From the NCBI GenBank assembly GCA_023701245.1, contig JAMPXK010000004.1, positions 1-64,000 of the forward strand: DNA of 64,000 bases, written 5' to 3'. Both the position numbers and the translations under genes were made by a program. The notes below the pieces were generated by a model. The model worked only from the letters and a program-made list of their open reading frames with translations. It made no database searches and was not told the origin of the DNA. Origin of the DNA: Elusimicrobiales bacterium. Lineage in GTDB: Bacteria; Elusimicrobiota; Elusimicrobia; Elusimicrobiales; UBA9959. Positions 1 through 64,000 of this stretch are shown here, one piece after another. Position 1 is the first letter of the stretch; the number at the start of each line of letters is the position of its first letter.

Positions 1-765
1 ATTAAGGTTGGAGGCCGCGCCGAAATCCAGCGCGCCCTCCGCGGCGGCCGGCCCGCCGAAACAGAACACCCCGCCGCCCGGGGCGGCGCCCTCCGGCGCG
101 GGACCGTCCAGGAAGGTTTTCCAGCCCTCGCCGGCGAAGGCCAGCAGCGGCCGGCCCGGGCCGCCGAAGATATTGGGCGGCACGTCCACGGTCAGCAGGA
201 AATCCGAAGTGTGCTGGGTGTCTATCTCGAAGTAGCGGATGCCGTCGAGCTTCTTGTCGGAGAAGAAAAGGCGCACCGGTTTGTCGCAACCGGGAGCGTA
301 GAAGTCCACCACCGAGCCGCGCGCGGCGAACTGCCCGCGCTCCTCCACGAAGGAGACGCGCTCGTAGCCGCCCTTTAGGAAGCGGTCCAGCACGGCGGGG
401 CGCTCGTAATCGTAGCCCTGCTTGAAGGAGAAACGCAGGCCGGAGTACTCGGCCTCCGGCATCAGGGCCTCCACCAGCGCCTCAGGCGAGGCGATATGCA
501 CGTAGTGGCGCCCGGGCGCCGGGGAATAAAGCGCCCTCATAGCCTTGGCGCGCTCGGACAGGTCCCCGCCCCACAGGCAGACCTCGAAAGGCGGCAGGTC
601 CTTCAGCAGGCCCGAGAGGGAATTAAAAGCGTGCAGCCAGCCGGACAGCTGGTCTTCCCCGGCGGCGCCTACCAGCAGGCAGGAGGGCGCGGCCTCGTAA
701 GCCTTGAGGGCGAACCAGGCCTTGGCGCTGATATTGGGCGTTCCGCGTACGGACTTCGGCTCCAT
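1..765 (-). CDS. mfd: Transcription-repair coupling factor Mfd, N-terminal part (runs off the window start)
   Basis: Open frame from ATG at 765 to the window edge. Translation MEPKSVRGTPNISAKAW...YERVSFVEERGQFAARGSVVDFYAPGCDKPVRLFFSDKKLDGIRYFEIDTQHT resembles the UvrB-like N-terminal domain of Mfd. Confidence 0.8.
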   Translation of the reverse strand, partial: MEPKSVRGTPNISAKAWFALKAYEAAPSCLLVGAAGEDQLSGWLHAFNSLSGLLKDLPPFEVCLWGGDLSERAKAMRALYSPAPGRHYVHIASPEALVEALMPEAEYSGLRFSFKQGYDYERPAVLDRFLKGGYERVSFVEERGQFAARGSVVDFYAPGCDKPVRLFFSDKKLDGIRYFEIDTQHTSDFLLTVDVPPNIFGGPGRPLLAFAGEGWKTFLDGPAPEGAAPGGGVFCFGGPAAAEGALDFGAASNLN

Positions 766-815
766 CAGGTTAATGATATAATTTTGGCAGGCGCCGGAGA
801 ACCTGCGTCTCGCTT

Positions 816-1889
816 ATGCTCAAATGGGTGGAAATAGACCTGAAGGTGCTGGCCCGCAACGTGAGGGCCATAAAACAGGCCCTTGAACCGGGCACGGCCC
901 TGATGGCCGTGGTGAAAGCCGACGGGTACGGCCACGGCGCGCCGGCGGTCGCCCGTGCGGCGCTGGCCGCCGGGGCAGACGCCCTGGGCGTGCTTACGGC
1001 CGGGGAAGGCGCCGCCCTGCGCGCGAGCCTGCCCCGCCCTCCCATCCACCTGCTGGCCCCGTCGCTGCCGGAAGAAGCCCGCCTGATAGTCAAAGAGCGC
1101 CTGACCCCCACCGTGGATTCGCTGCCGCTGGCGCGGGCGCTGGACAAGGCCGCGCGCGGGCCGCTGGCCTACAACCTGGACATAGACCAGGGCCTGGGCC
1201 GCTGGGGCGTGAAGCCCTCCGAGGCCCGCGCTTTCCTGGAAAAAGCCCTGAAGCTGCGCCGCGCGCGCCCCGGGTGGCTGTCGGCCCACCTGGCCTACCG
1301 GCCCGCGCAGAACATGACGGAAGCGGAAGAGAAACTTTCCGGTTTCAGCGCCCTGGCCGACGCGCTGCGCCGCCTGGCCCCCGGCCTTAAGGCGCACGCG
1401 GCCAACAGCTCCATCCTGAGCGATTTTCCCCGCTGGCAGCTGGACATGGTGCGCATCGGCAACCTGATGTACGGCATCTACCCTACGGACGTCTACAAAA
1501 AACGCCGCCAGGGCCCGCCGCTGCCGGGCCTGGGCAGGCCGTGGCAGTTCTACGCGCGGATCATTTCGGTCAGGCAAGTGAAGAAAGGCGAAACCCTGGG
1601 CTACGCCGGGGAATTCACGGCGCCGGCCGCCATGCGCGTGGCCACCATCCCCGCCGGCTACTCCGACGGCCTCACCATGGAGCCCACCGAAGGCAGCATC
1701 CGCATAACTTCCGGGTTCAGGTACTGGGGCTTGATAAACAAGAAGAAGGCCTATTTCACCGGCCGTACCGGCATAGCCCACACGCTGCTGGACGTCACCG
1801 CCGTCCCGGAAGCGCGCGTGGGCACCCCGGTGGCCCTGCACGTGCGGCGCACCGCCGCCAACGCCAACCTCCCCCGCGTTTACAAGTGA
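816..1889 (+). CDS. alr: Alanine racemase
   Basis: PLP-lysine motif AVVKADGYGHGA near the N-terminus; 357 aa; typical alr architecture. Confidence 0.93.
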   Translation: MLKWVEIDLKVLARNVRAIKQALEPGTALMAVVKADGYGHGAPAVARAALAAGADALGVLTAGEGAALRASLPRPPIHLLAPSLPEEARLIVKERLTPTVDSLPLARALDKAARGPLAYNLDIDQGLGRWGVKPSEARAFLEKALKLRRARPGWLSAHLAYRPAQNMTEAEEKLSGFSALADALRRLAPGLKAHAANSSILSDFPRWQLDMVRIGNLMYGIYPTDVYKKRRQGPPLPGLGRPWQFYARIISVRQVKKGETLGYAGEFTAPAAMRVATIPAGYSDGLTMEPTEGSIRITSGFRYWGLINKKKAYFTGRTGIAHTLLDVTAVPEARVGTPVALHVRRTAANANLPRVYK

Positions 1890-1914
1890 GCCGCGGGGAG
1901 CAAAGCAACCCAAC

Positions 1915-3180
1915 TTATATTTTTTCGGCCGCGGCCTGGCCGGCCAGGTAGCCGGTGGAGAAGGCTTCCTGCAGATTGTAGCCGCCGGTGATGCCGTCGA
2001 GGTCCAGCACTTCCCCGCAGAAATAAAGCCCCGGCCGCAGGCGCGAGCCCATGGTCCGGGGATCCACTTCCTTCAAATCCACGCCGCCGCGCGTTACGGT
2101 GGCCTCCGCTATGGGGCGGGTCCGCGTAAGGCGCACGCGGAAATCGGCCAGCAGTTGCGCCACGCGCCGGCGCTCGGCCGCGGTGACGGCCGCGCACTGC
2201 TTTTCGCGCGGGATACCGCAGCGCCGCTCGAACACCGGGGCCAGCGAGGCCGGCAGCGCCGCCTTGACGTAGCTGGCGAACATTTTCCCCCCGTTGGCCG
2301 CGAAATACTCCTGTACGGCCGCGGCCGCGGCGGCGGGCGTCAGCCCGGGTTTCAGGTCCAGGGAAAGTTCCACCTTGTTGCCGGCAACGGCCAGCGCGTC
2401 GGACGCGGCGCCGCTGAGCACCAAGAGCTTTGGTCCGGACACGCCGAAATGGGTGAACAGCAGTTCCCCCCGGCCCTGCGCCGCCGGCCGGTCATTCACC
2501 AGGATGGTAAGCCCGATGTCGCGCAGCACCAGGCCCTGCAGGTCCTTTATGAAAGATTCGTCGGATTCCAGGGCGGTGAGGCCCGGCCGCGTGGGAACGA
2601 TGGTATGCCCGGCTTGCCGCGCCAGGGCGTAGCCGTCTCCGGTACTGCCGGTGCCGGGGTAGGACAGGCCTCCCGTGGCCACTATCACCCTGGCGCCGCG
2701 CACCTCGCGCCCGTCGGCCAGCCGCACGCCTTCCAGCCCCCGGCTCCCAATTATCAGGGCGGCCGCCCGGCCGGTGACTTTTTCAACCCCGCCGCGGCTG
2801 ACGTAACAGTTAAGCGCGTCCAGCACGCTCTGCGCCTTGTCGTCCGCCGGGAACACCTTGCCGTCTGGGTCCGTACGCACCGGCACCCCGAAAGACTTGA
2901 GGAACCCCAGCAGGTTGTCCGCGGAAAAGACGCTGAACGCCCGGTAGAGGAATTTGCCGTTGGGCCCGAAAGCGGCCACAAAGTCCTTGAGGCCGGCGCT
3001 GTTGGTGACGTTGCACCTGCCCCCGCCCGTGAGCAGCAGCTTCAGGCCGGGGCGCGGGTTCCTTTCCAGCAGCGTCACCCGCGCGCCCAGTTCCGCGGCG
3101 CGGCCGGCGGCCATAAGCCCGGCGGGACCCGCGCCCACCACCAGGACAGCGGCGGACGGGGTAGCAGGTTTTGATCTCAT
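1915..3180 (-). CDS. NAD(P)/FAD-dependent oxidoreductase, HI0933/YhiN (BaiN-like) family
   Basis: VVGAGPAGLMAAGRAAELGARVTLLERN Rossmann motif, KLLLTGGGRCNVTNS, C-terminal GLYFCGEVLDLDGITGGYNLQEAFSTGYLAG. The ORF extends to 3243, but ATG at 3180 (MRSKPATPS) is the more likely start. Confidence 0.88.
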   Translation of the reverse strand: MRSKPATPSAAVLVVGAGPAGLMAAGRAAELGARVTLLERNPRPGLKLLLTGGGRCNVTNSAGLKDFVAAFGPNGKFLYRAFSVFSADNLLGFLKSFGVPVRTDPDGKVFPADDKAQSVLDALNCYVSRGGVEKVTGRAAALIIGSRGLEGVRLADGREVRGARVIVATGGLSYPGTGSTGDGYALARQAGHTIVPTRPGLTALESDESFIKDLQGLVLRDIGLTILVNDRPAAQGRGELLFTHFGVSGPKLLVLSGAASDALAVAGNKVELSLDLKPGLTPAAAAAAVQEYFAANGGKMFASYVKAALPASLAPVFERRCGIPREKQCAAVTAAERRRVAQLLADFRVRLTRTRPIAEATVTRGGVDLKEVDPRTMGSRLRPGLYFCGEVLDLDGITGGYNLQEAFSTGYLAGQAAAEKI

Positions 3181-3239
3181 GTTAGGGAAAGCGGCCGGCT
3201 GCGGGAGAACCGTGAACTTTAAAGGCCGGGGGCGGCGCC

Positions 3240-5390
3240 TCAATGGACGGCGTCGCAGAATTCTTTGGGTTCGGTGCCCTTTATGAAGGATTCCAGGATC
3301 TTCTTTTTGCAGGTGGGCAGGGCCAGCTTGCCGGTCTCCTGGTCCACGGTGGCGAAAGTGATGCCGTCGGGCACGGGGAAGTCCCGCACCGGCTGTTCCT
3401 TAAGCACCGCTTCCATGATCTCGGTCCACCACGGCACCACCGTGCCGCCGCCGGTCCAGTCCTTCATGGGCAGGGACATGAAATCGTCGTAGCCCATCCA
3501 GGCCCCGGCGGTCAGGTCCGGCGTCATGCCTATGAACCACATATCCTTGGAGTCCTGGCTGGTGCCGGTCTTGCCGGCGATAGGCCGCCGCAGGCGGCTG
3601 GCGTAGGCGCCGGTGCCGCGCTGCACCACGCCTTTCATCATGTTCACCAGCACGTAGGAGAGCTGCGGGGAGAAACTCTCGGTCTCTTCGGGCACGGCTT
3701 CCTCCAGCACCCGGCCGGAGTTGTCGGTCACGCGCAGCACCCCGAAAGGCGCCACGTGGATGCCGCCGTTGGCGAAAGTGGAGAAGGAGCTGGCCATTTC
3801 CAGCGGCGTCACCAGCGACGTACCCAGGCCGATGGAGGGCACGGCTTCCAGGTTGCGCTTGATGCCGGCGCGGTGGCCCACGTCGGCCACCAGCGTGGGC
3901 CCCACCCGGGTCACCAGGTAGATGGAGGCCAGGTTGCGCGACAGCTCCAGCCCGCGGCGGGCGGTAATGCGGCCCTGCGTCTTGCCGTCGAAGTCGTTGG
4001 GCACCCAGATCTTGAAGTCCTTGTTGCCGATGAAAGGCTGTATGGCCAGGTCTATGGCGTACTGGTCGGTGGCGCCTTCCAGCAGGCGCCAGTCCTTGCC
4101 GTCGTAATAATACGCCATCGGCGAGTCTTCCACGATGCTCGCCGGCGTATAGCCGTTCATCAGCGCGGCCAGCCAGACGAAAGGTTTGAAGGTGGAGCCG
4201 GCCTGCCTGGCGGCCTGAGTGACGCGATTGAACTTGCTGTCGCGGTAGTTGCGGCCGCCTATCATGGCCTTGATGGCCCCGGTCCTGTTGTCGAGGATGA
4301 CGAACCCGCCCTGCAGGGGAACCGAGGATTTTTCAACGCCGTCGGCCGTCTCGGGGGCCGGCGCCGCGGCCCGGTTCTTGGCGGCGTCCTGGTCGTACTT
4401 GGCCAGGTGCTTCTCCATGATCTCCTCGGCGGGGATCTGCATGGACAGGTCCAGCGTGGTGTAGATCTTCATGCCGCCCTTCCACAGCTGGGCTATGCCG
4501 TAGCGGGGCTCCAGCTGCTGGCGCACGTATTCCACGAAGTAGGCCGCGTGGCTGGCGAAAAGGGTGGACTTCTCGGTGGGGATGGGCTCGGCTTCGGCGG
4601 CCTCGGCCTCTTTGGCGTCTATGAACTTTTCCGCCAGCATGCGCTGCAGCACCAGGCGGCGGCGCTGCTTGGCCCGTTCCGGGTTATTGAAAGGGGAGAA
4701 CCGCTCCGGCGAGGGGATAAGGCCGGTCAGCAGGGCGCATTCGCCCAGCGTCATTTCGCCCACGTCCTTGCCGAAGTAGAGCTTGGAGGCGGACTGCACG
4801 CCGTACACGCCGCTGCCGAAGTAGATCTGGTTGAGGTACAGCGCCAGGATCTCGGCCTTGGAGAAGTTGCGCTCTATCTGCAGCGCCAGGATCATCTCCT
4901 TGAGCTTGCGGCTGATGGTCTTTTCCGGCTTGAGGAAGATAAGCTTGGACAACTGCTGGGTAAGCGTGGACCCGCCCTGGGCGCTGCGGCGGTGCAGGAT
5001 GTCGCGCATGAGCGCCCGCATGATGCCGCGCGGCGAGATGCCCCAGTGGCGGAAGAAGTTCTGGTCTTCCATGGCTATCACGGCGTTCTGCATGTCCACC
5101 GGGATGCGCGACAGCGGCAGGATGGCCCGCTTCTCCACGGAGAATTCCGCTATGACCTGGTTGTTGATATCGTAAACGTAGGTGGTAAGGGAAGGAGTGT
5201 ATTCGTCGAGCTTGTCCACGGAGGGGATATCGGACAGCACCTTGCGCATCATCAGCCCCGCGACGAGGATGATCAGGGCGGACAGCACCCCGACCGTGTA
5301 AACGGCCTTCAGCACCAGCTCGCGCGCGGTGAGGCCGTCAAGGTAATCCAGGAACCTGCGCAGAAACTCCATTCCCCAATTATATAACAA
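3240..5390 (-). CDS. Penicillin-binding protein 1A family (transglycosylase/transpeptidase)
   Basis: EDQNFFRHWGISPRGIMRA, GGSTLTQQLSKL, AGSTFKPFVWLAAL (SxxK region) and GKTGTSQDSKDMWFIG motifs; alternative start MEFLRR at 5372. Confidence 0.93.
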   Translation of the reverse strand: MLYNWGMEFLRRFLDYLDGLTARELVLKAVYTVGVLSALIILVAGLMMRKVLSDIPSVDKLDEYTPSLTTYVYDINNQVIAEFSVEKRAILPLSRIPVDMQNAVIAMEDQNFFRHWGISPRGIMRALMRDILHRRSAQGGSTLTQQLSKLIFLKPEKTISRKLKEMILALQIERNFSKAEILALYLNQIYFGSGVYGVQSASKLYFGKDVGEMTLGECALLTGLIPSPERFSPFNNPERAKQRRRLVLQRMLAEKFIDAKEAEAAEAEPIPTEKSTLFASHAAYFVEYVRQQLEPRYGIAQLWKGGMKIYTTLDLSMQIPAEEIMEKHLAKYDQDAAKNRAAAPAPETADGVEKSSVPLQGGFVILDNRTGAIKAMIGGRNYRDSKFNRVTQAARQAGSTFKPFVWLAALMNGYTPASIVEDSPMAYYYDGKDWRLLEGATDQYAIDLAIQPFIGNKDFKIWVPNDFDGKTQGRITARRGLELSRNLASIYLVTRVGPTLVADVGHRAGIKRNLEAVPSIGLGTSLVTPLEMASSFSTFANGGIHVAPFGVLRVTDNSGRVLEEAVPEETESFSPQLSYVLVNMMKGVVQRGTGAYASRLRRPIAGKTGTSQDSKDMWFIGMTPDLTAGAWMGYDDFMSLPMKDWTGGGTVVPWWTEIMEAVLKEQPVRDFPVPDGITFATVDQETGKLALPTCKKKILESFIKGTEPKEFCDAVH

Positions 5391-5467
5391 CCCCCGCCCC
5401 CCCCGCGAGGCCGCGGCGCGCTCGGCGATTGCCCGGCGTCGGGGTAAAATGATAAATTCATAGGCAT

Positions 5468-6271
5468 ATGAGAAAACTCCTTTTACCGGTTCTCGCGGCT
5501 ATGCTCGCCGCCGCCTGCAGCGGGCAGGACGGCAAAGTTGTGGCCAAAATAGGCTCGGAGAAGATCACCGAGGCCTACCTGCAGCAGAAATTCATGGAGA
5601 TCAGCCCCTCCGCCCAGGCGTACCTGGCCACCAAGCCCGGCCGCCGGCAGTTCCTGGACGTGCTCATTCACGAGCGCCTTATGCTGCTGGCCGCCCGCAA
5701 GAGCCGCGTGGCCGGAGACAAGGACTACAAGGCCCGCGTAAAGCAGAAAGAGGCCGAGATGAAGGAAATGCTGCAGGAGTACCGCGACTTCACCCTGACC
5801 AAGATGTGGGTGGAGAACATGCGCGACGGCGAGCTTAAGGTGACCGACGCCGAAGTGCTGGAATACTACGAAAAGTACCCCTACAAGGTGACGCTGGCCC
5901 ACATCCTCATGCCCAGCTACGAGGAAGCAGAAAAGGTGATCCGCAAGATCAAGGCCGGGGCGGACTTCGACCGGGCGGCCAAGGAATTCTCCCTGGACAA
6001 GGAGACCGTGCGCCTGCCGCCGGTCATGTTCGGCGAGTTCATGCCCGAGCTGGAGGACATGGCCTTCAAGATGCGGGTGGGCGAAGTGCAGGGCATAGTG
6101 AAGACGCCGCTGGGCTACCACATCCTCAAGAAGCTCTCGCAGGAACGCACCACGCGCGACCAGGCCGTGGACCGCGTGCGCAAGATACTGGAGAAGAAAA
6201 AATTCGACGCCTACCTGGCCAAGTTCCAGGAGAAAGCCAAAGTGGAGGTTCTGGATGAAAACTATAAATAA
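5468..6271 (+). CDS. Parvulin-type peptidyl-prolyl cis-trans isomerase lipoprotein
   Basis: Lipobox-like MRKLLLPVLAAMLAAACSG; parvulin signature LAHILMPSYEEAEKVIRKIKAGADFDRAAKEFS...GYHILKK. Confidence 0.85.
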   Translation: MRKLLLPVLAAMLAAACSGQDGKVVAKIGSEKITEAYLQQKFMEISPSAQAYLATKPGRRQFLDVLIHERLMLLAARKSRVAGDKDYKARVKQKEAEMKEMLQEYRDFTLTKMWVENMRDGELKVTDAEVLEYYEKYPYKVTLAHILMPSYEEAEKVIRKIKAGADFDRAAKEFSLDKETVRLPPVMFGEFMPELEDMAFKMRVGEVQGIVKTPLGYHILKKLSQERTTRDQAVDRVRKILEKKKFDAYLAKFQEKAKVEVLDENYK

Positions 6272-7355
6272 GCTCGTTATCGCGGCGGCTATGCTCGCCT
6301 GCGCGCGGCCGGCGGCGGCCGCGGTGGTGGAAGAACTGGCGGCCCGGGTGAACAACGAACCCGTCACCGTCTCCGAATACAAGCGCACCAAGGAGGCCCT
6401 GGCGGAGCAGTACGCCGCGGCCATGCCCGACTTCTTCAAGCAGAAGGACGCCGACGCGCAGCTGGCCAAGTCCGCCCTGGACAAGCTGGTGGACGAGGCC
6501 CTGCTGCGGCAGAAGGCCGACGCGCTGAAGATAAAGGTTTACGAGCGCGAACTGGAGAACGGCGTGGGTGAGATCCGCAAGCGCTTCTCCCGCTCCCCCT
6601 CCGGCGAGGCCCTGGCCCCCGAAAAGGCCGAAGCGGCCTTCCGCGAGGAGCTCAAGCGCGAAGGCGTGACCATGGAAGAGTTCCGCGAACGCATCCGCAA
6701 GCAGCTGATGGTACAGAAGCTGGTGCAGGACACCATCCGCACCCGCGCCAAGATGCCCGGCGAGAACGAGACCCGCGCCTACTACGAGAACATCCTGCTG
6801 GTCCTCAGGGGCGAGGAGGCCAAAGTGACCGGCCTCGACGAAGAAGCCCGGCAGGACCTGCTGGCCGTGGCCGGCCGCTTCAAGGAACTTACCGCCGAGC
6901 GCCTGCGCCTGCGCCATATCCTCATAAAGACCGCCGAGAACGCCTCCCCCGAGGCCAAAAAAGCGGCCCAGGGCAAGGCCCAGGCCGTGCGCAAGGACCT
7001 GGACAAGGCGCTGGACTTCGACGAGGCCGTGGAGAAGAATTCCGACGATATAGAAAGCGCCAAGCGCGCCGGGGACCTGGGCTACATCGTAAAGGGCATG
7101 CTGCCCCCCGAGGTGGAGGCCGTGGCCTTCAAGATGCAGGTGGGCGACAACTCCCAGCCGGTGGAGAGCAAGTTCGGCTGGCATATCCTGCGCCTGGAAG
7201 AGAAGCGCGCCGCGCAGAAACTGCGCTACGAAGCCGTGCGCGACGACCTGGAGCAGGTGCTCTCCCAGAATTCCTTCGCCACCGAGCTGGGCGCCTACAT
7301 AAAGGAACTCCGCAAGGACGCCAAGATCCAGATCTTCCTGGACGAGAAAAAGTAA
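6255..7355 (+). CDS. SurA-like periplasmic chaperone/PPIase
   Basis: Signal peptide; SurA-type N-domain; parvulin motif LRLRHILIKTAENASPEAKK...GWHILRLEEKR; overlaps the upstream PPIase gene by 17 nt. Confidence 0.83.
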   Translation: MKTINKLVIAAAMLACARPAAAAVVEELAARVNNEPVTVSEYKRTKEALAEQYAAAMPDFFKQKDADAQLAKSALDKLVDEALLRQKADALKIKVYERELENGVGEIRKRFSRSPSGEALAPEKAEAAFREELKREGVTMEEFRERIRKQLMVQKLVQDTIRTRAKMPGENETRAYYENILLVLRGEEAKVTGLDEEARQDLLAVAGRFKELTAERLRLRHILIKTAENASPEAKKAAQGKAQAVRKDLDKALDFDEAVEKNSDDIESAKRAGDLGYIVKGMLPPEVEAVAFKMQVGDNSQPVESKFGWHILRLEEKRAAQKLRYEAVRDDLEQVLSQNSFATELGAYIKELRKDAKIQIFLDEKK

Positions 7356-7396
7356 CCCGCAGGGCGGGAGGGGCCCGGCCCCTCCCGCGCCCTTTT

Positions 7397-8329
7397 GTGA
7401 AACCCTCCATCCTGATAACCGCCGGCGATCCCCTGGGGATAGGCCCTGAAATAACGGTGAAAGCGCTGCGCGCCGCCCGGGTGCGCCGCGCCTGCGCGCC
7501 GTTCGTGATAGGCGACACGGCGGCCCTGCGCCGCGCCGGCTGGACGCCCGCCCTGTGCCCCCTGATCCCGGCCGACGCGGCCGGGCTGGCTTCCCTGCGC
7601 CCGCGCCCCACCGCGGCCGGCGGCAGGGCTTCGCTCGCGGCGGTGCTGCTGGCGGTGAAGCTGATGCGGTCCGGTTTTTTCCAGGCGCTGGTGACGGCGC
7701 CGGTCTCCAAGGAGGCCTGGGCGCTGGCCGGCGCGCCCGCGCCCGCCCACACGGACCTGCTGCGCCTGCTGGAGCGGCGCGAACCGCTCATGCTGTTCTC
7801 CCGCGGCCGGGTCAACGCGGCCCTGGTGACGGAGCACACGCCGGTAAAAGACCTCAGCCGGCGGCTGACCGCCAAACTCGTGGAGCAAAAGGCCGCGCTG
7901 TTCGCGGCGGCCCTGCGCGCGCTGGGCCGCAAGCGGCCCGCCATAACGCTCTGCGCCCTCAACCCCCACGCCGGCGACGGCGGGGTGCTGGGCCGCGAGG
8001 AAATACGGGTCCTGCGGCCGGCCGCGGCCGCCCTGCGCCGGCGCGGCCTGGACATTTCCGACCCGCTGCCTTCCGACGCGGCCTGGGCCGCTCATCTGCG
8101 GGGCCGCGGCGACGGCCTGCTGGCCCTTTACCACGACCAGGCGCTGGCGCCGCTTAAAGTGGCTCCCGGCGCGGCCCCCGCCGTGCACTGGACCTGGGGG
8201 CTGTCCTTCATCCGGACCTCCCCGGCCCACGGCACGGCTTTCGATATAGCCGGCAGGAACAAGGCAGACGCCGCCGGCATGACCGAAGCCGTACTTTTCG
8301 CCGCCAGGCTGGCGCGCCCCCATCTATGA
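7397..8329 (+). CDS. pdxA: 4-hydroxythreonine-4-phosphate dehydrogenase
   Basis: GTG start; ILITAGDPLGIGPEITVKAL; LVTAPVSKEAWALAG; LYHDQALAPLKV; RTSPAHGTAFDIAG. Confidence 0.92.
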   Translation: MKPSILITAGDPLGIGPEITVKALRAARVRRACAPFVIGDTAALRRAGWTPALCPLIPADAAGLASLRPRPTAAGGRASLAAVLLAVKLMRSGFFQALVTAPVSKEAWALAGAPAPAHTDLLRLLERREPLMLFSRGRVNAALVTEHTPVKDLSRRLTAKLVEQKAALFAAALRALGRKRPAITLCALNPHAGDGGVLGREEIRVLRPAAAALRRRGLDISDPLPSDAAWAAHLRGRGDGLLALYHDQALAPLKVAPGAAPAVHWTWGLSFIRTSPAHGTAFDIAGRNKADAAGMTEAVLFAARLARPHL

Positions 8330-8937
8330 CAGAACTTATAGGATACCTGGCTTCCGCCCTGGTGGCTTTCTCCCTGCTTACCAGCAACGTCCTGCGCCTG
8401 CGCGTGCTCAACCTCGCGGGCGCGGCGGTCTTCGTGCTTTACGCCGGGCTCACCCGCGCCTGGCCGGTGCTGGCCGTCAACCTCTTCGTGGCCGGCATAG
8501 ACCTGTGGCACATAGTCAGCCTGAAGGCCAAGAAGGACATCTTCAAACTGATGGAAGTTAAGACCGACGACCCGCTGCTCAAGAACTTCCTGGCCTACCA
8601 CGCGCGCGGCATCTGGCAGTTCTTCCCGGATTTCGACCTGGCCGCCGTAAAGGAGCCGCGCTGCGTCTTCATACTGCGCAACCTGCTGCCGGTGGGCCTG
8701 TTCATCTACGCCCAGGAAAAGCCCGCCCTGCGCGTGCACCTGGATTACGTGGCCGAGGATTACCGCGACCTCAAGAGCGCCCGCTACCTGTTCACCAGGC
8801 CGCAGAACGCCGAGACCTTCGAAGGGTTCACGGATTTCGTGGCGGTAAGCAACTCCGCCCTGCACGCGGATTACCTGCGCAGGGTTGGTTTTACCGAAGA
8901 AAAGAAGGGTTTTTTCCGCAAGAAGATCCAGGCCTAG
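8326..8937 (+). CDS. YgjV-like membrane protein with C-terminal extension
   Basis: Hydrophobic N-terminus IGYLASALVAFSLLTSNVLRLRVLNLAGAAVFVLYAGL typical of YgjV-like proteins; 4-nt overlap with pdxA. Confidence 0.6.
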   Translation: MTELIGYLASALVAFSLLTSNVLRLRVLNLAGAAVFVLYAGLTRAWPVLAVNLFVAGIDLWHIVSLKAKKDIFKLMEVKTDDPLLKNFLAYHARGIWQFFPDFDLAAVKEPRCVFILRNLLPVGLFIYAQEKPALRVHLDYVAEDYRDLKSARYLFTRPQNAETFEGFTDFVAVSNSALHADYLRRVGFTEEKKGFFRKKIQA

Positions 8938-8940
8938 CGG

Positions 8941-9801
8941 CTACGGCACCTGGCTCAGCCTGACCTTAAGACCTCCGGGGATGACCGCCCCGGAATAAAA
9001 ATCATGTTGGGAGTTCTCGGCGCCGGCGGCCATGGCCAGCGGGTCCACCCGGTAGCTGATCACCACTTCCCGTGCGGCTTTTTCCACCTTTACTATCTTG
9101 AAGATGCCGTTGGGCAGTTCGGAGACCGACACCAGCACCACCACCAGGTCCCTGGAGAAATCCGGCGCGGCGAAAGACGAGGGGACCGGCTTCAGGCCCG
9201 CGGCGGCTTCGGGGTTGGCGCTGCATTTGCGCGAGGCGGTAAAGGCGGCCCACGTTTCCGAACTTTTAAAAAGCTTGTAGTCCACGGGGGCTTTCAGCAG
9301 GGTCACCCCTTCCTGCCCGGGCCGGCGGCCCAGCTCGGGCATGGACGAACCGGCCAGGCTGGGTTCTTTGCCCGGGTCCAGGCCTATGCTCACCTTCTTG
9401 CCCAGGTCCGACTCCTTGAGCGAGACCGGGGCGGGCTTGTTCTTGTCGCCGCCGCTCAGTTCGCCCAGCATTTCCATCATGCCCTTAGGTTCCTCCACCA
9501 CGCCGCCAAAAGCCTTTTCCTTGACCAGCATGATGGCGCCTTCGGTCTTTACGGCCGCGGTGGACAGGCCCTGCCTGTAGGAGGGTATCATGGAGGCCCG
9601 GGGGGAGGCGCCCTGCCTGGCGGCGGCCAGCGCTTCCTGGGCCGCGGCTTCGGCGCTGGCGGCCTTGGGACCTTCCTGGCCGGGCAGGTCCAGGCGGCGG
9701 CCGGCCAGGCTGCCGAAGAAATTCACCAGCATCAGCAGGCTGAAAACCACGATAAGCCCGGAAAAAAGATAGATGAGGGTGCGCAGCAGCCTGGTATCCA
9801 T
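8941..9801 (-). CDS. Membrane-anchored hypothetical protein
   Basis: N-terminal TM segment LIYLFSGLIVVFSLLMLVNFF; C-terminal globular domain with FSRDLVVVLVSVSELPNGIFKIVKVEK (possibly PrcB_C-like). Confidence 0.6.
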   Translation of the reverse strand: MDTRLLRTLIYLFSGLIVVFSLLMLVNFFGSLAGRRLDLPGQEGPKAASAEAAAQEALAAARQGASPRASMIPSYRQGLSTAAVKTEGAIMLVKEKAFGGVVEEPKGMMEMLGELSGGDKNKPAPVSLKESDLGKKVSIGLDPGKEPSLAGSSMPELGRRPGQEGVTLLKAPVDYKLFKSSETWAAFTASRKCSANPEAAAGLKPVPSSFAAPDFSRDLVVVLVSVSELPNGIFKIVKVEKAAREVVISYRVDPLAMAAGAENSQHDFYSGAVIPGGLKVRLSQVP

Positions 9802-9956
9802 AGACGCAATTGTACAATTTCCGCCGCCGCCGCACCCACAAAGTATTTAACTATTAGTTATTATTTCCGTAACAGCCCTCGGGTAGAATTATATAGTCAT
9901 ACAGGTATAATTCCTTTTCAGCCCGGTTCAAGCCGCGGCTATATGGAGACAGCGCT

Positions 9957-11762
9957 ATGAAATATTGGGCATACGTCAATAACGAGATCCTCGGCCCCTT
10001 CGAAAAAGAGAAACTGCTGGAGCTGCCGTCTTTCTCGCCCTCCCTGCTGGTCTGCCCCCAGACCCCGGTAGGGGAAAAGACCGAGGACTGGAAGGAAACC
10101 TCCTCCTACCCGGAACTTTCAGCGCTCATAGCCTCCGGCGGCGGCGCCCCCAAGGCGGCCGACGCGCCCGCCCCGGGCGGAGAGACCCAGAAGCCCCTGC
10201 CCTCGCCCTCCGCGGCCACCGTGGCCTTCAAACCCCTTACCGCTTCCTCCATAGACCCGGTTGCCCCTTCGGACCATCATAAGATCGGCGGGGTGGACAT
10301 TCCCTCCAACCGCCTGAGCAAGAGCGCCGGGGCGGCGCCCGCCCCCGAAGCCGCCCCCGTACCCAATAACGCGGCCAGTTTCGACCCGGTCTCGCTTTCC
10401 CAGATAGGCCACAAAGCGGAAGCCGCCTCCCCCGCTCCGGCTCAGGAACAGGGCCGGCCTCCGGAAATGGAAACTTTCACCCAGGCCACCTCCGCCCAGA
10501 TAGGCGCCGCCCGCCCCCCTGAAATGGAGACTTTCGCCAGGCCCGCCTCTTTACAGGGGCAGCCCGCAGAGGCCCAGCCTCCGGCGGCCGGCATAGAACC
10601 GCAGGCCTCTCCCTTCGCCGCGCAGGCGCCGGCCCCGCAAGCCCAGGCCGCCGCGGCCCCCGCCGCTTCTTCCGGGATAGACGCGGCCCTGCTGCGCAAA
10701 CTGGAAGCCATGGAGAAGAACGTGGTTTCCCGCCAGGACATGGCCACCATGGTGGACCCGCTGCGCATGAAGCTGGAGCAGATGGGCGAAGTGATCTCTT
10801 CCATGAAGAACCAGCAGTTCCAGCGCGAGATCATGGACAAGCTGGCCTACCTGGAGAACGCGCTGGGCGATATTAAAGCCGGCATGAAGCAGGGCGCCGC
10901 CCCGGTCCAGGCCTCCATAGCCCCGGCGCCGGTAAAGGAAGCACCCGCGGCCACGGTTTTCGGCGTTAAGCCGGCCGCGGCCCAGAAGCCCAAGGCCGAA
11001 GTTCCGCCCCCCGCCAATATAGTGGACACCGGCAGCAAGCGTTCCAAACTGCCGGACCTGTTGAAAAAATCCGGTCGCCTGCTGGTCACTCTGGCGCTGC
11101 TGGCGGCCGTGGCGCTGGGCGCTGTGATAGGCCTTAAGAATTTCGGCATCTTCGACGCCACAGGCTTCATACCGTTCCCCCTGCCCTTCGTGGCGGCCGC
11201 GCCCGCCAAGCAGGAGCCGCAACAGCCGGCGGCGCAGGAGCCCCAGGCGCAGCCGCCGGCGGAACCGGCGCAGCCCGCGGAACCGGCGCAGCCCCCGGCC
11301 AAGGACATTTCCCCGGAGATAGTCTACTTCACGCGCACCTATAAATTGGCCGCGAACGGCCCCACCCTGGAAGACAAACTGGTGGAGTTCTGCCAGGCCG
11401 CCGGCGGCGACTATGGCCGCGTTGACTGGCAGGTAAAGCAGGGCGTGGAGGGTATTTTCGAGATCGCGGCCGTGGTGCCCGCCGGCAACAGCAGCCTGTC
11501 TTTCACCTTCGTGGCGGACTACAATAAAAAGACGCTGCTGCCCGCCGACGAGCGCGGCAAGCAGGCGCTGGACGCGGTGGCCGGCAAAAGCCCGCAAAAA
11601 CAGGCCGGGGCCGCCAAAGGCAAAGCCGCGCCCGCGCGCCAGGCCCGCAGGGCGGCGCCCAGGAAGGCCGCCCCGGTGGTAAAAAAGGCCGCCCCGGCGC
11701 CCAAGAAGGCGGCGCCGGCGGAAGAAGACGAATACGAATATGAGTACGAGGAGGAGGAATAG
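9957..11762 (+). CDS. GYF_2-like domain protein with Ala/Pro-rich linkers, one TM segment and acidic tail
   Basis: N-terminus MKYWAYVNNEILGPFEKEKLLEL resembles GYF_2; TM segment LLVTLALLAAVALGAVIGL; tail EEDEYEYEYEEEE. Confidence 0.6.
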   Translation: MKYWAYVNNEILGPFEKEKLLELPSFSPSLLVCPQTPVGEKTEDWKETSSYPELSALIASGGGAPKAADAPAPGGETQKPLPSPSAATVAFKPLTASSIDPVAPSDHHKIGGVDIPSNRLSKSAGAAPAPEAAPVPNNAASFDPVSLSQIGHKAEAASPAPAQEQGRPPEMETFTQATSAQIGAARPPEMETFARPASLQGQPAEAQPPAAGIEPQASPFAAQAPAPQAQAAAAPAASSGIDAALLRKLEAMEKNVVSRQDMATMVDPLRMKLEQMGEVISSMKNQQFQREIMDKLAYLENALGDIKAGMKQGAAPVQASIAPAPVKEAPAATVFGVKPAAAQKPKAEVPPPANIVDTGSKRSKLPDLLKKSGRLLVTLALLAAVALGAVIGLKNFGIFDATGFIPFPLPFVAAAPAKQEPQQPAAQEPQAQPPAEPAQPAEPAQPPAKDISPEIVYFTRTYKLAANGPTLEDKLVEFCQAAGGDYGRVDWQVKQGVEGIFEIAAVVPAGNSSLSFTFVADYNKKTLLPADERGKQALDAVAGKSPQKQAGAAKGKAAPARQARRAAPRKAAPVVKKAAPAPKKAAPAEEDEYEYEYEEEE

Positions 11763-11785
11763 CGGCAGCCGCTATCCACCAAAGG

Positions 11786-11810
11786 ACCCCCGCCGCCCGG
11801 CGGGGGTTCT
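11786..11810. terminator. Intrinsic-terminator-like hairpin between convergent genes
   Basis: ACCCCCGCCG-CC-CGGCGGGGGT: 10-bp perfect inverted repeat followed by a T-rich stretch, between the 9957-11762(+) and ddl(-) stop codons. Confidence 0.65.
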
Positions 11811-12888
11811 ACTTTCTGGCGGTAGTAAGGCGGCGGCGGGCGGCCCGGCCGCGCCAGGCTATGGCCACCAGTTCCTTAAGCACCCGCTGCGGCTTCAGGC
11901 CTGTCTGGGCCCACAGCCGCGGGTAAAGGCTGTGCGAGGTGAAACCCGGCAGAGTGTTGATCTCGCAGAACCAGGCCCTGTTCACGTTCTTCGGGTCCAC
12001 AAAAAAGTCTATCCGGGCCATGCCGGAACCGCCCAGCGCCAGGAAGATCTTTACGGCCAGGGCCCGTAGCTTCCCGGAAACGGCGGCGGGCAGCGGGGCC
12101 GGCAGCAGGAAGTCCATGCCGTCGTCGTCCAGGTATTTGGCCTCGTAGTCGAAAAACTCGTGTTTGCCCTTGGGCACCACTTCGCCGCAAACGCTGGCCT
12201 TGGCCCCCGCCGGGGACCCCAGCACCCCGCAGACTATCTCGCGGGCCCGGTCTATGCCCTTTTCTATCATTACCGCCGTGTCGAAGCGGAAAGCGTTGAG
12301 CACCGCCGGGCGCAGGTCCGCCGCTTTCTTTACCTTGGAGACGCCCACGGAAGAGCCCTGCGCCACCGGCTTTACGAACAGCGGGAAGCCCAGGCGCGCG
12401 GCCTGCCTGAGCAGAGGGGCCATAGCGGCCTTCTGGTGGGCGCGGATCACCACGTGCGGCAGCACCGGCACGCCGTCCAGGGCCGCCAGTTCCTTGGAGA
12501 TCACCTTGTCCATCCCCACGGCCGACGCGGTAACGCCGCAGCCGGCATAGGGCAGTTCCAGCAGTTCCAGCAGGCCCTGCAGCACGCCGTCCTCACCGGT
12601 GGAACCGTGGATGATAGGGAACAGGGCGTCGGGCCGCACGCGGCCGCCGCCTTGTTTGAGAAAGCAGCCCGCGGCCAGCGAAGGCTCCAGCACAGGACCC
12701 TTCAGCGGGCGCCCGGCCTGCAGGTCCTTCATGGCGGCCAGCCGCCAGCCGCCGGCGCGCGGCGCGTAGATGGGCATTGGCAGGAAGCCCGCCTTGCGCA
12801 GGCCCGCGCAGACCGTCTTGGCGGATTCTATGGACACCTCGTGCTCGGGCGACCGGCCGCCGAAAATTACGCCTATTTTCTTTTTCAT
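11809..12888 (-). CDS. ddl: D-alanine--D-alanine ligase
   Basis: MKKKIGVIFGGRSPEHEVSIESAKTV; FPLFVKPVAQGSSVGVSKV; EINTLPGFTSHSLYPRLW. Confidence 0.93.
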   Translation of the reverse strand: MKKKIGVIFGGRSPEHEVSIESAKTVCAGLRKAGFLPMPIYAPRAGGWRLAAMKDLQAGRPLKGPVLEPSLAAGCFLKQGGGRVRPDALFPIIHGSTGEDGVLQGLLELLELPYAGCGVTASAVGMDKVISKELAALDGVPVLPHVVIRAHQKAAMAPLLRQAARLGFPLFVKPVAQGSSVGVSKVKKAADLRPAVLNAFRFDTAVMIEKGIDRAREIVCGVLGSPAGAKASVCGEVVPKGKHEFFDYEAKYLDDDGMDFLLPAPLPAAVSGKLRALAVKIFLALGGSGMARIDFFVDPKNVNRAWFCEINTLPGFTSHSLYPRLWAQTGLKPQRVLKELVAIAWRGRAARRRLTTARK

Positions 12889-12905
12889 GACGAAGTTCTC
12901 CGTTG

Positions 12906-13964
12906 CTAGCGTTCTATTATACCGCCGCCGAGCACCCTGCTGCCGGCGTAAAAAACCGCGGACTGGCCCGGCGCCACCGCGAACTGCGGTTCGTCGAGCT
13001 TTACCCGCACCCGGCCGCCCGGGCCCGCCGTCACCAGGCAGGCGGCGGGTTTATGGTGGTAGCGGATCTGCACGGCGCTCCTGAAGTCCCCCTCCGCCCG
13101 AGGCTCCAGCCAGTTGAGGTCCCTGACCCAAAAAGAATCGGACCGGGCCGCCGCCAGGGGGCCCATAACCACTTCGTTCGTCCGCGGGCGCAATTCGGTC
13201 ACGTAGAGGCGCGCCCCGCCCTGCACACCCGTGCCGCGGCGCTGGCCGGGCGTAAAATTAAAGAAGCCGTTGTGCTTGCCTATGCGCCGGCCGGCCAGGT
13301 CCACTATATACCCCGGGCGCGGTTTTACGCCGGCGTACTTGCGCAGGTACTGGTCGTAATTGCCCTCGGTCACAAAACAGATGTCGTTGGATTCCGGCTC
13401 CGAGGCGCTGGGCAGGCCGAAGTCGGCCGCCGCCTTGCGCACTTCTTTCTTGGTCATGTTCCCCAGCGGGAACAGCACCTGTTCCAGCTGCTCCCGGCGC
13501 AGGCAGTAGAGGAAATAGCTCTGGTCCTTGAGCGGGTCGGCGCCGCGGTAAAGCCCCCAATTGCCGGCCGCTTTCTTTATGACGGCGTAATGGCCGGTGG
13601 CCAGCGCGTCGGCGCCCAGGGACCGCGCGATATCGAAGAGGTAGGAGAACTTGAGGTGGCGGTTGCACTCCACGCAGGGGTTGGGGGTGGAGCCGGCCAG
13701 GTAGCCGCGCACGAAGTCGTCTATGACGGTCCTGGAAAAAAGGCCCTGCGCGCTCTTGAAATAATGGCGTATGCCTACGGCCTGCGCCGAGGCGCGGGCC
13801 TTGGCGGCGCTGTCCGCCCCGCCGCAGCACTTCACCGCGTCGCGGCGCTCCGCGAACAGCCGCAGCGTGACGCCTATGACCTCATGCCCCTCGGCCTTCA
13901 GCAGGGCCGCGGTCACGGACGAATCCACTCCGCCGGACATGGCTACCACCACTTTTTTCTTCAT
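12906..13964 (-). CDS. mnmA: tRNA-specific 2-thiouridylase
   Basis: VVVAMSGGVDSSVTAALL; GSTPNPCVECNRHLKF; DQSYFLYCL; FNFTPGQRRGTGV. Confidence 0.93.
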   Translation of the reverse strand: MKKKVVVAMSGGVDSSVTAALLKAEGHEVIGVTLRLFAERRDAVKCCGGADSAAKARASAQAVGIRHYFKSAQGLFSRTVIDDFVRGYLAGSTPNPCVECNRHLKFSYLFDIARSLGADALATGHYAVIKKAAGNWGLYRGADPLKDQSYFLYCLRREQLEQVLFPLGNMTKKEVRKAAADFGLPSASEPESNDICFVTEGNYDQYLRKYAGVKPRPGYIVDLAGRRIGKHNGFFNFTPGQRRGTGVQGGARLYVTELRPRTNEVVMGPLAAARSDSFWVRDLNWLEPRAEGDFRSAVQIRYHHKPAACLVTAGPGGRVRVKLDEPQFAVAPGQSAVFYAGSRVLGGGIIER

Positions 13965-13990
13965 ATGCCGTTTACTATTCTAATAAATAA

Positions 13991-14016
13991 AAAAGAGGGC
14001 CGGAGGGCCCTCTTTT
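13991..14016. terminator. Intrinsic terminator hairpin
   Basis: AAAAGAGGGCC-GGAG-GGCCCTCTTTT: 11-bp perfect stem with A/T flanks, downstream of the 14034-14777(-) gene. Confidence 0.8.
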
Positions 14017-14033
14017 CACGCCGCGCGCCGCGG

Positions 14034-14777
14034 CTACTGGCCGAAATCGAAACCTTTGAACAGGTCTTCTTCCGCCTTGTCGCCTCCGGCCGGCTGCGCC
14101 GGAGTATTCTCGGCGGGTTTTACCGGCTCGGGCCCCCTGGACCCGGGCAGCACCTGCAGGCGGCCGCGGCCTTCGCCCACCGGCTGCACTATCACCTTGC
14201 GCACGCCTTCCGCGAAAGCGAGGAACCCGGTATCCATGTTGTAGTACATCCGGAAAGGGGACTCCTTCATCTGCGGCTCGTAGGCCTTGCCCAGGTTTAT
14301 CTTCTGCTGGTCCCAGCCGGGGTTGTACACCAGCTTGCCGCGCACGTCCACCTCGCCGTCCACCACCGGCAGGGAAAAATGGATCTTGTAGAGGCCCATG
14401 GTGTCGCTGATGCCGGGCGCGAAGGACAGGTTTATCTGGGCATTGGCGTTCTCTTCGGGGGCGGCCTCAAGGCCGTCAGTGACCTCGGCCGCGCCGGTCT
14501 TGGACTTGCCGGTGTCGGGCTGCACCTTTACGGTGACGCCCTCTATGGGGTTGCCCTGGTAATCGGTCACCACGCCCTGGATGTTGCCGTCCAGGAACAT
14601 ACCCATCTTCACGGTGGAGAAGAAGAGCATTTCGCGCTTGCCCATCACCTTCTTGGTCAGCGACAGGTCTCCCACGCGGGAGTCCGTGTAATCCACCACC
14701 TTGAGCTTTTTAAACCCGCCGCAGCCGGCCAGGGCCGGCAGCAGCAGCAGCGTGACTAGAAATCTGGTCTTGTTCAT
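14034..14777 (-). CDS. Lipoprotein with carboxypeptidase-regulatory-like domain, at the end of the mot cluster
   Basis: MNKTRFLVTLLLLPALAGCGGF lipobox; GNIQGVVTDYQGNPIEGVTVKVQPD. Start placed at 14777 rather than the longest-ORF start 14903, which overlaps motB. Confidence 0.65.
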   Translation of the reverse strand: MNKTRFLVTLLLLPALAGCGGFKKLKVVDYTDSRVGDLSLTKKVMGKREMLFFSTVKMGMFLDGNIQGVVTDYQGNPIEGVTVKVQPDTGKSKTGAAEVTDGLEAAPEENANAQINLSFAPGISDTMGLYKIHFSLPVVDGEVDVRGKLVYNPGWDQQKINLGKAYEPQMKESPFRMYYNMDTGFLAFAEGVRKVIVQPVGEGRGRLQVLPGSRGPEPVKPAENTPAQPAGGDKAEEDLFKGFDFGQ

Positions 14778-14796
14778 AGCGTTCTCCCTCGCGGGA

Positions 14797-15582
14797 TCAG
14801 TTTCCGCCTTCGGCGGCAGCGGCTTCGGCCGCGGGTTCTTCGGCGGCGGGCGCCTCGCCTTCGGGCGCGGGCGCGTTCTCGAGCGGCGCCGGGGGCTGGG
14901 CATTGGGCTCCGGCGGCTTAAGTTCGCCCGCTCCGGGCTTGGGCGGGGCCATACCGGGCGCGTCGGGGTAAGGATTGTTCTTGATGAAGAACACTACCCG
15001 CCGGTTCTTCTTCCTGTTCAATTCGTTGTCGTTGGGCACTATCGGGTGGTACTCGCCGTAGCCTACCGCGGCCAGGTGCTTGGGCGGGAAACTCTCCCCC
15101 AGCAGGGATTTGACCACGCTGGTGGCGCGCGCCGTGGAAAGCTCCCAGTTGGAAGCGAACTGCTTGGTGGCTATCGGGACATTGTCGGTGTGGCCTTCCA
15201 CTATGATATCGTGCTTTTCGGCCAGCTTCAGCAGCACCGGGCTGATCTTGTCCAGCTGGGACTTCATCTGGTCGGTCAGTTCGGCGCGGCCGCTCTCGAA
15301 GAAGGCCACCTGGCTCTGTTCTTCCAGGGTGATGCGCATGCCTTCCTTGTCCATCTGCACCTGCCCGGCCATCTTGCCCTCTTTGATCATCTCCTGGATC
15401 TGCTCCTGCGCCTTCTGCATGTCCTTGTTGAGGGCGGCGGACAGGGCGTAAAGGATGACGAAGAAGCAGACCAGCTCGGTCATGAGGTCGGCGTAGTTGA
15501 CCATCCACGGCGGGGCGGGGTGGCCTATCGCGGCCACCCTGGAGTCGTCCTCCGGGATCATCCCTTTTACTCTTATAGCCAT
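14797..15582 (-). CDS. motB: MotB-like stator protein (OmpA/MotB peptidoglycan-binding domain)
   Basis: PPWMVNYADLMTELVCFFVILYALSA (conserved TM Asp) and OmpA-type VEGHTDNVPIATKQFASNWELSTARATSVVKSLL. Confidence 0.88.
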   Translation of the reverse strand: MAIRVKGMIPEDDSRVAAIGHPAPPWMVNYADLMTELVCFFVILYALSAALNKDMQKAQEQIQEMIKEGKMAGQVQMDKEGMRITLEEQSQVAFFESGRAELTDQMKSQLDKISPVLLKLAEKHDIIVEGHTDNVPIATKQFASNWELSTARATSVVKSLLGESFPPKHLAAVGYGEYHPIVPNDNELNRKKNRRVVFFIKNNPYPDAPGMAPPKPGAGELKPPEPNAQPPAPLENAPAPEGEAPAAEEPAAEAAAAEGGN

Positions 15583-15595
15583 ACGGGGTTAAAGC

Positions 15596-16384
15596 TCAGG
15601 CCGCGGCCCCTTCTTTTTTCACGCTCTTGCGCTTTTCGGGTTCCAGGTAAGCTTTCAAATTGGCTTCCACCACGCTCGGGGTGGCGCCGCTCTGCAGCAG
15701 CAGCACGCCGCGGATGATGATCTCTTTTACGAAGAGTTCTTCTTCGGAGCGGTGCTTGAGCTTGCCGGCCATGGGCAGGAACAGCCAGTAGCCGGACCCC
15801 AGGCCGTAGAACGCGGCCGCCAGTGCCAGGGCCATGCGCCGCGGCACCTGGGCCACATCGTCGATGGAGGAAAGCATCAGGATCATGCCCAGCACCGTGC
15901 CGATGATGCCGAACGCCGGGGCGTAAGTGCCCAGGGCGTTGAAGATCTCGCGGCCGGCCTTATGGCGCTCGCGGATGAAGTCCAGTTCGGTCTCGAGCAT
16001 GTTGCGGATGAACTCGTGGTCGGCGCCGTCGATGACCAGCTGGACGGCGCGCTTGAGGAAGTCGTTGTCGATGCTCTTGGCGTCGGCTTCCAGCGCCAGG
16101 AAGCCTTCTTTCTTGGCCTTCTGGGACAGGGAGACGAAGGTGGAGACCAGCTTGGAAGTGTCTTCGCCCTTGGAGGCCATGACCTTCTTGAGCACCTTGC
16201 CCGTGCCGATGACGGAGGAGAGCGGGAAATTGACCAGCAGCGCGCATAACGTGCCGCCCATGACCACCAGGAAGGCTTCCACGTTGAGGAACGGCTTGAA
16301 GCCGGCCATGCCTTCGCCCAGGTAGACCGAGGCCACCACGAAGCCGAAAAAGACCACTATGCCGCTTAATGTCGCGATATCCAT
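15596..16384 (-). CDS. motA: MotA-like stator protein
   Basis: GTYAPAFGIIGTVLGMILMLSSIDDVAQVPRRMALALAAAFYGLGSGYWLFLPMAGKL; adjacent to motB. Confidence 0.9.
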   Translation of the reverse strand: MDIATLSGIVVFFGFVVASVYLGEGMAGFKPFLNVEAFLVVMGGTLCALLVNFPLSSVIGTGKVLKKVMASKGEDTSKLVSTFVSLSQKAKKEGFLALEADAKSIDNDFLKRAVQLVIDGADHEFIRNMLETELDFIRERHKAGREIFNALGTYAPAFGIIGTVLGMILMLSSIDDVAQVPRRMALALAAAFYGLGSGYWLFLPMAGKLKHRSEEELFVKEIIIRGVLLLQSGATPSVVEANLKAYLEPEKRKSVKKEGAAA

Positions 16385-16399
16385 TTTAAACCCTCAGGC

Positions 16400-16624
16400 T
16401 CACTTCTTCTCGAAACCTTCCAGCGGGTTGACGCAGCGCCGCTCGGCGTACACCTGCTTCTTGTACTCCACTATCTTAGCGATGACGGAGTCCACGGAAT
16501 CCCTTACCAGGAAGCGGTTGCCGGTGGCGAGGTTAAGCACCGTGTCGGGCGACGCCTCCACGCTCTCTATAAGCTCGGCGTTCACCACTACCAGCGTCCC
16601 GTTGAGTTTTTCGAGTTTTATCAT
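16400..16624 (-). CDS. flbD: Flagellar FlbD-family protein
   Basis: 74 aa: MIKLEKLNGTLVVVNAELIESVEASPDTVLNLATGNRFLVRDSVDSVIAKIVEYK; directly upstream of motA. Confidence 0.88.
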   Translation of the reverse strand: MIKLEKLNGTLVVVNAELIESVEASPDTVLNLATGNRFLVRDSVDSVIAKIVEYKKQVYAERRCVNPLEGFEKK

Positions 16625-16715
16625 TGGAATAAATTATACTTAAAATTAACCGGCCTAAATGAAGGCGGGGCAGGTAAGGCCTCCCCCCCGTTGCCCCGCC
16701 GAGAGCGCCAGACCG

Positions 16716-18971
16716 TTACTTCTTGCCTTTAAGAGCCCACTTTATCCTGTCGCCGAGGGAATTTTCCAGTTCTTTGTACTTCGCCAGTTCCGCGTTGGCG
16801 GCCGCCAGCTGGGCCGCGTCGGCCTCGCGCTGCGCGTCGGCCGCGGCCTGCGTGCTGACCATGAGGGAGTGCTCGGCCTCGAAAGCCGCCGCGGTCTCCT
16901 GGGCCTGCATTTCCAGCTGCTGGATCTTCTGCTTGAGGAAGAGGAGTTCGGACTCGAAGCGGGCGCGGTTCTCGCTCTCGGTCCTGAAAGCGGCTTCGCG
17001 GGCCAGGAGGTTCTCGGCGCTGCGGGCGGCCTGCGCGTCGGAGGCGTTCTTCTGGGCGGCCAGCACGGAGTACTGTTCGCGCAGGGCGGCCACTTCCTCC
17101 ACCATGCGCTGGCGCTCGGCTTCCATGGCGCGGACGTACTTGTCGGTCTCGGCCTTCTGGGCCGAAGCCGCGGACACGGAGTTGGCCAGGAGGCTGGCTT
17201 CCGCCTCGGCCCTCTGCAGGCGGGCCTGGAATTCTTTCTCTTTTTCGGCCACCGCGTTCTCGAAATCGGTGGAGATGGTGGAGAGGCGGCGGTTCTCGAG
17301 GGCGTGCTTGAGGCCGGCGGCCTGCGCGGCGGCCAGGGCTTCGCGGGTCTCCTTGAGCTGGCCGGCGTATTCGGCCTCCAGCTGGCGCCGCAGGGCGGCT
17401 TTTTCCTCTTCGGCGGCGTTCTCGTACTTGCTGCGCAGCTGGGAAAGTTTGGTATCGAATTCCGCCTGGCGCTCGGCCACGGCCCTGTCGGCCTCTTCGC
17501 GGGCGGCGCTCTTGACCGCGGCGATCTCGTTCTGGCGGGCGGCGTTTATCCTGGAAATTTCTTCCTGGTGGACGCGCACTATGTCGGCGGTCTCTTCCGC
17601 GTGCTTGCGGGCCATTTCCGCCGCGTAGCCGTTCTTGACGCGGTCTATCTCGGCGCGCAGGCGCTTGGCCTGCTCTTCCAGCTCGCCCTGGTGGGAGGCC
17701 TTTATGGCGTCGTTCTCGCTCTTGAGGCGCTTGATCTCCTCCATCTGGGCGGCCATGTTCTGGGCCAGCTGCATCTTCTCCAGGCGCAGCTGCCCGCGCT
17801 CCTTGTCGAGCACGGCGTTGATGGCCTGCACCCGGGAGATAAAGCCTTTCATCTTCATCAGTTCGGAAAGGGCGCGCACCTTCTCGCCCGACACGTCGGC
17901 CAGGACCTTGTCCTTCTCCTGCAGCTGGACCTCGAAGCGGTTCTGGAGCTGGCGCAGCTCCTCGTTCTTCTCGGCGTTCTTGCGGTCGGAGAGGGAACCG
18001 ATCTCCGCCTGGAGCCGGCCCATCTCCTTCTGGAGCTTCTCTATCTCGAAATTGTTCTTTTCCTCGCGCAGCTTGGCCTCGCCTATGACGGCGGCCTCGC
18101 GGGCGCGCAGCTGGATATTGTCGGCCTTCAGTTCGGCCAGCTCGCGTTCCTTCTCGGGAATGACCTTTATATAGGACTCTATGGAGGCCTTCTCGCGCTC
18201 GGCGCGGGCCACTTCGTCGCGCATCTTGGAGACGTCGCGCTCCAGCATGGATTTCTCCATGGACACCTTGCGGAATTCGTCTTCGGTCTCGCGCAGCTTG
18301 GTATCGGCGTACTTGAGCTGGCCGATTACCGCCTCGCGCGAGGCGATCTCTTTCTGCCACTGGGCCTTCTCGTCCAGCCAGCGGCGCTCCATCTCCTGGA
18401 GGCGGTAGATAAAATGGCCTTCCACGTCCTTGCCCTGGGTCTCGCGCTCGGCCATCTGGTTCTTGAGCGTCTGCATCCAGGTCTCGCGCTCCTGCGCCAG
18501 ACGGGTTTCCAGTTCCTTGATCTTGCTCTTGAGGCCCAGCCGCTCCTCTTCCACTTCGTGGTCGCGGCGGTCGCGGCGCATCTTCTCCTGGATGTCCTTG
18601 AGGGAGGACTCCACGCGCGAGGACAGGGCTTCGTCCTGCTGGTTCTTCAGGGTGGCCAGCAGGGCCTTTTCCTTCTCCTGCGAAAGCGTCTTCTCCATTT
18701 CGGAGATCTTCTTCTCCAGTTTGTCCTTCTCTTCCTGCATGCGCTTGGCCTCTTCGGCCGCGGCGTCGCGCGCGGGGGCCGCGGGCGCCTGGGGCTGGGC
18801 GAACTGGGGGGCAAAGGGGGCCTGGGGCATCCCGGGCGAGGGCATGGCGCCGAAGGAGGGCGCGGCGGGCGGCAAAGAAGGTTTCCCCCCCATCGGCGGG
18901 AGGTTGGGCTTGAACATGCCGGGAGGAAGCGGGGGCATGCCGGGTTTGTTTATCTTCTTTTCGTCTGCCAT
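16716..18971 (-). CDS. Long coiled-coil protein with Pro/Gly-rich N-terminus
   Basis: 751 aa; extended E/K/Q/A/L heptad-like sequence after MADEKKINKPGMPPLPPGMFKPNLPPMGGKPSLPP. Confidence 0.75.
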   Translation of the reverse strand: MADEKKINKPGMPPLPPGMFKPNLPPMGGKPSLPPAAPSFGAMPSPGMPQAPFAPQFAQPQAPAAPARDAAAEEAKRMQEEKDKLEKKISEMEKTLSQEKEKALLATLKNQQDEALSSRVESSLKDIQEKMRRDRRDHEVEEERLGLKSKIKELETRLAQERETWMQTLKNQMAERETQGKDVEGHFIYRLQEMERRWLDEKAQWQKEIASREAVIGQLKYADTKLRETEDEFRKVSMEKSMLERDVSKMRDEVARAEREKASIESYIKVIPEKERELAELKADNIQLRAREAAVIGEAKLREEKNNFEIEKLQKEMGRLQAEIGSLSDRKNAEKNEELRQLQNRFEVQLQEKDKVLADVSGEKVRALSELMKMKGFISRVQAINAVLDKERGQLRLEKMQLAQNMAAQMEEIKRLKSENDAIKASHQGELEEQAKRLRAEIDRVKNGYAAEMARKHAEETADIVRVHQEEISRINAARQNEIAAVKSAAREEADRAVAERQAEFDTKLSQLRSKYENAAEEEKAALRRQLEAEYAGQLKETREALAAAQAAGLKHALENRRLSTISTDFENAVAEKEKEFQARLQRAEAEASLLANSVSAASAQKAETDKYVRAMEAERQRMVEEVAALREQYSVLAAQKNASDAQAARSAENLLAREAAFRTESENRARFESELLFLKQKIQQLEMQAQETAAAFEAEHSLMVSTQAAADAQREADAAQLAAANAELAKYKELENSLGDRIKWALKGKK

Positions 18972-19053
18972 ATGATCAAAAGTTAAGCTCTGGTTTCCTA
19001 CCCATATTCTAAAAAAACGCGGTTTCCATTTAGTTACAAGATTGTTAACAATT

Positions 19054-19145
19054 AGGGACGTTGTTGACTATTTGACTTCTTTACAGAATAGGTCGCTTCA
19101 TCCCAGCTTTGCCGCAAAAGAAGTCAAATAGTCAACAACGTCCCT
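19054..19145. repeat. 29-bp perfect inverted repeat with 34-nt spacer
   Basis: AGGGACGTTGTTGACTATTTGACTTCTTT (19054-19082) and its exact reverse complement (19117-19145), ending 1 nt past the stop codon of the FliF/FliG-like gene; adjacent 12-bp palindrome ATTGTTAACAAT at 19041-19052. Confidence 0.9.
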
Positions 19146-19146
19146 C

Positions 19147-21093
19147 CTACCGGCCCACCTGCTGCTTGAAGCCGGCCAGCCATTCGGAGGCGGCGGGGTC
19201 GCCGGACAGGGCGGCGTACTTTTCATAGGCCGCCAGGGCTTCGTCCACGCGCTGCAGGGAATAGTAGACCGTGCCCAGGTACTGCCAGGCGGACGCGTCC
19301 CCGGGGTTCTGCGACGAGGCGTATTCCAGGTACTGCAGCGCCTCCGGCAGCTTGCCCTGGTTGTAAAGGTCCACGCCGGCGGCCAGGTATTGCGCGGCCT
19401 GGGCGGCGGCTTCGGCGGAAGGCCCCGCGGGAACCTCCTCTTTGGGAGCCGACATGCTCTCGAACTTTCTGCGGCGCTCGTCTCCGGAGGACATCTCCGC
19501 GCCGTCTATGATATAGACTTCCTGCGTATTGCCCTGGCGCACGTTGATCTTGCCCTCCGACTCCAGGGTCTTCACGGCGTCCAGGATCTTGGTCTGCGCC
19601 TCGTCCTGCAGGGCGGGCGTGATGTCGCCGGAGTACTCCATGATCTCCTTGATGGCGTTGACGGCGCCCTGCGACATGTTGGCGAAGAACTTGTTGACGA
19701 TGGCCGGGTCCGCCTTGGACACGGCGCGGGCGATGTCCTCGTTGGAAAGAGCGCGGATGATGGTCTGCATGTCGCGGTCCGGGAAATTCACGATATCCTC
19801 GAACATCAGCACGATGCGCTTGACCTTCTCGTAGATGTCGGGCTTCTGGGTCTTGAGGTACTCTATGATGTTCTTGCGGGTGGCCGGGTCCGAATCGTCC
19901 AGCATCTTTACCAGGCGCTCTATGCCGCCCATCACGAAGTCCACGTTCTCCTTTATATCCTTATCTATGGCGTCTATCTGCTCGCGCGTAGCCTGCCGCA
20001 CGGTCAGCGCCTCCAGCGCCACGCGGCTCTGCATCTCCACCGGCAGCATGGAAAGGGCCTGGCGGGACAGGTCAGGCTTAAGGTAGCTCAGCACCACGGC
20101 TATCACCCACGGGTCCTCTTTGCGCAGCAGGAACAGGTAGATGAGCCGCTTGAGGTTTTCCTCGTTCAGGTACGTAAAAGGCTCGAATTTCTTCATACTC
20201 TCGTCCTCGTCTTCCTTCGCCTCCGCTTCCTTCTGCAGGAAATTCATGTCTATGCTCTGGTGGCCTTCGGTCTCTTCCTTCCCCTCATCCTCGCCGCCGC
20301 CACCGCCCCCTTCCTCCCGCTTGTCCTCTATATTGACCTCGGCCCCCGGCTTGGCCAGCAGCGCCTTGATGTATTTGCGGAAAAAGCCCCAGAGCGGCCC
20401 GAAAAGGAACAATAGCAGTATAAGGAAAAGCAGCGCGTAAAGCAACGGCAGGTACACCCCGGGGCGCTTCAGGTCGTCGAGCCAGTTGTGCGCCTTGAAC
20501 TTGGTGGGCTTGAACAGCACCGTGGGCGCGTCCTTCTTGCGGATCTTGTAGGGCAGCAGGAAGTCGTCCACGCGTTCCCGGGCCAGCTTCAGGGTGGCCG
20601 GGGGCACCAGGTCGTCATGAATGACCGTGATCTGGAAGCGGGTGATCTCGGTCTCCAGCCCGTAGCGGATCTCCTGCACGCCCTTGGCCTGCTGCGCCTG
20701 CTGACCCTGGGCGGCCTCGGGACGCTTATTGTCGTCGCCCAGCACGCTCTTGGGCTTGGGAATGCCGGGCAGGATGAAATCGGTATCGGCGCCGGACCCC
20801 GCGCCGGTGCCTTTCTCCTTGTACTTCTGGATTACGCCCACGCCCTCCTTGGTCTGTTCGGCCTTCTTGGAGATGACCTCCAGTTCCACGTCCGCGAAAA
20901 CGAAGGACTTGTCCGCCCCCAGGATAGGGTCCAGGATCTCTTTCTTTATCTTGGTCTCGGTCTCCCGGCGCAGGGAATCCTGCCTTTCCATGAGGGAAGA
21001 CTCCATCAAAGGACTTACCGGAGCGTCCGCGGCGTATATCCGCGGCGCCCCGAAGCTCCCCAGGAGCAGCAGGCCGGCCAGTACTTTACTCAT
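19147..21093 (-). CDS. FliF-like / FliG-like fusion protein with C-terminal TPR
   Basis: Signal peptide; FliF-C-like ILDPILGADKSFVFADVELEVISKKAEQT; TM segment; FliG M/C-like LPVEMQSRVALEAL...GGIERLVKMLDDSDPATRKNIIEYLKTQKPDIYEKVKRIVLMFEDIVNFPDRDMQTIIRALSNEDIARAVSKADP; TPR-like C-terminus. Confidence 0.75.
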   Translation of the reverse strand: MSKVLAGLLLLGSFGAPRIYAADAPVSPLMESSLMERQDSLRRETETKIKKEILDPILGADKSFVFADVELEVISKKAEQTKEGVGVIQKYKEKGTGAGSGADTDFILPGIPKPKSVLGDDNKRPEAAQGQQAQQAKGVQEIRYGLETEITRFQITVIHDDLVPPATLKLARERVDDFLLPYKIRKKDAPTVLFKPTKFKAHNWLDDLKRPGVYLPLLYALLFLILLLFLFGPLWGFFRKYIKALLAKPGAEVNIEDKREEGGGGGGEDEGKEETEGHQSIDMNFLQKEAEAKEDEDESMKKFEPFTYLNEENLKRLIYLFLLRKEDPWVIAVVLSYLKPDLSRQALSMLPVEMQSRVALEALTVRQATREQIDAIDKDIKENVDFVMGGIERLVKMLDDSDPATRKNIIEYLKTQKPDIYEKVKRIVLMFEDIVNFPDRDMQTIIRALSNEDIARAVSKADPAIVNKFFANMSQGAVNAIKEIMEYSGDITPALQDEAQTKILDAVKTLESEGKINVRQGNTQEVYIIDGAEMSSGDERRRKFESMSAPKEEVPAGPSAEAAAQAAQYLAAGVDLYNQGKLPEALQYLEYASSQNPGDASAWQYLGTVYYSLQRVDEALAAYEKYAALSGDPAASEWLAGFKQQVGR

Positions 21094-21185
21094 ATATCTG
21101 TAACTATTCTATCTTTACCTTATTACAAAAACGTTTCAAAAAGGTTCATTAAATAAAACTCCAGCGTATAACACGAGCGGGACAA

Positions 21186-21304
21186 CGGGTGGGCCGGGTT
21201 AGCAAAACCGTCTCGGAGGCCGAGGCTTGCGTAAGCGACGAGGCCGAGTGACGAGCGGCGGCCACGGTGTGGCCGACCGCGTGTTTTGCGTTCCGGCTCA
21301 CCCG
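21186..21304 (+). repeat. Structured intergenic element, copy A
   Basis: Imperfect long inverted repeat (CGGGTGGGCCGGGTTAGCAAAAC ... GTTTTGCGTTCCGGCTCACCCG) enclosing internal hairpins. Core CCGTCTCGGAGGCCGAGGCTTGCGTAAGCGACGAGGCCGAGTGACGAG is shared with copy B at 23141-23264. Confidence 0.65.
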
Positions 21305-21324
21305 GGGTCCCGGGTGCCGGAGCA

Positions 21325-22941
21325 TCAGCGGACCTGCCGCAGGAAGTTCTTGACTATGGAGTTGTTGGGATTGATCTCCACGACCTTCTCCCAGATGACC
21401 TTGGCCTTCTCCTTCTGGTCCATCAGGTAGAAGGCGCTGCCCATGATCTCCAGCGCGGTCTCGTTGTTGGGCTCCAGGTCCAGGATGTCCTGCGCGCGGC
21501 GCATGGCCAGGTCGTACTTGCCGTCATAGATGGCCTGGCGGGCGTCGTAGGTGCGCTGGTCGATGTAGGTGAAGATCTCGGGACCCTCGGGCTTGCGGGT
21601 CAGCTCGCTCACGCCGGCCTCTTTCTCCACCATGTTCAGGAGGCTGAGCAGGCGGTCGTTCTTCGGGTCCTTGTTGAAGGCGTGGCGCAGCACGTTGACC
21701 GAGGCGCGCATGTCCTTGCCGTCCACGTAGGCGATGATGCCGCGGCGGGTCAGGGTAGGCACTTCCTCGCCGCCGGTGGCGTCCGGCACGTAGTCCACGG
21801 CGCCCTGCAGGCGGGTCACCATGCGGCGGATCTCGGCGTTGCCGGGGTCCGCGTCCTGGGCGGCGCGCAGCTTCTCCATGGCGCGGGTGAAGTAGCCGGA
21901 CTTGAAGTACTGCAGGGCCTGGCGGATGATCTCGCGGACCTCGCGGTCATGCTTGCTCTTGTTGGAGTTGCCCATGCGCATGGTCACGGAAAAGCGGGTG
22001 GTGGTACCCAGCGCGTGCACGCCCTGGGCTATGTCGAAGCCGAAGTTCTTGTACTTGATGCCCAGGCCGAAGTCGGCCTCCTGGATGCCGGGGGTCCCCA
22101 TCACGCCGAAGCGCAGGGCGCTCCAGTACATCAGCCAGTACTCGCCGCCGAAGCGCCAGTTGGTGGCGGAATTCTGGGGCTTGGCGATGTCGAAACCGAA
22201 CACCAGGCTGCCCTTGAACAGGGAGAGGGCCTGGCCGAACTTCAGGGTCAGGGGCAGCTTGTCGTCCGTGTCCCCGGAAGCCATCGAGAAGACGTTCTGG
22301 ATGCCTATGGCGGCGCGGTAGGTCTTGGAGAACTTCTGCAGCATCGCTATGTCGATGGCGTTGAAAGAGTCGGCGGAAGTGTCCAGGGTGCGGGAGATGT
22401 TCTTGGCCATCACGCCGAAAGCCAGCTTGTCGGACACGTCGCGGCCCCAGGAGAAGGCCAGGGCGCGCTCGGTGCTGTCGAAGGTGCCCAGGGTCTTGAT
22501 GTCTATGATCTCGTCCCCGGCCGGGTTGGCGGTGATCTCGATCTTCTCGAAACCGGTGGACTGCAGCTGGGTCATGCTGATGGCCCAGGTGCCCTTGGTG
22601 GTGGTGGGGTGCGCGTAGGTGAAGAAATTGAGGGTGGTCTGCTCGAACAGGGTCGCCTGCATGGCGGTGAACTCTTTGCGCTCCAGCAGGGTCAGGGCGG
22701 CGGGGTTCCAGTAGGAGGCGGAAGCGTCATCGGCCACCGCAAAGAAGGCGCCGCCCATGCCCAGGCCGCGGGCGCCGGCGCCGTAGCCCATGAAGGCCCC
22801 GGGCTGGCCGCCGCTCTGGGCCAGGGCGGAAACGGCCGAAAACGCAATAAAAAACCCCACGGCGGGGCTGAAGCGTATAACACGCTTCACTATAGCCCTA
22901 ATAGCCAAGGGGGCAAAAGCATTAACAATAATGCGTTTCAT
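21325..22941 (-). CDS. PorV/UPF0164-like outer membrane barrel with C-terminal TPR domain
   Basis: GAGARGLGMGGAFFAVADDASASYWNPAALTLL signature of the PorV/UPF0164 group; C-terminal TPR-like DILDLEPNNETALEIMGSAFYLMDQKEKAKVIWEKVVEINPNN. A GTG at 22890 giving MKRVIRFSPAVGFFIAFSAVSALAQ is a plausible alternative start. Confidence 0.8.
   Translation of the reverse strand: MKRIIVNAFAPLAIRAIVKRVIRFSPAVGFFIAFSAVSALAQSGGQPGAFMGYGAGARGLGMGGAFFAVADDASASYWNPAALTLLERKEFTAMQATLFEQTTLNFFTYAHPTTTKGTWAISMTQLQSTGFEKIEITANPAGDEIIDIKTLGTFDSTERALAFSWGRDVSDKLAFGVMAKNISRTLDTSADSFNAIDIAMLQKFSKTYRAAIGIQNVFSMASGDTDDKLPLTLKFGQALSLFKGSLVFGFDIAKPQNSATNWRFGGEYWLMYWSALRFGVMGTPGIQEADFGLGIKYKNFGFDIAQGVHALGTTTRFSVTMRMGNSNKSKHDREVREIIRQALQYFKSGYFTRAMEKLRAAQDADPGNAEIRRMVTRLQGAVDYVPDATGGEEVPTLTRRGIIAYVDGKDMRASVNVLRHAFNKDPKNDRLLSLLNMVEKEAGVSELTRKPEGPEIFTYIDQRTYDARQAIYDGKYDLAMRRAQDILDLEPNNETALEIMGSAFYLMDQKEKAKVIWEKVVEINPNNSIVKNFLRQVR
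22849..22869 (-). terminator. Terminator-like hairpin plus T6 just downstream of riboswitch 1 (inside the annotated 5' coding end)
   Basis: Minus-strand AGCCCC-GCCG-TGGGGTTTTTT; preceded by hairpin GAAGCGT-GTTAT-ACGCTTC (22870-22888). Confidence 0.4.
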
Positions 22942-23024
22942 CGTTTTCGGCAGCCTGACCCCCGCTCACTTAGCGGGTCTTAGCTTTGCGCCGCCGGCTT
23001 TCGCCGGCTTTGCTATTATCGTAA
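22942..23024 (-). ncRNA. GEMM-I (cyclic dinucleotide) riboswitch-like leader of the PorV-like gene
   Basis: Minus strand GATAATAGCAAAGCCGGCGAAAGCCGGCGGCGCAAAGCTAAGACCCGCTAAGTGAGCGGGGGTCAGGCTGCCGAAAACG. Matches GEMM-I landmarks: GCAAA, P2 stem capped by GAAA, GGCGCAAAGC(T/C), P3 stem, GGCTGCCGA. Confidence 0.8.
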
Positions 23025-23066
23025 CAAGACTGCGTTACAGAACCGTTACAGATTTACGGCATTAAT

Positions 23067-23094
23067 ATTATAGCAGATTAAAACGGTTTGTCAA
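23067..23094 (-). promoter_or_regulatory. Sigma70-type promoter for the PorV-like transcript
   Basis: Minus strand TTGACA (23089-23094), 16-nt spacer AACCGTTTTAATCTGC, TATAAT (23067-23072). Confidence 0.8.
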
Positions 23095-23140
23095 GCCCTA
23101 TCTCTTGACATGTCAACCCCCCTCCAAATCGCTTGGTCGA

Positions 23141-23264
23141 CCGGAGGGACATGGGCCCCTCAGGCACGGCGTCGCGAACACCGTTCGCGCGCCTCGTCAC
23201 TCCCTCGCCGCGCTACGCAAGCGGCTTCGGTCCGAGACGGCCTTCGGAACCCATGTTCCTCCGG
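23141..23264 (-). repeat. Structured intergenic element, copy B (opposite orientation to copy A)
   Basis: Outer arms CCGGAGGGACATGGG / CCCATGTTCCTCCGG with one G-U; internal hairpin CGCGAAC-ACC-GTTCGCG; reverse complement shares core CCGTCTCGGA..CGCTTGCGTA..GCG.CGAGG..GAGTGACGAG with copy A. Confidence 0.6.
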
Positions 23265-23278
23265 CCTCCCCAGCCTGC

Positions 23279-26200
23279 TTAGTGGATTATACCCACCTTG
23301 CGGGTTATTACCTTGCTGCCCTTGGGGCTGGCGGCCTTCACCCGCACTATGTAGCCGCCCTTGGAGACGAACCCGCCCAGACCGTTGCGGCCGTCCCAGA
23401 TCACGAAATTCGGACCCATCTTGCCGCCGTCAGAGCCGCTGGTGAAGGTGAACTCGCGCACCACGTAGCCCAGCAGGTCGTAGATGGTGATCGTCACCTC
23501 GGCATTGTCATTCAAGGTATAGTTAATTACCGTACGGCCTTCCACGCCGCCCTTGCGCAGGTCCACCGGGTTGGGGTAGTTGGACACCTTGCTGAGCAGC
23601 TCCGTGCCTATCTCGGTGCCCGCGGGCGTAGAGACGGTGGACCACTCGGAATGCATGCCGGCGAAGTTCCAGCTGCGGATGCGGTACGTGTAGTACTTGC
23701 CCAGCGGCCGCGGCGTCTCGCCGGGGTTCACGGGGTCGCCCACCGTATAGATATTGTTGACGGCGCCGCCGGTCTTGAAGCCGGGGATGGCCGCCACGGT
23801 CTTCCAGATCGGGATGGTGCCCTCGCGCTCCTGGATCTCGTAGGACATCACGTTGGACTCGTCGTCGCTGGCCGCGTCCCACTTCAGGGTGTACGCCTGG
23901 CCGCTGGCCACGCCCTTGGCCACCTGCGGCTCGGGCGCGCCGGGCGTGGTGGGATAGGTGGTGTCTATACGGTAGATCATCACCGGCACGCCGTTCTCGC
24001 TCGGGATATAGCGCCCGTCGGCCATGATGCCGCGCACGCTCAGGATGAAGCCGCGGTCGGACACCGTCTCGCCCCAGGCCGTGTGCGGGCCGCGGAACGA
24101 GCCCTGCACGCCGCGCTGGTTGATCTTGAAGGTGCGGCCGTCGAGCTTGGTCACCACCATCATCTCGTTGCCCACGTAGACCACGCCCTCGGTGGCGAAG
24201 CCTTCGGCGGAGACCACCGAGAACGAGGAGGTGTTGACGTCTATGCGGCTGGTCAGCCTGGTGAAATGGCCGGGCGAGAGCGCCACGTTGGTCAGCCTGC
24301 CGGACAGAGCGGACCCTACCGGCTGCCAGGCGTTCTTGATGCCGGTGGGGTCGGAGAAGCTGCCGCCCAGGGACAGTTCATAGGCCACCACGGGCCCGGA
24401 AGCCGGGTTCCACATGGCGTTAAGTTCCGTGGTCTTCGAGGACCAGCCGCTGGGGACGGCGCCCAGGTCCGAGACGGCCAGCAGCATCTTGACGTTCTGC
24501 ACGTTGTCGCCCAGGAAGTACAGCGGCTTGCCCGTGCCGTCGTTGACGATGCGGTCCGGCACGTAGTCCAGGTTGGTCTCGAAGTCCAGCAGGTGGTCGC
24601 TGTCCACGTCGAACGAGGGCAGGCCGGAGTTGTTGAGGCTGATATTGGTGCACTTGCCGGTGCCGTAATAGTCGAAGTTATCGGGCCGGCCGTCGCCGTT
24701 GATATCGATCAGCGGCTCGTCCGCCTTGCAGGCGATGCCGGGGTAATTGTAGATCCAGCGGCTGGTATCGGCTATAGGCACGTTGCCCGCGCCCAGCACC
24801 ACGTTGCCGCTGGAATCGGTCAGGGCGTAGGCGGGATAGCCGTTGGAGGCCATCATCACCTCGTTGTACACCGGCGTCAGCGGGATGATGGCGGGCGAGA
24901 TCAGCACCTGGCCGGACTCCATCGGGTACTTGTCTGCGTAGTACTGGCCGGCGGCCAGCGGCATGCCGCCCATGCCGCGCAGGTCCGTGAAGGACCCCAG
25001 GGTCAGGCCGGCCATGTGGCCCATGATATCGGCCCCGGAGAGGTCGGTGTTGGAGCTGATGTCGCAGGACAGGTGCAGGGTCACCGTCCAGGTGGAAATT
25101 ATGAGGTAGGGCAGGTTCTTGTCCGTGATGTTTATGGCGATGCCGCCCTCGAAAGGCATGGTGGAGGAATGCAGCGCCGTGCCCAGGCGGGTGTCGCCTA
25201 TGGGGCTGAAGGCGCCGTCGCCGTCGTCCTTCCAGAGCGAGACGGAAGCCAGGTCGCCGTCGCCGAAGTTGAACGTGGAACTGCTGATAGTGCCGGACTG
25301 CTGCAGGTTGACCTGGCCCAGCGCGACATAATCCGACACCGTGTAGGTATTGAGCGTCATCACCGGCACGTTGCGCGTCCCCTTCTCCGCGGACTTGGGC
25401 GCTATGCTGATGCCGGTCACGGAGAAGTTGACGGCCTTGATGGGCACCAGGCTGGAGTTGAAGGGATAGATATCCGAGTACGTGCCCTTGGGCAGCGCCT
25501 TGGTAACCCCGATGTAGAGGGTGTTGGCCACGTCATGAGGGACGTTCACCGCGATCCAGGATTTGTCCCGGATCATCATGCCCACCTTGTTGGCCTTGAT
25601 GGCCATTTCGCCAAGGTCGTACACGGCGAAGTAGGTCTGCGGCAGCGGGCTCAGCGTCTGGGGCTGCGCCAGGCTGATGGAGGTCTGGGTATTGAGCGGG
25701 TTCTCCTGGTCGTACAGGTCCACTTTGCGCACGCCCACGCGCGCCGCGTGGTCCACTGTCGGCGTAAAGAAGTCGCCCAGTTTCTCCCCTCTCGAGAAGA
25801 CCCGCAGGTAAGGCTTGCCGCTGACCGCGTCTATGCCGGTCCCGTCGTACGAGACCAGTTCCGCCTCCTCGATGTAGAGGCGGCCCGCCACGGGGAAGCC
25901 CGCGGTGGAATTCAGGATCAGGTTGAAGGGCAGGGTGTCCGTGGACACGAACGGCACCAGCGTGGTGGCCCTGGCCTCCGAAATGTTGACGTCGTTGACG
26001 TCCAGCAGGTCGTTCTGGTTGGAGTCCTGGTAGACCCTGATGAACTTCACGTCGGTGTTCTTGCCGAAGGGCGCATTGGGGTCGTTGGAGGCGCCGGTGC
26101 GCTGCATCTTGATGGCGGTCCAGCGGGCGTTGCCGGCCTCGGTGGCCAGGTTAAAGCGTATCATGGGGGCGTCCAGCTGCGCCTGGTTCACGCCGCCGTC

Positions 26201-29200
26201 CAGCACCAGCTGGGTGGCCACGTCGTTGGCGCCCAGCACCACGTTGGACGGGATCTCCTTGACCACCATGGGCATGGTATTTATCGGCCAGGTGGTAAAG
26301 GCCACCGTGTTAGGAATGCCGATGGTGAAGTACCCGGCCGAAGAAATGGACAGGGAGGCCGTGCTGCCTATGATGGCGAACTGCGACATGTCGTAACTGA
26401 TGAAGGCGCAGGCCGAGTTGGTGGTGACCACGATGGGCTTCTTGAGCGTGATGCGCACCGTGCTGGAAGAGTAGGACTCGTTGCCGTAACTCATCAGGTT
26501 GGGGTAACTGCCGGTGGAGTCCGACGAGGTGTCCACGGCGTCCAGCAGGCAGTTCTCATTGGAGTCGCGCCAGACCTTGATAAGGTCGATGTCCGAGTCA
26601 TTGGACGAGCCGCGGCGGTCCAGCTTTATGGCTTCCACCCTGGCGGAGGTCTTGTCGGTCACCAGGCGCATGGCCAGCACGCCCACGTTCTTGTCGTTCT
26701 GGGTGACGGTGACCGGCGAGATGTCCTCGGGGGTCATCGTGATATTGTTCATGGTGGGCAGCAGCACGTTCATCTGGCTTACGGCCGGGTTCAGGAACTG
26801 CGCCACGTGGCCGGAATTCTCCGGTCCGAACACGAAGTTGGTCTCGAACGGTATCTCTATGCCCAGCACGTCGTTCTGCGGGTTGAGCAGGATGCTGGAG
26901 AAATTGGAGGCCTTGTCCACGTCCACGGAGACGAAGATCAGGATGGGCGTGGAACGGACGACCACGTAGTTCTGATTGAGCAGCGCGGGGTCGCGCACCG
27001 CTATGGTGGCCTTGCCCACGGGGTCGCCGTTGCGCCCGAACTGGCCGGCGCCTATGACCGTATCGGTCAGGTTCAGGCCGGTGGCGGTGTCGCGGTCGAA
27101 CACGCCGTTGCCGTTGTCCTTCCAGACGCGGATCACGGCCGCGTCCTCGTCGTAGCCGGTCAGGCTGGACGGCTGCCGGCGCGAGAGCTTGATGCCCTGC
27201 CAGCGCACGCCGAAGCCGGGAGTGGTCAGCGTCATCTGCATGAGCGGGTAGTTGAGCCAGCCCTGGTACATCATGCCGCCCACGGCCGAGCCGCTGGAAT
27301 GGTTGACGGTCGGGGAGTTGAAGGCGCCGCGCGTTACCACGGTCAGGGCGCCGGCCGCGGTGCCGTCGTAATGGATGATCTCGTTGTCCACCATGGCGTA
27401 GCCGGAGGCCGGGATGCCGGCCGTGGAGACCACCAGCCAGGCGGCGTCCATGGGACCGGGGCTGGTAACGTCCGCCGCCAGCCGCATGGCCGGCATGGAG
27501 CCGGAGGTGTCGGGCGAGAAGATAGGCTCGGTCAGCACCGTAATGGTACTGGGGCTGGAAACTATTTCGCGCACCACGGAGGCGAAGGTCAGGTTGGAGC
27601 CGGCCATGGAGAAGTAGTTGGGCAGCGACAGGGCGTTCTTGGACACGTCGTCCACCACGGGGCTGTTCTGCGGGAACGAGTCCGGCTTGAGGTAAGCGCC
27701 CAGGTAGCGCGGGTTGCCCAGGGCGTCGTTGGGCATGGCCGAGGCGCGGATGTCGTAGGTCAGGAAGTAGCGCTGGGAAACGGAGTTATTGGCGGCTTCC
27801 AGCTGGGTGAAGATGCGCTGCTCCGTGCCGAAGTCCACCCTGGAGGTCAGCGGGCCGTAGATGGTATTGCCGAAGGTACCGGAACCCACCATGACGTCAC
27901 CGCCGCCCAGGAAGCCGTTGTTGTCCTTGTCGTACCAGATCTTGACGGCGGAAATGTCGGACAGGGCGGTGCCGTCCTGGATGACCGTGCCGGTGGCGTA
28001 GACCATCAGCCAGCGCCACGTCGCGTCCGCTACGTCGGTGGTCATGGTAAAGGTGATCACCGGCTGGTTAAGGGCCTGCTGCTGCAGGCTGGGGCCGGTC
28101 AGCGTGTCGGAGGCCTTTATGATGACGGCGTCGGAATACTCGCGCACCTTGCCGATAAGCGACACGGATTTGCCGGGCGGCATCACGCCGATATTGGCGG
28201 TGCTCATGTACTTGGGCGAGGCTATCTTGAAATAGTCCGTGGCGCGGATGGCCAGGCCCAGGTAGGCGAAGTTGGAGACATTGGCCAGCGGGTCCAGGTC
28301 ATAGGTCACGAAGTAATCTTTCGGATCGTTGTAGATGGCCTGGCCGTCCAGCGCGCCGCCGTCGCCTATGATAGGCAGGATGGCCTGGCCGGAAACCACC
28401 GTGCCGGTGGACCAGTCCACTATGGAGGTGCCCTCCGCGCCGCGCGTAAGGCCGCCGAAGGAGTTGCCCAGCACGTCCACCGTGGAATAGTAGACCACCT
28501 CTTTGAGCGAGGGATCGGCCTGGCCGTCGTTCACCACCAGGCGGCCCGGCGCCTGCGGGAAGGGGCTGTCCGACGGGAAGAACCGCTGCATGTCCTGGAC
28601 GCGCAGGACGGTATCCGTGGAGGTCAGAGGGGCCTTCAGGGTGTCATAGGGGAAAGTGCGGTCCTTGAGGCCTATCATCAGCACCTCGGTGTCCTTGACG
28701 GTGCCGGTGGTGACCAGCAGGCCGTCGCCGGTGGAGTCGTACCAGATGCTGATCTTCTTGACGTCGGTCACCTTGTTCCAGGCCGGGGTATTGCCGTTCT
28801 CGGCGCCGGTGATCCAGCGGTCCAGCTTGAGGCCGCTCCAGACGGCGGAACCGTCGGAACCGTTGATCTGCATGGTGAGCCTGGCCACGGCCGTGTCCTT
28901 GTCGTTCTGCGTTACGAACGAGGGCTTGGAGAAGTCGTTGGGCTGCGACTTGTTCACGTCCGTCAGGTAGACGATGTCCGCCGTGGCCAGGAGCGGCACG
29001 GTGGAGGAGACTATGGGCTGGAAGGACCCGACCACGCCGTCTATCAGGTTCACACCGGAGTTCTCTATGCGGGCGCCGTGCGTCATATTGGGCACGGAAT
29101 CGGGTCCGAACTCGTAGACCACGTAGTAGGTGCGCGTGCTCACGGAGATGGCGCCGTCCAGGCCGGGGTTGATGAGCGGCAGCACGAAAGTGTCCGGGTC

Positions 29201-32200
29201 AAGGATGTCGTAGGCCGGCGGGTTAAGCGGGTCGGTGACCTCCTTGTCGATGCTGGGAGCGAAGATGCCGTCGCCCAGGTCCGGGTCGCCGCCGGAAGCG
29301 TCCAGGAACAGGCGCACGCTCTTGAGGTCCGCGCCGCTGCCGGTACCGGTCTTGATGACCTTGAAGGACTTGATGGTGCCGATGAAATTGTCGGTCCAGG
29401 CCTTGAGTTCGAGGAAGCCCACGCGGCCCTGCCCCTGTTCCACGTAGGCGTACTGGCCCAGCGTCAGCGTGGTGGTGCCCACGGAAGGCTGCCACCAGGC
29501 CGCGATGTCGTTGCCCTGGATCTGCACGGTGGCGGGCTGGTTGCGCACCGGCGAGGTGGCCGTCTGGATCGGGAAGTTGTTGTAAGCCACGCCCACGAAG
29601 GTGGAGTTGAGCACCACGAACGACGGGTTATCCATCACCAGCGCGAAGCTGCGCGGCGTGGCGGCGATGGTGGACATGCGCACCGCGAAGAAGAAGTTGC
29701 GCGGCGTATTGGAGACCAGCGCGGCCGTGGAGACCTTGGCGGCCAGGTCGTTGAAGCCCCAGGCCATCAGCCCGGTGTCATAGGTACCGGTGGACATCAG
29801 GATATCTATGGGGGCGCCGCCCAGGGACGTTTCGCCGTCGAAGGCGCCGATCTGGCCGAAAGTGGGATTGTCGGCGTACATGCCCACTTCCACGATGTCC
29901 GACCAGGACAGCGTGCCGGAACTCTTGATCTGCACGGAGTTCATGTACGCGGGCGGCGCGCCGGCCGGCGAGGTCTGCATGGTCAGGCGCAGCATGGGCA
30001 CCGGGGCGGGCACGTCCATGATGACGCCGTCGCCCTGGTAGATGGCGTATTTATTGATGCCGATGGAGGCCTTGGCGACCGGCAGCGGGTCCTCGGGCGC
30101 CATGTCGGTGGGCGTTATGACCAGGCCCGACAGGATCACGTCCGGGGAGGACTGCACCGGCATGCCGCGGGCGCCGTCGGCGGTATGACCGTAGATAGTG
30201 GTGTGGTGATAGTCGGTGACATTGACCTTCAGCGTTTCCACGAAGGTGTCCTGCAGCAGCAGCTGCCGCTCGCCGCGGTCGGCAGGCACGAACACATAGT
30301 CCGTGGTATTGTTGAGCCAGTCGCGCAGGTCGGCCGACCCCTTGGAACTGGTGGCCATCTTGATCTTGCCGGTGTAGTACATACCGTTCACGGCGTCACC
30401 GGTGGCCACGTTGCCGAACTTGTCGCGCGCGCGCAGCGTGACGTTGCCGGGGGTCTGCACCCGCAGGGGGTTGCCCAGGCTGTAGTTATGGTGCAGCGTG
30501 AAGTAGGCCACCGTGCTGGGCGTGACGTAGAGTTCCTGGGTGATCTGCGGCAGCACCAGGCCGTCGGCCGAGATGGAGGCGTCGGCGTACACGGTAGCGG
30601 TGCCCACTATAGTGTCCCAGAGATAGATATTGGCGAAACTCTGGCCGGGGAAGATGCTCAGGTCCACCGGGTTGGTCTTGAGCAGTTTCCATGCCGGGTT
30701 GGCGGAATTGACGGCCTCGTAAGGGTCTATGCCGCCGTAGGTGGTGTTGCGCAGGGCGGAGAAGCGCACCGTGGCCACGGAGGAGGTGGTGGTGGTGTTC
30801 TCGAAGCGGTCCTTGAGCACCACGCTGACCACCGTGGTAGTGGTGATACTGTTCACATAGTCGGCGTACTGGATGGTAGTACCGGCTATCAGGCGCCGCG
30901 GCTGGTTATAGAACAGCACGTGGTGCGGCGGCGCCGCCACCACCACGTAGGACGAGATCGCCGGCAGCCAGCCCTTGGGCATGACCGTATTGACCGTCAG
31001 CTGGTGGGCGGGATAGGAAAGCAGCGTGTCGGTCAGGTAGAAACTGGTGGCGGACTGCCCCAGGGACATCTTGGCCGAGCCGGGCCTGGCCGTCCAGCTG
31101 GACACGTCGGGAGCGGCGAACTCCACCAGGCCGGGGGAATCCGAATCCATCGTGAAACTGACGCCCTGGCCCACGCCGTCCTCCTGGCCTCCGGCCACCG
31201 GGGTGGGGTTGCCGAACCTGTCCTCTATGGACAGGGTGAAGGGCTGCGAAGTGGTGCCGGCCATGAGGGTCTGCCCGGCGTTCACGCTGACGTTCATGCG
31301 GTAGGTGAAGTCCGGCACTACATGCACGGCCTGCGTGGAAGACGCCCACGCCGCGCGGTCAGGGGCGGAGAGCCGGATGATCGGGCGCAGCGGCACGGTG
31401 GAACCGTAGAGGCTGGAGGCGGCCGTGTCGAGGTAATAGAAGGTGGCGGAGTACGCGTCCAGCGGGATGGTGATATAGTCGGCCGTGGAAGAGAACACCG
31501 GCGGGAAGACGGCCGCGGTGGGAGTGCTCAGCGAGAACGAGAAGGAATCGTTGATGGGCGACGCCATGCGCGTATAGGTGGACAGCAGCACCTGCACGGC
31601 CGCGGTGGCCAGCGACGGGTTGTCGAACATGTCGCGCAGTTCGGCCTCCATGGTCTGCTGCACGCCGAAGGTGTCTATGATCTTGCCGGCCACCAGGGTG
31701 CGCCGGGGATTGCCGAAAGAGACCTTGGCCACGTCGATGGGGTCCATGCGCAGCTGGTGGATGGCCGGCTGCATGGAACCCGAGCGGGCCTCTATCTGCC
31801 AATAGCCGGGGCGGCCGCCCTCGGAGGTGTTCAGGGCCGGCGAGAGGCCGGAGTAGGACGCCGTCCTGTCGTGGTAGCGGAACGAGACGTTGGTCTGGTT
31901 GGGCAGGATGCTGGCGGCCGGGATGAACTGGTCGTTGAGCGGCGTGCGGAAACCGTAGTCTCCGAAGGTGCCGAAAGTGCCGATGGTGCGGCCCAGGGCG
32001 GTATGCACCGAGACCTGGGACCCGGGCAGGCTGAGGTAGACGTCGGTCTGGCCCTGCTTGGTCAGGTTATCGAAGTCGTCGCGGCGCTCCACCGTGAAGG
32101 CGGCGCCGGCGCCGGCCACTTCCTGGATGCCTACGAAAGCGACAGGCTGGCTGGAGATGAAGAGCAGCTTGGAAGGCACGCCGCCGGTGGTGGTCATCAG

Positions 32201-35200
32201 GCCGCTGACGTTCTGCCTGGCGGCCACGTAGGTGGCGTAGGCGGAAGGCCCCGCTATGGTGGTGGTGCCTATCCAGATGCGGGCCCAGTCTCCGGCCTTG
32301 CTGCCCACCTGGTACGCTATCTGCGTGGAAACGCCCACCTGGCCGTTGACGTCCGTATAGACTATGGTGGAAACGCCCATATCGAGCCAGGCGGAAAGCT
32401 TCTCGTACTGCAGGGTGCCGGTAGACCCGAACACCTCGGAGATCTCCACGTAGGCAGGTACGCCGGCCGAGGAGATGTTGTTATCGAAAGCGTCCGAAAG
32501 CTGGGCCGTCATGGTCTGGCGCCCGGGCAGCAGGATGGAACCGGCCGCCACCTCGATGTCGCCGTTGGGCACGACCCGGTAGATGTTGGGCGGCCCGGGC
32601 GTGACCGCCACGTCCACCATGGGCGTCACGTTCACCATCGGGTTCAGGCTGTCGTAAGCGCCCAGCGTGTTGACGCCGGCCCTGCGGAAGGTGAACCAGT
32701 TGGGCAGGGGCTTGACGCCCTGGTCGGAATAGTAGAAAGCCGCCGTGGGCGCCGTCATGCTCGGGTCCTGGTTGGGGTTCACCTGGTCCACCATGGCGAA
32801 GGTGGCAGTGCCCAGGTAGACGTTGGGGCCCGTGGAGCAGAGGTTCTCGTAAATGTCCTTGACCATCAAGGTGGCGGAGAAGGGGAACCCGGCCACCACG
32901 GTGGTGGACGGCATCATGTAAAGCATGTGCGTGGGCGGGCCGGGGTGTACGGCCAGCGTGGAGATGCCGGTGACGTAGTCGGCGGCCGAGGCGGCGGTGG
33001 TGGCGGCTACCACGGTGTAGGTGCTGAAAGAGGTGCGGGCGTCGATGGAGAACACCGCGCTGCCGTTGGAAAGCGTCTGGGGCCCGGGAGGCGTGGTCTT
33101 GAAGTCACCGGGGACCTCCACGCTTACCGTGGGCATCACGGCCACGGGGTTGGTGTCCTGCGCCGCGGAGACGAGTTCCGTGGCCTTGTTATAGAACCTG
33201 TCGGTCACCACCACGGTGGCAAACAGCGCCCCGGTGCCTATGGTGTGGGCGGGCGGCGGACTGGTGCGCCCGGGCCAGGAGATGAGCGGGTCGCGGCAGG
33301 GCGGGCTGATATTGCACTTGCCTTCGGCCAGGCCCTGGCCGGGCAGGATCACTTCCAGGCGGGTGGCGGTGGAAGCGTAGACCTTGACCGGCGTCCTGGT
33401 AGCGGCGTCGTCGGTGCGGCACACGTTGCCGAAGTTGCCGGAGCACATGTTGTTGTCGGGCGCCAGCACGGCGTAGAGCTTCAGGTAGGAGGCGGCCTTC
33501 TTGGTGACCAGATTCATCTGCACCTGCAGCGTGCCGTAGTTCAGCGCGGAGCTGGAGACGGGCGTGTCATAGAGGTCGTCGGGCGTAACGATGTAGATGG
33601 TCGGGCCCACCGACAGGTCGGGGAACCGGTTCATGTACGGGTCCACCAGGTTGACGGTAACGCTGAACGCCTCGCCGGCGGTCTGGGTGGAGATGGCCGA
33701 CACTTTCCCCCCCGCCGGGTAATTGCCTGAGCCGGGCACCGCCGTCTCGCCGGGCAGCAGCAGCTGCAGGCCCACGGGGTCGGCGGGGCGCACCGTGAAG
33801 GTGGAGGACTGCGTGTCGTCGGACAGGCCGGAAGAGCCGTAGTCGGTGGCGGTCAGGTAATGGGTGGCGGCCTTGTGCATGTTGACGTACATGAGGTCCG
33901 TGTAGCCCACCGCGGGATTGATGGCGGCGGTGCTGACCGCGGGCGCGTACGGGTCCGAAGGCGCCACTACCCTCACGTCGGCGGGCCGGCCCGGCACCAG
34001 GTTGAAGAAGTCGTCCACCACGCCCACCCGCACGCCGAAATCGGTGCCGGCCTTCTGCTCTCCGGTCTGGCCTATCTTGCCGGTGTCGGAGCCCTGGTCG
34101 AAACCTTCTCCGGGCATCAGCAGGAGCATGCGGCGCGGTATGCCGGGGGCTACGTTCACTACCGTGGCAGTGTCCACCAGCAGCGACGGGCCCCACTCGG
34201 GGATCAGGGTAAGCATTTCCGCCCGCACGTAGGTCTCGCCGGCGCGCTTGGGGGTGACCGTAAAGGTAGCCGAACCCACCACCACCTGGGTGGACGGGGT
34301 AACTATGGAGAACGGATCGTTGCAGACCAGGCGGATCTCCTGGCTGGCGCCGGGGATGAGGTTCCAGAAAGCGTCGGTGATGTCCACCGTGACGGTGAAG
34401 GGGAAGCCGGCCTGCTGGCCGTCCACGCCGCCCGTGCGGCCGTTTGTGGTGGAGCCGGGCACGCGGGACTGCAGCGGTACCATGGCCCGCAGCTTGGTCG
34501 GGTTATTGGGATTGAGCAGGAACGTGCCGCTGGGCGTGGCGCCCAGGTTGGGGCCGGTGCCGCTCAGGTCGGTGGCGGTAACCGTCCTGAAACCGGCGCT
34601 GCGCAGGTTTATATTACTGAAGGTGGCGCTGCCGTCCACCATGTCGAAGAAGCCCAGCAGGCCGCCGTTGGCGTTCAAGTCGTCGGTAGTAGCGCGTATA
34701 TTGCTCTTATTTATGCCGTAGACGCGGTTGTACCGGGAGTCCGCGGCGTAGATCTGGGCGTTGAAGTAGACGCCGGCCGTCTGCGTGGAGATGTTGCCGG
34801 CCACGCCATAGGGCAGGATATTCTTGCCGGGCACCAGCGTCTGGGTAGGCAGCAGGACTATCAGCCTGGACGCGGTGCCGGGCTGCACCACCACGCCGGC
34901 GTCGGTGCTGGTGGAAAGCCTCGGGTTGACGGTGTCGTCGTCCAGGCCCTCTATCACCATGTTGTTGGTGGCGGCGCTGGGCACGAACCCGTTGAATATC
35001 GCGATGCCGCCGGCCATGGGCTGGGCCGGGGGATGCACCGCGTAGATGTCGTTGGAGACGACCTTCACCATGCGGCCATCGGTGGTCAGGTTGCCGTAAA
35101 CGTCCACGGCGCGGATGGAGACCGTATAGGTGGAGCCGGCCACCAGCGGCCCGGCCGTGCCGGTCTTGCCGCCGGGCACGCCTTCGGCCGCCACCTCGTT

Positions 35201-38200
35201 GGGGACCAGCAGCAGCATGCTGACCGCGGGCGCCGGGTTCACGATCACGCCGGTAATGGTGTCGGTGCTGAAGCTGGTGCCGGTAAGGCCGGTATCGGTC
35301 ACCTGCACGGTGAGGCCGGTGGACTGGTTGCGCGTGACCGGGATCACGCTGAAATTGGTGGTGCCGGCCACGAGGCTCTTCTGGTACGGCGCCGGGTGCA
35401 TGCCGCGCAGCTGGATGTTGGCGTCGTTGAGGAAATCCACCTGGATGACCGGCGTGTTGGAGGACACGGCCAGGAAGGGCGTGGTGCCCCGCACCACGTT
35501 ATAGTAATCGTCGGTCAGGTACACGCTCATCTGCGTGGTATTGCCGGCCTGCAGCTGCGCCGCCAGGCCCGACTTGCCGCCGCCGGAGGGATTGGAATCG
35601 TAAGGCGGCTTGCCGGGGTCCAGGGTACGGCCGGCAGGCAGCAGGTGCAGTTTCACGGGGCGGTTCCACCACACGTTCACCGCGTTGGGGGTGAAGTAGA
35701 AGGACGTGGCCGGAGGCAGGGCGGCGCTTTCCGCCTTGATGGTGTGCGTAGCGGCCACCACGGGGATGAAGTTAAAGACCGTGGTGCCGGCTATCAGGCT
35801 GCGCGGCGCCGGCGTGGCGTCGTAGGGGTCGGTGTAGACGCTGCCGGACACCAGGAAGCCGGCGGTGATATCGGTGTTGTAGTAAGGGTCCACGCCGAAG
35901 ATGGTCACGGCGAGGGTAGAGCCGGCCAGCGCGTCGTCGGGGGTGCCGCTCTTGCCGAAGGGCGGCACGGCGAACTTGCCCTGCACCCGGGTCTCGCCGG
36001 GCAGCAGCGCCAGCAGGCGGTCCGCGGCCTGGGCTATCACGGGCACGTTGGAAGAGGGGTTGCGCGAGTTGGTGTAGAGCCCGTGCCCGAAGGCCGATAC
36101 GCCCCAGCCGGAAGAGTTGGCCGACACGAAGGTGCGGAAGATGGTGGTGGAACCCACGAAGGCGGCGTAGCCGTCGGGGGAGATGGACGCGTTATTGTCG
36201 TCCGTATCCGTTATGTACACGTTGGCCGCGGACGAGAGCACCAGGTTCCAGTACCGGTCGGTCACCTGGACCAGGAAGGGGATGCTGGAGCCGGCCGGCT
36301 TGGTGCGCGGCGTGCCGGTGCTGCCTTCCACGCCGGAATCCATGCGGCCGGGCTGCGGCAGCTGGCCGGCGGGGTCGTAGTCCGCTATCACCTGCACGCG
36401 GTCGGCCACGGTGGGGTTCACGGTGACGTTCCGGGTGCCGAAGATGGCGGGGTTGTCTTTGTCCTCGGAACGCAGCACGCGGCCGCCGGCCTTGCGCAGG
36501 CGCACCTGGAAGGTCTTGGCGCCGAAGTCCCCCGGCAGGAAGGTGTACTGCTGCGGCAGGCCGCGGTAGTCGTCCATCACGGCGTCGTTGTCCATCACTT
36601 CGGGGCCGCCGGGCACGCCGTCCACGTAGAAGTTGACGGTGCCCTGGTAAGCCGCGGCCGTGTTGCCGGTGCCGTTAGGTCCGTCCTTGGCCTCCACGGT
36701 CACGTTCACGTCGGAACCGGCCGTCATTGGATCGGCGGCTATGGTGACCAGGAAACTCTGGGCCGGGGCGGCGATATAGAACTTGGGCCCCTGGTCGATG
36801 ATGGTCTCGGTGTTGCCCGCGTTGTCGGTCACGCGCACCCAGGAGACGTAAGGGTCGCCGCGCACCCAGCAGGGGGTGCCCGTCGGGTTGGGCTCGGGGC
36901 AGATAAGGCCGGAATACTGCCAGTTGCCCAGCGAATCGGTGAACTGGCCGGGCTGCCAGACGGGCCCGGCGGAAGCCGCGGTCCAGGTGGAGCCGTTCCA
37001 GAAATACCCGGAAGCGTCCCAGGCGCCATATATGATAGGGCCGTTGGAGACCAGGAAGGGGGCCGTGTCGCGGAACACCAGCGCCTCCACTTTGCCGGCA
37101 TGCCAGCCCAGGGTCGGGTAAACGCCGGAGCCGGTGCCGTTTATCCCGGCGGTAAAGCCGAGGTCAGAGGAGTTGCCCAGCACCACCTTGTTGTCGTTGT
37201 AGACCGTGGCGTTCACGGGGCTGACCACCACCGACTGGGGCTCGGTGGTATCGAACAGGAAGCGCGACTGGCCCACCGCGTTCTGCACGTTGCCGATGGA
37301 ATCGGTAGCGGAGGATTTTACCACGTAGTGGCGCTTGTCCACGAACGTCATCAGACCGTTGGTGTAGGACCAGGAGGACGGGTAGAGGGAACTGACCGGC
37401 AGCCAGGTCTCCGTAACGTTCACGAAGTTGGAGCCGTCGAAATACTTGGCGCCGCCGGGCTCGTCCTGGCTGAGCACGGAGAGCTTGACGCTGGCCACGG
37501 TAGTGACGGCGTCCGCGGAGTTGCCGTAGATCATGGGCAGGTTCTTGTAGGACGTATCCGCGCCGGGCTGCACCGGGGCGGACAGCGGGGGCACGTTGTC
37601 GAACTGGAACGACCGCGTGCCGTAGGCCACCTCGTAGTTCAGGGTCGCGTCGCGGGCCCTGGTGTTGACATAGAACACCTTGCCGTTCTCTCCGTCATGG
37701 GTGCCTTCCTTCCAGGCGAAGTTGACCGTGCCGGGATTGGAGAAATCGGAATTGGAGTAGGTCCACGGGTTATACGTACCCTTGGGCCCCGGGGCGCCGC
37801 CTATGGACCACCAGTTGTCGGAGAGCGACCAGTGCGGCGTGGTCGGCTGCCAGTAGTAAGTGGCGCCGCCGGAGAGGTACCAGATGCGCACCGACACGTC
37901 GCCGATGGCGGAGGTAAGGTCCAGAGACTGGCCGGAGAGGGCCGTCATGGAGGAGAACAGCAGCCCGCTGACGGAGGGATAGGTCACGGTCGAGATCGGC
38001 GGGGTCGCGTCGTAACTGAACGTGGAGGAGACGACGGTGTAGTTGCCGGCCTGGTCGGCCGCCTTGGCCTCTATGCGCAATTCGTTATCGCGAGGAGGCC
38101 ACGGCAGGGAGGCGGAATTGTAGTTCCAGGTGAAACTGCCGGCCGCGGAGGAGGAGTCGAGCGCCACGTTCCAGATCTCCGGGAAGGCGGGGCAGTTATT

Positions 38201-41200
38201 GTCCACCCAGGCCGGCAGCGTGAACGGACCGCAGGTGCCGGAACCGGCCATCCAGTACATGTTGAGGGGGACGTCGTAGACCCTGATCCTCGGGAAATCC
38301 ACGTTGAAAGCGTCCGCGGCCGTGCCGCTGACCAGCGGCAGGGCGTTATGGCGCGTCCCGTTGAGCGGCAGGCTGATGAAAGCCGTGGGGCTGGAAATGT
38401 CGAACGTGAACGAGTTGCCGGCCAGGATGACGCTCTGGGTGTTGCCGGCCACGTCGTAGGCCCTGGTGAACAGGGTGTAATTGATACCGTCCTGCAGGCC
38501 GGAGAAATTATCCGAGGGCGGCAGCTGGGTGGTTTTGGTCCAGGGATTTACCCAGGGAGAACCGGTGACCGCGCCCAGCCACACGGGCAAGGTCCCCCAC
38601 GTGGACCCGCTCCAGTAGAGGCCGTCGCTGTTGCGCTGTATCATGGGCTGGGCGCCGTACACTCCGGACTGGTTGGCGTTCACGTCCAGGGCCGTGCCGC
38701 TGACCGCGCCCAGGTACTTGATGAACCCGTTATTGACCGGCACGGTAGGCCGCGAGAGCGGTTTGGCGATGTCGAAGCGTATGACGGTGGCGGCGGGCGG
38801 CGGCAGCACGTTGCCGGCCGTGTCGTCGGCCGTGACGTACAGGTTATAGTTCTTGTCGTCCTGCAGCGGGGGCGAGGCGGCCGTCCAGGTGTAGTTGGGC
38901 AGAGTGCCGGCTATGGCCGCGGTCAGCCACTTCTGCGTGACCGAGTTGAAAGTGGAGGACTGGGAGTCGTAGAAGAGCAGGGAATCCGCTTCCTGCACGG
39001 AAATGGAAGCCGACTTGATGCCGAACTGCTCGTAGGCGGTGCCCGACACGGTGACAAGCGCGTTGATATTGCCGCGCGAGTCGGGCAGGCTGTAAGGCGA
39101 AACTATGGCCGCGTCGGGAGGCGTGGTGTCGTAGGTGAACGTCACGGAAGAGATCGCCGTCTCCACGTTGGAGGGAGACACGTCGTCCGAGGCGCGGACC
39201 TTGATGACGTAGGTATAGCCGTCGCGCAGGTTGGGAGCGTTAAAGGACCAGTTGAGCCCGTCGTAGGAAGCCGACAGCGAAGGCGCGCTCAGCGGCTGGA
39301 AGGTTTCCCCGGTCAGCGTGAACGTGCCGGGGAAGAGGCCGTTCCAGTGGCCCGCGGAAGGGCTCTTCTCGGCGATGCTGACCGCCAGCTGGCCCAGCGT
39401 GGAGATGCCGGCCAGGTTGTCCAGCGCGGTGCCGGTTATGGCGGCCAGCGTGCGCACACGGTCCAGATCGGCCGGGGTGGTCACGCGCGACACCGGCGGC
39501 GTGACGTCGTAAGTGATATTGCCGTTGGTGACCGCGTTGGACAGCAGCGCGGCGGGGTTAGGCAGCGGGAGGGCGTTGTCCTGCGCGCGGGCCCGGAAGC
39601 GGTACACCTTGTCCGGCACCATCGAGCCGGTCAGACCGGCGGGGTCATAGGTCCAGGTACCGGAAGACAAGCCCTGAGGCGTCCAGTAGCTCGCGGCCCA
39701 CCAGGAATTGGTGTCGTTGAGCGTGGAGGACGAATAAGAAGCGGCGTTGTCGTAATAATAGGTGTCGCCGGCGAACAGGTAGGAGACCTGCACCTGGATA
39801 TTGGCCGGGCCGGCTATGCCGGAGTTGGTGGCGTAGTTAGGGTCGTTGGCGGTGCCGGAGACCAGCAGCACGGAGGAGATCTTGGTGTTGGCGGCCGGGA
39901 CCAGCACGGCCACGGAGGGCGCGGCCTTGTCGGCGGTGAAGGTCGCGGAAGAACCGTTGCCGGAGAAATTGACCTGCACGTTGCCGGCCTTGTCCGAGGC
40001 TTCCGCCCACATGGTATAAGAACCGTCGTCGGCCCAGGTGGGCAGGGCGGCGTAGGACCAGGAGGACTGGTAAACGGTGGCAGCCGCCCATACCGCGGGA
40101 TTGGCGGACCAACCGGAACCGTCCCAGTACTGGATGAGTTTATTGTCCTTGATGCGGACCTTTATCCCCTCTATCTGCACACCCGGCTGCTGGCCGATGT
40201 TCACCGTCACCAGGTCTTCCAGGATGGTGCCGCTGGCCACGCTGACCGCGGAACGGCTCTGGCCGGGCAGCACCGAGGTGAGGGCGGCTGTGGGCACGGT
40301 GATGTCGAAACTGAACAGGTTGGCGGCGGAGAAGTCCGATTCCGTACCTTCCAGGGAGCCGTTGTTGTAGGTGTTGTCCAGCGACTTGGCCCTGGCCCGG
40401 TACTGGGCGCCGTTGGTGAAAGCGGCCGTCGGGTAGGTGACGGTGTAGGTCCAGGAGGAGGCCGCCGCGAAATACGAGCCCAGATTGCCGGCCTGGTTCC
40501 AGACGGCGGTAAAGGTGGAGGTATCGTTATCCCAGTACTCGCCGGCGTGCGGGCCGTTCACGTCCGCCAGTTCGCCCCAGACGCGGTAAATACCGGCGGC
40601 GGGAGGCGAGACCCCGGGCGGGTCCGAGGCCGTGCCGCCAAGCTTGGGCAGGCTGTTGTAATAGAGCTGGGTCACGGCCGGCAGCTGCACGAAGGCGTCG
40701 GGCTTGGAGGTGTCGTAATAGACCTGGTTGGTGGCGGGGGCGCTCTCGTCCACGTCGGAATAGCTCTTGCCGATAGCGCGGTAGGTATAGGAAGAACCGC
40801 TGACCAACGGGGGCAGGTTGGTGCTGTAGGTCCAGGCGCCGCCGGCCGGGGTGATGCCGGTGGCCGAGGTGAGCGCCACCTGCCAGGTCTGGCTGCCGAA
40901 GTTCCAGTAGTAATTATCGCTCAGGCGGCGGATCTGCAGCGCCAGCGTCTTGGCGTCGGAGTTGGCCGTGCCGCTGACCAGGGTGGAGGCCTTGTAGTAC
41001 TTCAGGTTGTCGGGCACCGTGATCCTGGTGGCGGAAGGCGGCGGCGTGAACTTGAACCGGCGCGAGCCCCAGGTCAATTCGCCGTTGGCGACGTTGTCCA
41101 CGGCGCTGGAGCGCACTATGTAGTAGCACTGCGCCTTGAAGACGACGTTGGAGACGTCCAGGAACCACTCGTCGTTGCCGGGGTTATAGGAGTTGACGCC

Positions 41201-44200
41201 CAGCCACTTTTCGCCGGCCTGCCAGGCCGAGCCGCCCCAATAGAGGCCGTTGGAACCGGTATCCACGCAGTCCGTCTGGACCGTATCCTGCTGGATGCGG
41301 ACCTGCACAGTGGAGACGTCGGACACGAAGTCCGCGGCCGTGCCGGCTATGCTCGAGACCACCAGCTGGAAGCCGTTCTCTACCGGCGGAGACGTGACCA
41401 CGGAATCGGGCAGGATCAGGTCCAGCGTGAACGTGGAGTAGTTCACGGTGAAACTGGAAACGTTCAGCGCGTTGTCGGTGAACTTCATCTGGAGCAGGAA
41501 CGTGGCGCTGGAGCGCGTCACGGCCCAGGAATTGGCCGCCGAAGGCGGATTGTTGACGGGCAGCGCCGTCATGAGCCAGTTGGCGGAGGGCGCCGTAACG
41601 CTGGACACGTAGCCGGCCTGCCAGGCCCCGGTATTGAAGTTCCAGTAGCGGTTGGGGCGCCTGTCGGTGTCCGTCAGGACGTATTCCATGGAGAGCAGGG
41701 CCGAGGGGATGTTCCCCCCCGCCACCGGGTCCTCCGAGGTGCCGGAGAGCACGGAGCCGGTCCGGAAGTAGCTCAGGTGCGGCGGCTGCGCTATGGAGGC
41801 CGTCGGGGTGCTGAGGTCCAGCAGGAAGGTGGAAGTGGAGTAGAGCACCTCGGTGTTGGGGCCGCCGTTGACCGACTGGGTATTGTCCTTGGCCTCGCTC
41901 TGGATCTCGAAGCGGTAGCCGTCGCCGTTGTCCGTGCCCGCGCCGGTGAAGGCCGTGGGCGGGATAGAGCGGGTCCAGGGCGTGAGCGCCCCGTCCACCG
42001 GGGTAAAGATCCACTCGGCGGAGTCAGTGGTCCAGTTGTTGAGCGACCAGTTGTAATAGTACCGGGTACTGGCCGAGTTGAGCTTGGAGAAGCGCAGCTT
42101 CACGCTGTAGAGGCCGCTGGGCACGCCCAGGCTGGTATCGGTGGCCGTACCGTCCAGGTGGCTTACCGGCGCGTTCACGTAGGCGCCGCTGGAAGGATAG
42201 GTCACCTTGGAGGAAGGCAGCACCGGGTCCAGGGTAAAGACCACGTCGGGATTGATGGGCGCGGCCGTGCCGGGGCTGGACTGGTTGCCGGTCACGTCCT
42301 TGGCGCGCAGGTAAAGCCTGAACTGCAGCGAGGCGTTTGAGGCCCTGAGGCTGTTGAAATAGGTGTTCAGATTGGCCTCGGCCAGGCTCCAGGACGAGGG
42401 GCCTATGGAGGTGGCGTTGCGCCAGTGCGAGCCTGCCGCCCAGACGGGGTCCCAGCCGGCGCCGTTCCAGTAGTTCAGGTCGGAAACGCGCTGGATGACC
42501 AGCTGCACGCCGTCTACGGGGTTGGGGTAACTGAACTGCTCCAGGATGGAACCCGAGATGGCCGGCATGGATACGTAGGCGTAGTTGCCGGGCATGGTGA
42601 TGGTGGCGGTAGGAGCGGAAGTGTCGTAACAGAACCGGCGCTCCACGTAGTTCTCCACGTTCATGGCCCGGTCCATGGACCGCAGGCGTATGGTATAGGT
42701 GCTGCCTTCCACCATGGCCGGCGGCCAGGCGTCGGGGGTGCGCGGGTAGGTCCAGCCGGCCCCGGAGACTATGTTGACGCCGAAGATACCGTCGGTGACC
42801 TGCGTGCCGGTGCTGAAGACCGTCTTGCGCCAGACGGACCCGGCGGCAAAGCCGACGCCGTTGAAGAAGTTGCCGGAAGCGTCCACGATCTGGATCTCTA
42901 TGCCGTCGGGCGCCAGACCGCTCATGGCCTCCGTGGAGGCGAAATTGACCCAGTCGGAAGCGGCGCCGGAGAAGACCGCGGCCTGCGCGGCGTTATGGAA
43001 GGCGGCGGAGGGCACCGTTATGGTGGTGGACGGCTTGTTCACGTCGTATATGAACTCGCGCTCGAAAGTGCCGGGCGGCACCTGGTTGCCGGCGTAGTCC
43101 GCGGCCCAGAATTCCGCTTTGAAGCGCTTGTTCACGGGCCAGGCGGGCGGCACATAAGACCACGGGTTCAGGTTGTCCACGGCCAGCCACGTGGAGGGCT
43201 GCACCACCCAGGCGGACCCCGTCCACTTGGCCTTGGGATCTCCGGGCTCCAGGATGGACAGCTGGGTCATTATAGGCGGCCGGATACCGGCGGGGCTGTC
43301 GGCGGAGTTGCCGGCCAGCTGCCCGGTAGGCCGCGACGGCCCGTAGAAGGCGTTCGCCCCTACCATCGGGGTGGAAACGGCTATGCTCGGATAGTTGAAG
43401 TCCGAGGTTACGGTTATCGGGGCGTGGGTCTCCACGTTGCCGGCCTTGTCCGTACCGGAGATGGAAATGGTATAGACCCGGTTATTCACGGTAATGGCCG
43501 GCGGTTCGTAGGTAGCCGGCGGGTATTTCCAGGTTATGGTGGAAGCCGAGGCCGTGTACTCCACCGGCAGGTCCGTGACCGTGCTGGAACTCCAGCCCAG
43601 GGCCACCGTACCGCGCCAGTAGTACGTATCTCCGGAATCGGTGTAGGAGATGCGCAGTTTCAGGCCGTCGGGGAAACTGGCCAGGCCCGAGCGCCCGCCA
43701 TAGCTGGTGCCGTCGATCTCGGCCAGGCTGCCCTGGATATAGCTGCCGGCCGTGGGCGTGGAAACGCGCGACACGGGGGGCGTGTTGTCCACCACGAACC
43801 TGGCCACCGTCCAGGGAGTCTGCTCGTTGCCGCCGTTGGCGTCCTGCGGCAGGGCCGTGTCGAAAGCCCGCATGCGCAGGATATAATCCCGGTCCGAGAT
43901 CCAGTTGGCGCCGTCGAAAGGATAGCGCCAGGTGGAAGTGCCTATCACGTCGCTCCAGGCCCCGTCGAAGGTGAGGGTCCAGGAACTGAAGTTGGTGCCG
44001 GTCCAGTAATAGGAGGTGTTGTCCTGCAGGTACAGCAGGTTCATCTGCACCCGCTTTATATGGTCGTCGCTGTAGGGCAGCGCCGCGTCGGAAGCGGTGC
44101 CGCGCAGCGGGTTCACGCCGGTCAGGTCCGAAGGTTTGTAGCTGCCGTTATCCACCGGCTGGCCCAGGAAGGTCTCCGGCGGCGTGGTATCCCAGATAAA

Positions 44201-47200
44201 GGTCAGCGAGGAGACGTTGTTGACGAAGCCGGCCTCGTTGTTGGAGGCGCGGTCCACGGCGCGGGTCTGGACGATATAGTAGCGGCCGCTCTGCAGGGCC
44301 GGGGCCAGGGCGGCGTTGGCGTAGCTCCAGTTGGCGGCGCCGGTCACGGCGTTAAAGCTGGAACTCAGCACCGAGAAAGCGCTGATGCCGCTGTGCCACC
44401 ACTTCACGCTGGTCTCGTCGTAAACCTGCAGTTCCACCTTGTCCAGGTCCGACTTCAGGTTGGGCGAGTAGACGCCGTCCGGATCGGCCGCGGTGCCGGT
44501 AATGGAGGGCAGCGCGCGCAGGATACTGAAGGCGCCGGGAGTGGTTATCCAGGAGCTCGGCGTGGTGGTATCGTAGATGATGGTGTAGGCCGGCGCGGTC
44601 AGCTCGTTGTCGTCGCGGTTGCCGGCCTTGTCCTCGGGCTTGCCGTAAACGCTGTAGCTGCGCCCGTCCTTCATGGCCGGGGTGACCGCGGTAGCCGTGC
44701 TCCAGTTGAGCGTGCCGGCGGCCAGGATATTGCTGGAGGACATGAAAGTATCGAACGTGCGGCCGTTCCAGTAGGCGCCGAGCGTGTTGTCCTTGATCAT
44801 CACCAGCACGCGGCTCATGCCTTCCTGGTAGGCCGTGGGCAGTTCGCCGCGGCCCGGGTCGAAGGCGGAGCCGGAGATGACCGGCATGGCGTTCACGTAA
44901 GGCTTATTGGGCGAGAGCACCTGGCCCAGCGGCGTGGTATTGTCCACGATGACGGTGCGGTTGGTGGGCGGCGTTTCGGCCTCGTTGGCGGAGTTGTAGC
45001 CCACGGTGGAGAAAGTATAGGTGGAGTTGTCCAGGGTAAAGGCCACCCCGCCGGAAACGCCCATGGACCAGGCGCCGGCTATGGCCGTCACGTAAGTGTA
45101 GGTATCGATGGCCAGCCAGGTATCGTTGCCCTCGTCCCACCAGCGGACCGGCTCTTTCAGTTTCTTTATGCGCACCTGCACGTTGCCCACCGGGCGCAGG
45201 TTGGTGCCGTTGCCGATGACGGCCATCAGGTCGCTGGACCGGTAGTTGCCCATTTCCGTGCCGGGCGTGTTGATGAACGTGTCGGCGGCGGGCGAGACGA
45301 AACTGAACGTCAGGTCCGGCGAGTTCTGGCCGGGGTACGGGCGCATGTTGCCGGCCTTGTCTATGGCCAGCGCCTGGATGTCGTACGAGTGGCCGTTGGC
45401 CCAGCCGATGGCGGAAGTGTCCCAGGTCCAGGTACCGGGCTGACCGCGCGGGTCGTTGACGGTGCCGGTGGTGAACCAGATGCGGTCGTTAGGATAGGCG
45501 GACGCTGGGCAGGAATCCCACGAGTTCAGGGCGTTGTTGTAGCAGGCCTGCGGCGCGGTGATCTTGCGCAGGGCTATCTGCACCATGTTCGTGTTGCGCA
45601 GTTCGCCGGGCAGGGTGTCGCGCGCCGTGCCTTCCACGTAAGAAATGTAGGACGGCGACCCCGTGGGAAAGGTCACGCGGGAATCGGGCGTGGTGGTGTC
45701 CCCGGTAAAGTAGTTGGTGGTGTAGATGGTCTGGAGGTTGTAGACCAGGTCGCGCACCCGCGTCATGGCGTAATACGTGGTGCCGTCGGCTATGGCGCCG
45801 GCGGGCATATTATAGACCCAGGTGCCGGAGGAGGCGCCGGTAAAGGCGGTCAGGTGCCAGGACCGGGCGGCCCCGCCGAAGCCGGTGCCGTCCCACCATT
45901 TATCGTCGGTGAGGCGCTGTACGGCCAGCTCCACGCCGGTATCGGTGCTGATGCCGGCCTCGTAACTGCGCGGCGCCGTCCAGGTGTGGATATTCTCCAC
46001 GGAGTCGTCGGCGGTGCCGGTGATGGCCGGCACGGAACCTATAAAGCTGTTGTGCGCCGGGAAAGTGATCTTCGACGTGGGAGTGGTCAGGTCCACGATA
46101 AAGGTGAAAGTGGAGAAGTAAGCGCCGGAATTATTATTGAGCGCGTTGTCCTTGGCGTAGTGGTAGATGTAATATTCGTAGCCGTCCTGCTGGGAAACCG
46201 GCGCCAGGTCCTTGTACCAGTTATTGGTGCCGGTAACGCCGAAGGTGTCGGTAGGGGAGGCGCTGGTCCAGTCGGTGTTGTTGAAACTCCAGTAGGCGTT
46301 GTCGGAGCGGCGGATGCGCAGGCGCACGTCGCTTACCGCGGAGGGCTCGGTGCCCACGTCGAAAGCGGTGCCGGCTATCAGCCCGGTGGCAACGCTCAGC
46401 GCGTACTTGTCCGGCGCCGTAATGCCGGTCATCGGGATGACGCTGTCGAAAGTGAAGTAGTAGGCCGGCGTCCCGTCCGCCTTCTGGTTGGCGTCTATCT
46501 GCGCCAGCGACGGGGAATCTTCCCAGTTGCCGGCCATGTCGCGGGCCCGGGTCCAGACCGAGATCTTGTTGTTGTTGACCGGCGCCAGCGAAGGCAGCAC
46601 CAGGTTCCAGGTGCCGTTGTTGTAGGTGGCCGTGCTCCAGAAAGTGTACTTGTTGGCCGCGTCGGTCCAGTCGTCCAGGGTGTTGGCGTAGGGCGGGTAC
46701 TTGAGCATGGCGTTGAACGTGCCGCGCGCCTTCACCAGCACCTGCAGCCCCGTCACCACGCCGGTGTCGGTAGCCACGCCGTAGAGGGCGTAGACCGAGT
46801 TCTGGTAGGAGCCGGCGGCCGGCGACGTGGTCACGGACACGGGGTCCATGTTGTCGAATTTTATGGTGCGGCCCACGGCCAGCGGCACGTCGGCGTTGGC
46901 GGGGTCGGACCCGCCGGGGCCGAACTCGCGGTTCTGCGCCAGGTCATAAGCCCACGGCACCAGCAGGTAGCTGCGCAGGTAAGGGGCGGACCCGCTCAGG
47001 CCCGCGATGACGCCCTGCAGGCCGGCCGGCACGCTGTACTGCCAGTCCACCACCGGCTGCCCGGCGCCGTAGGCCGCCGTGTCCACGGCCGTCTCGTACC
47101 ACACCGGGTTAGCGTTGTTGAAAGCGTTGACGCCGTTCCACCAGTTGCCGCCTATAAGGCGGATGGCCACCTTGACGGTGTAAGTGCCCAGGCCGGCCTC

Positions 47201-50200
47201 GTAAGTGCGCACGCCGTTGCGTTCGTCCTGGGCGGTGCCGGTTATCAGCGGCAGGGCGTTCACGTATTCCGTCATCGGGCTGGTCACAGTGGCCGTGGGG
47301 ATGTCCAGGTCGAACTTGGTGATAACGGACGCCACGGAGGAATAGTTGCCCGCGTCGTCGGCGGAGCGGGCCTCGTACTTGTAGCTGTGGTCGCTCACGA
47401 AAGCGATGTCCTTGTCGGAGTAGGTCCAGTTGGCCACCGTGCCCTGGGCCTGCAGCCAGATGCTCTGCGCGCAGCCCACGAAGGAGGCGCCGTCGAAACA
47501 GGTGCCGTTCAGGTCGGAGATCGCCACCGACACGGTGCTGGGACCGCTGTAGGCGGCGGTCTGGTTATTGGTGGCCGTACCGGCCATGGGAGTGGAAAGC
47601 AGGATCTGGGAGTAGGTGCCGCCGTCCAGCGGGAAACCCAGGGAGACCAGCGGCCCTGTAATGTCATACGTAACTGTACGAGTAGAATAGACCGCGGAAA
47701 CGTTGCCGGCATAATCCACTCCCCTGGCCACCAGGGTGTAAACCGCGTCGTCCCTCAAGGCGGCCGGGGAAAGGGTGTAATACCACGAGGTCGGGCCCAG
47801 CTTGACGGCGTTGACCGCGGGCCAGGCCGTGGTCTGCCAGCCGGTGCCGTTCCAGTAGCGGGTCGCGCCGCCGGTGCCGGTTGAGATCATAACCTCCACC
47901 CGGTCCAGGCCGGCGATGTCCGCGTTGGCGTTGCCGCCGAAACCCGGCAGGTCCCGCACGGCGGTGGTGGTGGGCGAGGTTATGGCGACCGTGGGCGGCG
48001 TGTCGTCCACGGTGAAATACTTCACGTTGCCGCCGCGGCTAACCGGATCTTCCCAGTTGCCGGGGCCGGAGTCGTCGGCCAGGCGGGCGTCGTCCATGGC
48101 CTTTATCTCAACCTTGTACTCGCGGTCGCCGGCAGGCCAGGTGATGTCGTTAAGGTAGACCCAGCTCCAGTCCGGGCCCACGTAGGACACCGAAACGGGC
48201 TGCCAGGCGGCTTCGGAAGAAATGGCGCTGGTGAAAGCCGAGGGCTGCCAGTACCAGGTAGTGGCCCCCGCCAGGTAAGAGAGGCGCATGCTGCCGTCGG
48301 CCACCCCGGAATTATTCTCGCTGTAGAAACTGTCGGCCGAGGTGCCGTAGAAGCGGGTGCTGGTGGCCGCCTTGCCCACGTTGGCGGACTTGTAGCGCCC
48401 GCTGAACCCGTCCTGGTCGTCGAGCGGGAAGGTGAACACCGAGACGGGGGCCGTCTTGTCTATGTTCACGACCAGCGAGGAGATGTCGACCTGGAAGATC
48501 TCCTGCGTGTTGCCGGCCACGTCCAGGGCTTTGGCCAGGAACAGGTAGCGCATGCCGTTGGTGGCGGCCACGAAGCGCAGGTCCAGGTTGGCGGGCGCGT
48601 AGACCCAGCTGGTGGCGTTGGGCGAAAGAACGCCGTTGGTCTTCATGGAGATCCACACGGGGCTGGCGCCGGGGGTGAGGAAGTCGGTGCCGTTGAACCA
48701 GAGCGGCGGGTTGCCCTGCTGCTGCATGGCCAGCTGAACGTCGGAATTGTTGAAGTTGTCTCCGGCGGTGCCGGTAATGGCGGCCAGCTGCCTCAAGCCT
48801 TTTTTATTGGCGTCGTAAGGGGCGGTAACGCGGGCCACGGGGGAGGAGATGTCTATGGTGAAAGTGAAGGCCGTGGCCGAGCCCATGTTGCCGGCCTTGT
48901 CCGTGGCGTAGAGCTCCACCACGTAACTGCGGTCCGGTTCGAAAGCGCGGTTGGCCGTGAAGTAGGAGGTGGTGTAGCCCACGGTCCCGGTCTTGAGGAT
49001 ATCGTTCCAGACCACGGTGGCGGTCAGGTCGGTATAGGCCCCGGCGGCGGTGAAAGTGGAAGCCTGCCAGTTCCAGTATTCCGCCACGCCCTGGCGTTTG
49101 ACCCTGAAATACGCGGAGGCGACGTCTCCCGGTGCCACGTCCGTCAGCGTGCCGGCCAGCGCCGTAAGGGAGCGCATGTAGGCCTTGTCGGGCATGGTCA
49201 CGCCGGCGGCCGGAGCGGTGGAGTCCACAATGAACTCCACGCCCACGCCCGGCGACTCGATGGTGCCGTTGCCTTCATGGGAGGCCCGCGAGATGGCGCG
49301 GTAGCGGCGGTTGACGTTCCACTTGGCGGTAGGGATGCTCCACTGCCAGTTAGGCGCCACGTAGGTGTCCACCCCGGCAAAACCGGTAAACGCGGTGGTA
49401 GAGAGCCAGGCCACGCCGTTCCAGGCCAGGTCGTCGTTGCCGGCGCCCTCCGTCAGGTCCGGGCCGTAATCCACCACGCGCACCGCCACGGTGGTGGCGT
49501 AGACCGCCGTACCGATGATGGGCGGGGACGGGGCCGGCTTGAAATGCGGCACGGAAGTGTTCGGCGTGGTAATGGCCGACACCGGCGGCGGGGGCTTGAG
49601 CGTGAACTCTATGTAGGACGACACCGGGCCCGGCAGGCCGGGCTTGGGCACTTCGTTGGCGGCCTGGTCTATGGCCTTGGCGAAGACGCGGTAATTGATG
49701 CCGGCCAGCGGGGCCACCCACGACGGGGTGGAAACGCCGGTGGCCGTCCAGCTATTGCCCACCACATTGGCGTCGTAGAAAAGTTCGGTGGTGGAGTCCC
49801 ACGCGTGCGTGGCGAAATTCCAGTAGCGGGCGGTATCCATCTTGTAGTAGGACAGCACCACCCTGTCCAGCACGCCGGGAACGATATCTTCGGCATTGCC
49901 GGAAATGCTGTTGAGTTCGGCCTCTATCACGGCCGCGTGGGACGGGGAAGTTATGGTGGAGACCGGGTTGGTAAAGTCGGCCTTCACGTTGGTGGCGGTG
50001 GCGTACACCAGCTGGTAGTTGCCGGCCCGGTCGTGCGCCCAGGCGTTAATCTCGTAGGTCTCGCCGGTGGCCCAGGGCGCGGTATTAAGCTGCCACCAGG
50101 TGGCGTTGGGGCTCAGCGTGCCGCCGCTGGCCAGCACGCTGTTGGAGATCGCCGCCACGGCCCAGGAGGACCCGGCCACGCTCCAGTACTTGCCCACGTC

Positions 50201-53200
50201 GCTGACGCCGGTGAGTTTTCTTATCCGCACGTCCACGTCCTGCAGCCTGCCGTTGAGCTTGTCGTAGGAACCGCCCGCCACCTTACCGGTGGCGCTGATG
50301 TAGCCGTTGTCGTACGGGTAGAAGATAGCGGCGGTAGGCCGGTAGACGTCGTAAACGAAGGTCGCTTTGACGCCGTAGCCTTCCTCGTTGGTGGCCGCGT
50401 CGCGGGCATTGGTCTCCACGCGGAAAATACCGCCGTCGCCGCCTATGAACATGTCGTCGGAAACGGTCATGGTCCAGTTGTTCAGGGGCGGGTCGGCGAG
50501 GAACACCGTAGGGCCGGGATTCCAGGAGGCGCCGTTCCAGTACCAGCCGTCGGAGGCCCTGGAGAGGTATACGCGCACCTGGGACACGCCCGAGCCGCCC
50601 GGATCGTAACTGGTGCCTTCAAGCGCCACCGGCAGAGTATTGATATGGGCGTAATCCGAGGGGACGGTAACCGTGGAGGCCGGCAGCTCGTTGTCGTAGC
50701 GGAAAGTCGCCGTAGCGTAAACCGTATCGAAGTTGCCGGACACATCCAGCGCCCGCGCCCTCACCCGGTAGCTCATGCCGCTGGTCCAGGTGGAGTTCTG
50801 GATGGCGTAGGTCCAGGCTGCCGAGGTGGTATAAAGCGTGGACTGGGCGGCAAGCCACGGAGCGTTGGCTTCCGGCTCGCCGGGGGCCGACCAGGCGGTG
50901 GGCAGCGAAGGGTCGTAGTAGCGGCCCTGCGCGGGCAGGTATACCGTGAAGCGTACGGAATTGATGCCGATATTGTCGGCGGCGGTGCCGGTAAGCGCGG
51001 GCAGCGTGTTGTGGTTGGGCAGTCCGGGCAGCGTTATAGCGGTGACCGGCCTCTCATTGTCGAAGGTCAGCACGGTCCCCACCCCGGCCGGGACGTCCGT
51101 GTCCACCGGTTCTCCGGCCTGGGGTCCGTACTCGCGGTTCAGGGCGAGGTCGTAAGCCCACGGCACCACCAGGTAAGTTACGTTCTGGTTGGCCGAATTG
51201 GTCAGGTAGGAGATCAGGTTGGCCGGCAGATCGTACCTGAACTTATTGGGCGTATCAGTAGTGGAGTTGACCACCTCGTACCATTTGGGCGTGGCGCTGT
51301 TGAAATTGTTGGTGTCGCTGTTCCACCAGTTGGAGGGCGCTGTCAGGCGCTTGAAGGCCACTTTTATGGTGTAGCTGGAAAGCCCCGCCGCGTACGCCCT
51401 GGCCCCGAACCTTTCGTCCGTGGCGGTACCCGTGAGGTACGTGAACCCCGTGGTCAGCCCCGGCAGCGGATAGGTGAGGGTAGAGGTAGGCTTCTCTATG
51501 TCGTAATTGAACACCACCGTTGAAAGAGGAGAATCGTTGCCAGCCTCGTCGATGGCTTTGGCTTCCACCCTGTAAGGCCGGTTATTCACGAACGAGAAAG
51601 CGGGACTGGCGTAGGTCCAGGCGGCCGCGGCTCCCTGCGCTGGCAGCCACTGGGGACAGCCGCCCCAGCCGGCGCCCGTGAAGCAAGCGGGCCCGCCGTT
51701 GATATCCGTTATCTGCAGCGTTATGGTGCTGACCCCGGTATAAGGCGAGGACTGCCCCGGCTGGGAAGAAGAACCCGCCGCCGGAGTGGAAACCTTTATC
51801 TGCGAATATGCGGCCCCGTTCAGGGGGAAGTTCACCAGAACGGCCGGCGCCGTTATGTCGTAGGTGAACACGGACGTGGCATAAACCACGGAATAGTTGC
51901 CGGCGTAGTCCAGGGACCTTGCCGACACGGTATAGACCACGTCGTCCTTCAGTATGGCGGGATTTACGGTGTAATACCAGGAAGCGGGGCCCAGCGTAAC
52001 CGCCCTGTTCCAATCCACGGCCGCCACCCAGGCCGAGGTGTCGTCATCCCAATACCTGGTCCCATCCACGCCGCTGGTGGAAATACGCACATCCGTCCAT
52101 TTATGGCCGGCCAGGTCGGCGTTCACGCCCCCGTCTATGCGCGAGAGGGCCTTCAGGGCCGTCACCGCCGGCGTGGCGATGCTCACCGTCGGCGGGGTGG
52201 CGTCCACGATGAACCTGCGGGAAGGGTACGGCAGCTGGCTCCAGTTGCCTGCGCCGGTATCGTTGGACAGGCGGGCGTCGTCCATGGCCTTGACTTCCAG
52301 CAGGTACTCTTTGTCCCCCGCCGGCCAAACCAGGTCCACCATGTAGTCCCAGTTCCAGGAAGGCCCGGACCCGGAAACGGCCGCGGTCTGCCAGGCGGTC
52401 TCCGAAGAAATGGCCACGAAGGCGCCGCCGTCCCAGTAGTAGCTTGTAACACCCAGCAGGTAGGACAGGCGGATATTGATGGCGGACACGCCCGAGTTGA
52501 CGGCCGCCGGGTTATCGAAAGCCGTGCCCTTCAGCTGGGTGGAGTTGCCTGTCTTGCCTACCAGGCCGGGCTGGTAGCGGCCGCTGACGCCGTCGGAATC
52601 GTCCTGGGGCATGGCCATCATGGGGGTAGGCGCCGACTTGTCTATCTTCACTACCATGGAGGATTGGCCTACCACAAAAACGTCCTGCGCGTTCGCGGCC
52701 ACGTCCACCGCGCGGCTAAGGATCAGGTACCGGGAATCTTCCGCCAGGGCCGCGTCCAGGCCTGCCGGAGCGAACATCCAGCTGGTGGCGTCGGGGGACA
52801 GAAAACCGGTGGTTCCGTCCGCGTCTATCCATTGCGGCGGCTCATTGGTGTTGCTGCCGAAGCCGCTGCCGTCGTACCAGACATTGGTTGCGCCCAGTTT
52901 GCGGATGGCCACCTGCAGCCTGGAGTTGAAATGCCCGTCGTAAGCCGTACCGGAAATAACAGGCAGGGACCGCATGCCCGACCCGTTGGCGTCCACCGGC
53001 AGGAGGATCCTGGAGGTCGGCGAGGAAACGTCGAAAGTGAAAGTAACTTCCGGGGCGGCGCCTGTATTGCCCGCCTTGTCGGTGGAGAAGAGCTGCACTA
53101 CGTAGGTCTTATTGGGCTCCCAGGCCGCGTTGTTCAGGAAATAGGAAGTGGTATAAGACGCGGCGTTGCCTATGACCGTGGCCGGCAGGTCCGTATAGCC

Positions 53201-56200
53201 CGGCGCCAGCGCGGTAAAGGTGGAGGCCTGCCAGTTCCAGTATTCGGCGGCGGTCTGGCGCTTCACCCGGAAATAGGTGTTCTGCAGCTGGCCCGGGGGC
53301 AGGTCCGACACGGACCCGTCCAGCGAGGTCACGCTGTTCATGAAAGCCTTGTCCGGGTAATTTATCGCCGGGACCGGAGCGCTGGAGTCTATCACGAAGT
53401 CCGGCCCGCCCGAGGGGGTCTCGAAATACCCGTTAGGGATGTGCAGCGCCTTGGAGATCACGCGGTACCTGCGGTTCCCGTTCCACGCCGCCACCGGCAG
53501 GGTATGCTGCCAGGTGGATCCGTCGAAAGTGTCCACCCCCAGGTACAGCCCGGGATTGGCCGTGGCGGAGATCCACGACGCGCCGTCCCAGACCAGGTTG
53601 TCGCCGGTGGCCAGCTCGTTGAGGTCACCGCCGAAATCGGTTATCCTTACCTGCACGGTGCTGGAGAAGATAGCCGTACCTATTATGGACGGGGCGGGAT
53701 TGGGCTTGAAATGCGGAACCGAAGAATCCGGGATACTGACGCCGCTGAGCGGCAGGGGCGTGCGCAGGGTGAACTCTACCAGGGGGCTATTCAGCGCCGG
53801 CGCCCCGGGCTTCACCACCTCGTTGCCGGCCCCGTCCACCGCCTTGGCGAAGATCCTGTACTCGACGCCCATATCCGAGGTCACCCAAGTGGGAGTGGAG
53901 GCACCCGTGGCCTGCCACAGCTTGCCGGGGATGTTCAGCGTAGTGGCCTCATAAAAAAGTTCGGTGCCGGAAGACCAGTTATTCAGAGCGGCGTTCCAGT
54001 AGCCGGACGGCGCCGTGATCTTGTAGTAGGAGAGCAGCACTTTGCTCACCTGGCCGGGGGCGAGGTCCGACGCCGAGCCGGAGATGACCGTCAGGTCCGT
54101 GGTCAGGTCGTCTCCGTTGTTCGGATAGGTCACGCTGGAGCTGGGCAGGACGAAGTCGGCGGCCACGTTGAACGCGGTGGAATAGACCACCTGCCAGTTG
54201 GCGGCCTTGTCCACCGCCCTGGCGTTCACCTCGTAGAAAATGCCGGTATCCCACGGGGAGGCGGCCAGCTGCCACCAGGTCCCGTTGGGGCTCAGCGTGC
54301 CGTAAAGAGTCACGTCGTTCCAGACCTCGGGGGCGCCGGCATTGGTCCAGTTGGCGATAGAACTGTTCCAGTAAAAATTGTCCGAACTGCGCTTTATCCT
54401 GACGAACACCTTGTTCACACGCCCGGGCCAGTTGTCCGCGGCCGTACCGGTCGCCCGGCCGGCCTGGGACAGGAACCCGTTGGTCACGGGATAGGTAACG
54501 GTGGCGGTGGGGATGTCCACCTCGTACACGTAGCTGGCCGTGGAATAGACCAGTTCGGCGTTAAGGGCCTTGTCTATGGTCCGGGAAACGAACTCGTAGC
54601 GGCGCCCGGGCTTCCAGAAGTTTATCTGCGCGGAGCCGGACTGCGGGGTGTTCCAGTACCAGTTCTCCGAGTTGGAGCTGAAACTCCCGTCGCTGGCGGA
54701 AGCGTTCTCCCAGTTGCCCAGGTTAAGGTTCGGGTCGCCGGAATCCCAGTCCTGCGTGGTGCGGTTCCAGTAATAGGTGGTGCTTTCGCCGAGATAGGGG
54801 TTGGGATAGCGCAGGATCTTCAGCTTGACGCCGGTGAGGACGTTGCGGAGGTTGTCCGTGGTGGTACCGCTGCTCGACAGGAACTGGTAATTATAATGAG
54901 AGTCGGCGGCCGGGGAAGTCACCGCGGAATCGGGCCTTTCCGGGTCCGCCTGGTACGGGTCGTAGACGAAAGTGGCGGTGGAAAGGGCGGTTTCCACGTT
55001 GTTGCCCTTGTCGTAGGATTTGCAGACCAGCCGGTATTCGACGCTGTTGGCCCAGTTGGGGGCGGCAAAGGTCCAGGTCCCGGAGCTGGTGCCGGTGAAG
55101 GACGCGGTATACCAGTAGGCGGGGTTATTTTTAAGCGCGTCGGCTTCGTCGAGCACCCAGTTGGACGGGTCGGGGTCGCCGTTGTAGGTCCTGTTGTTGA
55201 TGGTGTCGCGGATAAGCAGCTTCACGGAAGTGACTACCGGCGTATACGCCACCGTGGCGTCCAGGTCGCTGGCCGTGCCCTGTATGGTCGTCAGGGAGCT
55301 CTTCTGGTCGCCGTCGGAGACGTTGGTGAACCTGGAGGCCGGCTTGGTAGGATCGTAAATGACGTCTATATACGGCAGGTCGGCGTAAATGCCGCCCTTT
55401 TCGCGGTTGCCGGCGGGCGGCGGGGAGTTGCCGGGGGCGGCCGTGTCGCGGGCCTCCGTCCTTATCCGGAAAATACCGCCGTTGGTCCAGCCGTGGCTGC
55501 TTATCCAGACCACGTCGGAGGTATCTATGAACCAGCTGGTGTTGTCCACCTCGTTGCGGACAGGGCAGATGTCGTTGCGCCAGTACTTGTTGGAATTATC
55601 CCAGCAGTACGGAGCGCCCACGGGGATATTGTCGGTCTTCTCGATGTAAACGTAGATGCCGCCCACGCTGCCGTCCGCGCCGGGCGGGTAGTCCTGCACG
55701 CCGCCGCTGATCTCGCTGACGTCGTGGAAATAATCCGCGGAAGGCGCCCGGGGAACGCCGTTCTCCACCACGTTGACTATGGTGGAAGTAGGCATGGACA
55801 CGTCGTAACGGAAAGAGCGCTCGTTCACGCCGTTGACAAAGAGCGTTTCCATGTTGCCCGAGGTATCCAGGGCCCTGGCCTTGAGCCGGTACCACCGGCC
55901 TTGCGTCTGCAGCGAAACGGGCATCGGGTAATTCCAGGTGGGATACCCGCCGGCGGCGGCAAAGTACGTATTGAACTCGCTGACGTAGGCCACCCAGGCG
56001 GAACCGTTCCACGCCCACTGCGGGTTATCGGAAGGATAGACCAATTCCAGGTCCACCCTGGCCACCTGGCCAGACTGCGGGGAGTCCGAAGCGTTGCCGG
56101 TCAGCTGCGTCAGGTCGTTGACGAAATTGGTCACCGGCCAGGTTATGGCCGAACTGGGTTTGCTGTTGTCCACCGTGAAAGAGTTGGAGGACTGGCCCAC

Positions 56201-59200
56201 GGTAAAGACCGTCTGGTAATTGCCGGGCAGGGAACGGTCCTTGGCCACCGTGACCAGGCGGTAGTTGGCGCCGGCCTCGAGGGGCTCCGGCATCTGGTAG
56301 GTCCAGGAGGACGGCCAGATCTGGGCGTCGGGCAGGTCCGTGTTGGCGGGCTCGCCCACCTGCCACGCGCCGCTGTAGTTGAACCACTTGCCGGCGTTAA
56401 CGCCGGTCTTGGCGTACAGCTTTATCTTCACGTTGCCGCCGGTGGGGCTGATACCGGAGTGCGCGTCGTAGTAATTACCGTAGAACATGGCGTTCATGCC
56501 GCTCACGCCCAGGTCCACCGGGAAAACTATGGTGGAGGTAGGCGCCGTAACGTCCCAGTAGAACGTGGTGCCGCCCAGCGGCGGGGCGACGGGCTCGAAG
56601 AGGTTTACGGGCTTTACCAGGTCGGTGGCCTTGGAATACACCGTGAACGAGGAGCCGGACACCACGCCCCAGTTGGAATCCTGGAAGTCCAGCGTCCAGT
56701 TGGCGCTCACGGCGTTTATCGGGGTGCCGGGAGAGGACTGGTAGTCGTAGACCGGCACCACGCCCGACCAGCCGGGCCAGTTCCAGTACTTGCCGTCGGC
56801 CAGGTTCCTGATGGCTATCTGGACGAAATTCAGTTTTTCGATAGACCCCACGCCGGGGCCGTCCTGGGCGGTACCGGTCAGCTGGGACAGCGAACTGTAC
56901 CACCGGTTGTTCTGGGGCGCGGTAAACCCGGAGGTCGGGGAACTCGTGTCTACTATGTAGTTCCTCTTAGGGGTGCCCAGGTCCACCGTCTCGATATTGC
57001 CGGCATAGTCTACCGCGCGGGTGTAGATGCGGTACTCCGTATTGTCGCTGTTCTCCACCGCGGGATAGGTCCAGTTCACGGTGCCGGTCACGCTGAACCA
57101 GATCGGGGTAGGAGAACCGAAAGCCGCCCCGGTCCAGTAGGAGCCGCCTTTCCTTATGGCGATGGAAGAGGTCTTTACCACGAACGCGTCATAGGTGAAG
57201 CCGGACAGCCCGGCTATCGGGGAGAACTGGTCCCCGTTCACGTCGGGCCACACCACCGAGGTCTGCGGCGCCACGTTGTCTATCACAAAGGTGTTGGTGG
57301 ACGCCGCCGGCTGCCAGTTGCCGGCCTTGTCCAGTATCTGCACCGACATGTAGTAGGTGGTCTGGTCTTCGCTGAAAGCTTCCGTGGTAATGTCGACCGA
57401 CCAGTTCCAGTTGGAAACCGTCCCGCCGGGAGTTACCTCCAGGGTGCTTACCGCCACTCCCCAGGTATTGGTATCCCAGTTCCACCACTGGCCCTGTTTC
57501 GTGGGGGAGCCCGCGCATTGCAGGCGCAGCACGGCTTTTTCTATCTTGCCGGGGTCCGTGTCCGAAGCGGTGCCGGTAATGGACATGGTGGGCAGGGCGG
57601 AATTGATCTTAATGTAGCTCTGCGCCGAAGGAACGGAGATATCCTTGGGATAGGTGACCGCCGCGGCCGGGTTCACCGCCGAGTCATAGACGAAGTTGGA
57701 CGCGGTGACGGGGCTCTGGATATTGCCCACCTTGTCGGTGGCCCGGCTGTAGAGCGTGAACGCGGTATTATTCTTGGCGTTCCAGTTAATGGCGGTAGAG
57801 TAGCTCCAGGTATCGCCGCCGGAAGCGTCGAACCAGGTGGGGGTGAGCGTCCAGACCGAACCTACCGGATTCCAATAGTAGTTATCGGAAGACTTTATCT
57901 GCAGTTCCACCCGGCTGATGCCGGAGGCATTAGGCGCGGGGTCGATACCCAGGCCCGAAAGCGACGGTATGGAGTTATAGAAACCGTTGTTCGCCGGGAA
58001 GTCTATGGTGGTCTGCGGCTTGAGAATGTCCCTGTGGAAGGCTATAGCAAAAGGCCCGAAGCGCTGGTAGCCTGTGTCCTTATTGACGAAAGTCTGGTTA
58101 TACGGGGAGCCGCCCTGGCGGGTGGCCACGCTCCAGGAAGCGCCGTTCCATTTGGATGTGAACAGCGAGGAGTCGGCAATAGCGGCAACCACGTACATCT
58201 CATCGGAAATGCTGTCCGCTTCCAGCCGAAGGATCTGCGCGTCGCCCAGGAAATTGGGGCCGCCGCCGCCCGCGCCGGTATAGGTCGTCCAGCCGGTGCC
58301 GGGGTTCTTGGCGTAGCGCAGGTAATCGTCGCCGCCGCCGCTCCATACGGCTATGGCCTCGTTGCCGCTGGCCTCCACGCCCACGTCGAAAGAACCGTAA
58401 TCCGTACGCTCCAGGCCGGTCTCCACGTTCGCGTTCACGGTCCAATTGGCCCCGTCCCAGCGCATCAGGGCCAGGTCGTTGTCGGAGTCCGAGGCCGCGC
58501 CGAAAATTTCCGCGGTGGCGTTGTTGCCGCGCAGGCGGATCTTGCGCATGTTCACATTGGAGCCGGCCATTACGTCGGGAGCCGTGAATTCTCCCGACCA
58601 CCGGGTAGCTTCCGGGTCGGCACTGGTGTAAATGCGGTAGCGCGGTGTGCCGAGTCCGTTGGTGTTGTAAGTGGTACTGTTGTTGTCCGCCCACATTATC
58701 AGCGCCCGCTGCGTGGAATACTCCCAGGCCAGGTCGAAGATCTCGTACTCAGGCCGGCTGGCCACCTGCGCCTCGGCCGTATCCTCCAGTTTCAGCGCCA
58801 GGTGAGCCGGCACGGAAGTACCGTTCCAGACATACGCGTAAATGTCCGGTGCCGCCTGGTTGTCCAGGGTGGCCACCATTATTTCGTTGGAGGTAACTCC
58901 GGGATTGGCCTCCGCCCTCACCCACCAGGCCGTACCCAGCTGCCCCACGTCGGAGAAACTCTGGCCGGAGGCGCCGTAGATCCAGGTTGAGCCGTTCCAC
59001 ACATTGTATTTGGGAATGCTGCTGTCCGCGTAAAAGACCACGCCGCGGCCGGTCTGCCGCTCATAGGCCACGTCGAAGGGCCGGAAATATTCGCCGCCGG
59101 TAGCCAGCGGGAAGGTGACCGTGGCCAGTTCCTGCGGCGTGGTCCAGCCGCCGCCCGGAGTCCACACTTGGGCCAGTATCTTCCCTTCTGCGTCCAGGGT

Positions 59201-60784
59201 CACCAGGATCTTCTCGTCGCGCACCGGGCTGGAGGCCATGCGCGACCACAACACGCCGGATTCGGCCGGGCTGGCCTTGCCCTCCGCCCCGAAGACGCCG
59301 TCGTCGTCGTTAAGCCTATAGGAGGGCCGCGCGTCCACGGCGGTGTACATCATCATGCCCGGGGTCAGGTCCATGGAACTTGGCAGCGCGTAGTAACGGT
59401 AGTAGGGGTTGACGTACCGGTTTAAAATAGTGGTGGCGGTACCCATCTGCGAACCGTCCCAGTAAGCATAATACAGAACGCCCCTGTCGGTGACCACCAG
59501 GCCGAAGATCTTGTCGCTGCCGCTTACGTCGTTGTTCAGGCGCACCGCCCTTATGGAAGATCCGACGTTGGGGGAGTCCGTAGTGCCGCTTTCGCCGCCC
59601 CATTCGCCGGAACCCGTCCACTTGCGCACCCTGGGGTAGGTTACGGCGCCTTCGGTGTACATTATGAGCAGGTCTCCGCCGCCTCTTTCCCAGGCCATGT
59701 CGAAGTTGGGCGTATAGGCGTCGGGGCAGTTCTCTTCCAGTTCGGAGGTGGTAAAGGTAGTCCAGCCGCCGCCGTTCCACTGGATAACGTTCAGGTCGGC
59801 GTCCGCGTCTATGGTCGCCACCATTATAATGTCGGACCCGGGCCTGGGCGCCAGTTTTATCTGGTAATGGCGCTCGTTGCCATCGTTAAAGCTGGAGGAA
59901 TTGTTGGGCGCGGACCAGGACGCCCCGGTCCAGGCCGCGTAACGGGCAGTCGCGTTGTTGCCCTGGTCGTCCCAGACCACCAGGATATGGCCGCTGGCCT
60001 GCTCATAGGCGAGGTCATAAGGCTGGGAGTAGGTGATGTTGGACAGCGTTATATCTGTGGTAGCCCCAGACCAAGTCCAGGTAGGCGAAGGGTATTTGGC
60101 GGTCAGCCGGCCATAGTTTATGTCGTTGTTGGAGTCCGCCACCGCGATGGCCAGTTCGAACTGGCCGGTGCCCGCCACCAGCATGGGCTTGGAGACCAGG
60201 GACAGCCAGCGCACGTACGAGGTGTTGCCGTCATAGCCGAACACCGCCTCCGCCCCCCAGGACGTGCCGTCCCAGGTAACGGCGCCCAGCTGGTTATTGT
60301 CGGAATTGTTGTTCCTGGCGTAAACTATGACCGCGATATTGGAGCTGTAGGCCACGTCGAAGCCGCGCATATAGACGTTGGCCGGGTCGAAGTCCGCGGT
60401 CAGGAACTGGGGCGTCCCCCAAGCGGCGCCGTCGTAGACCTGGGCCTTGAGGCGGCCCATGGTGTCGAGCGTAACCAGCACCTTTTCCTCGGGCCGGTCG
60501 ATCCACTCAGGGGCGGACACCAGGCGCGACCACACCGTAGCGCCGGGGGTGTTCTCGTCGGACAGGTCGCTGGCGGGAAGTTCGCCTGTCCAGGAAGCCC
60601 CGTCATAGGTGCGGAAAGTCGGGTTGGAATTCAGCTCCGTGTAGGTCACCATGGCGTCCGTGGTAACGGCGGAGACCAGGGAGGGCAAGGCCAGCGACCC
60701 GCAGAAAAGCAGAGAAACGGCGATAGCGCCCCTTAAGATACGGGGCGCGCGCGCGATATATAGTTTCTTTTCTGCCGGCGTCAT
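23279..60784 (-). CDS. Giant (12,501 aa) predicted secreted/surface repeat protein
   Basis: Single uninterrupted 37.5-kb ORF; N-terminal signal peptide ILRGAIAVSLLFCGSLALPSLVSA; consistent modular repeats along the whole length; C-terminal FlgD/T9SS-like domain. Confidence 0.92.
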   Translation of the reverse strand: MTPAEKKLYIARAPRILRGAIAVSLLFCGSLALPSLVSAVTTDAMVTYTELNSNPTFRTYDGASWTGELPASDLSDENTPGATVWSRLVSAPEWIDRPEEKVLVTLDTMGRLKAQVYDGAAWGTPQFLTADFDPANVYMRGFDVAYSSNIAVIVYARNNNSDNNQLGAVTWDGTSWGAEAVFGYDGNTSYVRWLSLVSKPMLVAGTGQFELAIAVADSNNDINYGRLTAKYPSPTWTWSGATTDITLSNITYSQPYDLAYEQASGHILVVWDDQGNNATARYAAWTGASWSAPNNSSSFNDGNERHYQIKLAPRPGSDIIMVATIDADADLNVIQWNGGGWTTFTTSELEENCPDAYTPNFDMAWERGGGDLLIMYTEGAVTYPRVRKWTGSGEWGGESGTTDSPNVGSSIRAVRLNNDVSGSDKIFGLVVTDRGVLYYAYWDGSQMGTATTILNRYVNPYYRYYALPSSMDLTPGMMMYTAVDARPSYRLNDDDGVFGAEGKASPAESGVLWSRMASSPVRDEKILVTLDAEGKILAQVWTPGGGWTTPQELATVTFPLATGGEYFRPFDVAYERQTGRGVVFYADSSIPKYNVWNGSTWIYGASGQSFSDVGQLGTAWWVRAEANPGVTSNEIMVATLDNQAAPDIYAYVWNGTSVPAHLALKLEDTAEAQVASRPEYEIFDLAWEYSTQRALIMWADNNSTTYNTNGLGTPRYRIYTSADPEATRWSGEFTAPDVMAGSNVNMRKIRLRGNNATAEIFGAASDSDNDLALMRWDGANWTVNANVETGLERTDYGSFDVGVEASGNEAIAVWSGGGDDYLRYAKNPGTGWTTYTGAGGGGPNFLGDAQILRLEADSISDEMYVVAAIADSSLFTSKWNGASWSVATRQGGSPYNQTFVNKDTGYQRFGPFAIAFHRDILKPQTTIDFPANNGFYNSIPSLSGLGIDPAPNASGISRVELQIKSSDNYYWNPVGSVWTLTPTWFDASGGDTWSYSTAINWNAKNNTAFTLYSRATDKVGNIQSPVTASNFVYDSAVNPAAAVTYPKDISVPSAQSYIKINSALPTMSITGTASDTDPGKIEKAVLRLQCAGSPTKQGQWWNWDTNTWGVAVSTLEVTPGGTVSNWNWSVDITTEAFSEDQTTYYMSVQILDKAGNWQPAASTNTFVIDNVAPQTSVVWPDVNGDQFSPIAGLSGFTYDAFVVKTSSIAIRKGGSYWTGAAFGSPTPIWFSVTGTVNWTYPAVENSDNTEYRIYTRAVDYAGNIETVDLGTPKRNYIVDTSSPTSGFTAPQNNRWYSSLSQLTGTAQDGPGVGSIEKLNFVQIAIRNLADGKYWNWPGWSGVVPVYDYQSSPGTPINAVSANWTLDFQDSNWGVVSGSSFTVYSKATDLVKPVNLFEPVAPPLGGTTFYWDVTAPTSTIVFPVDLGVSGMNAMFYGNYYDAHSGISPTGGNVKIKLYAKTGVNAGKWFNYSGAWQVGEPANTDLPDAQIWPSSWTYQMPEPLEAGANYRLVTVAKDRSLPGNYQTVFTVGQSSNSFTVDNSKPSSAITWPVTNFVNDLTQLTGNASDSPQSGQVARVDLELVYPSDNPQWAWNGSAWVAYVSEFNTYFAAAGGYPTWNYPMPVSLQTQGRWYRLKARALDTSGNMETLFVNGVNERSFRYDVSMPTSTIVNVVENGVPRAPSADYFHDVSEISGGVQDYPPGADGSVGGIYVYIEKTDNIPVGAPYCWDNSNKYWRNDICPVRNEVDNTSWFIDTSDVVWISSHGWTNGGIFRIRTEARDTAAPGNSPPPAGNREKGGIYADLPYIDVIYDPTKPASRFTNVSDGDQKSSLTTIQGTASDLDATVAYTPVVTSVKLLIRDTINNRTYNGDPDPSNWVLDEADALKNNPAYWYTASFTGTSSGTWTFAAPNWANSVEYRLVCKSYDKGNNVETALSTATFVYDPYQADPERPDSAVTSPAADSHYNYQFLSSSGTTTDNLRNVLTGVKLKILRYPNPYLGESTTYYWNRTTQDWDSGDPNLNLGNWENASASDGSFSSNSENWYWNTPQSGSAQINFWKPGRRYEFVSRTIDKALNAELVYSTASYVYEVDIPTATVTYPVTNGFLSQAGRATGTAADNWPGRVNKVFVRIKRSSDNFYWNSSIANWTNAGAPEVWNDVTLYGTLSPNGTWWQLAASPWDTGIFYEVNARAVDKAANWQVVYSTAFNVAADFVLPSSSVTYPNNGDDLTTDLTVISGSASDLAPGQVSKVLLSYYKITAPSGYWNAALNNWSSGTELFYEATTLNIPGKLWQATGASTPTWVTSDMGVEYRIFAKAVDGAGNEVVKPGAPALNSPLVEFTLRTPLPLSGVSIPDSSVPHFKPNPAPSIIGTAIFSSTVQVRITDFGGDLNELATGDNLVWDGASWISATANPGLYLGVDTFDGSTWQHTLPVAAWNGNRRYRVISKALHIPNGYFETPSGGPDFVIDSSAPVPAINYPDKAFMNSVTSLDGSVSDLPPGQLQNTYFRVKRQTAAEYWNWQASTFTALAPGYTDLPATVIGNAASYTTSYFLNNAAWEPNKTYVVQLFSTDKAGNTGAAPEVTFTFDVSSPTSRILLPVDANGSGMRSLPVISGTAYDGHFNSRLQVAIRKLGATNVWYDGSGFGSNTNEPPQWIDADGTTGFLSPDATSWMFAPAGLDAALAEDSRYLILSRAVDVAANAQDVFVVGQSSMVVKIDKSAPTPMMAMPQDDSDGVSGRYQPGLVGKTGNSTQLKGTAFDNPAAVNSGVSAINIRLSYLLGVTSYYWDGGAFVAISSETAWQTAAVSGSGPSWNWDYMVDLVWPAGDKEYLLEVKAMDDARLSNDTGAGNWSQLPYPSRRFIVDATPPTVSIATPAVTALKALSRIDGGVNADLAGHKWTDVRISTSGVDGTRYWDDDTSAWVAAVDWNRAVTLGPASWYYTVNPAILKDDVVYTVSARSLDYAGNYSVVYATSVFTYDITAPAVLVNFPLNGAAYSQIKVSTPAAGSSSQPGQSSPYTGVSTITLQITDINGGPACFTGAGWGGCPQWLPAQGAAAAWTYASPAFSFVNNRPYRVEAKAIDEAGNDSPLSTVVFNYDIEKPTSTLTYPLPGLTTGFTYLTGTATDERFGARAYAAGLSSYTIKVAFKRLTAPSNWWNSDTNNFNSATPKWYEVVNSTTDTPNKFRYDLPANLISYLTNSANQNVTYLVVPWAYDLALNREYGPQAGEPVDTDVPAGVGTVLTFDNERPVTAITLPGLPNHNTLPALTGTAADNIGINSVRFTVYLPAQGRYYDPSLPTAWSAPGEPEANAPWLAAQSTLYTTSAAWTYAIQNSTWTSGMSYRVRARALDVSGNFDTVYATATFRYDNELPASTVTVPSDYAHINTLPVALEGTSYDPGGSGVSQVRVYLSRASDGWYWNGASWNPGPTVFLADPPLNNWTMTVSDDMFIGGDGGIFRVETNARDAATNEEGYGVKATFVYDVYRPTAAIFYPYDNGYISATGKVAGGSYDKLNGRLQDVDVRIRKLTGVSDVGKYWSVAGSSWAVAAISNSVLASGGTLSPNATWWQLNTAPWATGETYEINAWAHDRAGNYQLVYATATNVKADFTNPVSTITSPSHAAVIEAELNSISGNAEDIVPGVLDRVVLSYYKMDTARYWNFATHAWDSTTELFYDANVVGNSWTATGVSTPSWVAPLAGINYRVFAKAIDQAANEVPKPGLPGPVSSYIEFTLKPPPPVSAITTPNTSVPHFKPAPSPPIIGTAVYATTVAVRVVDYGPDLTEGAGNDDLAWNGVAWLSTTAFTGFAGVDTYVAPNWQWSIPTAKWNVNRRYRAISRASHEGNGTIESPGVGVEFIVDSTAPAAGVTMPDKAYMRSLTALAGTLTDVAPGDVASAYFRVKRQGVAEYWNWQASTFTAAGAYTDLTATVVWNDILKTGTVGYTTSYFTANRAFEPDRSYVVELYATDKAGNMGSATAFTFTIDISSPVARVTAPYDANKKGLRQLAAITGTAGDNFNNSDVQLAMQQQGNPPLWFNGTDFLTPGASPVWISMKTNGVLSPNATSWVYAPANLDLRFVAATNGMRYLFLAKALDVAGNTQEIFQVDISSLVVNIDKTAPVSVFTFPLDDQDGFSGRYKSANVGKAATSTRFYGTSADSFYSENNSGVADGSMRLSYLAGATTWYWQPSAFTSAISSEAAWQPVSVSYVGPDWSWVYLNDITWPAGDREYKVEIKAMDDARLADDSGPGNWEDPVSRGGNVKYFTVDDTPPTVAITSPTTTAVRDLPGFGGNANADIAGLDRVEVMISTGTGGATRYWNGTGWQTTAWPAVNAVKLGPTSWYYTLSPAALRDDAVYTLVARGVDYAGNVSAVYSTRTVTYDITGPLVSLGFPLDGGTYSQILLSTPMAGTATNNQTAAYSGPSTVSVAISDLNGTCFDGASFVGCAQSIWLQAQGTVANWTYSDKDIAFVSDHSYKYEARSADDAGNYSSVASVITKFDLDIPTATVTSPMTEYVNALPLITGTAQDERNGVRTYEAGLGTYTVKVAIRLIGGNWWNGVNAFNNANPVWYETAVDTAAYGAGQPVVDWQYSVPAGLQGVIAGLSGSAPYLRSYLLVPWAYDLAQNREFGPGGSDPANADVPLAVGRTIKFDNMDPVSVTTSPAAGSYQNSVYALYGVATDTGVVTGLQVLVKARGTFNAMLKYPPYANTLDDWTDAANKYTFWSTATYNNGTWNLVLPSLAPVNNNKISVWTRARDMAGNWEDSPSLAQIDANQKADGTPAYYFTFDSVIPMTGITAPDKYALSVATGLIAGTAFDVGTEPSAVSDVRLRIRRSDNAYWSFNNTDWTSASPTDTFGVTGTNNWYKDLAPVSQQDGYEYYIYHYAKDNALNNNSGAYFSTFTFIVDLTTPTSKITFPAHNSFIGSVPAITGTADDSVENIHTWTAPRSYEAGISTDTGVELAVQRLTDDKWWDGTGFGGAARSWHLTAFTGASSGTWVYNMPAGAIADGTTYYAMTRVRDLVYNLQTIYTTNYFTGDTTTPDSRVTFPTGSPSYISYVEGTARDTLPGELRNTNMVQIALRKITAPQACYNNALNSWDSCPASAYPNDRIWFTTGTVNDPRGQPGTWTWDTSAIGWANGHSYDIQALAIDKAGNMRPYPGQNSPDLTFSFVSPAADTFINTPGTEMGNYRSSDLMAVIGNGTNLRPVGNVQVRIKKLKEPVRWWDEGNDTWLAIDTYTYVTAIAGAWSMGVSGGVAFTLDNSTYTFSTVGYNSANEAETPPTNRTVIVDNTTPLGQVLSPNKPYVNAMPVISGSAFDPGRGELPTAYQEGMSRVLVMIKDNTLGAYWNGRTFDTFMSSSNILAAGTLNWSTATAVTPAMKDGRSYSVYGKPEDKAGNRDDNELTAPAYTIIYDTTTPSSWITTPGAFSILRALPSITGTAADPDGVYSPNLKSDLDKVELQVYDETSVKWWHSGISAFSVLSSSFNAVTGAANWSYANAALAPALQSGRYYIVQTRAVDRASNNEAGFVNNVSSLTFIWDTTPPETFLGQPVDNGSYKPSDLTGVNPLRGTASDAALPYSDDHIKRVQMNLLYLQDNTSYYWTGTNFSSWTLTFDGAWSDVIGTSTWRYPFDGANWISDRDYILRMRAFDTALPQDANGGNEQTPWTVARFVVDNTPPVSRVSTPTAGSYIQGSLAEIDGTSYGGRSGLASFPDGLKLRISYTDSGDTYYWRGTVALGWSSSTVTDLPVEYTASASTITWKYPPATYEPPAITVNNRVYTISISGTDKAGNVETHAPITVTSDFNYPSIAVSTPMVGANAFYGPSRPTGQLAGNSADSPAGIRPPIMTQLSILEPGDPKAKWTGSAWVVQPSTWLAVDNLNPWSYVPPAWPVNKRFKAEFWAADYAGNQVPPGTFEREFIYDVNKPSTTITVPSAAFHNAAQAAVFSGAASDWVNFASTEAMSGLAPDGIEIQIVDASGNFFNGVGFAAGSVWRKTVFSTGTQVTDGIFGVNIVSGAGWTYPRTPDAWPPAMVEGSTYTIRLRSMDRAMNVENYVERRFCYDTSAPTATITMPGNYAYVSMPAISGSILEQFSYPNPVDGVQLVIQRVSDLNYWNGAGWDPVWAAGSHWRNATSIGPSSWSLAEANLNTYFNSLRASNASLQFRLYLRAKDVTGNQSSPGTAAPINPDVVFTLDPVLPSSKVTYPSSGAYVNAPVSHLDGTATDTSLGVPSGLYSVKLRFSKLNSASTRYYYNWSLNNWTTDSAEWIFTPVDGALTPWTRSIPPTAFTGAGTDNGDGYRFEIQSEAKDNTQSVNGGPNTEVLYSTSTFLLDLSTPTASIAQPPHLSYFRTGSVLSGTSEDPVAGGNIPSALLSMEYVLTDTDRRPNRYWNFNTGAWQAGYVSSVTAPSANWLMTALPVNNPPSAANSWAVTRSSATFLLQMKFTDNALNVSSFTVNYSTFTLDLILPDSVVTSPPVENGFQLVVSSIAGTAADFVSDVSTVQVRIQQDTVQTDCVDTGSNGLYWGGSAWQAGEKWLGVNSYNPGNDEWFLDVSNVVFKAQCYYIVRSSAVDNVANGELTWGSRRFKFTPPPSATRITVPDNLKYYKASTLVSGTANSDAKTLALQIRRLSDNYYWNFGSQTWQVALTSATGITPAGGAWTYSTNLPPLVSGSSYTYRAIGKSYSDVDESAPATNQVYYDTSKPDAFVQLPAVTQLYYNSLPKLGGTASDPPGVSPPAAGIYRVWGELADVNGPHAGEYWDNDTSTFTAVWNQAGNLGSYFAAASSWTYTVTYPTAAFTNGAQYRARAKSLDNTYNNGSLEGTESDFSAANLFSFDITVPTAALTSVLPGQSRSAVSVASGTILEDLVTVNIGQQPGVQIEGIKVRIKDNKLIQYWDGSGWSANPAVWAAATVYQSSWSYAALPTWADDGSYTMWAEASDKAGNVQVNFSGNGSSATFTADKAAPSVAVLVPAANTKISSVLLVSGTANDPNYATNSGIAGPANIQVQVSYLFAGDTYYYDNAASYSSSTLNDTNSWWAASYWTPQGLSSGTWTYDPAGLTGSMVPDKVYRFRARAQDNALPLPNPAALLSNAVTNGNITYDVTPPVSRVTTPADLDRVRTLAAITGTALDNLAGISTLGQLAVSIAEKSPSAGHWNGLFPGTFTLTGETFQPLSAPSLSASYDGLNWSFNAPNLRDGYTYVIKVRASDDVSPSNVETAISSVTFTYDTTPPDAAIVSPYSLPDSRGNINALVTVSGTAYEQFGIKSASISVQEADSLLFYDSQSSTFNSVTQKWLTAAIAGTLPNYTWTAASPPLQDDKNYNLYVTADDTAGNVLPPPAATVIRFDIAKPLSRPTVPVNNGFIKYLGAVSGTALDVNANQSGVYGAQPMIQRNSDGLYWSGSTWGTLPVWLGAVTGSPWVNPWTKTTQLPPSDNFSGLQDGINYTLFTRAYDVAGNTQSVILAGNSFTFDISSPTAFISLPLNGTRHNALPLVSGTAADAFNVDFPRIRVYDVPLNMYWMAGSGTCGPFTLPAWVDNNCPAFPEIWNVALDSSSAAGSFTWNYNSASLPWPPRDNELRIEAKAADQAGNYTVVSSTFSYDATPPISTVTYPSVSGLLFSSMTALSGQSLDLTSAIGDVSVRIWYLSGGATYYWQPTTPHWSLSDNWWSIGGAPGPKGTYNPWTYSNSDFSNPGTVNFAWKEGTHDGENGKVFYVNTRARDATLNYEVAYGTRSFQFDNVPPLSAPVQPGADTSYKNLPMIYGNSADAVTTVASVKLSVLSQDEPGGAKYFDGSNFVNVTETWLPVSSLYPSSWSYTNGLMTFVDKRHYVVKSSATDSIGNVQNAVGQSRFLFDTTEPQSVVVSPVNATVYNDNKVVLGNSSDLGFTAGINGTGSGVYPTLGWHAGKVEALVFRDTAPFLVSNGPIIYGAWDASGYFWNGSTWTAASAGPVWQPGQFTDSLGNWQYSGLICPEPNPTGTPCWVRGDPYVSWVRVTDNAGNTETIIDQGPKFYIAAPAQSFLVTIAADPMTAGSDVNVTVEAKDGPNGTGNTAAAYQGTVNFYVDGVPGGPEVMDNDAVMDDYRGLPQQYTFLPGDFGAKTFQVRLRKAGGRVLRSEDKDNPAIFGTRNVTVNPTVADRVQVIADYDPAGQLPQPGRMDSGVEGSTGTPRTKPAGSSIPFLVQVTDRYWNLVLSSAANVYITDTDDNNASISPDGYAAFVGSTTIFRTFVSANSSGWGVSAFGHGLYTNSRNPSSNVPVIAQAADRLLALLPGETRVQGKFAVPPFGKSGTPDDALAGSTLAVTIFGVDPYYNTDITAGFLVSGSVYTDPYDATPAPRSLIAGTTVFNFIPVVAATHTIKAESAALPPATSFYFTPNAVNVWWNRPVKLHLLPAGRTLDPGKPPYDSNPSGGGKSGLAAQLQAGNTTQMSVYLTDDYYNVVRGTTPFLAVSSNTPVIQVDFLNDANIQLRGMHPAPYQKSLVAGTTNFSVIPVTRNQSTGLTVQVTDTGLTGTSFSTDTITGVIVNPAPAVSMLLLVPNEVAAEGVPGGKTGTAGPLVAGSTYTVSIRAVDVYGNLTTDGRMVKVVSNDIYAVHPPAQPMAGGIAIFNGFVPSAATNNMVIEGLDDDTVNPRLSTSTDAGVVVQPGTASRLIVLLPTQTLVPGKNILPYGVAGNISTQTAGVYFNAQIYAADSRYNRVYGINKSNIRATTDDLNANGGLLGFFDMVDGSATFSNINLRSAGFRTVTATDLSGTGPNLGATPSGTFLLNPNNPTKLRAMVPLQSRVPGSTTNGRTGGVDGQQAGFPFTVTVDITDAFWNLIPGASQEIRLVCNDPFSIVTPSTQVVVGSATFTVTPKRAGETYVRAEMLTLIPEWGPSLLVDTATVVNVAPGIPRRMLLLMPGEGFDQGSDTGKIGQTGEQKAGTDFGVRVGVVDDFFNLVPGRPADVRVVAPSDPYAPAVSTAAINPAVGYTDLMYVNMHKAATHYLTATDYGSSGLSDDTQSSTFTVRPADPVGLQLLLPGETAVPGSGNYPAGGKVSAISTQTAGEAFSVTVNLVDPYMNRFPDLSVGPTIYIVTPDDLYDTPVSSSALNYGTLQVQMNLVTKKAASYLKLYAVLAPDNNMCSGNFGNVCRTDDAATRTPVKVYASTATRLEVILPGQGLAEGKCNISPPCRDPLISWPGRTSPPPAHTIGTGALFATVVVTDRFYNKATELVSAAQDTNPVAVMPTVSVEVPGDFKTTPPGPQTLSNGSAVFSIDARTSFSTYTVVAATTAASAADYVTGISTLAVHPGPPTHMLYMMPSTTVVAGFPFSATLMVKDIYENLCSTGPNVYLGTATFAMVDQVNPNQDPSMTAPTAAFYYSDQGVKPLPNWFTFRRAGVNTLGAYDSLNPMVNVTPMVDVAVTPGPPNIYRVVPNGDIEVAAGSILLPGRQTMTAQLSDAFDNNISSAGVPAYVEISEVFGSTGTLQYEKLSAWLDMGVSTIVYTDVNGQVGVSTQIAYQVGSKAGDWARIWIGTTTIAGPSAYATYVAARQNVSGLMTTTGGVPSKLLFISSQPVAFVGIQEVAGAGAAFTVERRDDFDNLTKQGQTDVYLSLPGSQVSVHTALGRTIGTFGTFGDYGFRTPLNDQFIPAASILPNQTNVSFRYHDRTASYSGLSPALNTSEGGRPGYWQIEARSGSMQPAIHQLRMDPIDVAKVSFGNPRRTLVAGKIIDTFGVQQTMEAELRDMFDNPSLATAAVQVLLSTYTRMASPINDSFSFSLSTPTAAVFPPVFSSTADYITIPLDAYSATFYYLDTAASSLYGSTVPLRPIIRLSAPDRAAWASSTQAVHVVPDFTYRMNVSVNAGQTLMAGTTSQPFTLSIEDRFGNPTPVAGGQEDGVGQGVSFTMDSDSPGLVEFAAPDVSSWTARPGSAKMSLGQSATSFYLTDTLLSYPAHQLTVNTVMPKGWLPAISSYVVVAAPPHHVLFYNQPRRLIAGTTIQYADYVNSITTTTVVSVVLKDRFENTTTTSSVATVRFSALRNTTYGGIDPYEAVNSANPAWKLLKTNPVDLSIFPGQSFANIYLWDTIVGTATVYADASISADGLVLPQITQELYVTPSTVAYFTLHHNYSLGNPLRVQTPGNVTLRARDKFGNVATGDAVNGMYYTGKIKMATSSKGSADLRDWLNNTTDYVFVPADRGERQLLLQDTFVETLKVNVTDYHHTTIYGHTADGARGMPVQSSPDVILSGLVITPTDMAPEDPLPVAKASIGINKYAIYQGDGVIMDVPAPVPMLRLTMQTSPAGAPPAYMNSVQIKSSGTLSWSDIVEVGMYADNPTFGQIGAFDGETSLGGAPIDILMSTGTYDTGLMAWGFNDLAAKVSTAALVSNTPRNFFFAVRMSTIAATPRSFALVMDNPSFVVLNSTFVGVAYNNFPIQTATSPVRNQPATVQIQGNDIAAWWQPSVGTTTLTLGQYAYVEQGQGRVGFLELKAWTDNFIGTIKSFKVIKTGTGSGADLKSVRLFLDASGGDPDLGDGIFAPSIDKEVTDPLNPPAYDILDPDTFVLPLINPGLDGAISVSTRTYYVVYEFGPDSVPNMTHGARIENSGVNLIDGVVGSFQPIVSSTVPLLATADIVYLTDVNKSQPNDFSKPSFVTQNDKDTAVARLTMQINGSDGSAVWSGLKLDRWITGAENGNTPAWNKVTDVKKISIWYDSTGDGLLVTTGTVKDTEVLMIGLKDRTFPYDTLKAPLTSTDTVLRVQDMQRFFPSDSPFPQAPGRLVVNDGQADPSLKEVVYYSTVDVLGNSFGGLTRGAEGTSIVDWSTGTVVSGQAILPIIGDGGALDGQAIYNDPKDYFVTYDLDPLANVSNFAYLGLAIRATDYFKIASPKYMSTANIGVMPPGKSVSLIGKVREYSDAVIIKASDTLTGPSLQQQALNQPVITFTMTTDVADATWRWLMVYATGTVIQDGTALSDISAVKIWYDKDNNGFLGGGDVMVGSGTFGNTIYGPLTSRVDFGTEQRIFTQLEAANNSVSQRYFLTYDIRASAMPNDALGNPRYLGAYLKPDSFPQNSPVVDDVSKNALSLPNYFSMAGSNLTFASVVREIVSSPSTITVLTEPIFSPDTSGSMPAMRLAADVTSPGPMDAAWLVVSTAGIPASGYAMVDNEIIHYDGTAAGALTVVTRGAFNSPTVNHSSGSAVGGMMYQGWLNYPLMQMTLTTPGFGVRWQGIKLSRRQPSSLTGYDEDAAVIRVWKDNGNGVFDRDTATGLNLTDTVIGAGQFGRNGDPVGKATIAVRDPALLNQNYVVVRSTPILIFVSVDVDKASNFSSILLNPQNDVLGIEIPFETNFVFGPENSGHVAQFLNPAVSQMNVLLPTMNNITMTPEDISPVTVTQNDKNVGVLAMRLVTDKTSARVEAIKLDRRGSSNDSDIDLIKVWRDSNENCLLDAVDTSSDSTGSYPNLMSYGNESYSSSTVRITLKKPIVVTTNSACAFISYDMSQFAIIGSTASLSISSAGYFTIGIPNTVAFTTWPINTMPMVVKEIPSNVVLGANDVATQLVLDGGVNQAQLDAPMIRFNLATEAGNARWTAIKMQRTGASNDPNAPFGKNTDVKFIRVYQDSNQNDLLDVNDVNISEARATTLVPFVSTDTLPFNLILNSTAGFPVAGRLYIEEAELVSYDGTGIDAVSGKPYLRVFSRGEKLGDFFTPTVDHAARVGVRKVDLYDQENPLNTQTSISLAQPQTLSPLPQTYFAVYDLGEMAIKANKVGMMIRDKSWIAVNVPHDVANTLYIGVTKALPKGTYSDIYPFNSSLVPIKAVNFSVTGISIAPKSAEKGTRNVPVMTLNTYTVSDYVALGQVNLQQSGTISSSTFNFGDGDLASVSLWKDDGDGAFSPIGDTRLGTALHSSTMPFEGGIAINITDKNLPYLIISTWTVTLHLSCDISSNTDLSGADIMGHMAGLTLGSFTDLRGMGGMPLAAGQYYADKYPMESGQVLISPAIIPLTPVYNEVMMASNGYPAYALTDSSGNVVLGAGNVPIADTSRWIYNYPGIACKADEPLIDINGDGRPDNFDYYGTGKCTNISLNNSGLPSFDVDSDHLLDFETNLDYVPDRIVNDGTGKPLYFLGDNVQNVKMLLAVSDLGAVPSGWSSKTTELNAMWNPASGPVVAYELSLGGSFSDPTGIKNAWQPVGSALSGRLTNVALSPGHFTRLTSRIDVNTSSFSVVSAEGFATEGVVYVGNEMMVVTKLDGRTFKINQRGVQGSFRGPHTAWGETVSDRGFILSVRGIMADGRYIPSENGVPVMIYRIDTTYPTTPGAPEPQVAKGVASGQAYTLKWDAASDDESNVMSYEIQEREGTIPIWKTVAAIPGFKTGGAVNNIYTVGDPVNPGETPRPLGKYYTYRIRSWNFAGMHSEWSTVSTPAGTEIGTELLSKVSNYPNPVDLRKGGVEGRTVINYTLNDNAEVTITIYDLLGYVVREFTFTSGSDGGKMGPNFVIWDGRNGLGGFVSKGGYIVRVKAASPKGSKVITRKVGIIH
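23282..23990 (-). other. C-terminal FN3-like domain followed by FlgD-Ig / T9SS type A sorting-like domain of the giant protein
   Basis: TPGAPEPQVAKG..YTLKWDAASDDESNVMSYEIQER..YYTYRIRSWNFAGMHSEWS, then KVSNYPNPVDLRKGGVEGRTVINYTLNDNAEVTITIYDLLGYVVREF...NFVIWDGRNGLGGFVSKGGYIVRVKA. Confidence 0.8.
24000..30150 (-). repeat. Third repeat block of the giant protein: modules with DxDxDG-like loops and four inserted G-F-P..G..NE.v.Y..RG units
   Basis: Recurring VWRDSNENCLLDAVD, VYQDSNQNDLLDVND, VWKDNGNGVFDRD, IWYDKDNNGFLGGGD, LWKDDGDGAFSPIGD strings. Confidence 0.65.
30150..36765 (-). repeat. Second repeat block of the giant protein: about 17 filamin/invasin (Big)-like modules
   Basis: Recurring RLLALLPGETRVQGK...AGSTLAVTIFGVDPYYN pattern (for example RLIVLLPTQTLVPGK..., GLQLLLPGETAVPGS..., RMLLLMPGEGFDQGS...VDDFFN). 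Confidence 0.7.
46858..50353 (-). repeat. Higher-order super-repeat copy B (nine Ig-like domains, repeats 21-29)
   Basis: Collinear with repeats 10-18, including VSAITTPNTSVPHFKPAPSPPIIGTAVY and FRVKRQGVAEYWNWQASTF. Confidence 0.75.
51060..54530 (-). repeat. Higher-order super-repeat copy A (nine Ig-like domains, repeats 10-18)
   Basis: Contains LSGVSIPDSSVPHFKPNPAPSIIGTAIF and FRVKRQTAAEYWNWQASTF in the same order as copy B. Confidence 0.75.
58030..60660 (-). repeat. N-terminal pair of about 440-aa beta-propeller-like modules of the giant protein
   Basis: Module 1 ATVWSRLVSAPEWIDRPEEKVLVTLDTMGRLKAQVYDGAAW (59330-60660) and module 2 GVLWSRMASSPVRDEKILVTLDAEGKILAQVWTPGGGW (58030-59330) are parallel; repeated WNG..W blades. 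Confidence 0.6.
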
Positions 60785-61001
60785 TTTTATATAACAAGGA
60801 ACGGCCCGGCCAAGGAGGTTTCTTTTTCCTTTGTCGGGTCGTTCAGTGCCATCCTATTATAATATATAAATATTGTTACGGAAAGGTTACAAACGGATAA
60901 AATGGATATTTCGCGGCAGGGCAATAAAATAGCCGCTGCGGCCCAAGCCGCACCGGCACCTAAAAACATATAACAGAGGGTATAGCACCACTCTTTCATA
61001 G

Positions 61002-61082
61002 TCATCTTCGGCAGCCAGGCAACCCCCGCGGGCCCTCAGCTTTGCGCCGCCGGCTTTGGCCGGCTTTGCTATTGTCGGATAC
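61002..61082 (-). ncRNA. GEMM-I (cyclic dinucleotide) riboswitch-like leader of the giant gene
   Basis: Minus strand ATCCGACAATAGCAAAGCCGGCCAAAGCCGGCGGCGCAAAGCTGAGGGCCCGCGGGGGTTGCCTGGCTGCCGAAGATGAC; same landmarks as the 22942-23024 copy, but the P2 loop is CAAA instead of GAAA. Confidence 0.77.
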
Positions 61083-61098
61083 TGAACCTGAAATAAAC

Positions 61099-61228
61099 GC
61101 CCCGCCCTTTTGGGACACTCACCGCACGCTACTGAGCCGCACTGCACGTACCGCGTCTGTCTGCGACCATCCCGACACCGCAACCGCACGACCGCACACC
61201 GCTGCTGCACTAGCCAAAAGGGCGGGGC
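61099..61228. repeat. 15-bp perfect inverted repeat in the giant-gene leader, enclosing an ACCGCA-rich region
   Basis: GCCCCGCCCTTTTGG (61099-61113) and CCAAAAGGGCGGGGC (61214-61228). Confidence 0.85.
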
Positions 61229-61277
61229 ACCGCAACCAAACCGCAATCACACCGCAACCGCACTACGCTGCAATCAT

Positions 61278-61305
61278 ATTATAGCAGACGCACGGCATTT
61301 GTCAA
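61278..61305 (-). promoter_or_regulatory. Sigma70-type promoter for the giant-gene transcript
   Basis: Minus strand TTGACA (61300-61305), 16-nt spacer AATGCCGTGCGTCTGC, TATAAT (61278-61283). Confidence 0.8.
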
Positions 61306-61337
61306 GGCCCAATCCCTTGACAGGTCAAGCGGCAAGC

Positions 61338-62810
61338 TCAGCGGCCGGTATTGCCGGCGTTCTTATGGAATTTGGGCCAGGCGGAAACGGCCGGCCCGGC
61401 GGCCCCGTAGAAAGCGTACAATTTCCCGTCCGAGGCCCCGACATAGATCGTGCCGTCGGAGGCTATGGCGGGAGAAGACCGGACGTCGCCGCCGGCCGTG
61501 AACATCCACTTCTGCGTGCCATCCTGGTTCAGCGCGTAAAAGTTATCGTCATCGGAGCCGATATACACCGTGCCCGCGGCGTCCACCGCGGGAGAGGAAT
61601 AGATGGCGGCTCCGGAGGTAAAGGGCGGGAACCACTCTTTGGACCCGTCGTCCATTCTAAGCGAGTAGAACTGCCCCCCGCTGGACCCCACATACACCAC
61701 GCTGGCCGTGCCTACGGCCAGGGAGGCGTCCACCGGCATACCGAAATCCACCGATTCGGCCCACAATTGCACGCTGGTCACCTGGTCGATGGAGTAGACG
61801 TTGCCGTCGCCGCTGCCCACGTAAACCGAGCCGTCCCCGCCCAGAACGGGAGAAGACCTGACGGCTCCGCCGGTAGGGAAAGTCCAGTCCGCGGAGCCGT
61901 CCGCCGGGTTCAGCGCGTACACGTTCCCGTCGTCAGAGCCCGCGTAAATAGTGCCGCCGGAACCCACGGCCGGAGAAGACCTGACCGCGCTCCCGGCCGC
62001 AAAAAACCATTTTTGCGTGCCGTCGGTGTTCACCGCATAAAGGTTATTGTCATCGGAACCGGCGTAGATGGTGCCGTCCGCGGCTATAGCCGGGGAAGAC
62101 AGGACGCCGCCTCCGGCGGTAAAAGTCCAGGACAGGGAGCCGTCTACCGTACTCACCGCGTAAAGCCCCCCATTATCCGACCCAACGTAGACCGTGGTGC
62201 CCGCGCCGAGGGCCGGAGAGGAAAGAGCGGTGCCGCCGGCAGTGAACACCCACTTCTGGGTACCGGCGCCCGGGTTCACCGCGTACAGTTTCCCGTCATC
62301 CGCCGCGGCGTAAATGGTCCCGTCCGTCCCGATAGCGGGAGCGGTATTCAGCGCGCCGCCGGCGGTAAACACCCACTTCAAGGTGCCCTGGACCACCGCC
62401 TCTACGGTGAGCCCGCCCGCGGCAGTATCTTTGCCGTCGGAAACTACGCAGTTCACCGCGTAAACCCCGGGGTCGGAAGGCGCCACCCAGGTTACGCTCG
62501 CGCCGGACCCGGCCAGGACCCCGGCCGTAGAGGACCACACATAGTTCAGCGAGTCCCCATCGGGGTCGGAAGCGGTTATAGAGATAGTGGCGGTACCGCT
62601 CTCCGCCACGGTAGTGGAAACGGCGGTCACCGCGGAAACGACCGGCGCCCTGTTGGGGACCGACGGAGCAGCGGTCTGCGCCGCCCGCACTTTATCGTCC
62701 AGTATTGATACCCGTTTTTTCACCGCGGCCGGGCGGCCCAGGCTGAACCCGGCCGAAAGCGCGGCCGCGCAGCCGCAGAGCAGGAGCAGAAAAAGCGCCG
62801 GTCTCCTCAT
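61338..62810 (-). CDS. PQQ-like (BamB-type) beta-propeller lipoprotein with N-terminal Ig/cadherin-like domain
   Basis: Repeated GTIYAGSDDNNLYAVN.DGTQKWFFAAGSAVRSSPAV units; lipobox-like LLLLCGC; ends WPKFHKNAGNTGR. Confidence 0.85.
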   Translation of the reverse strand: MRRPALFLLLLCGCAAALSAGFSLGRPAAVKKRVSILDDKVRAAQTAAPSVPNRAPVVSAVTAVSTTVAESGTATISITASDPDGDSLNYVWSSTAGVLAGSGASVTWVAPSDPGVYAVNCVVSDGKDTAAGGLTVEAVVQGTLKWVFTAGGALNTAPAIGTDGTIYAAADDGKLYAVNPGAGTQKWVFTAGGTALSSPALGAGTTVYVGSDNGGLYAVSTVDGSLSWTFTAGGGVLSSPAIAADGTIYAGSDDNNLYAVNTDGTQKWFFAAGSAVRSSPAVGSGGTIYAGSDDGNVYALNPADGSADWTFPTGGAVRSSPVLGGDGSVYVGSGDGNVYSIDQVTSVQLWAESVDFGMPVDASLAVGTASVVYVGSSGGQFYSLRMDDGSKEWFPPFTSGAAIYSSPAVDAAGTVYIGSDDDNFYALNQDGTQKWMFTAGGDVRSSPAIASDGTIYVGASDGKLYAFYGAAGPAVSAWPKFHKNAGNTGR

Positions 62811-63334
62811 GGCCTGCCCCCGCCGAAATACACGTTAAAGCCCAGGTTTACCAGGAATTCCAGCCCGCTTTCAGTCAGGCTTGTTCCCTTATCCCTGACA
62901 GAAACGTACATGATCCCGGTGTCAGCCTGCAGGGAGAACCGCCGGCCCAGGCGGTATTCCACCCCGGCGTACAGCCCCCCGCCCCAGCCCTTGCCTTTTG
63001 AATACTCACCCTTGAAACTCAGGTAATCCGCCTCTATGGCCGCGTACGGGGAAAAAGCGCCGCTTCTCAGGCTCGCGGGGTAATGGTAATAGCGCAACCC
63101 ACCCACAAAAACCTTATCCTGGCCCTGCCCCAGCAACTCAAGACCCCTGCCGTCCGCCACAAAATACCGCAAAGATACTCCCGGGTAATTTACGCCCAGA
63201 TTAAAGGTTCCGGCCGTAACGGACGACGCCTGCAAAGCCGCCTCGCCGGCAGACGAAGCAGCGCCCGCGCGCCCGGGGCCGGGCGCCAGAAACATAACAG
63301 CCAGGATAACAATAGAGCGATATTTCACTGCCAT
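62807..63334 (-). CDS. Small outer-membrane beta-barrel-like protein
   Basis: Signal peptide; alternating pattern YAAIEADYLSFKGEYSKGKGWGGGLYAGVEYRLGRRFSLQADTGIMYVSV; 4-nt overlap with the next gene. Confidence 0.65.
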   Translation of the reverse strand: MAVKYRSIVILAVMFLAPGPGRAGAASSAGEAALQASSVTAGTFNLGVNYPGVSLRYFVADGRGLELLGQGQDKVFVGGLRYYHYPASLRSGAFSPYAAIEADYLSFKGEYSKGKGWGGGLYAGVEYRLGRRFSLQADTGIMYVSVRDKGTSLTESGLEFLVNLGFNVYFGGGRP

Positions 63335-63468
63335 AAGCCCAACCCCAAAGGCAGAACAAGGGCCTCCGGCCCGCCACCCGACCTGGATATCATAATGGAA
63401 AAACCTGGGAAAAGGCTCAAGAAAAGTTCAAATCCGGCTCAGATCTTTTGCCTGGCCGCCAGGGAACG

Positions 63469-64000
63469 CTACTTTTTTTTGCCCGCCTTCGTTTTCGAGG
63501 GCCTGCGGGAAACGGCCGCGGCTTTTATCTCAGGATCGGCGTCGGAAAGGTGTTTGAGAAGTTCCGCGTCCGCCGAGGGGGTCTTCATGCGGGACAAGAC
63601 GCCGGCCGCCGCCCTGCGGGCCCTAAGGGTACCCTTGCGGTCGGCCAGCGTGCCGCCTATTACCGAAACAGCCACGGTGCTGGTATCCACCGCGAGCGAA
63701 TTCACCACCGCCATCCGGACGGCTTCGGCCGGGTCCACGGCCAGCGCGCCAAGCTTTTTGGCCGCTTCGGGTTCGCCCACCTTGGGAGCCAGGGCCCTGG
63801 CCGCGGCCTGCCTCACGGCCTTGTTCTTGTCGTCCGCGGCCTCAGAGGCGCAAACATATGCCCAGGTAGACGCCTGCACGTTAAGGGCGTCCACTATCTG
63901 TACGCGCAGGTAAGCGTCGCCCTCTTTCCTGAACTGCGCGGCCAGCGCCTCATAGGCGGCCTCCGTGCGCTGGGCGCCCAGGTAATAAACAGCTTCGAGG
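63469..64000 (-). CDS. HEAT-repeat protein, C-terminal part (5' end beyond the window)
   Basis: Frame stays open past the listed GTG at 63894: LEAVYYLGAQRTEAAYEALAAQFRKEGDAYLRVQIVDALNV...; HEAT-like NKAVRQAAARALAPKVG. Confidence 0.7.
   Translation of the reverse strand, partial: LEAVYYLGAQRTEAAYEALAAQFRKEGDAYLRVQIVDALNVQASTWAYVCASEAADDKNKAVRQAAARALAPKVGEPEAAKKLGALAVDPAEAVRMAVVNSLAVDTSTVAVSVIGGTLADRKGTLRARRAAAGVLSRMKTPSADAELLKHLSDADPEIKAAAVSRRPSKTKAGKKK

Follow-up and report, generated by a model that had tools for sequence, protein, structure and literature searches.

A natural FliF–FliG–TPR fusion encoded with MotA/MotB-type stator genes and T9SS-like surface proteins in Elusimicrobiota

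The window, i.e. the whole 64,000-nucleotide stretch that was analysed, belongs to a genome of an Elusimicrobiales bacterium (2.55 Mb in 96 contigs, 92.8% complete) and carries an operon centred on a fusion of FliF-like and FliG-like regions in one polypeptide (Table 1). The gene order, which is also the usual one among relatives, is giant secreted protein, PorV-family protein with a TPR tail, fusion, cytoplasmic coiled-coil protein, MotA and MotB. The lipoprotein encoded 3′ of MotB has a weak carboxypeptidase-regulatory-like match, and housekeeping genes (for an MnmA-type tRNA enzyme and a D-Ala-D-Ala ligase) follow at the edge of the operon.

Table 1. Features of the fusion locus, in coordinates of the window
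Feature	Position	Strand	Basis
Lipoprotein with lipobox LAGC; start probably at 14777 (ORF called from 14903)	14034..14777	(-)	conserved after MotB
MotB-type stator subunit: plug/TM (D32 kept) and OmpA-type peptidoglycan-binding domain	14797..15582	(-)	profiles
MotA-type stator subunit, 262 aa, R90 position = K	15596..16384	(-)	profiles, 8ucs match
Coiled-coil protein, 751 aa, no signal peptide, proline-rich N-terminus	16716..18971	(-)	conserved downstream partner
FliF(RBM3/collar)-TM-FliG(MC)-TPR fusion, 648 aa	19147..21093	(-)	ATG start, single ORF
Fusion residues 570-632: cytoplasmic TPR tail	19198..19386	(-)	Pfam
Fusion residues 412-517: FliG C-terminal (torque) domain, D288 position = E	19543..19860	(-)	Pfam, structure match
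Fusion residues 322-384: FliG middle domain, EHPQ motif degenerate (EDPW)	19942..20130	(-)	Pfam
Fusion residues 211-235: single TM helix, FliF TM2 equivalent	20389..20463	(-)	model, hydrophobicity, alignment
Fusion residues 28-202: periplasmic FliF RBM3 and beta-collar-like region	20488..21012	(-)	profiles, fold search
PorV/PorQ-family outer-membrane protein with C-terminal TPR, 538 aa	21325..22941	(-)	107 bits vs cut-off 90
Giant secreted protein, 12,501 aa, recurring motifs (Ig-like-type repeats)	23279..60784	(-)	sequence
Conserved C-terminal domain of the giant, resembling T9SS type A sorting domain / FlgD-Ig	23282..23641	(-)	profile similarity

The FliG part of the fusion matches FliG_C (E=1.3e-24, 87 bits against a cut-off of 23.3) and FliG_M (E=8e-11, 42.4 bits against a cut-off of 25) in Pfam, the NCBIfam fliG model covers residues 306–527 (E 3e-32), and the tail is recognised as TPR (E=2e-9) and is present in all 24 aligned class-1 relatives. 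The FliG middle and C-terminal domains and the TPR tail read by the initial annotation are confirmed by these matches. Superposition of the FliG C domain of the full fusion model (mean pLDDT 72, pTM 0.31) gave a TM-score of 0.96, by target length, with T. maritima FliG-C (1qc7) and of 0.93 with FliG of the MotAB–FliG complex 8ucs. The chain has one hydrophobic transmembrane segment, at about residues 211–240, and a Gly/Glu-rich linker of low model confidence lies between it and the FliG middle domain, making up most of residues 248–300.

The region upstream of this segment follows a signal-peptide-like N-terminus and, searched as a single sequence, had no Pfam FliF match, so that family-wide profiles were needed. 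YscJ_FliF_C (PF08345) is matched by 10 of 24 class-1 relatives (best 7e-6) and by 11 of 15 class-2, i.e. paralogous, relatives (best 2e-5). The class-2 profile found the FliF chain 9yh6 in the PDB at E 1.8e-9 and Salmonella 6scn at E 1.7e-8, over FliF residues 234–481, and the class-1 and class-2 profiles align with each other along the FliF–TM–FliG length (E 1.6e-70). Profile–profile comparison of class 1 with two true flagellar FliF proteins from Elusimicrobiota aligned fusion residues 28–202 with FliF 212–363 (E 4e-6, probability 87%). The class-2 paralogues contain RGDxxxxxxxxF, a motif known from the end of FliF RBM3. When the N-terminal model (residues 1–260, pLDDT 76) was searched for its fold in the PDB, FliF MS-ring structures took all 17 top places, but the TM-scores by query are only about 0.3, and the match therefore backs homology and says little on detail. 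Region by region, both the FliF-like N-terminus that the initial annotation had proposed, which comprises RBM3/collar only, and the TM helix after it are supported.

The same architecture was found in 87 distinct homologues, all from Elusimicrobiota and from independent assemblies, so neither chance nor an assembly join accounts for it: FliF RBM3/collar, one TM helix, FliG M/C and TPR stand in one natural chain. FliF is also joined to FliG in one chain in the Vibrio S-ring structures 8z4d and 8z4g; however, Vibrio itself encodes the two proteins separately and that chain is therefore a construct, whereas the join in Elusimicrobiota is natural, trimmed and extended by TPR.

No match to RBM1/RBM2 of FliF (YscJ_FliF, PF01514) was found in the fusion or in the host genome, and FliG_N (PF14842) reached only 18.5 bits (cut-off 25), overlapping the M/C repeats only. 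In flagella, FliF is linked to FliG through its C-tail and the N domain of FliG, both of which the fusion lacks. In the FliM-binding EHPQ motif, H126 is replaced in 87/87 homologues and Q128 in 84/87 (by tryptophan in 71), in agreement with the absence of FliM. Residues were placed with T. maritima FliG and the MotA of 8ucs as references, and counts for the fusion were made on the 87 distinct homologues, each locus once. The E. coli numbering is presumably correct, having been counted back from the E. coli/Salmonella C-terminus and checked against one stretch of sequence. Two MotA–FliG contacts have been published, the pairs R90/D288–D289 and E98/R281 (PMC12505986). At the first, FliG D288 is glutamate in 87/87 homologues, so that the acidic charge is kept, D289 is variable, and MotA R90 is lysine or arginine in 58/58; judging from the alignments, this charge contact (E288–K/R90) is kept on both sides. 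At the second, R281 is replaced by glycine in 81/87 and is never arginine, and MotA E98 is replaced in 36/58 and remains glutamate in only 22, the rotor side thus appearing lost and the stator side relaxed. R297 is likewise never arginine. MotA P173 and P222 are kept in 58/58, and MotB D32 in 57/57. As read from these residues and domains, the fusion appears to keep what MotAB needs and to have lost exactly the parts that serve only a flagellum (RBM1/2, FliG_N and EHPQ), and its pairing with MotAB as rotor and stator is well supported by sequence.

The MotA of the operon scores 239 bits with the MotP/MotA model and E 2.5e-49 with MotA of 8ucs, with homology over the whole length including the cytoplasmic region, and MotB matches the OmpA (E 5e-17) and plug (E 2e-12) profiles; by sequence, both belong to a flagellar-type stator. 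The operon was surveyed at 76 loci in a species-representative collection, all of them from Elusimicrobiota or from bacterial MAGs matching them; the loci were found by one peptide pattern, which may miss homologues in other phyla. PorV was testable at 63 loci and is encoded directly upstream of the fusion at 58 of them; downstream lie the coiled coil at 56 of 59 loci and MotA and MotB at 40 of 49. At six of the nine loci without MotA a longer gene intervenes and puts the coiled coil about 5–7 kb downstream, and MotAB may there lie past the flank. The operon is conserved from Elusimicrobia to Endomicrobiia. Endomicrobiia-type loci (L047:10504-15312(+), L049, L052, L063 and L064) have a 1,600–1,860-aa protein between fusion and coiled coil, with a C-terminal TPR where scanned. 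The closest proteins, from GWA2_62_23 and a groundwater MAG, are 92–93% identical. Against six close relatives, Nei–Gojobori counts gave dN/dS values of 0.10–0.19 for the fusion, 0.07–0.22 for MotA, 0.15–0.25 for MotB, 0.19–0.31 for PorV and 0.23–0.44 for the coiled coil; values this low, as in the fusion, indicate that the operon is maintained under purifying selection. No cultured organism with the FliF–FliG operon was found in this analysis.

Searches of the host genome for FlhA, FliM/N_C, flagellin and the YscJ_FliF N-terminal domain gave no match, while four control genomes matched in each search, and no full-length FliF was found in the host. Separate flagellar genes, whose presence would have spoken against the initial annotation, are thus not detected, and its reading stands. 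Among 248 Elusimicrobiota genomes, FliG_C occurs in 92 and FlhA in three, the same three in which FliM/N exceeds the cut-off; FlhA is absent from 90 of the 92 FliG-bearing genomes, the exceptions being G032 and G215. In the latter, FliF and FliG are encoded separately within a normal flagellar operon, and the fusion operon lies on another contig. In the FliG M/C tree, a branch (92/84) has the flagellar FliG proteins, those of G215 and G032 among them, all to one side, class 1 forms one group (90/70), and class 1 together with eight class-2 rows forms another (93/93); several branches are long and the details are therefore unsure. The host itself has three further FliF–FliG loci, without TPR, on contigs C52, C86 and C43 (L042, L043 and L044, respectively), with MotB in all three (two MotB genes on C43) and MotA seen in two, and several paralogous FliF–FliG motors may coexist in one cell. 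The small-genome family f2 of the same order is almost wholly without FliG in the listed genomes (one match, G135), which suggests loss of the FliF–FliG system in that lineage.

At the surface side of the operon, the giant protein has a signal-like N-terminal sequence and motifs recurring every ~120–140 residues. Its C-terminal domain reaches 21.6 bits with the T9SS type A sorting domain, just under the cut-off of 23; in relatives, the protein encoded upstream of PorV terminates in this domain too, and weaker copies lie at eight other places in the host genome. Complete ORFs of relatives' giants encode 14,428 (G111) and 14,454 aa (G004), and seven others, cut by the fetched stretch, encode at least 7,300–15,500 aa. 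In place of one giant, G012 has three proteins of 1,498–3,198 aa with a similar ending. Separate 129–161-aa proteins upstream of PorV at L050, L051, L052, L062 and L064 resemble the giant's sorting domain. At L045 (G030), PorV, fusion, coiled coil, MotA and MotB are present, but an RND efflux transporter stands upstream in place of the giant. As a sorting-domain protein lies upstream within 6 kb in only 29 of 59 loci, and as that transporter takes its place in G030, the giant is perhaps dispensable as a partner. The paralogous FliF–FliG/MotAB locus on contig C86 contains a PorP/SprF-like TPR protein (38.5 bits, cut-off 22.3), a protein with a CHU_C type B sorting domain (30.8, cut-off 27) and a sensor kinase. 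HAMP-HisKA histidine kinases lie between the PorP/PorV-like gene and FliF–FliG in class-2 loci (L043:6924-8237(+), L078:11469-12830(-)), hinting at sensory control of the class-2 motor.

Both the PorV-family carrier and a SprA homologue of the T9SS are encoded in the host, the latter (E 3e-32 with SprA in the PDB) at C76:16662-21839(-). This conserved SprA-like family (~1,800 aa; L169–L182), whose genes usually lie beside lptF/lptG-type permeases and comF, was found in 61/61 genomes searched, including those of family f2 without FliG, and a T9SS-type translocon seems to be general in Elusimicrobiota. GldM was matched in 0/248 genomes, in a search without positive control, and the PorU-type sortase (Peptidase_C25) in 1/248 and not in the host, though none of 14 named controls matched either. 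The genome-wide PorP/SprF search missed the 38-bit match in the host that hmmscan found and was unusable for linkage; absences from genome searches therefore weigh less for remote families.

Taken together, these observations make it probable that the operon encodes a non-flagellar, export-free, PMF-driven rotor–stator machine coupled to T9SS-type surface adhesins, serving gliding or secretion. The "minimal membrane-anchored rotor" of the initial annotation is the best reading of the fusion, backed by the MotA/MotB genes of the operon and the conserved MotA–FliG charge pair, with rotation itself as the predicted step; the operon, its stators, its conservation across the phylum and the link to surface proteins go beyond what that annotation saw. 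The fusion would enter the inner membrane by its N-terminal signal, leaving the RBM3/collar part, presumably ring-forming, in the periplasm; FliG M/C and the TPR tail would be cytoplasmic, and a single chain would thus supply both ring and track. MotB would tie MotA to peptidoglycan, and ion flow would turn the MotA pentamer, pushing the FliG C domain through the K/R90–E288 contact. With no FliM/FliN there would be no C-ring switch, its cytoplasmic place being probably taken by the TPR tail and the coiled-coil protein, and the periplasmic ring would have no export gate, rod or hook. Bacteroidota-type carriers and substrates share one operon with the rotor–stator pair, and we infer that MotAB drives the ring and that the work is passed to the surface protein. 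The ring would drive the giant T9SS-type adhesin, directly or via the lipoprotein and the PorV-type TPR tail, and the outcome would be movement of the adhesin (gliding), its export, or both. A more specific version, in which a flagellar rotor–stator pair without export apparatus, C-ring or filament drives T9SS-type adhesins (among them those of 12,000–15,000 residues) in gliding, with several paralogous motors per cell, would be a further rotary surface machine; it is put forward tentatively, as somewhat short of probable. The loss of R281 and R297 from the torque helix is a point against the proposed machine.

The same loss would fit a non-rotating scaffold or Tol-like force transducer of the envelope, in which MotAB turns and the FliF–FliG chain is a static anchor or mechanosensor. 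The histidine kinases inside class-2 loci agree with such a role, and TPR tails and coiled coil suggest scaffolding; yet the FliG C fold and the E288–K/R90 pair are invariant, and MotB keeps D32 and its peptidoglycan-binding domain, which makes a non-rotating chain improbable. More weight is given, as an unlikely but serious alternative, to a motor that energises nothing beyond the giant's export or assembly along a T9SS-like SprA/PorV route, in the role that GldLM has in Bacteroidota, without cell movement. The PorV family upstream in nearly all loci, the T9SS-like C-terminal domain of the giant, SprA in the host and all relatives searched, and the empty GldM search (again, one without positive control) speak for it. 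However, the universality of SprA extends to genomes without FliG, where export accordingly needs no such motor, and a PorU-type peptidase is nearly absent. The same distribution of the SprA family also weakens the simple view of the motor as a stand-in for GldLM in the T9SS.

Leftover flagellar genes do occur in other bacteria (PMC12199754), and the fusion might be the decaying remnant of a lost flagellum. This reading is contradicted by the selection data and was rejected as highly improbable: dN/dS is about 0.1–0.2, the ORFs are intact in all 87 homologues, a TPR domain has been added and the new operon conserved, and in G215 a flagellar operon and the fusion operon stand together with separate FliG lineages. 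That the fusion belongs to an ordinary flagellum whose other genes lie elsewhere in the genome borders on the untenable; flagellar operons do exist in three Elusimicrobiota genomes, but FlhA is confined to these, and the idea was rejected on the searches of the 92.8% complete host for FlhA, FliM/N, flagellin and the FliF N-domain.

Compared with the bacterial flagellar motor, the candidate machine shares homologous FliF RBM3/collar and TM2, FliG M/C and MotA/MotB, together with the R90–D288-type contact, MotB D32 and the peptidoglycan-binding domain. It differs in its single chain, TPR tail and T9SS-like surface partners, and in that RBM1/2, FliG_N, the FliM-binding motif, FliM/FliN, export apparatus and flagellin were not detected. 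With gliding and the T9SS of Bacteroidota it would share, as far as sequence tells, a PMF motor, a carrier of PorV or PorP/SprF type, a sorting-domain surface adhesin and a SprA homologue, but the motor is FliF–FliG/MotAB in place of GldLM, the carriers have TPR tails, GldM is undetected (no positive control) and the sortase family is nearly absent. In the Agl machinery of Myxococcus, AglZ is a cytoplasmic coiled-coil partner, as the 751-aa protein may be here. Agl/Glt is not known to use FliF or FliG. The Elusimicrobiota operon, in contrast, pairs a flagellar stator of MotA/PomA type with FliG as the track. A motor of MotAB/TolQR type drives movement on surfaces without a flagellum in the Myxococcus AglRQS–Glt system (PMC9389320). 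In Bacteroidota, substrates leaving SprA are carried by PorV if of type A and by SprF if of type B, and a PMF-driven motor moves the adhesin bound to SprF (PMC12635249).

No description of the FliF–FliG system was found among the open-access papers searched. Its parts are members of known families and its torque unit is of a known kind; the whole machine would be new if confirmed. The evidence suggests a so far undescribed rotary machine in cells without flagella, one that would serve surface adhesion, movement or secretion, and the operon is a concrete candidate for it: its gene set spans the phylum, its parts are defined and its contacts can be tested. If this is true, the FliG–MotAB torque unit works outside flagella, RBM3 and FliG MC in one chain make a minimal natural rotor, and a function is offered for some of the giant proteins of Elusimicrobiota, an outlier phylum in this respect (PMC11573180). 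Beyond the giant gene, the window (61338-62810(-)) encodes a PQQ/BamB-type beta-propeller protein with a Big_9/PKD-like N-terminus.

Follow-up and report, generated by a model that had tools for sequence, protein, structure and literature searches.

An A20 GEMM-I riboswitch of an Elusimicrobiales bacterium: c-di-GMP as its most likely ligand and a proposed OFF-type translational output

c-di-GMP is a common signal and cGAMP a rarer one, and a riboswitch on the minus strand of the 64,000-nt stretch of Elusimicrobiales DNA analysed here (the window) raises the question of which of the two it senses. An earlier note had placed A opposite G20 of the Vc2 riboswitch and proposed that the element (riboswitch 1) responds to cGAMP or has dual specificity. 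With a probability of about 0.56, we favor a different reading: this is a GEMM-I riboswitch with A20 whose cellular ligand is most likely c-di-GMP, recognised with loosened discrimination, and which would act as an OFF-type translational switch.

Two GEMM-I aptamers with A at position 20

In a cmscan search, riboswitch 1 aligns end to end with RF01051 (E 1.6e-9; the gathering score of the model is 35), without gaps over model positions 1-50, and both aptamers of the window span model positions 1-87 (Table 1). The base at model position 11 is A; this position immediately precedes G12 and C13, which pair with C37 and G36 below P2, and corresponds to G20 in Vc2 numbering. In GSU1761 it is A14 (PMC6274999). 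The covariance alignment thus bears out the assignment made earlier by eye, together with the statement that the equivalents of A47 and C92 are conserved. The P2 loop of riboswitch 1 is GAAA, and its J1/2, CGAUAAUA, is GEMM-Ib-like, with A at position 20, yet the G21-C46 pair of GEMM-Ia is retained. Riboswitch 1 is therefore a genuine GEMM-I riboswitch with A20.

Table 1. Features of the two riboswitch loci (window coordinates)
Feature	Position	Strand	Evidence or remark
Riboswitch 1, GEMM-I (c-di-GMP-I) aptamer	22946-23024	-	cmscan RF01051, 61.2 bits, full length
A at Vc2 G20/GSU1761 A14 position	23014	-	CM alignment position 11; A in 69/73 family GEMM-I loci
G12-C13 (G21-C22 of Vc2), pairing with C37 (22988) and G36 (22989) as unflipped ligand-flanking pairs	23012-23013	-	CM alignment
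A47 equivalent, base stacked between both ligand bases	22987	-	CM position 38
CC with C92 equivalent	22950-22951	-	CM positions 82-83
Predicted hairpin sequestering P1 5′ strand, alternative to P1	23021-23049	-	MFE fold
Promoter of riboswitch 1, perfect TTGACA-16-TATAAT, TG before -10	23067-23094	-	12/12 matches
Candidate operator, palindromic (TTGACATGTCAA), 22 nt upstream of -35	23105-23116	-	Same element upstream of riboswitch 2
Hairpin GCAUU/AAUGC within codons 3-8	22919-22934	-	100% of cells paired
Gene under riboswitch 1 control, encoding a FadL/PorV-like outer-membrane protein with signal peptide and TPR	21325-22941	-	
Riboswitch 2, GEMM-I aptamer with unflipped pairs, a CAAA loop on P2 and A20 at 61070	61007-61080	-	cmscan, 55.1 bits
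Riboswitch 2 promoter: TTGACA-16-TATAAT, perfect match, plus TG	61278-61305	-	
Palindrome TTGACCTGTCAA, upstream of riboswitch 2 promoter	61317-61328	-	
72-aa ORF, start just after riboswitch 2, end adjoining start of giant ORF 23279-60784	60787-61005	-	

The assembly (2.55 Mb, 92.8% complete) yielded only two GEMM-I elements, and both lie within the window, on its minus strand. The second one, riboswitch 2, also has A at the Vc2-G20 position, which the earlier note had overlooked, and the remaining contact bases are conserved in both aptamers according to the covariance alignment. The giant ORF downstream of riboswitch 2 (23279-60784, minus strand) is uninterrupted, codes for 12,501 aa and is rich in repeated segments; it is of surface type, and there is no cytochrome/pilus regulon at this location.

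With GEMM-Ia (c-di-GMP-I) riboswitches (RF01051; Vc2, Cd1), the window elements share the fold, P2, P3, A47, C92, G21-C46 and C22-G45, as well as a placement just before cell-surface genes. They differ from GEMM-Ia in having A rather than G at position 20 and, in riboswitch 2, in the P2 loop, which is not GNRA; P3 of family riboswitch groups A-C (see below) also lacks the CUAA receptor stretch.

Promoters and proposed expression platform

The extended -10 promoter of riboswitch 1 is located 42 nt upstream of the aptamer; when a 601-bp region was shuffled, a mean of 0.2 promoter-like sites with ≥9/12 matches was obtained. At both riboswitch promoters a palindrome lies 22-23 nt upstream of the -35 element, and a TTGAC-NN-GTCAA palindrome is present upstream of 57 of the 70 family riboswitches. 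As its centre varies, this element looks like a candidate operator.

The AUG of the riboswitch 1-controlled gene is 4 nt past the aptamer, and both the start codon and the reading frame are kept in orthologs, whose indels are in frame. The gene product matches Pfam TPR above the cut-off and OMPP1/FadL below it. Directly downstream, the 19147-21093 region (minus strand) encodes a membrane protein that combines TPR with the middle and C-terminal domains of FliG. Thus, the genes that follow riboswitch 1 code for FadL/TPR and FliG-like proteins, with no cytochrome/pilus regulon among them.

Upon ligand binding, P1 would close, and the end of its 3′ strand, GCCGAA (with AAC next), is 4 nt upstream of the AUG, so that closed P1 would occlude initiation at the outer-membrane-protein operon. 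Since ligand-closed P1 would cover the start region, an OFF-type translational switch is the simplest direction to infer. The P1 5′ strand could alternatively pair with an upstream segment in the predicted anti-P1 hairpin, whose GTAAC...GTTACG sequences are conserved in orthologs as judged by eye. The hairpin within codons 3-8 possibly aids the block of initiation. It covaries, a UA->AU double change being present in 7 of 19 distinct sequences, and since residues I and N swap places, the pairing is not explained by protein conservation.

Several other structures were considered at this locus. A long-range CCGAAAACG/CGUUUUCGG pairing, seen in the window fold, was dropped as a platform because it is broken in orthologs, and two hairpins resembling terminators on the plus strand (22993-23008 and 22961-22977) were discounted as lying within the P2/P3 span of the aptamer. 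A U-tailed hairpin (22869-22853) sits inside the conserved reading frame. Elsewhere in the family, riboswitches of group C (L042, L058, L062 and L020) have a long intrinsic terminator after the aptamer, whose UCUUCGG can in most copies also base-pair with CCGAAGA, the 3′ strand of the aptamer, forming a putative transcriptional platform. Given this strong terminator, the family has more than one type of output.

Distribution of A20 and the ligand-flanking pairs

GEMM-I elements are present in 31 of 61 genomes (the window genome and its relatives). All 73 matches were read: 69 have A20 and four have G20; the A20 of riboswitch 1 is therefore no chance difference. Four groups can be told apart among the family riboswitches: A, with riboswitch 1; B, with riboswitch 2; C, which has a terminator platform; and D, in which P2 is long. 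A20 is present across all four, while elsewhere in Elusimicrobiota 26 of the 29 sampled loci (a single one from each genome, picked by score) have G20. Members with G20 occur in sister genera both within groups A-C and within group D, which suggests that A20 probably spread at least twice within the family. Such recurrence in at least two paralogous groups, with other families mostly G20, looks like selection and could reflect a switch of ligand; near-fixation of A20 in several paralogs is what speaks most strongly for a genuine change of ligand.

A scan of GTDB retrieved A20 loci from Geobacterales, Firmicutes, Omnitrophota, Elusimicrobiota and a few others. The deltaproteobacterial consensus is CGAYAAUA-CU-AAA...CG-G-AAAGC: in 39 of 42 of these A20 loci, C21-G46/U22-G45 (CU/GG) replaces G21-C46/C22-G45. 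The flipped pairs are found in 0 of 48 A20 loci outside deltaproteobacteria. All 14 Elusimicrobiota loci with the A20 pattern have unflipped GC/GC pairs, and so do the other non-deltaproteobacterial A20 loci except one (GC/GT). Use of the flip as a criterion for GEMM-Ib was derived here from this sequence comparison, by which the link between A20 and the flip appears strong though not absolute: L335, in the most deeply read Geobacter genome, has A20 with unflipped pairs. The GEMM-I sets of five Geobacterales genomes showed that A20-CU aptamers coexist with G20 aptamers.

As can be seen, the window riboswitches resemble Geobacter GEMM-Ib, the cGAMP riboswitches (GSU1761, Gmet_0970), in A20 and in a J1/2 of CGAYAAUA, but both retain G21-C46 and lack the C21-G46/U22-G45 flip; moreover, their target genes are neither cytochromes nor pili, and the genome is without a Hypr GGDEF. 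Other counterparts are the A20 loci that Firmicutes and Omnitrophota contain (L283, L286 and L290, for instance), which share CGAUAAUAGCAAA, the GC/GC pairs and a genome with no GacA ortholog, although, unlike the window elements, they mostly have a GAAA loop together with a CUAA receptor. The view that a G-to-A change at position 20 defines GEMM-Ib does not hold, since A20 occurs in Firmicutes and Omnitrophota lacking GacA and on its own is no marker.

Candidate sources of cGAMP and the likely ligand

In the Hypr enzymes known, Ser (or Thr) replaces Asp at the base-reading position (348) and a GGDE[FY] motif is present; Asp at this position drives GTP specificity (PMC6456294). The search for a Hypr-type GGDEF that the earlier note had suggested was negative in the window genome: its six GGDEF domains (one GGDEI, two GGEEF and three response-regulator GGDDF) all have Asp. 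Nor was the Hypr residue found in 17 family genomes, where 50/50 full-length and 23/23 degenerate GGDEFs read have Asp. Several matches to the Hypr pattern, including L199, contained no GGDEF domain in a later motif scan. As a positive control, GacA orthologs with GHLxGS were recovered from 10/10 deltaproteobacterial A20 genomes tested; none was detected in the remaining A20 genomes searched, nor among 248 Elusimicrobiota genomes, where the best matches reach ≤51% identity. The top GacA matches read from Elusimicrobiota have Asp, apart from two Asn cases, a third being L374; L374, L426 and L427 are Elusimicrobiota GGDEFs in which Asn (GHxMGN) replaces the base-reading Asp and the motif reads GGEEF. 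A search for SMODS (PF18144, DncV-like CD-NTase) gave no match in 17 family genomes, while the control search was positive in E. coli. One synthase could be missing from the 92.8% complete window genome, though not from all its relatives.

The c-di-GMP signalling parts of the family are ordinary diguanylate cyclases and PilZ proteins, PilZ domains being present in 10 of 11 genomes, the window genome included. Two adjacent GGDEF genes with GGEEF motifs (L004/L005, G000:C11:8142-9838) are paired in nearly all family genomes read; one member has His at the cross-dimer position, as do some GacA orthologs. Similar gene pairs also occur in Omnitrophota.

That position 20 steers selectivity follows from the cGAMP-selective Gmet_0970 aptamer, which A20G alone converts to a c-di-GMP one (PMC6456294). 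However, Cd1, a c-di-GMP aptamer, showed no large change in ligand binding with the equivalent mutation, G11A (PMC9262584), and, in the account of Keller 2018 given in PMC9262584, the adenine is protonated when cGAMP riboswitches bind c-di-GMP. Since A20 on an unflipped scaffold is common without a GacA ortholog and the Cd1 effect is not large, c-di-GMP is the likely cellular ligand; the genome has no known cGAMP enzymes and the second pocket change is absent, and c-di-GMP is therefore most likely still sensed. In vitro, riboswitch 1 would probably bind cGAMP too. Thus, of the original proposal, dual specificity in vitro remains plausible, while a cGAMP-specific switch finds no support in the unflipped pairs, the negative Hypr search or Cd1 G11A, and the step from A20 to cGAMP sensing is weak.

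We consider it unlikely that riboswitch 1 is selective for cGAMP made by a non-Hypr enzyme, such as the conserved GGDEI protein or a heterodimer of the adjacent GGEEF enzymes. The invariance of Asp in the GGDEFs read, the absence of SMODS and of GacA orthologs (0/248) and the missing flip have to be set against A20 in all four paralog groups, a J1/2 identical to that of Geobacter GEMM-Ib, the Gmet_0970 result and the wide conservation of the GGEEF pair with its GacA-like His. Extending this to a family-wide cGAMP regulon, independent of that of Geobacter, with unflipped A20 and a non-Hypr synthase (perhaps the adjacent-GGDEF heterodimer), is a slightly more doubtful proposition. A switch responsive to both c-di-GMP and cGAMP inside the cell seems more improbable still: A20 on an unflipped scaffold does resemble the G20A mutant of Vc2, of which crystals with cGAMP were obtained (PMC6274999, PMC7288161), but the GGDEF, SMODS and GacA searches revealed no source of cGAMP. 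Finally, A20 might be drift in a decaying riboswitch that has lost its ligand response, as the modest family scores (most about 45-61 bits) and the loss of the P2 GNRA loop in many copies would allow; this is very improbable, given that the other pocket bases are retained in the copies read, P2 changes are compensated, conservation extends to promoters and start codons, and A20 is nearly invariant.

Our preferred reading, c-di-GMP sensing by an A20 aptamer, implies that A20 alone is an unsafe sequence label for cGAMP sensing. At the level of whole genomes, a Hypr synthase accompanies A20 combined with the flipped pair, and genomes in which a GacA-type synthase was not found widely have A20 on an ordinary scaffold. 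Should the riboswitch sense cGAMP rather than c-di-GMP after all, an unrecognised cGAMP synthase must exist across a whole bacterial family.
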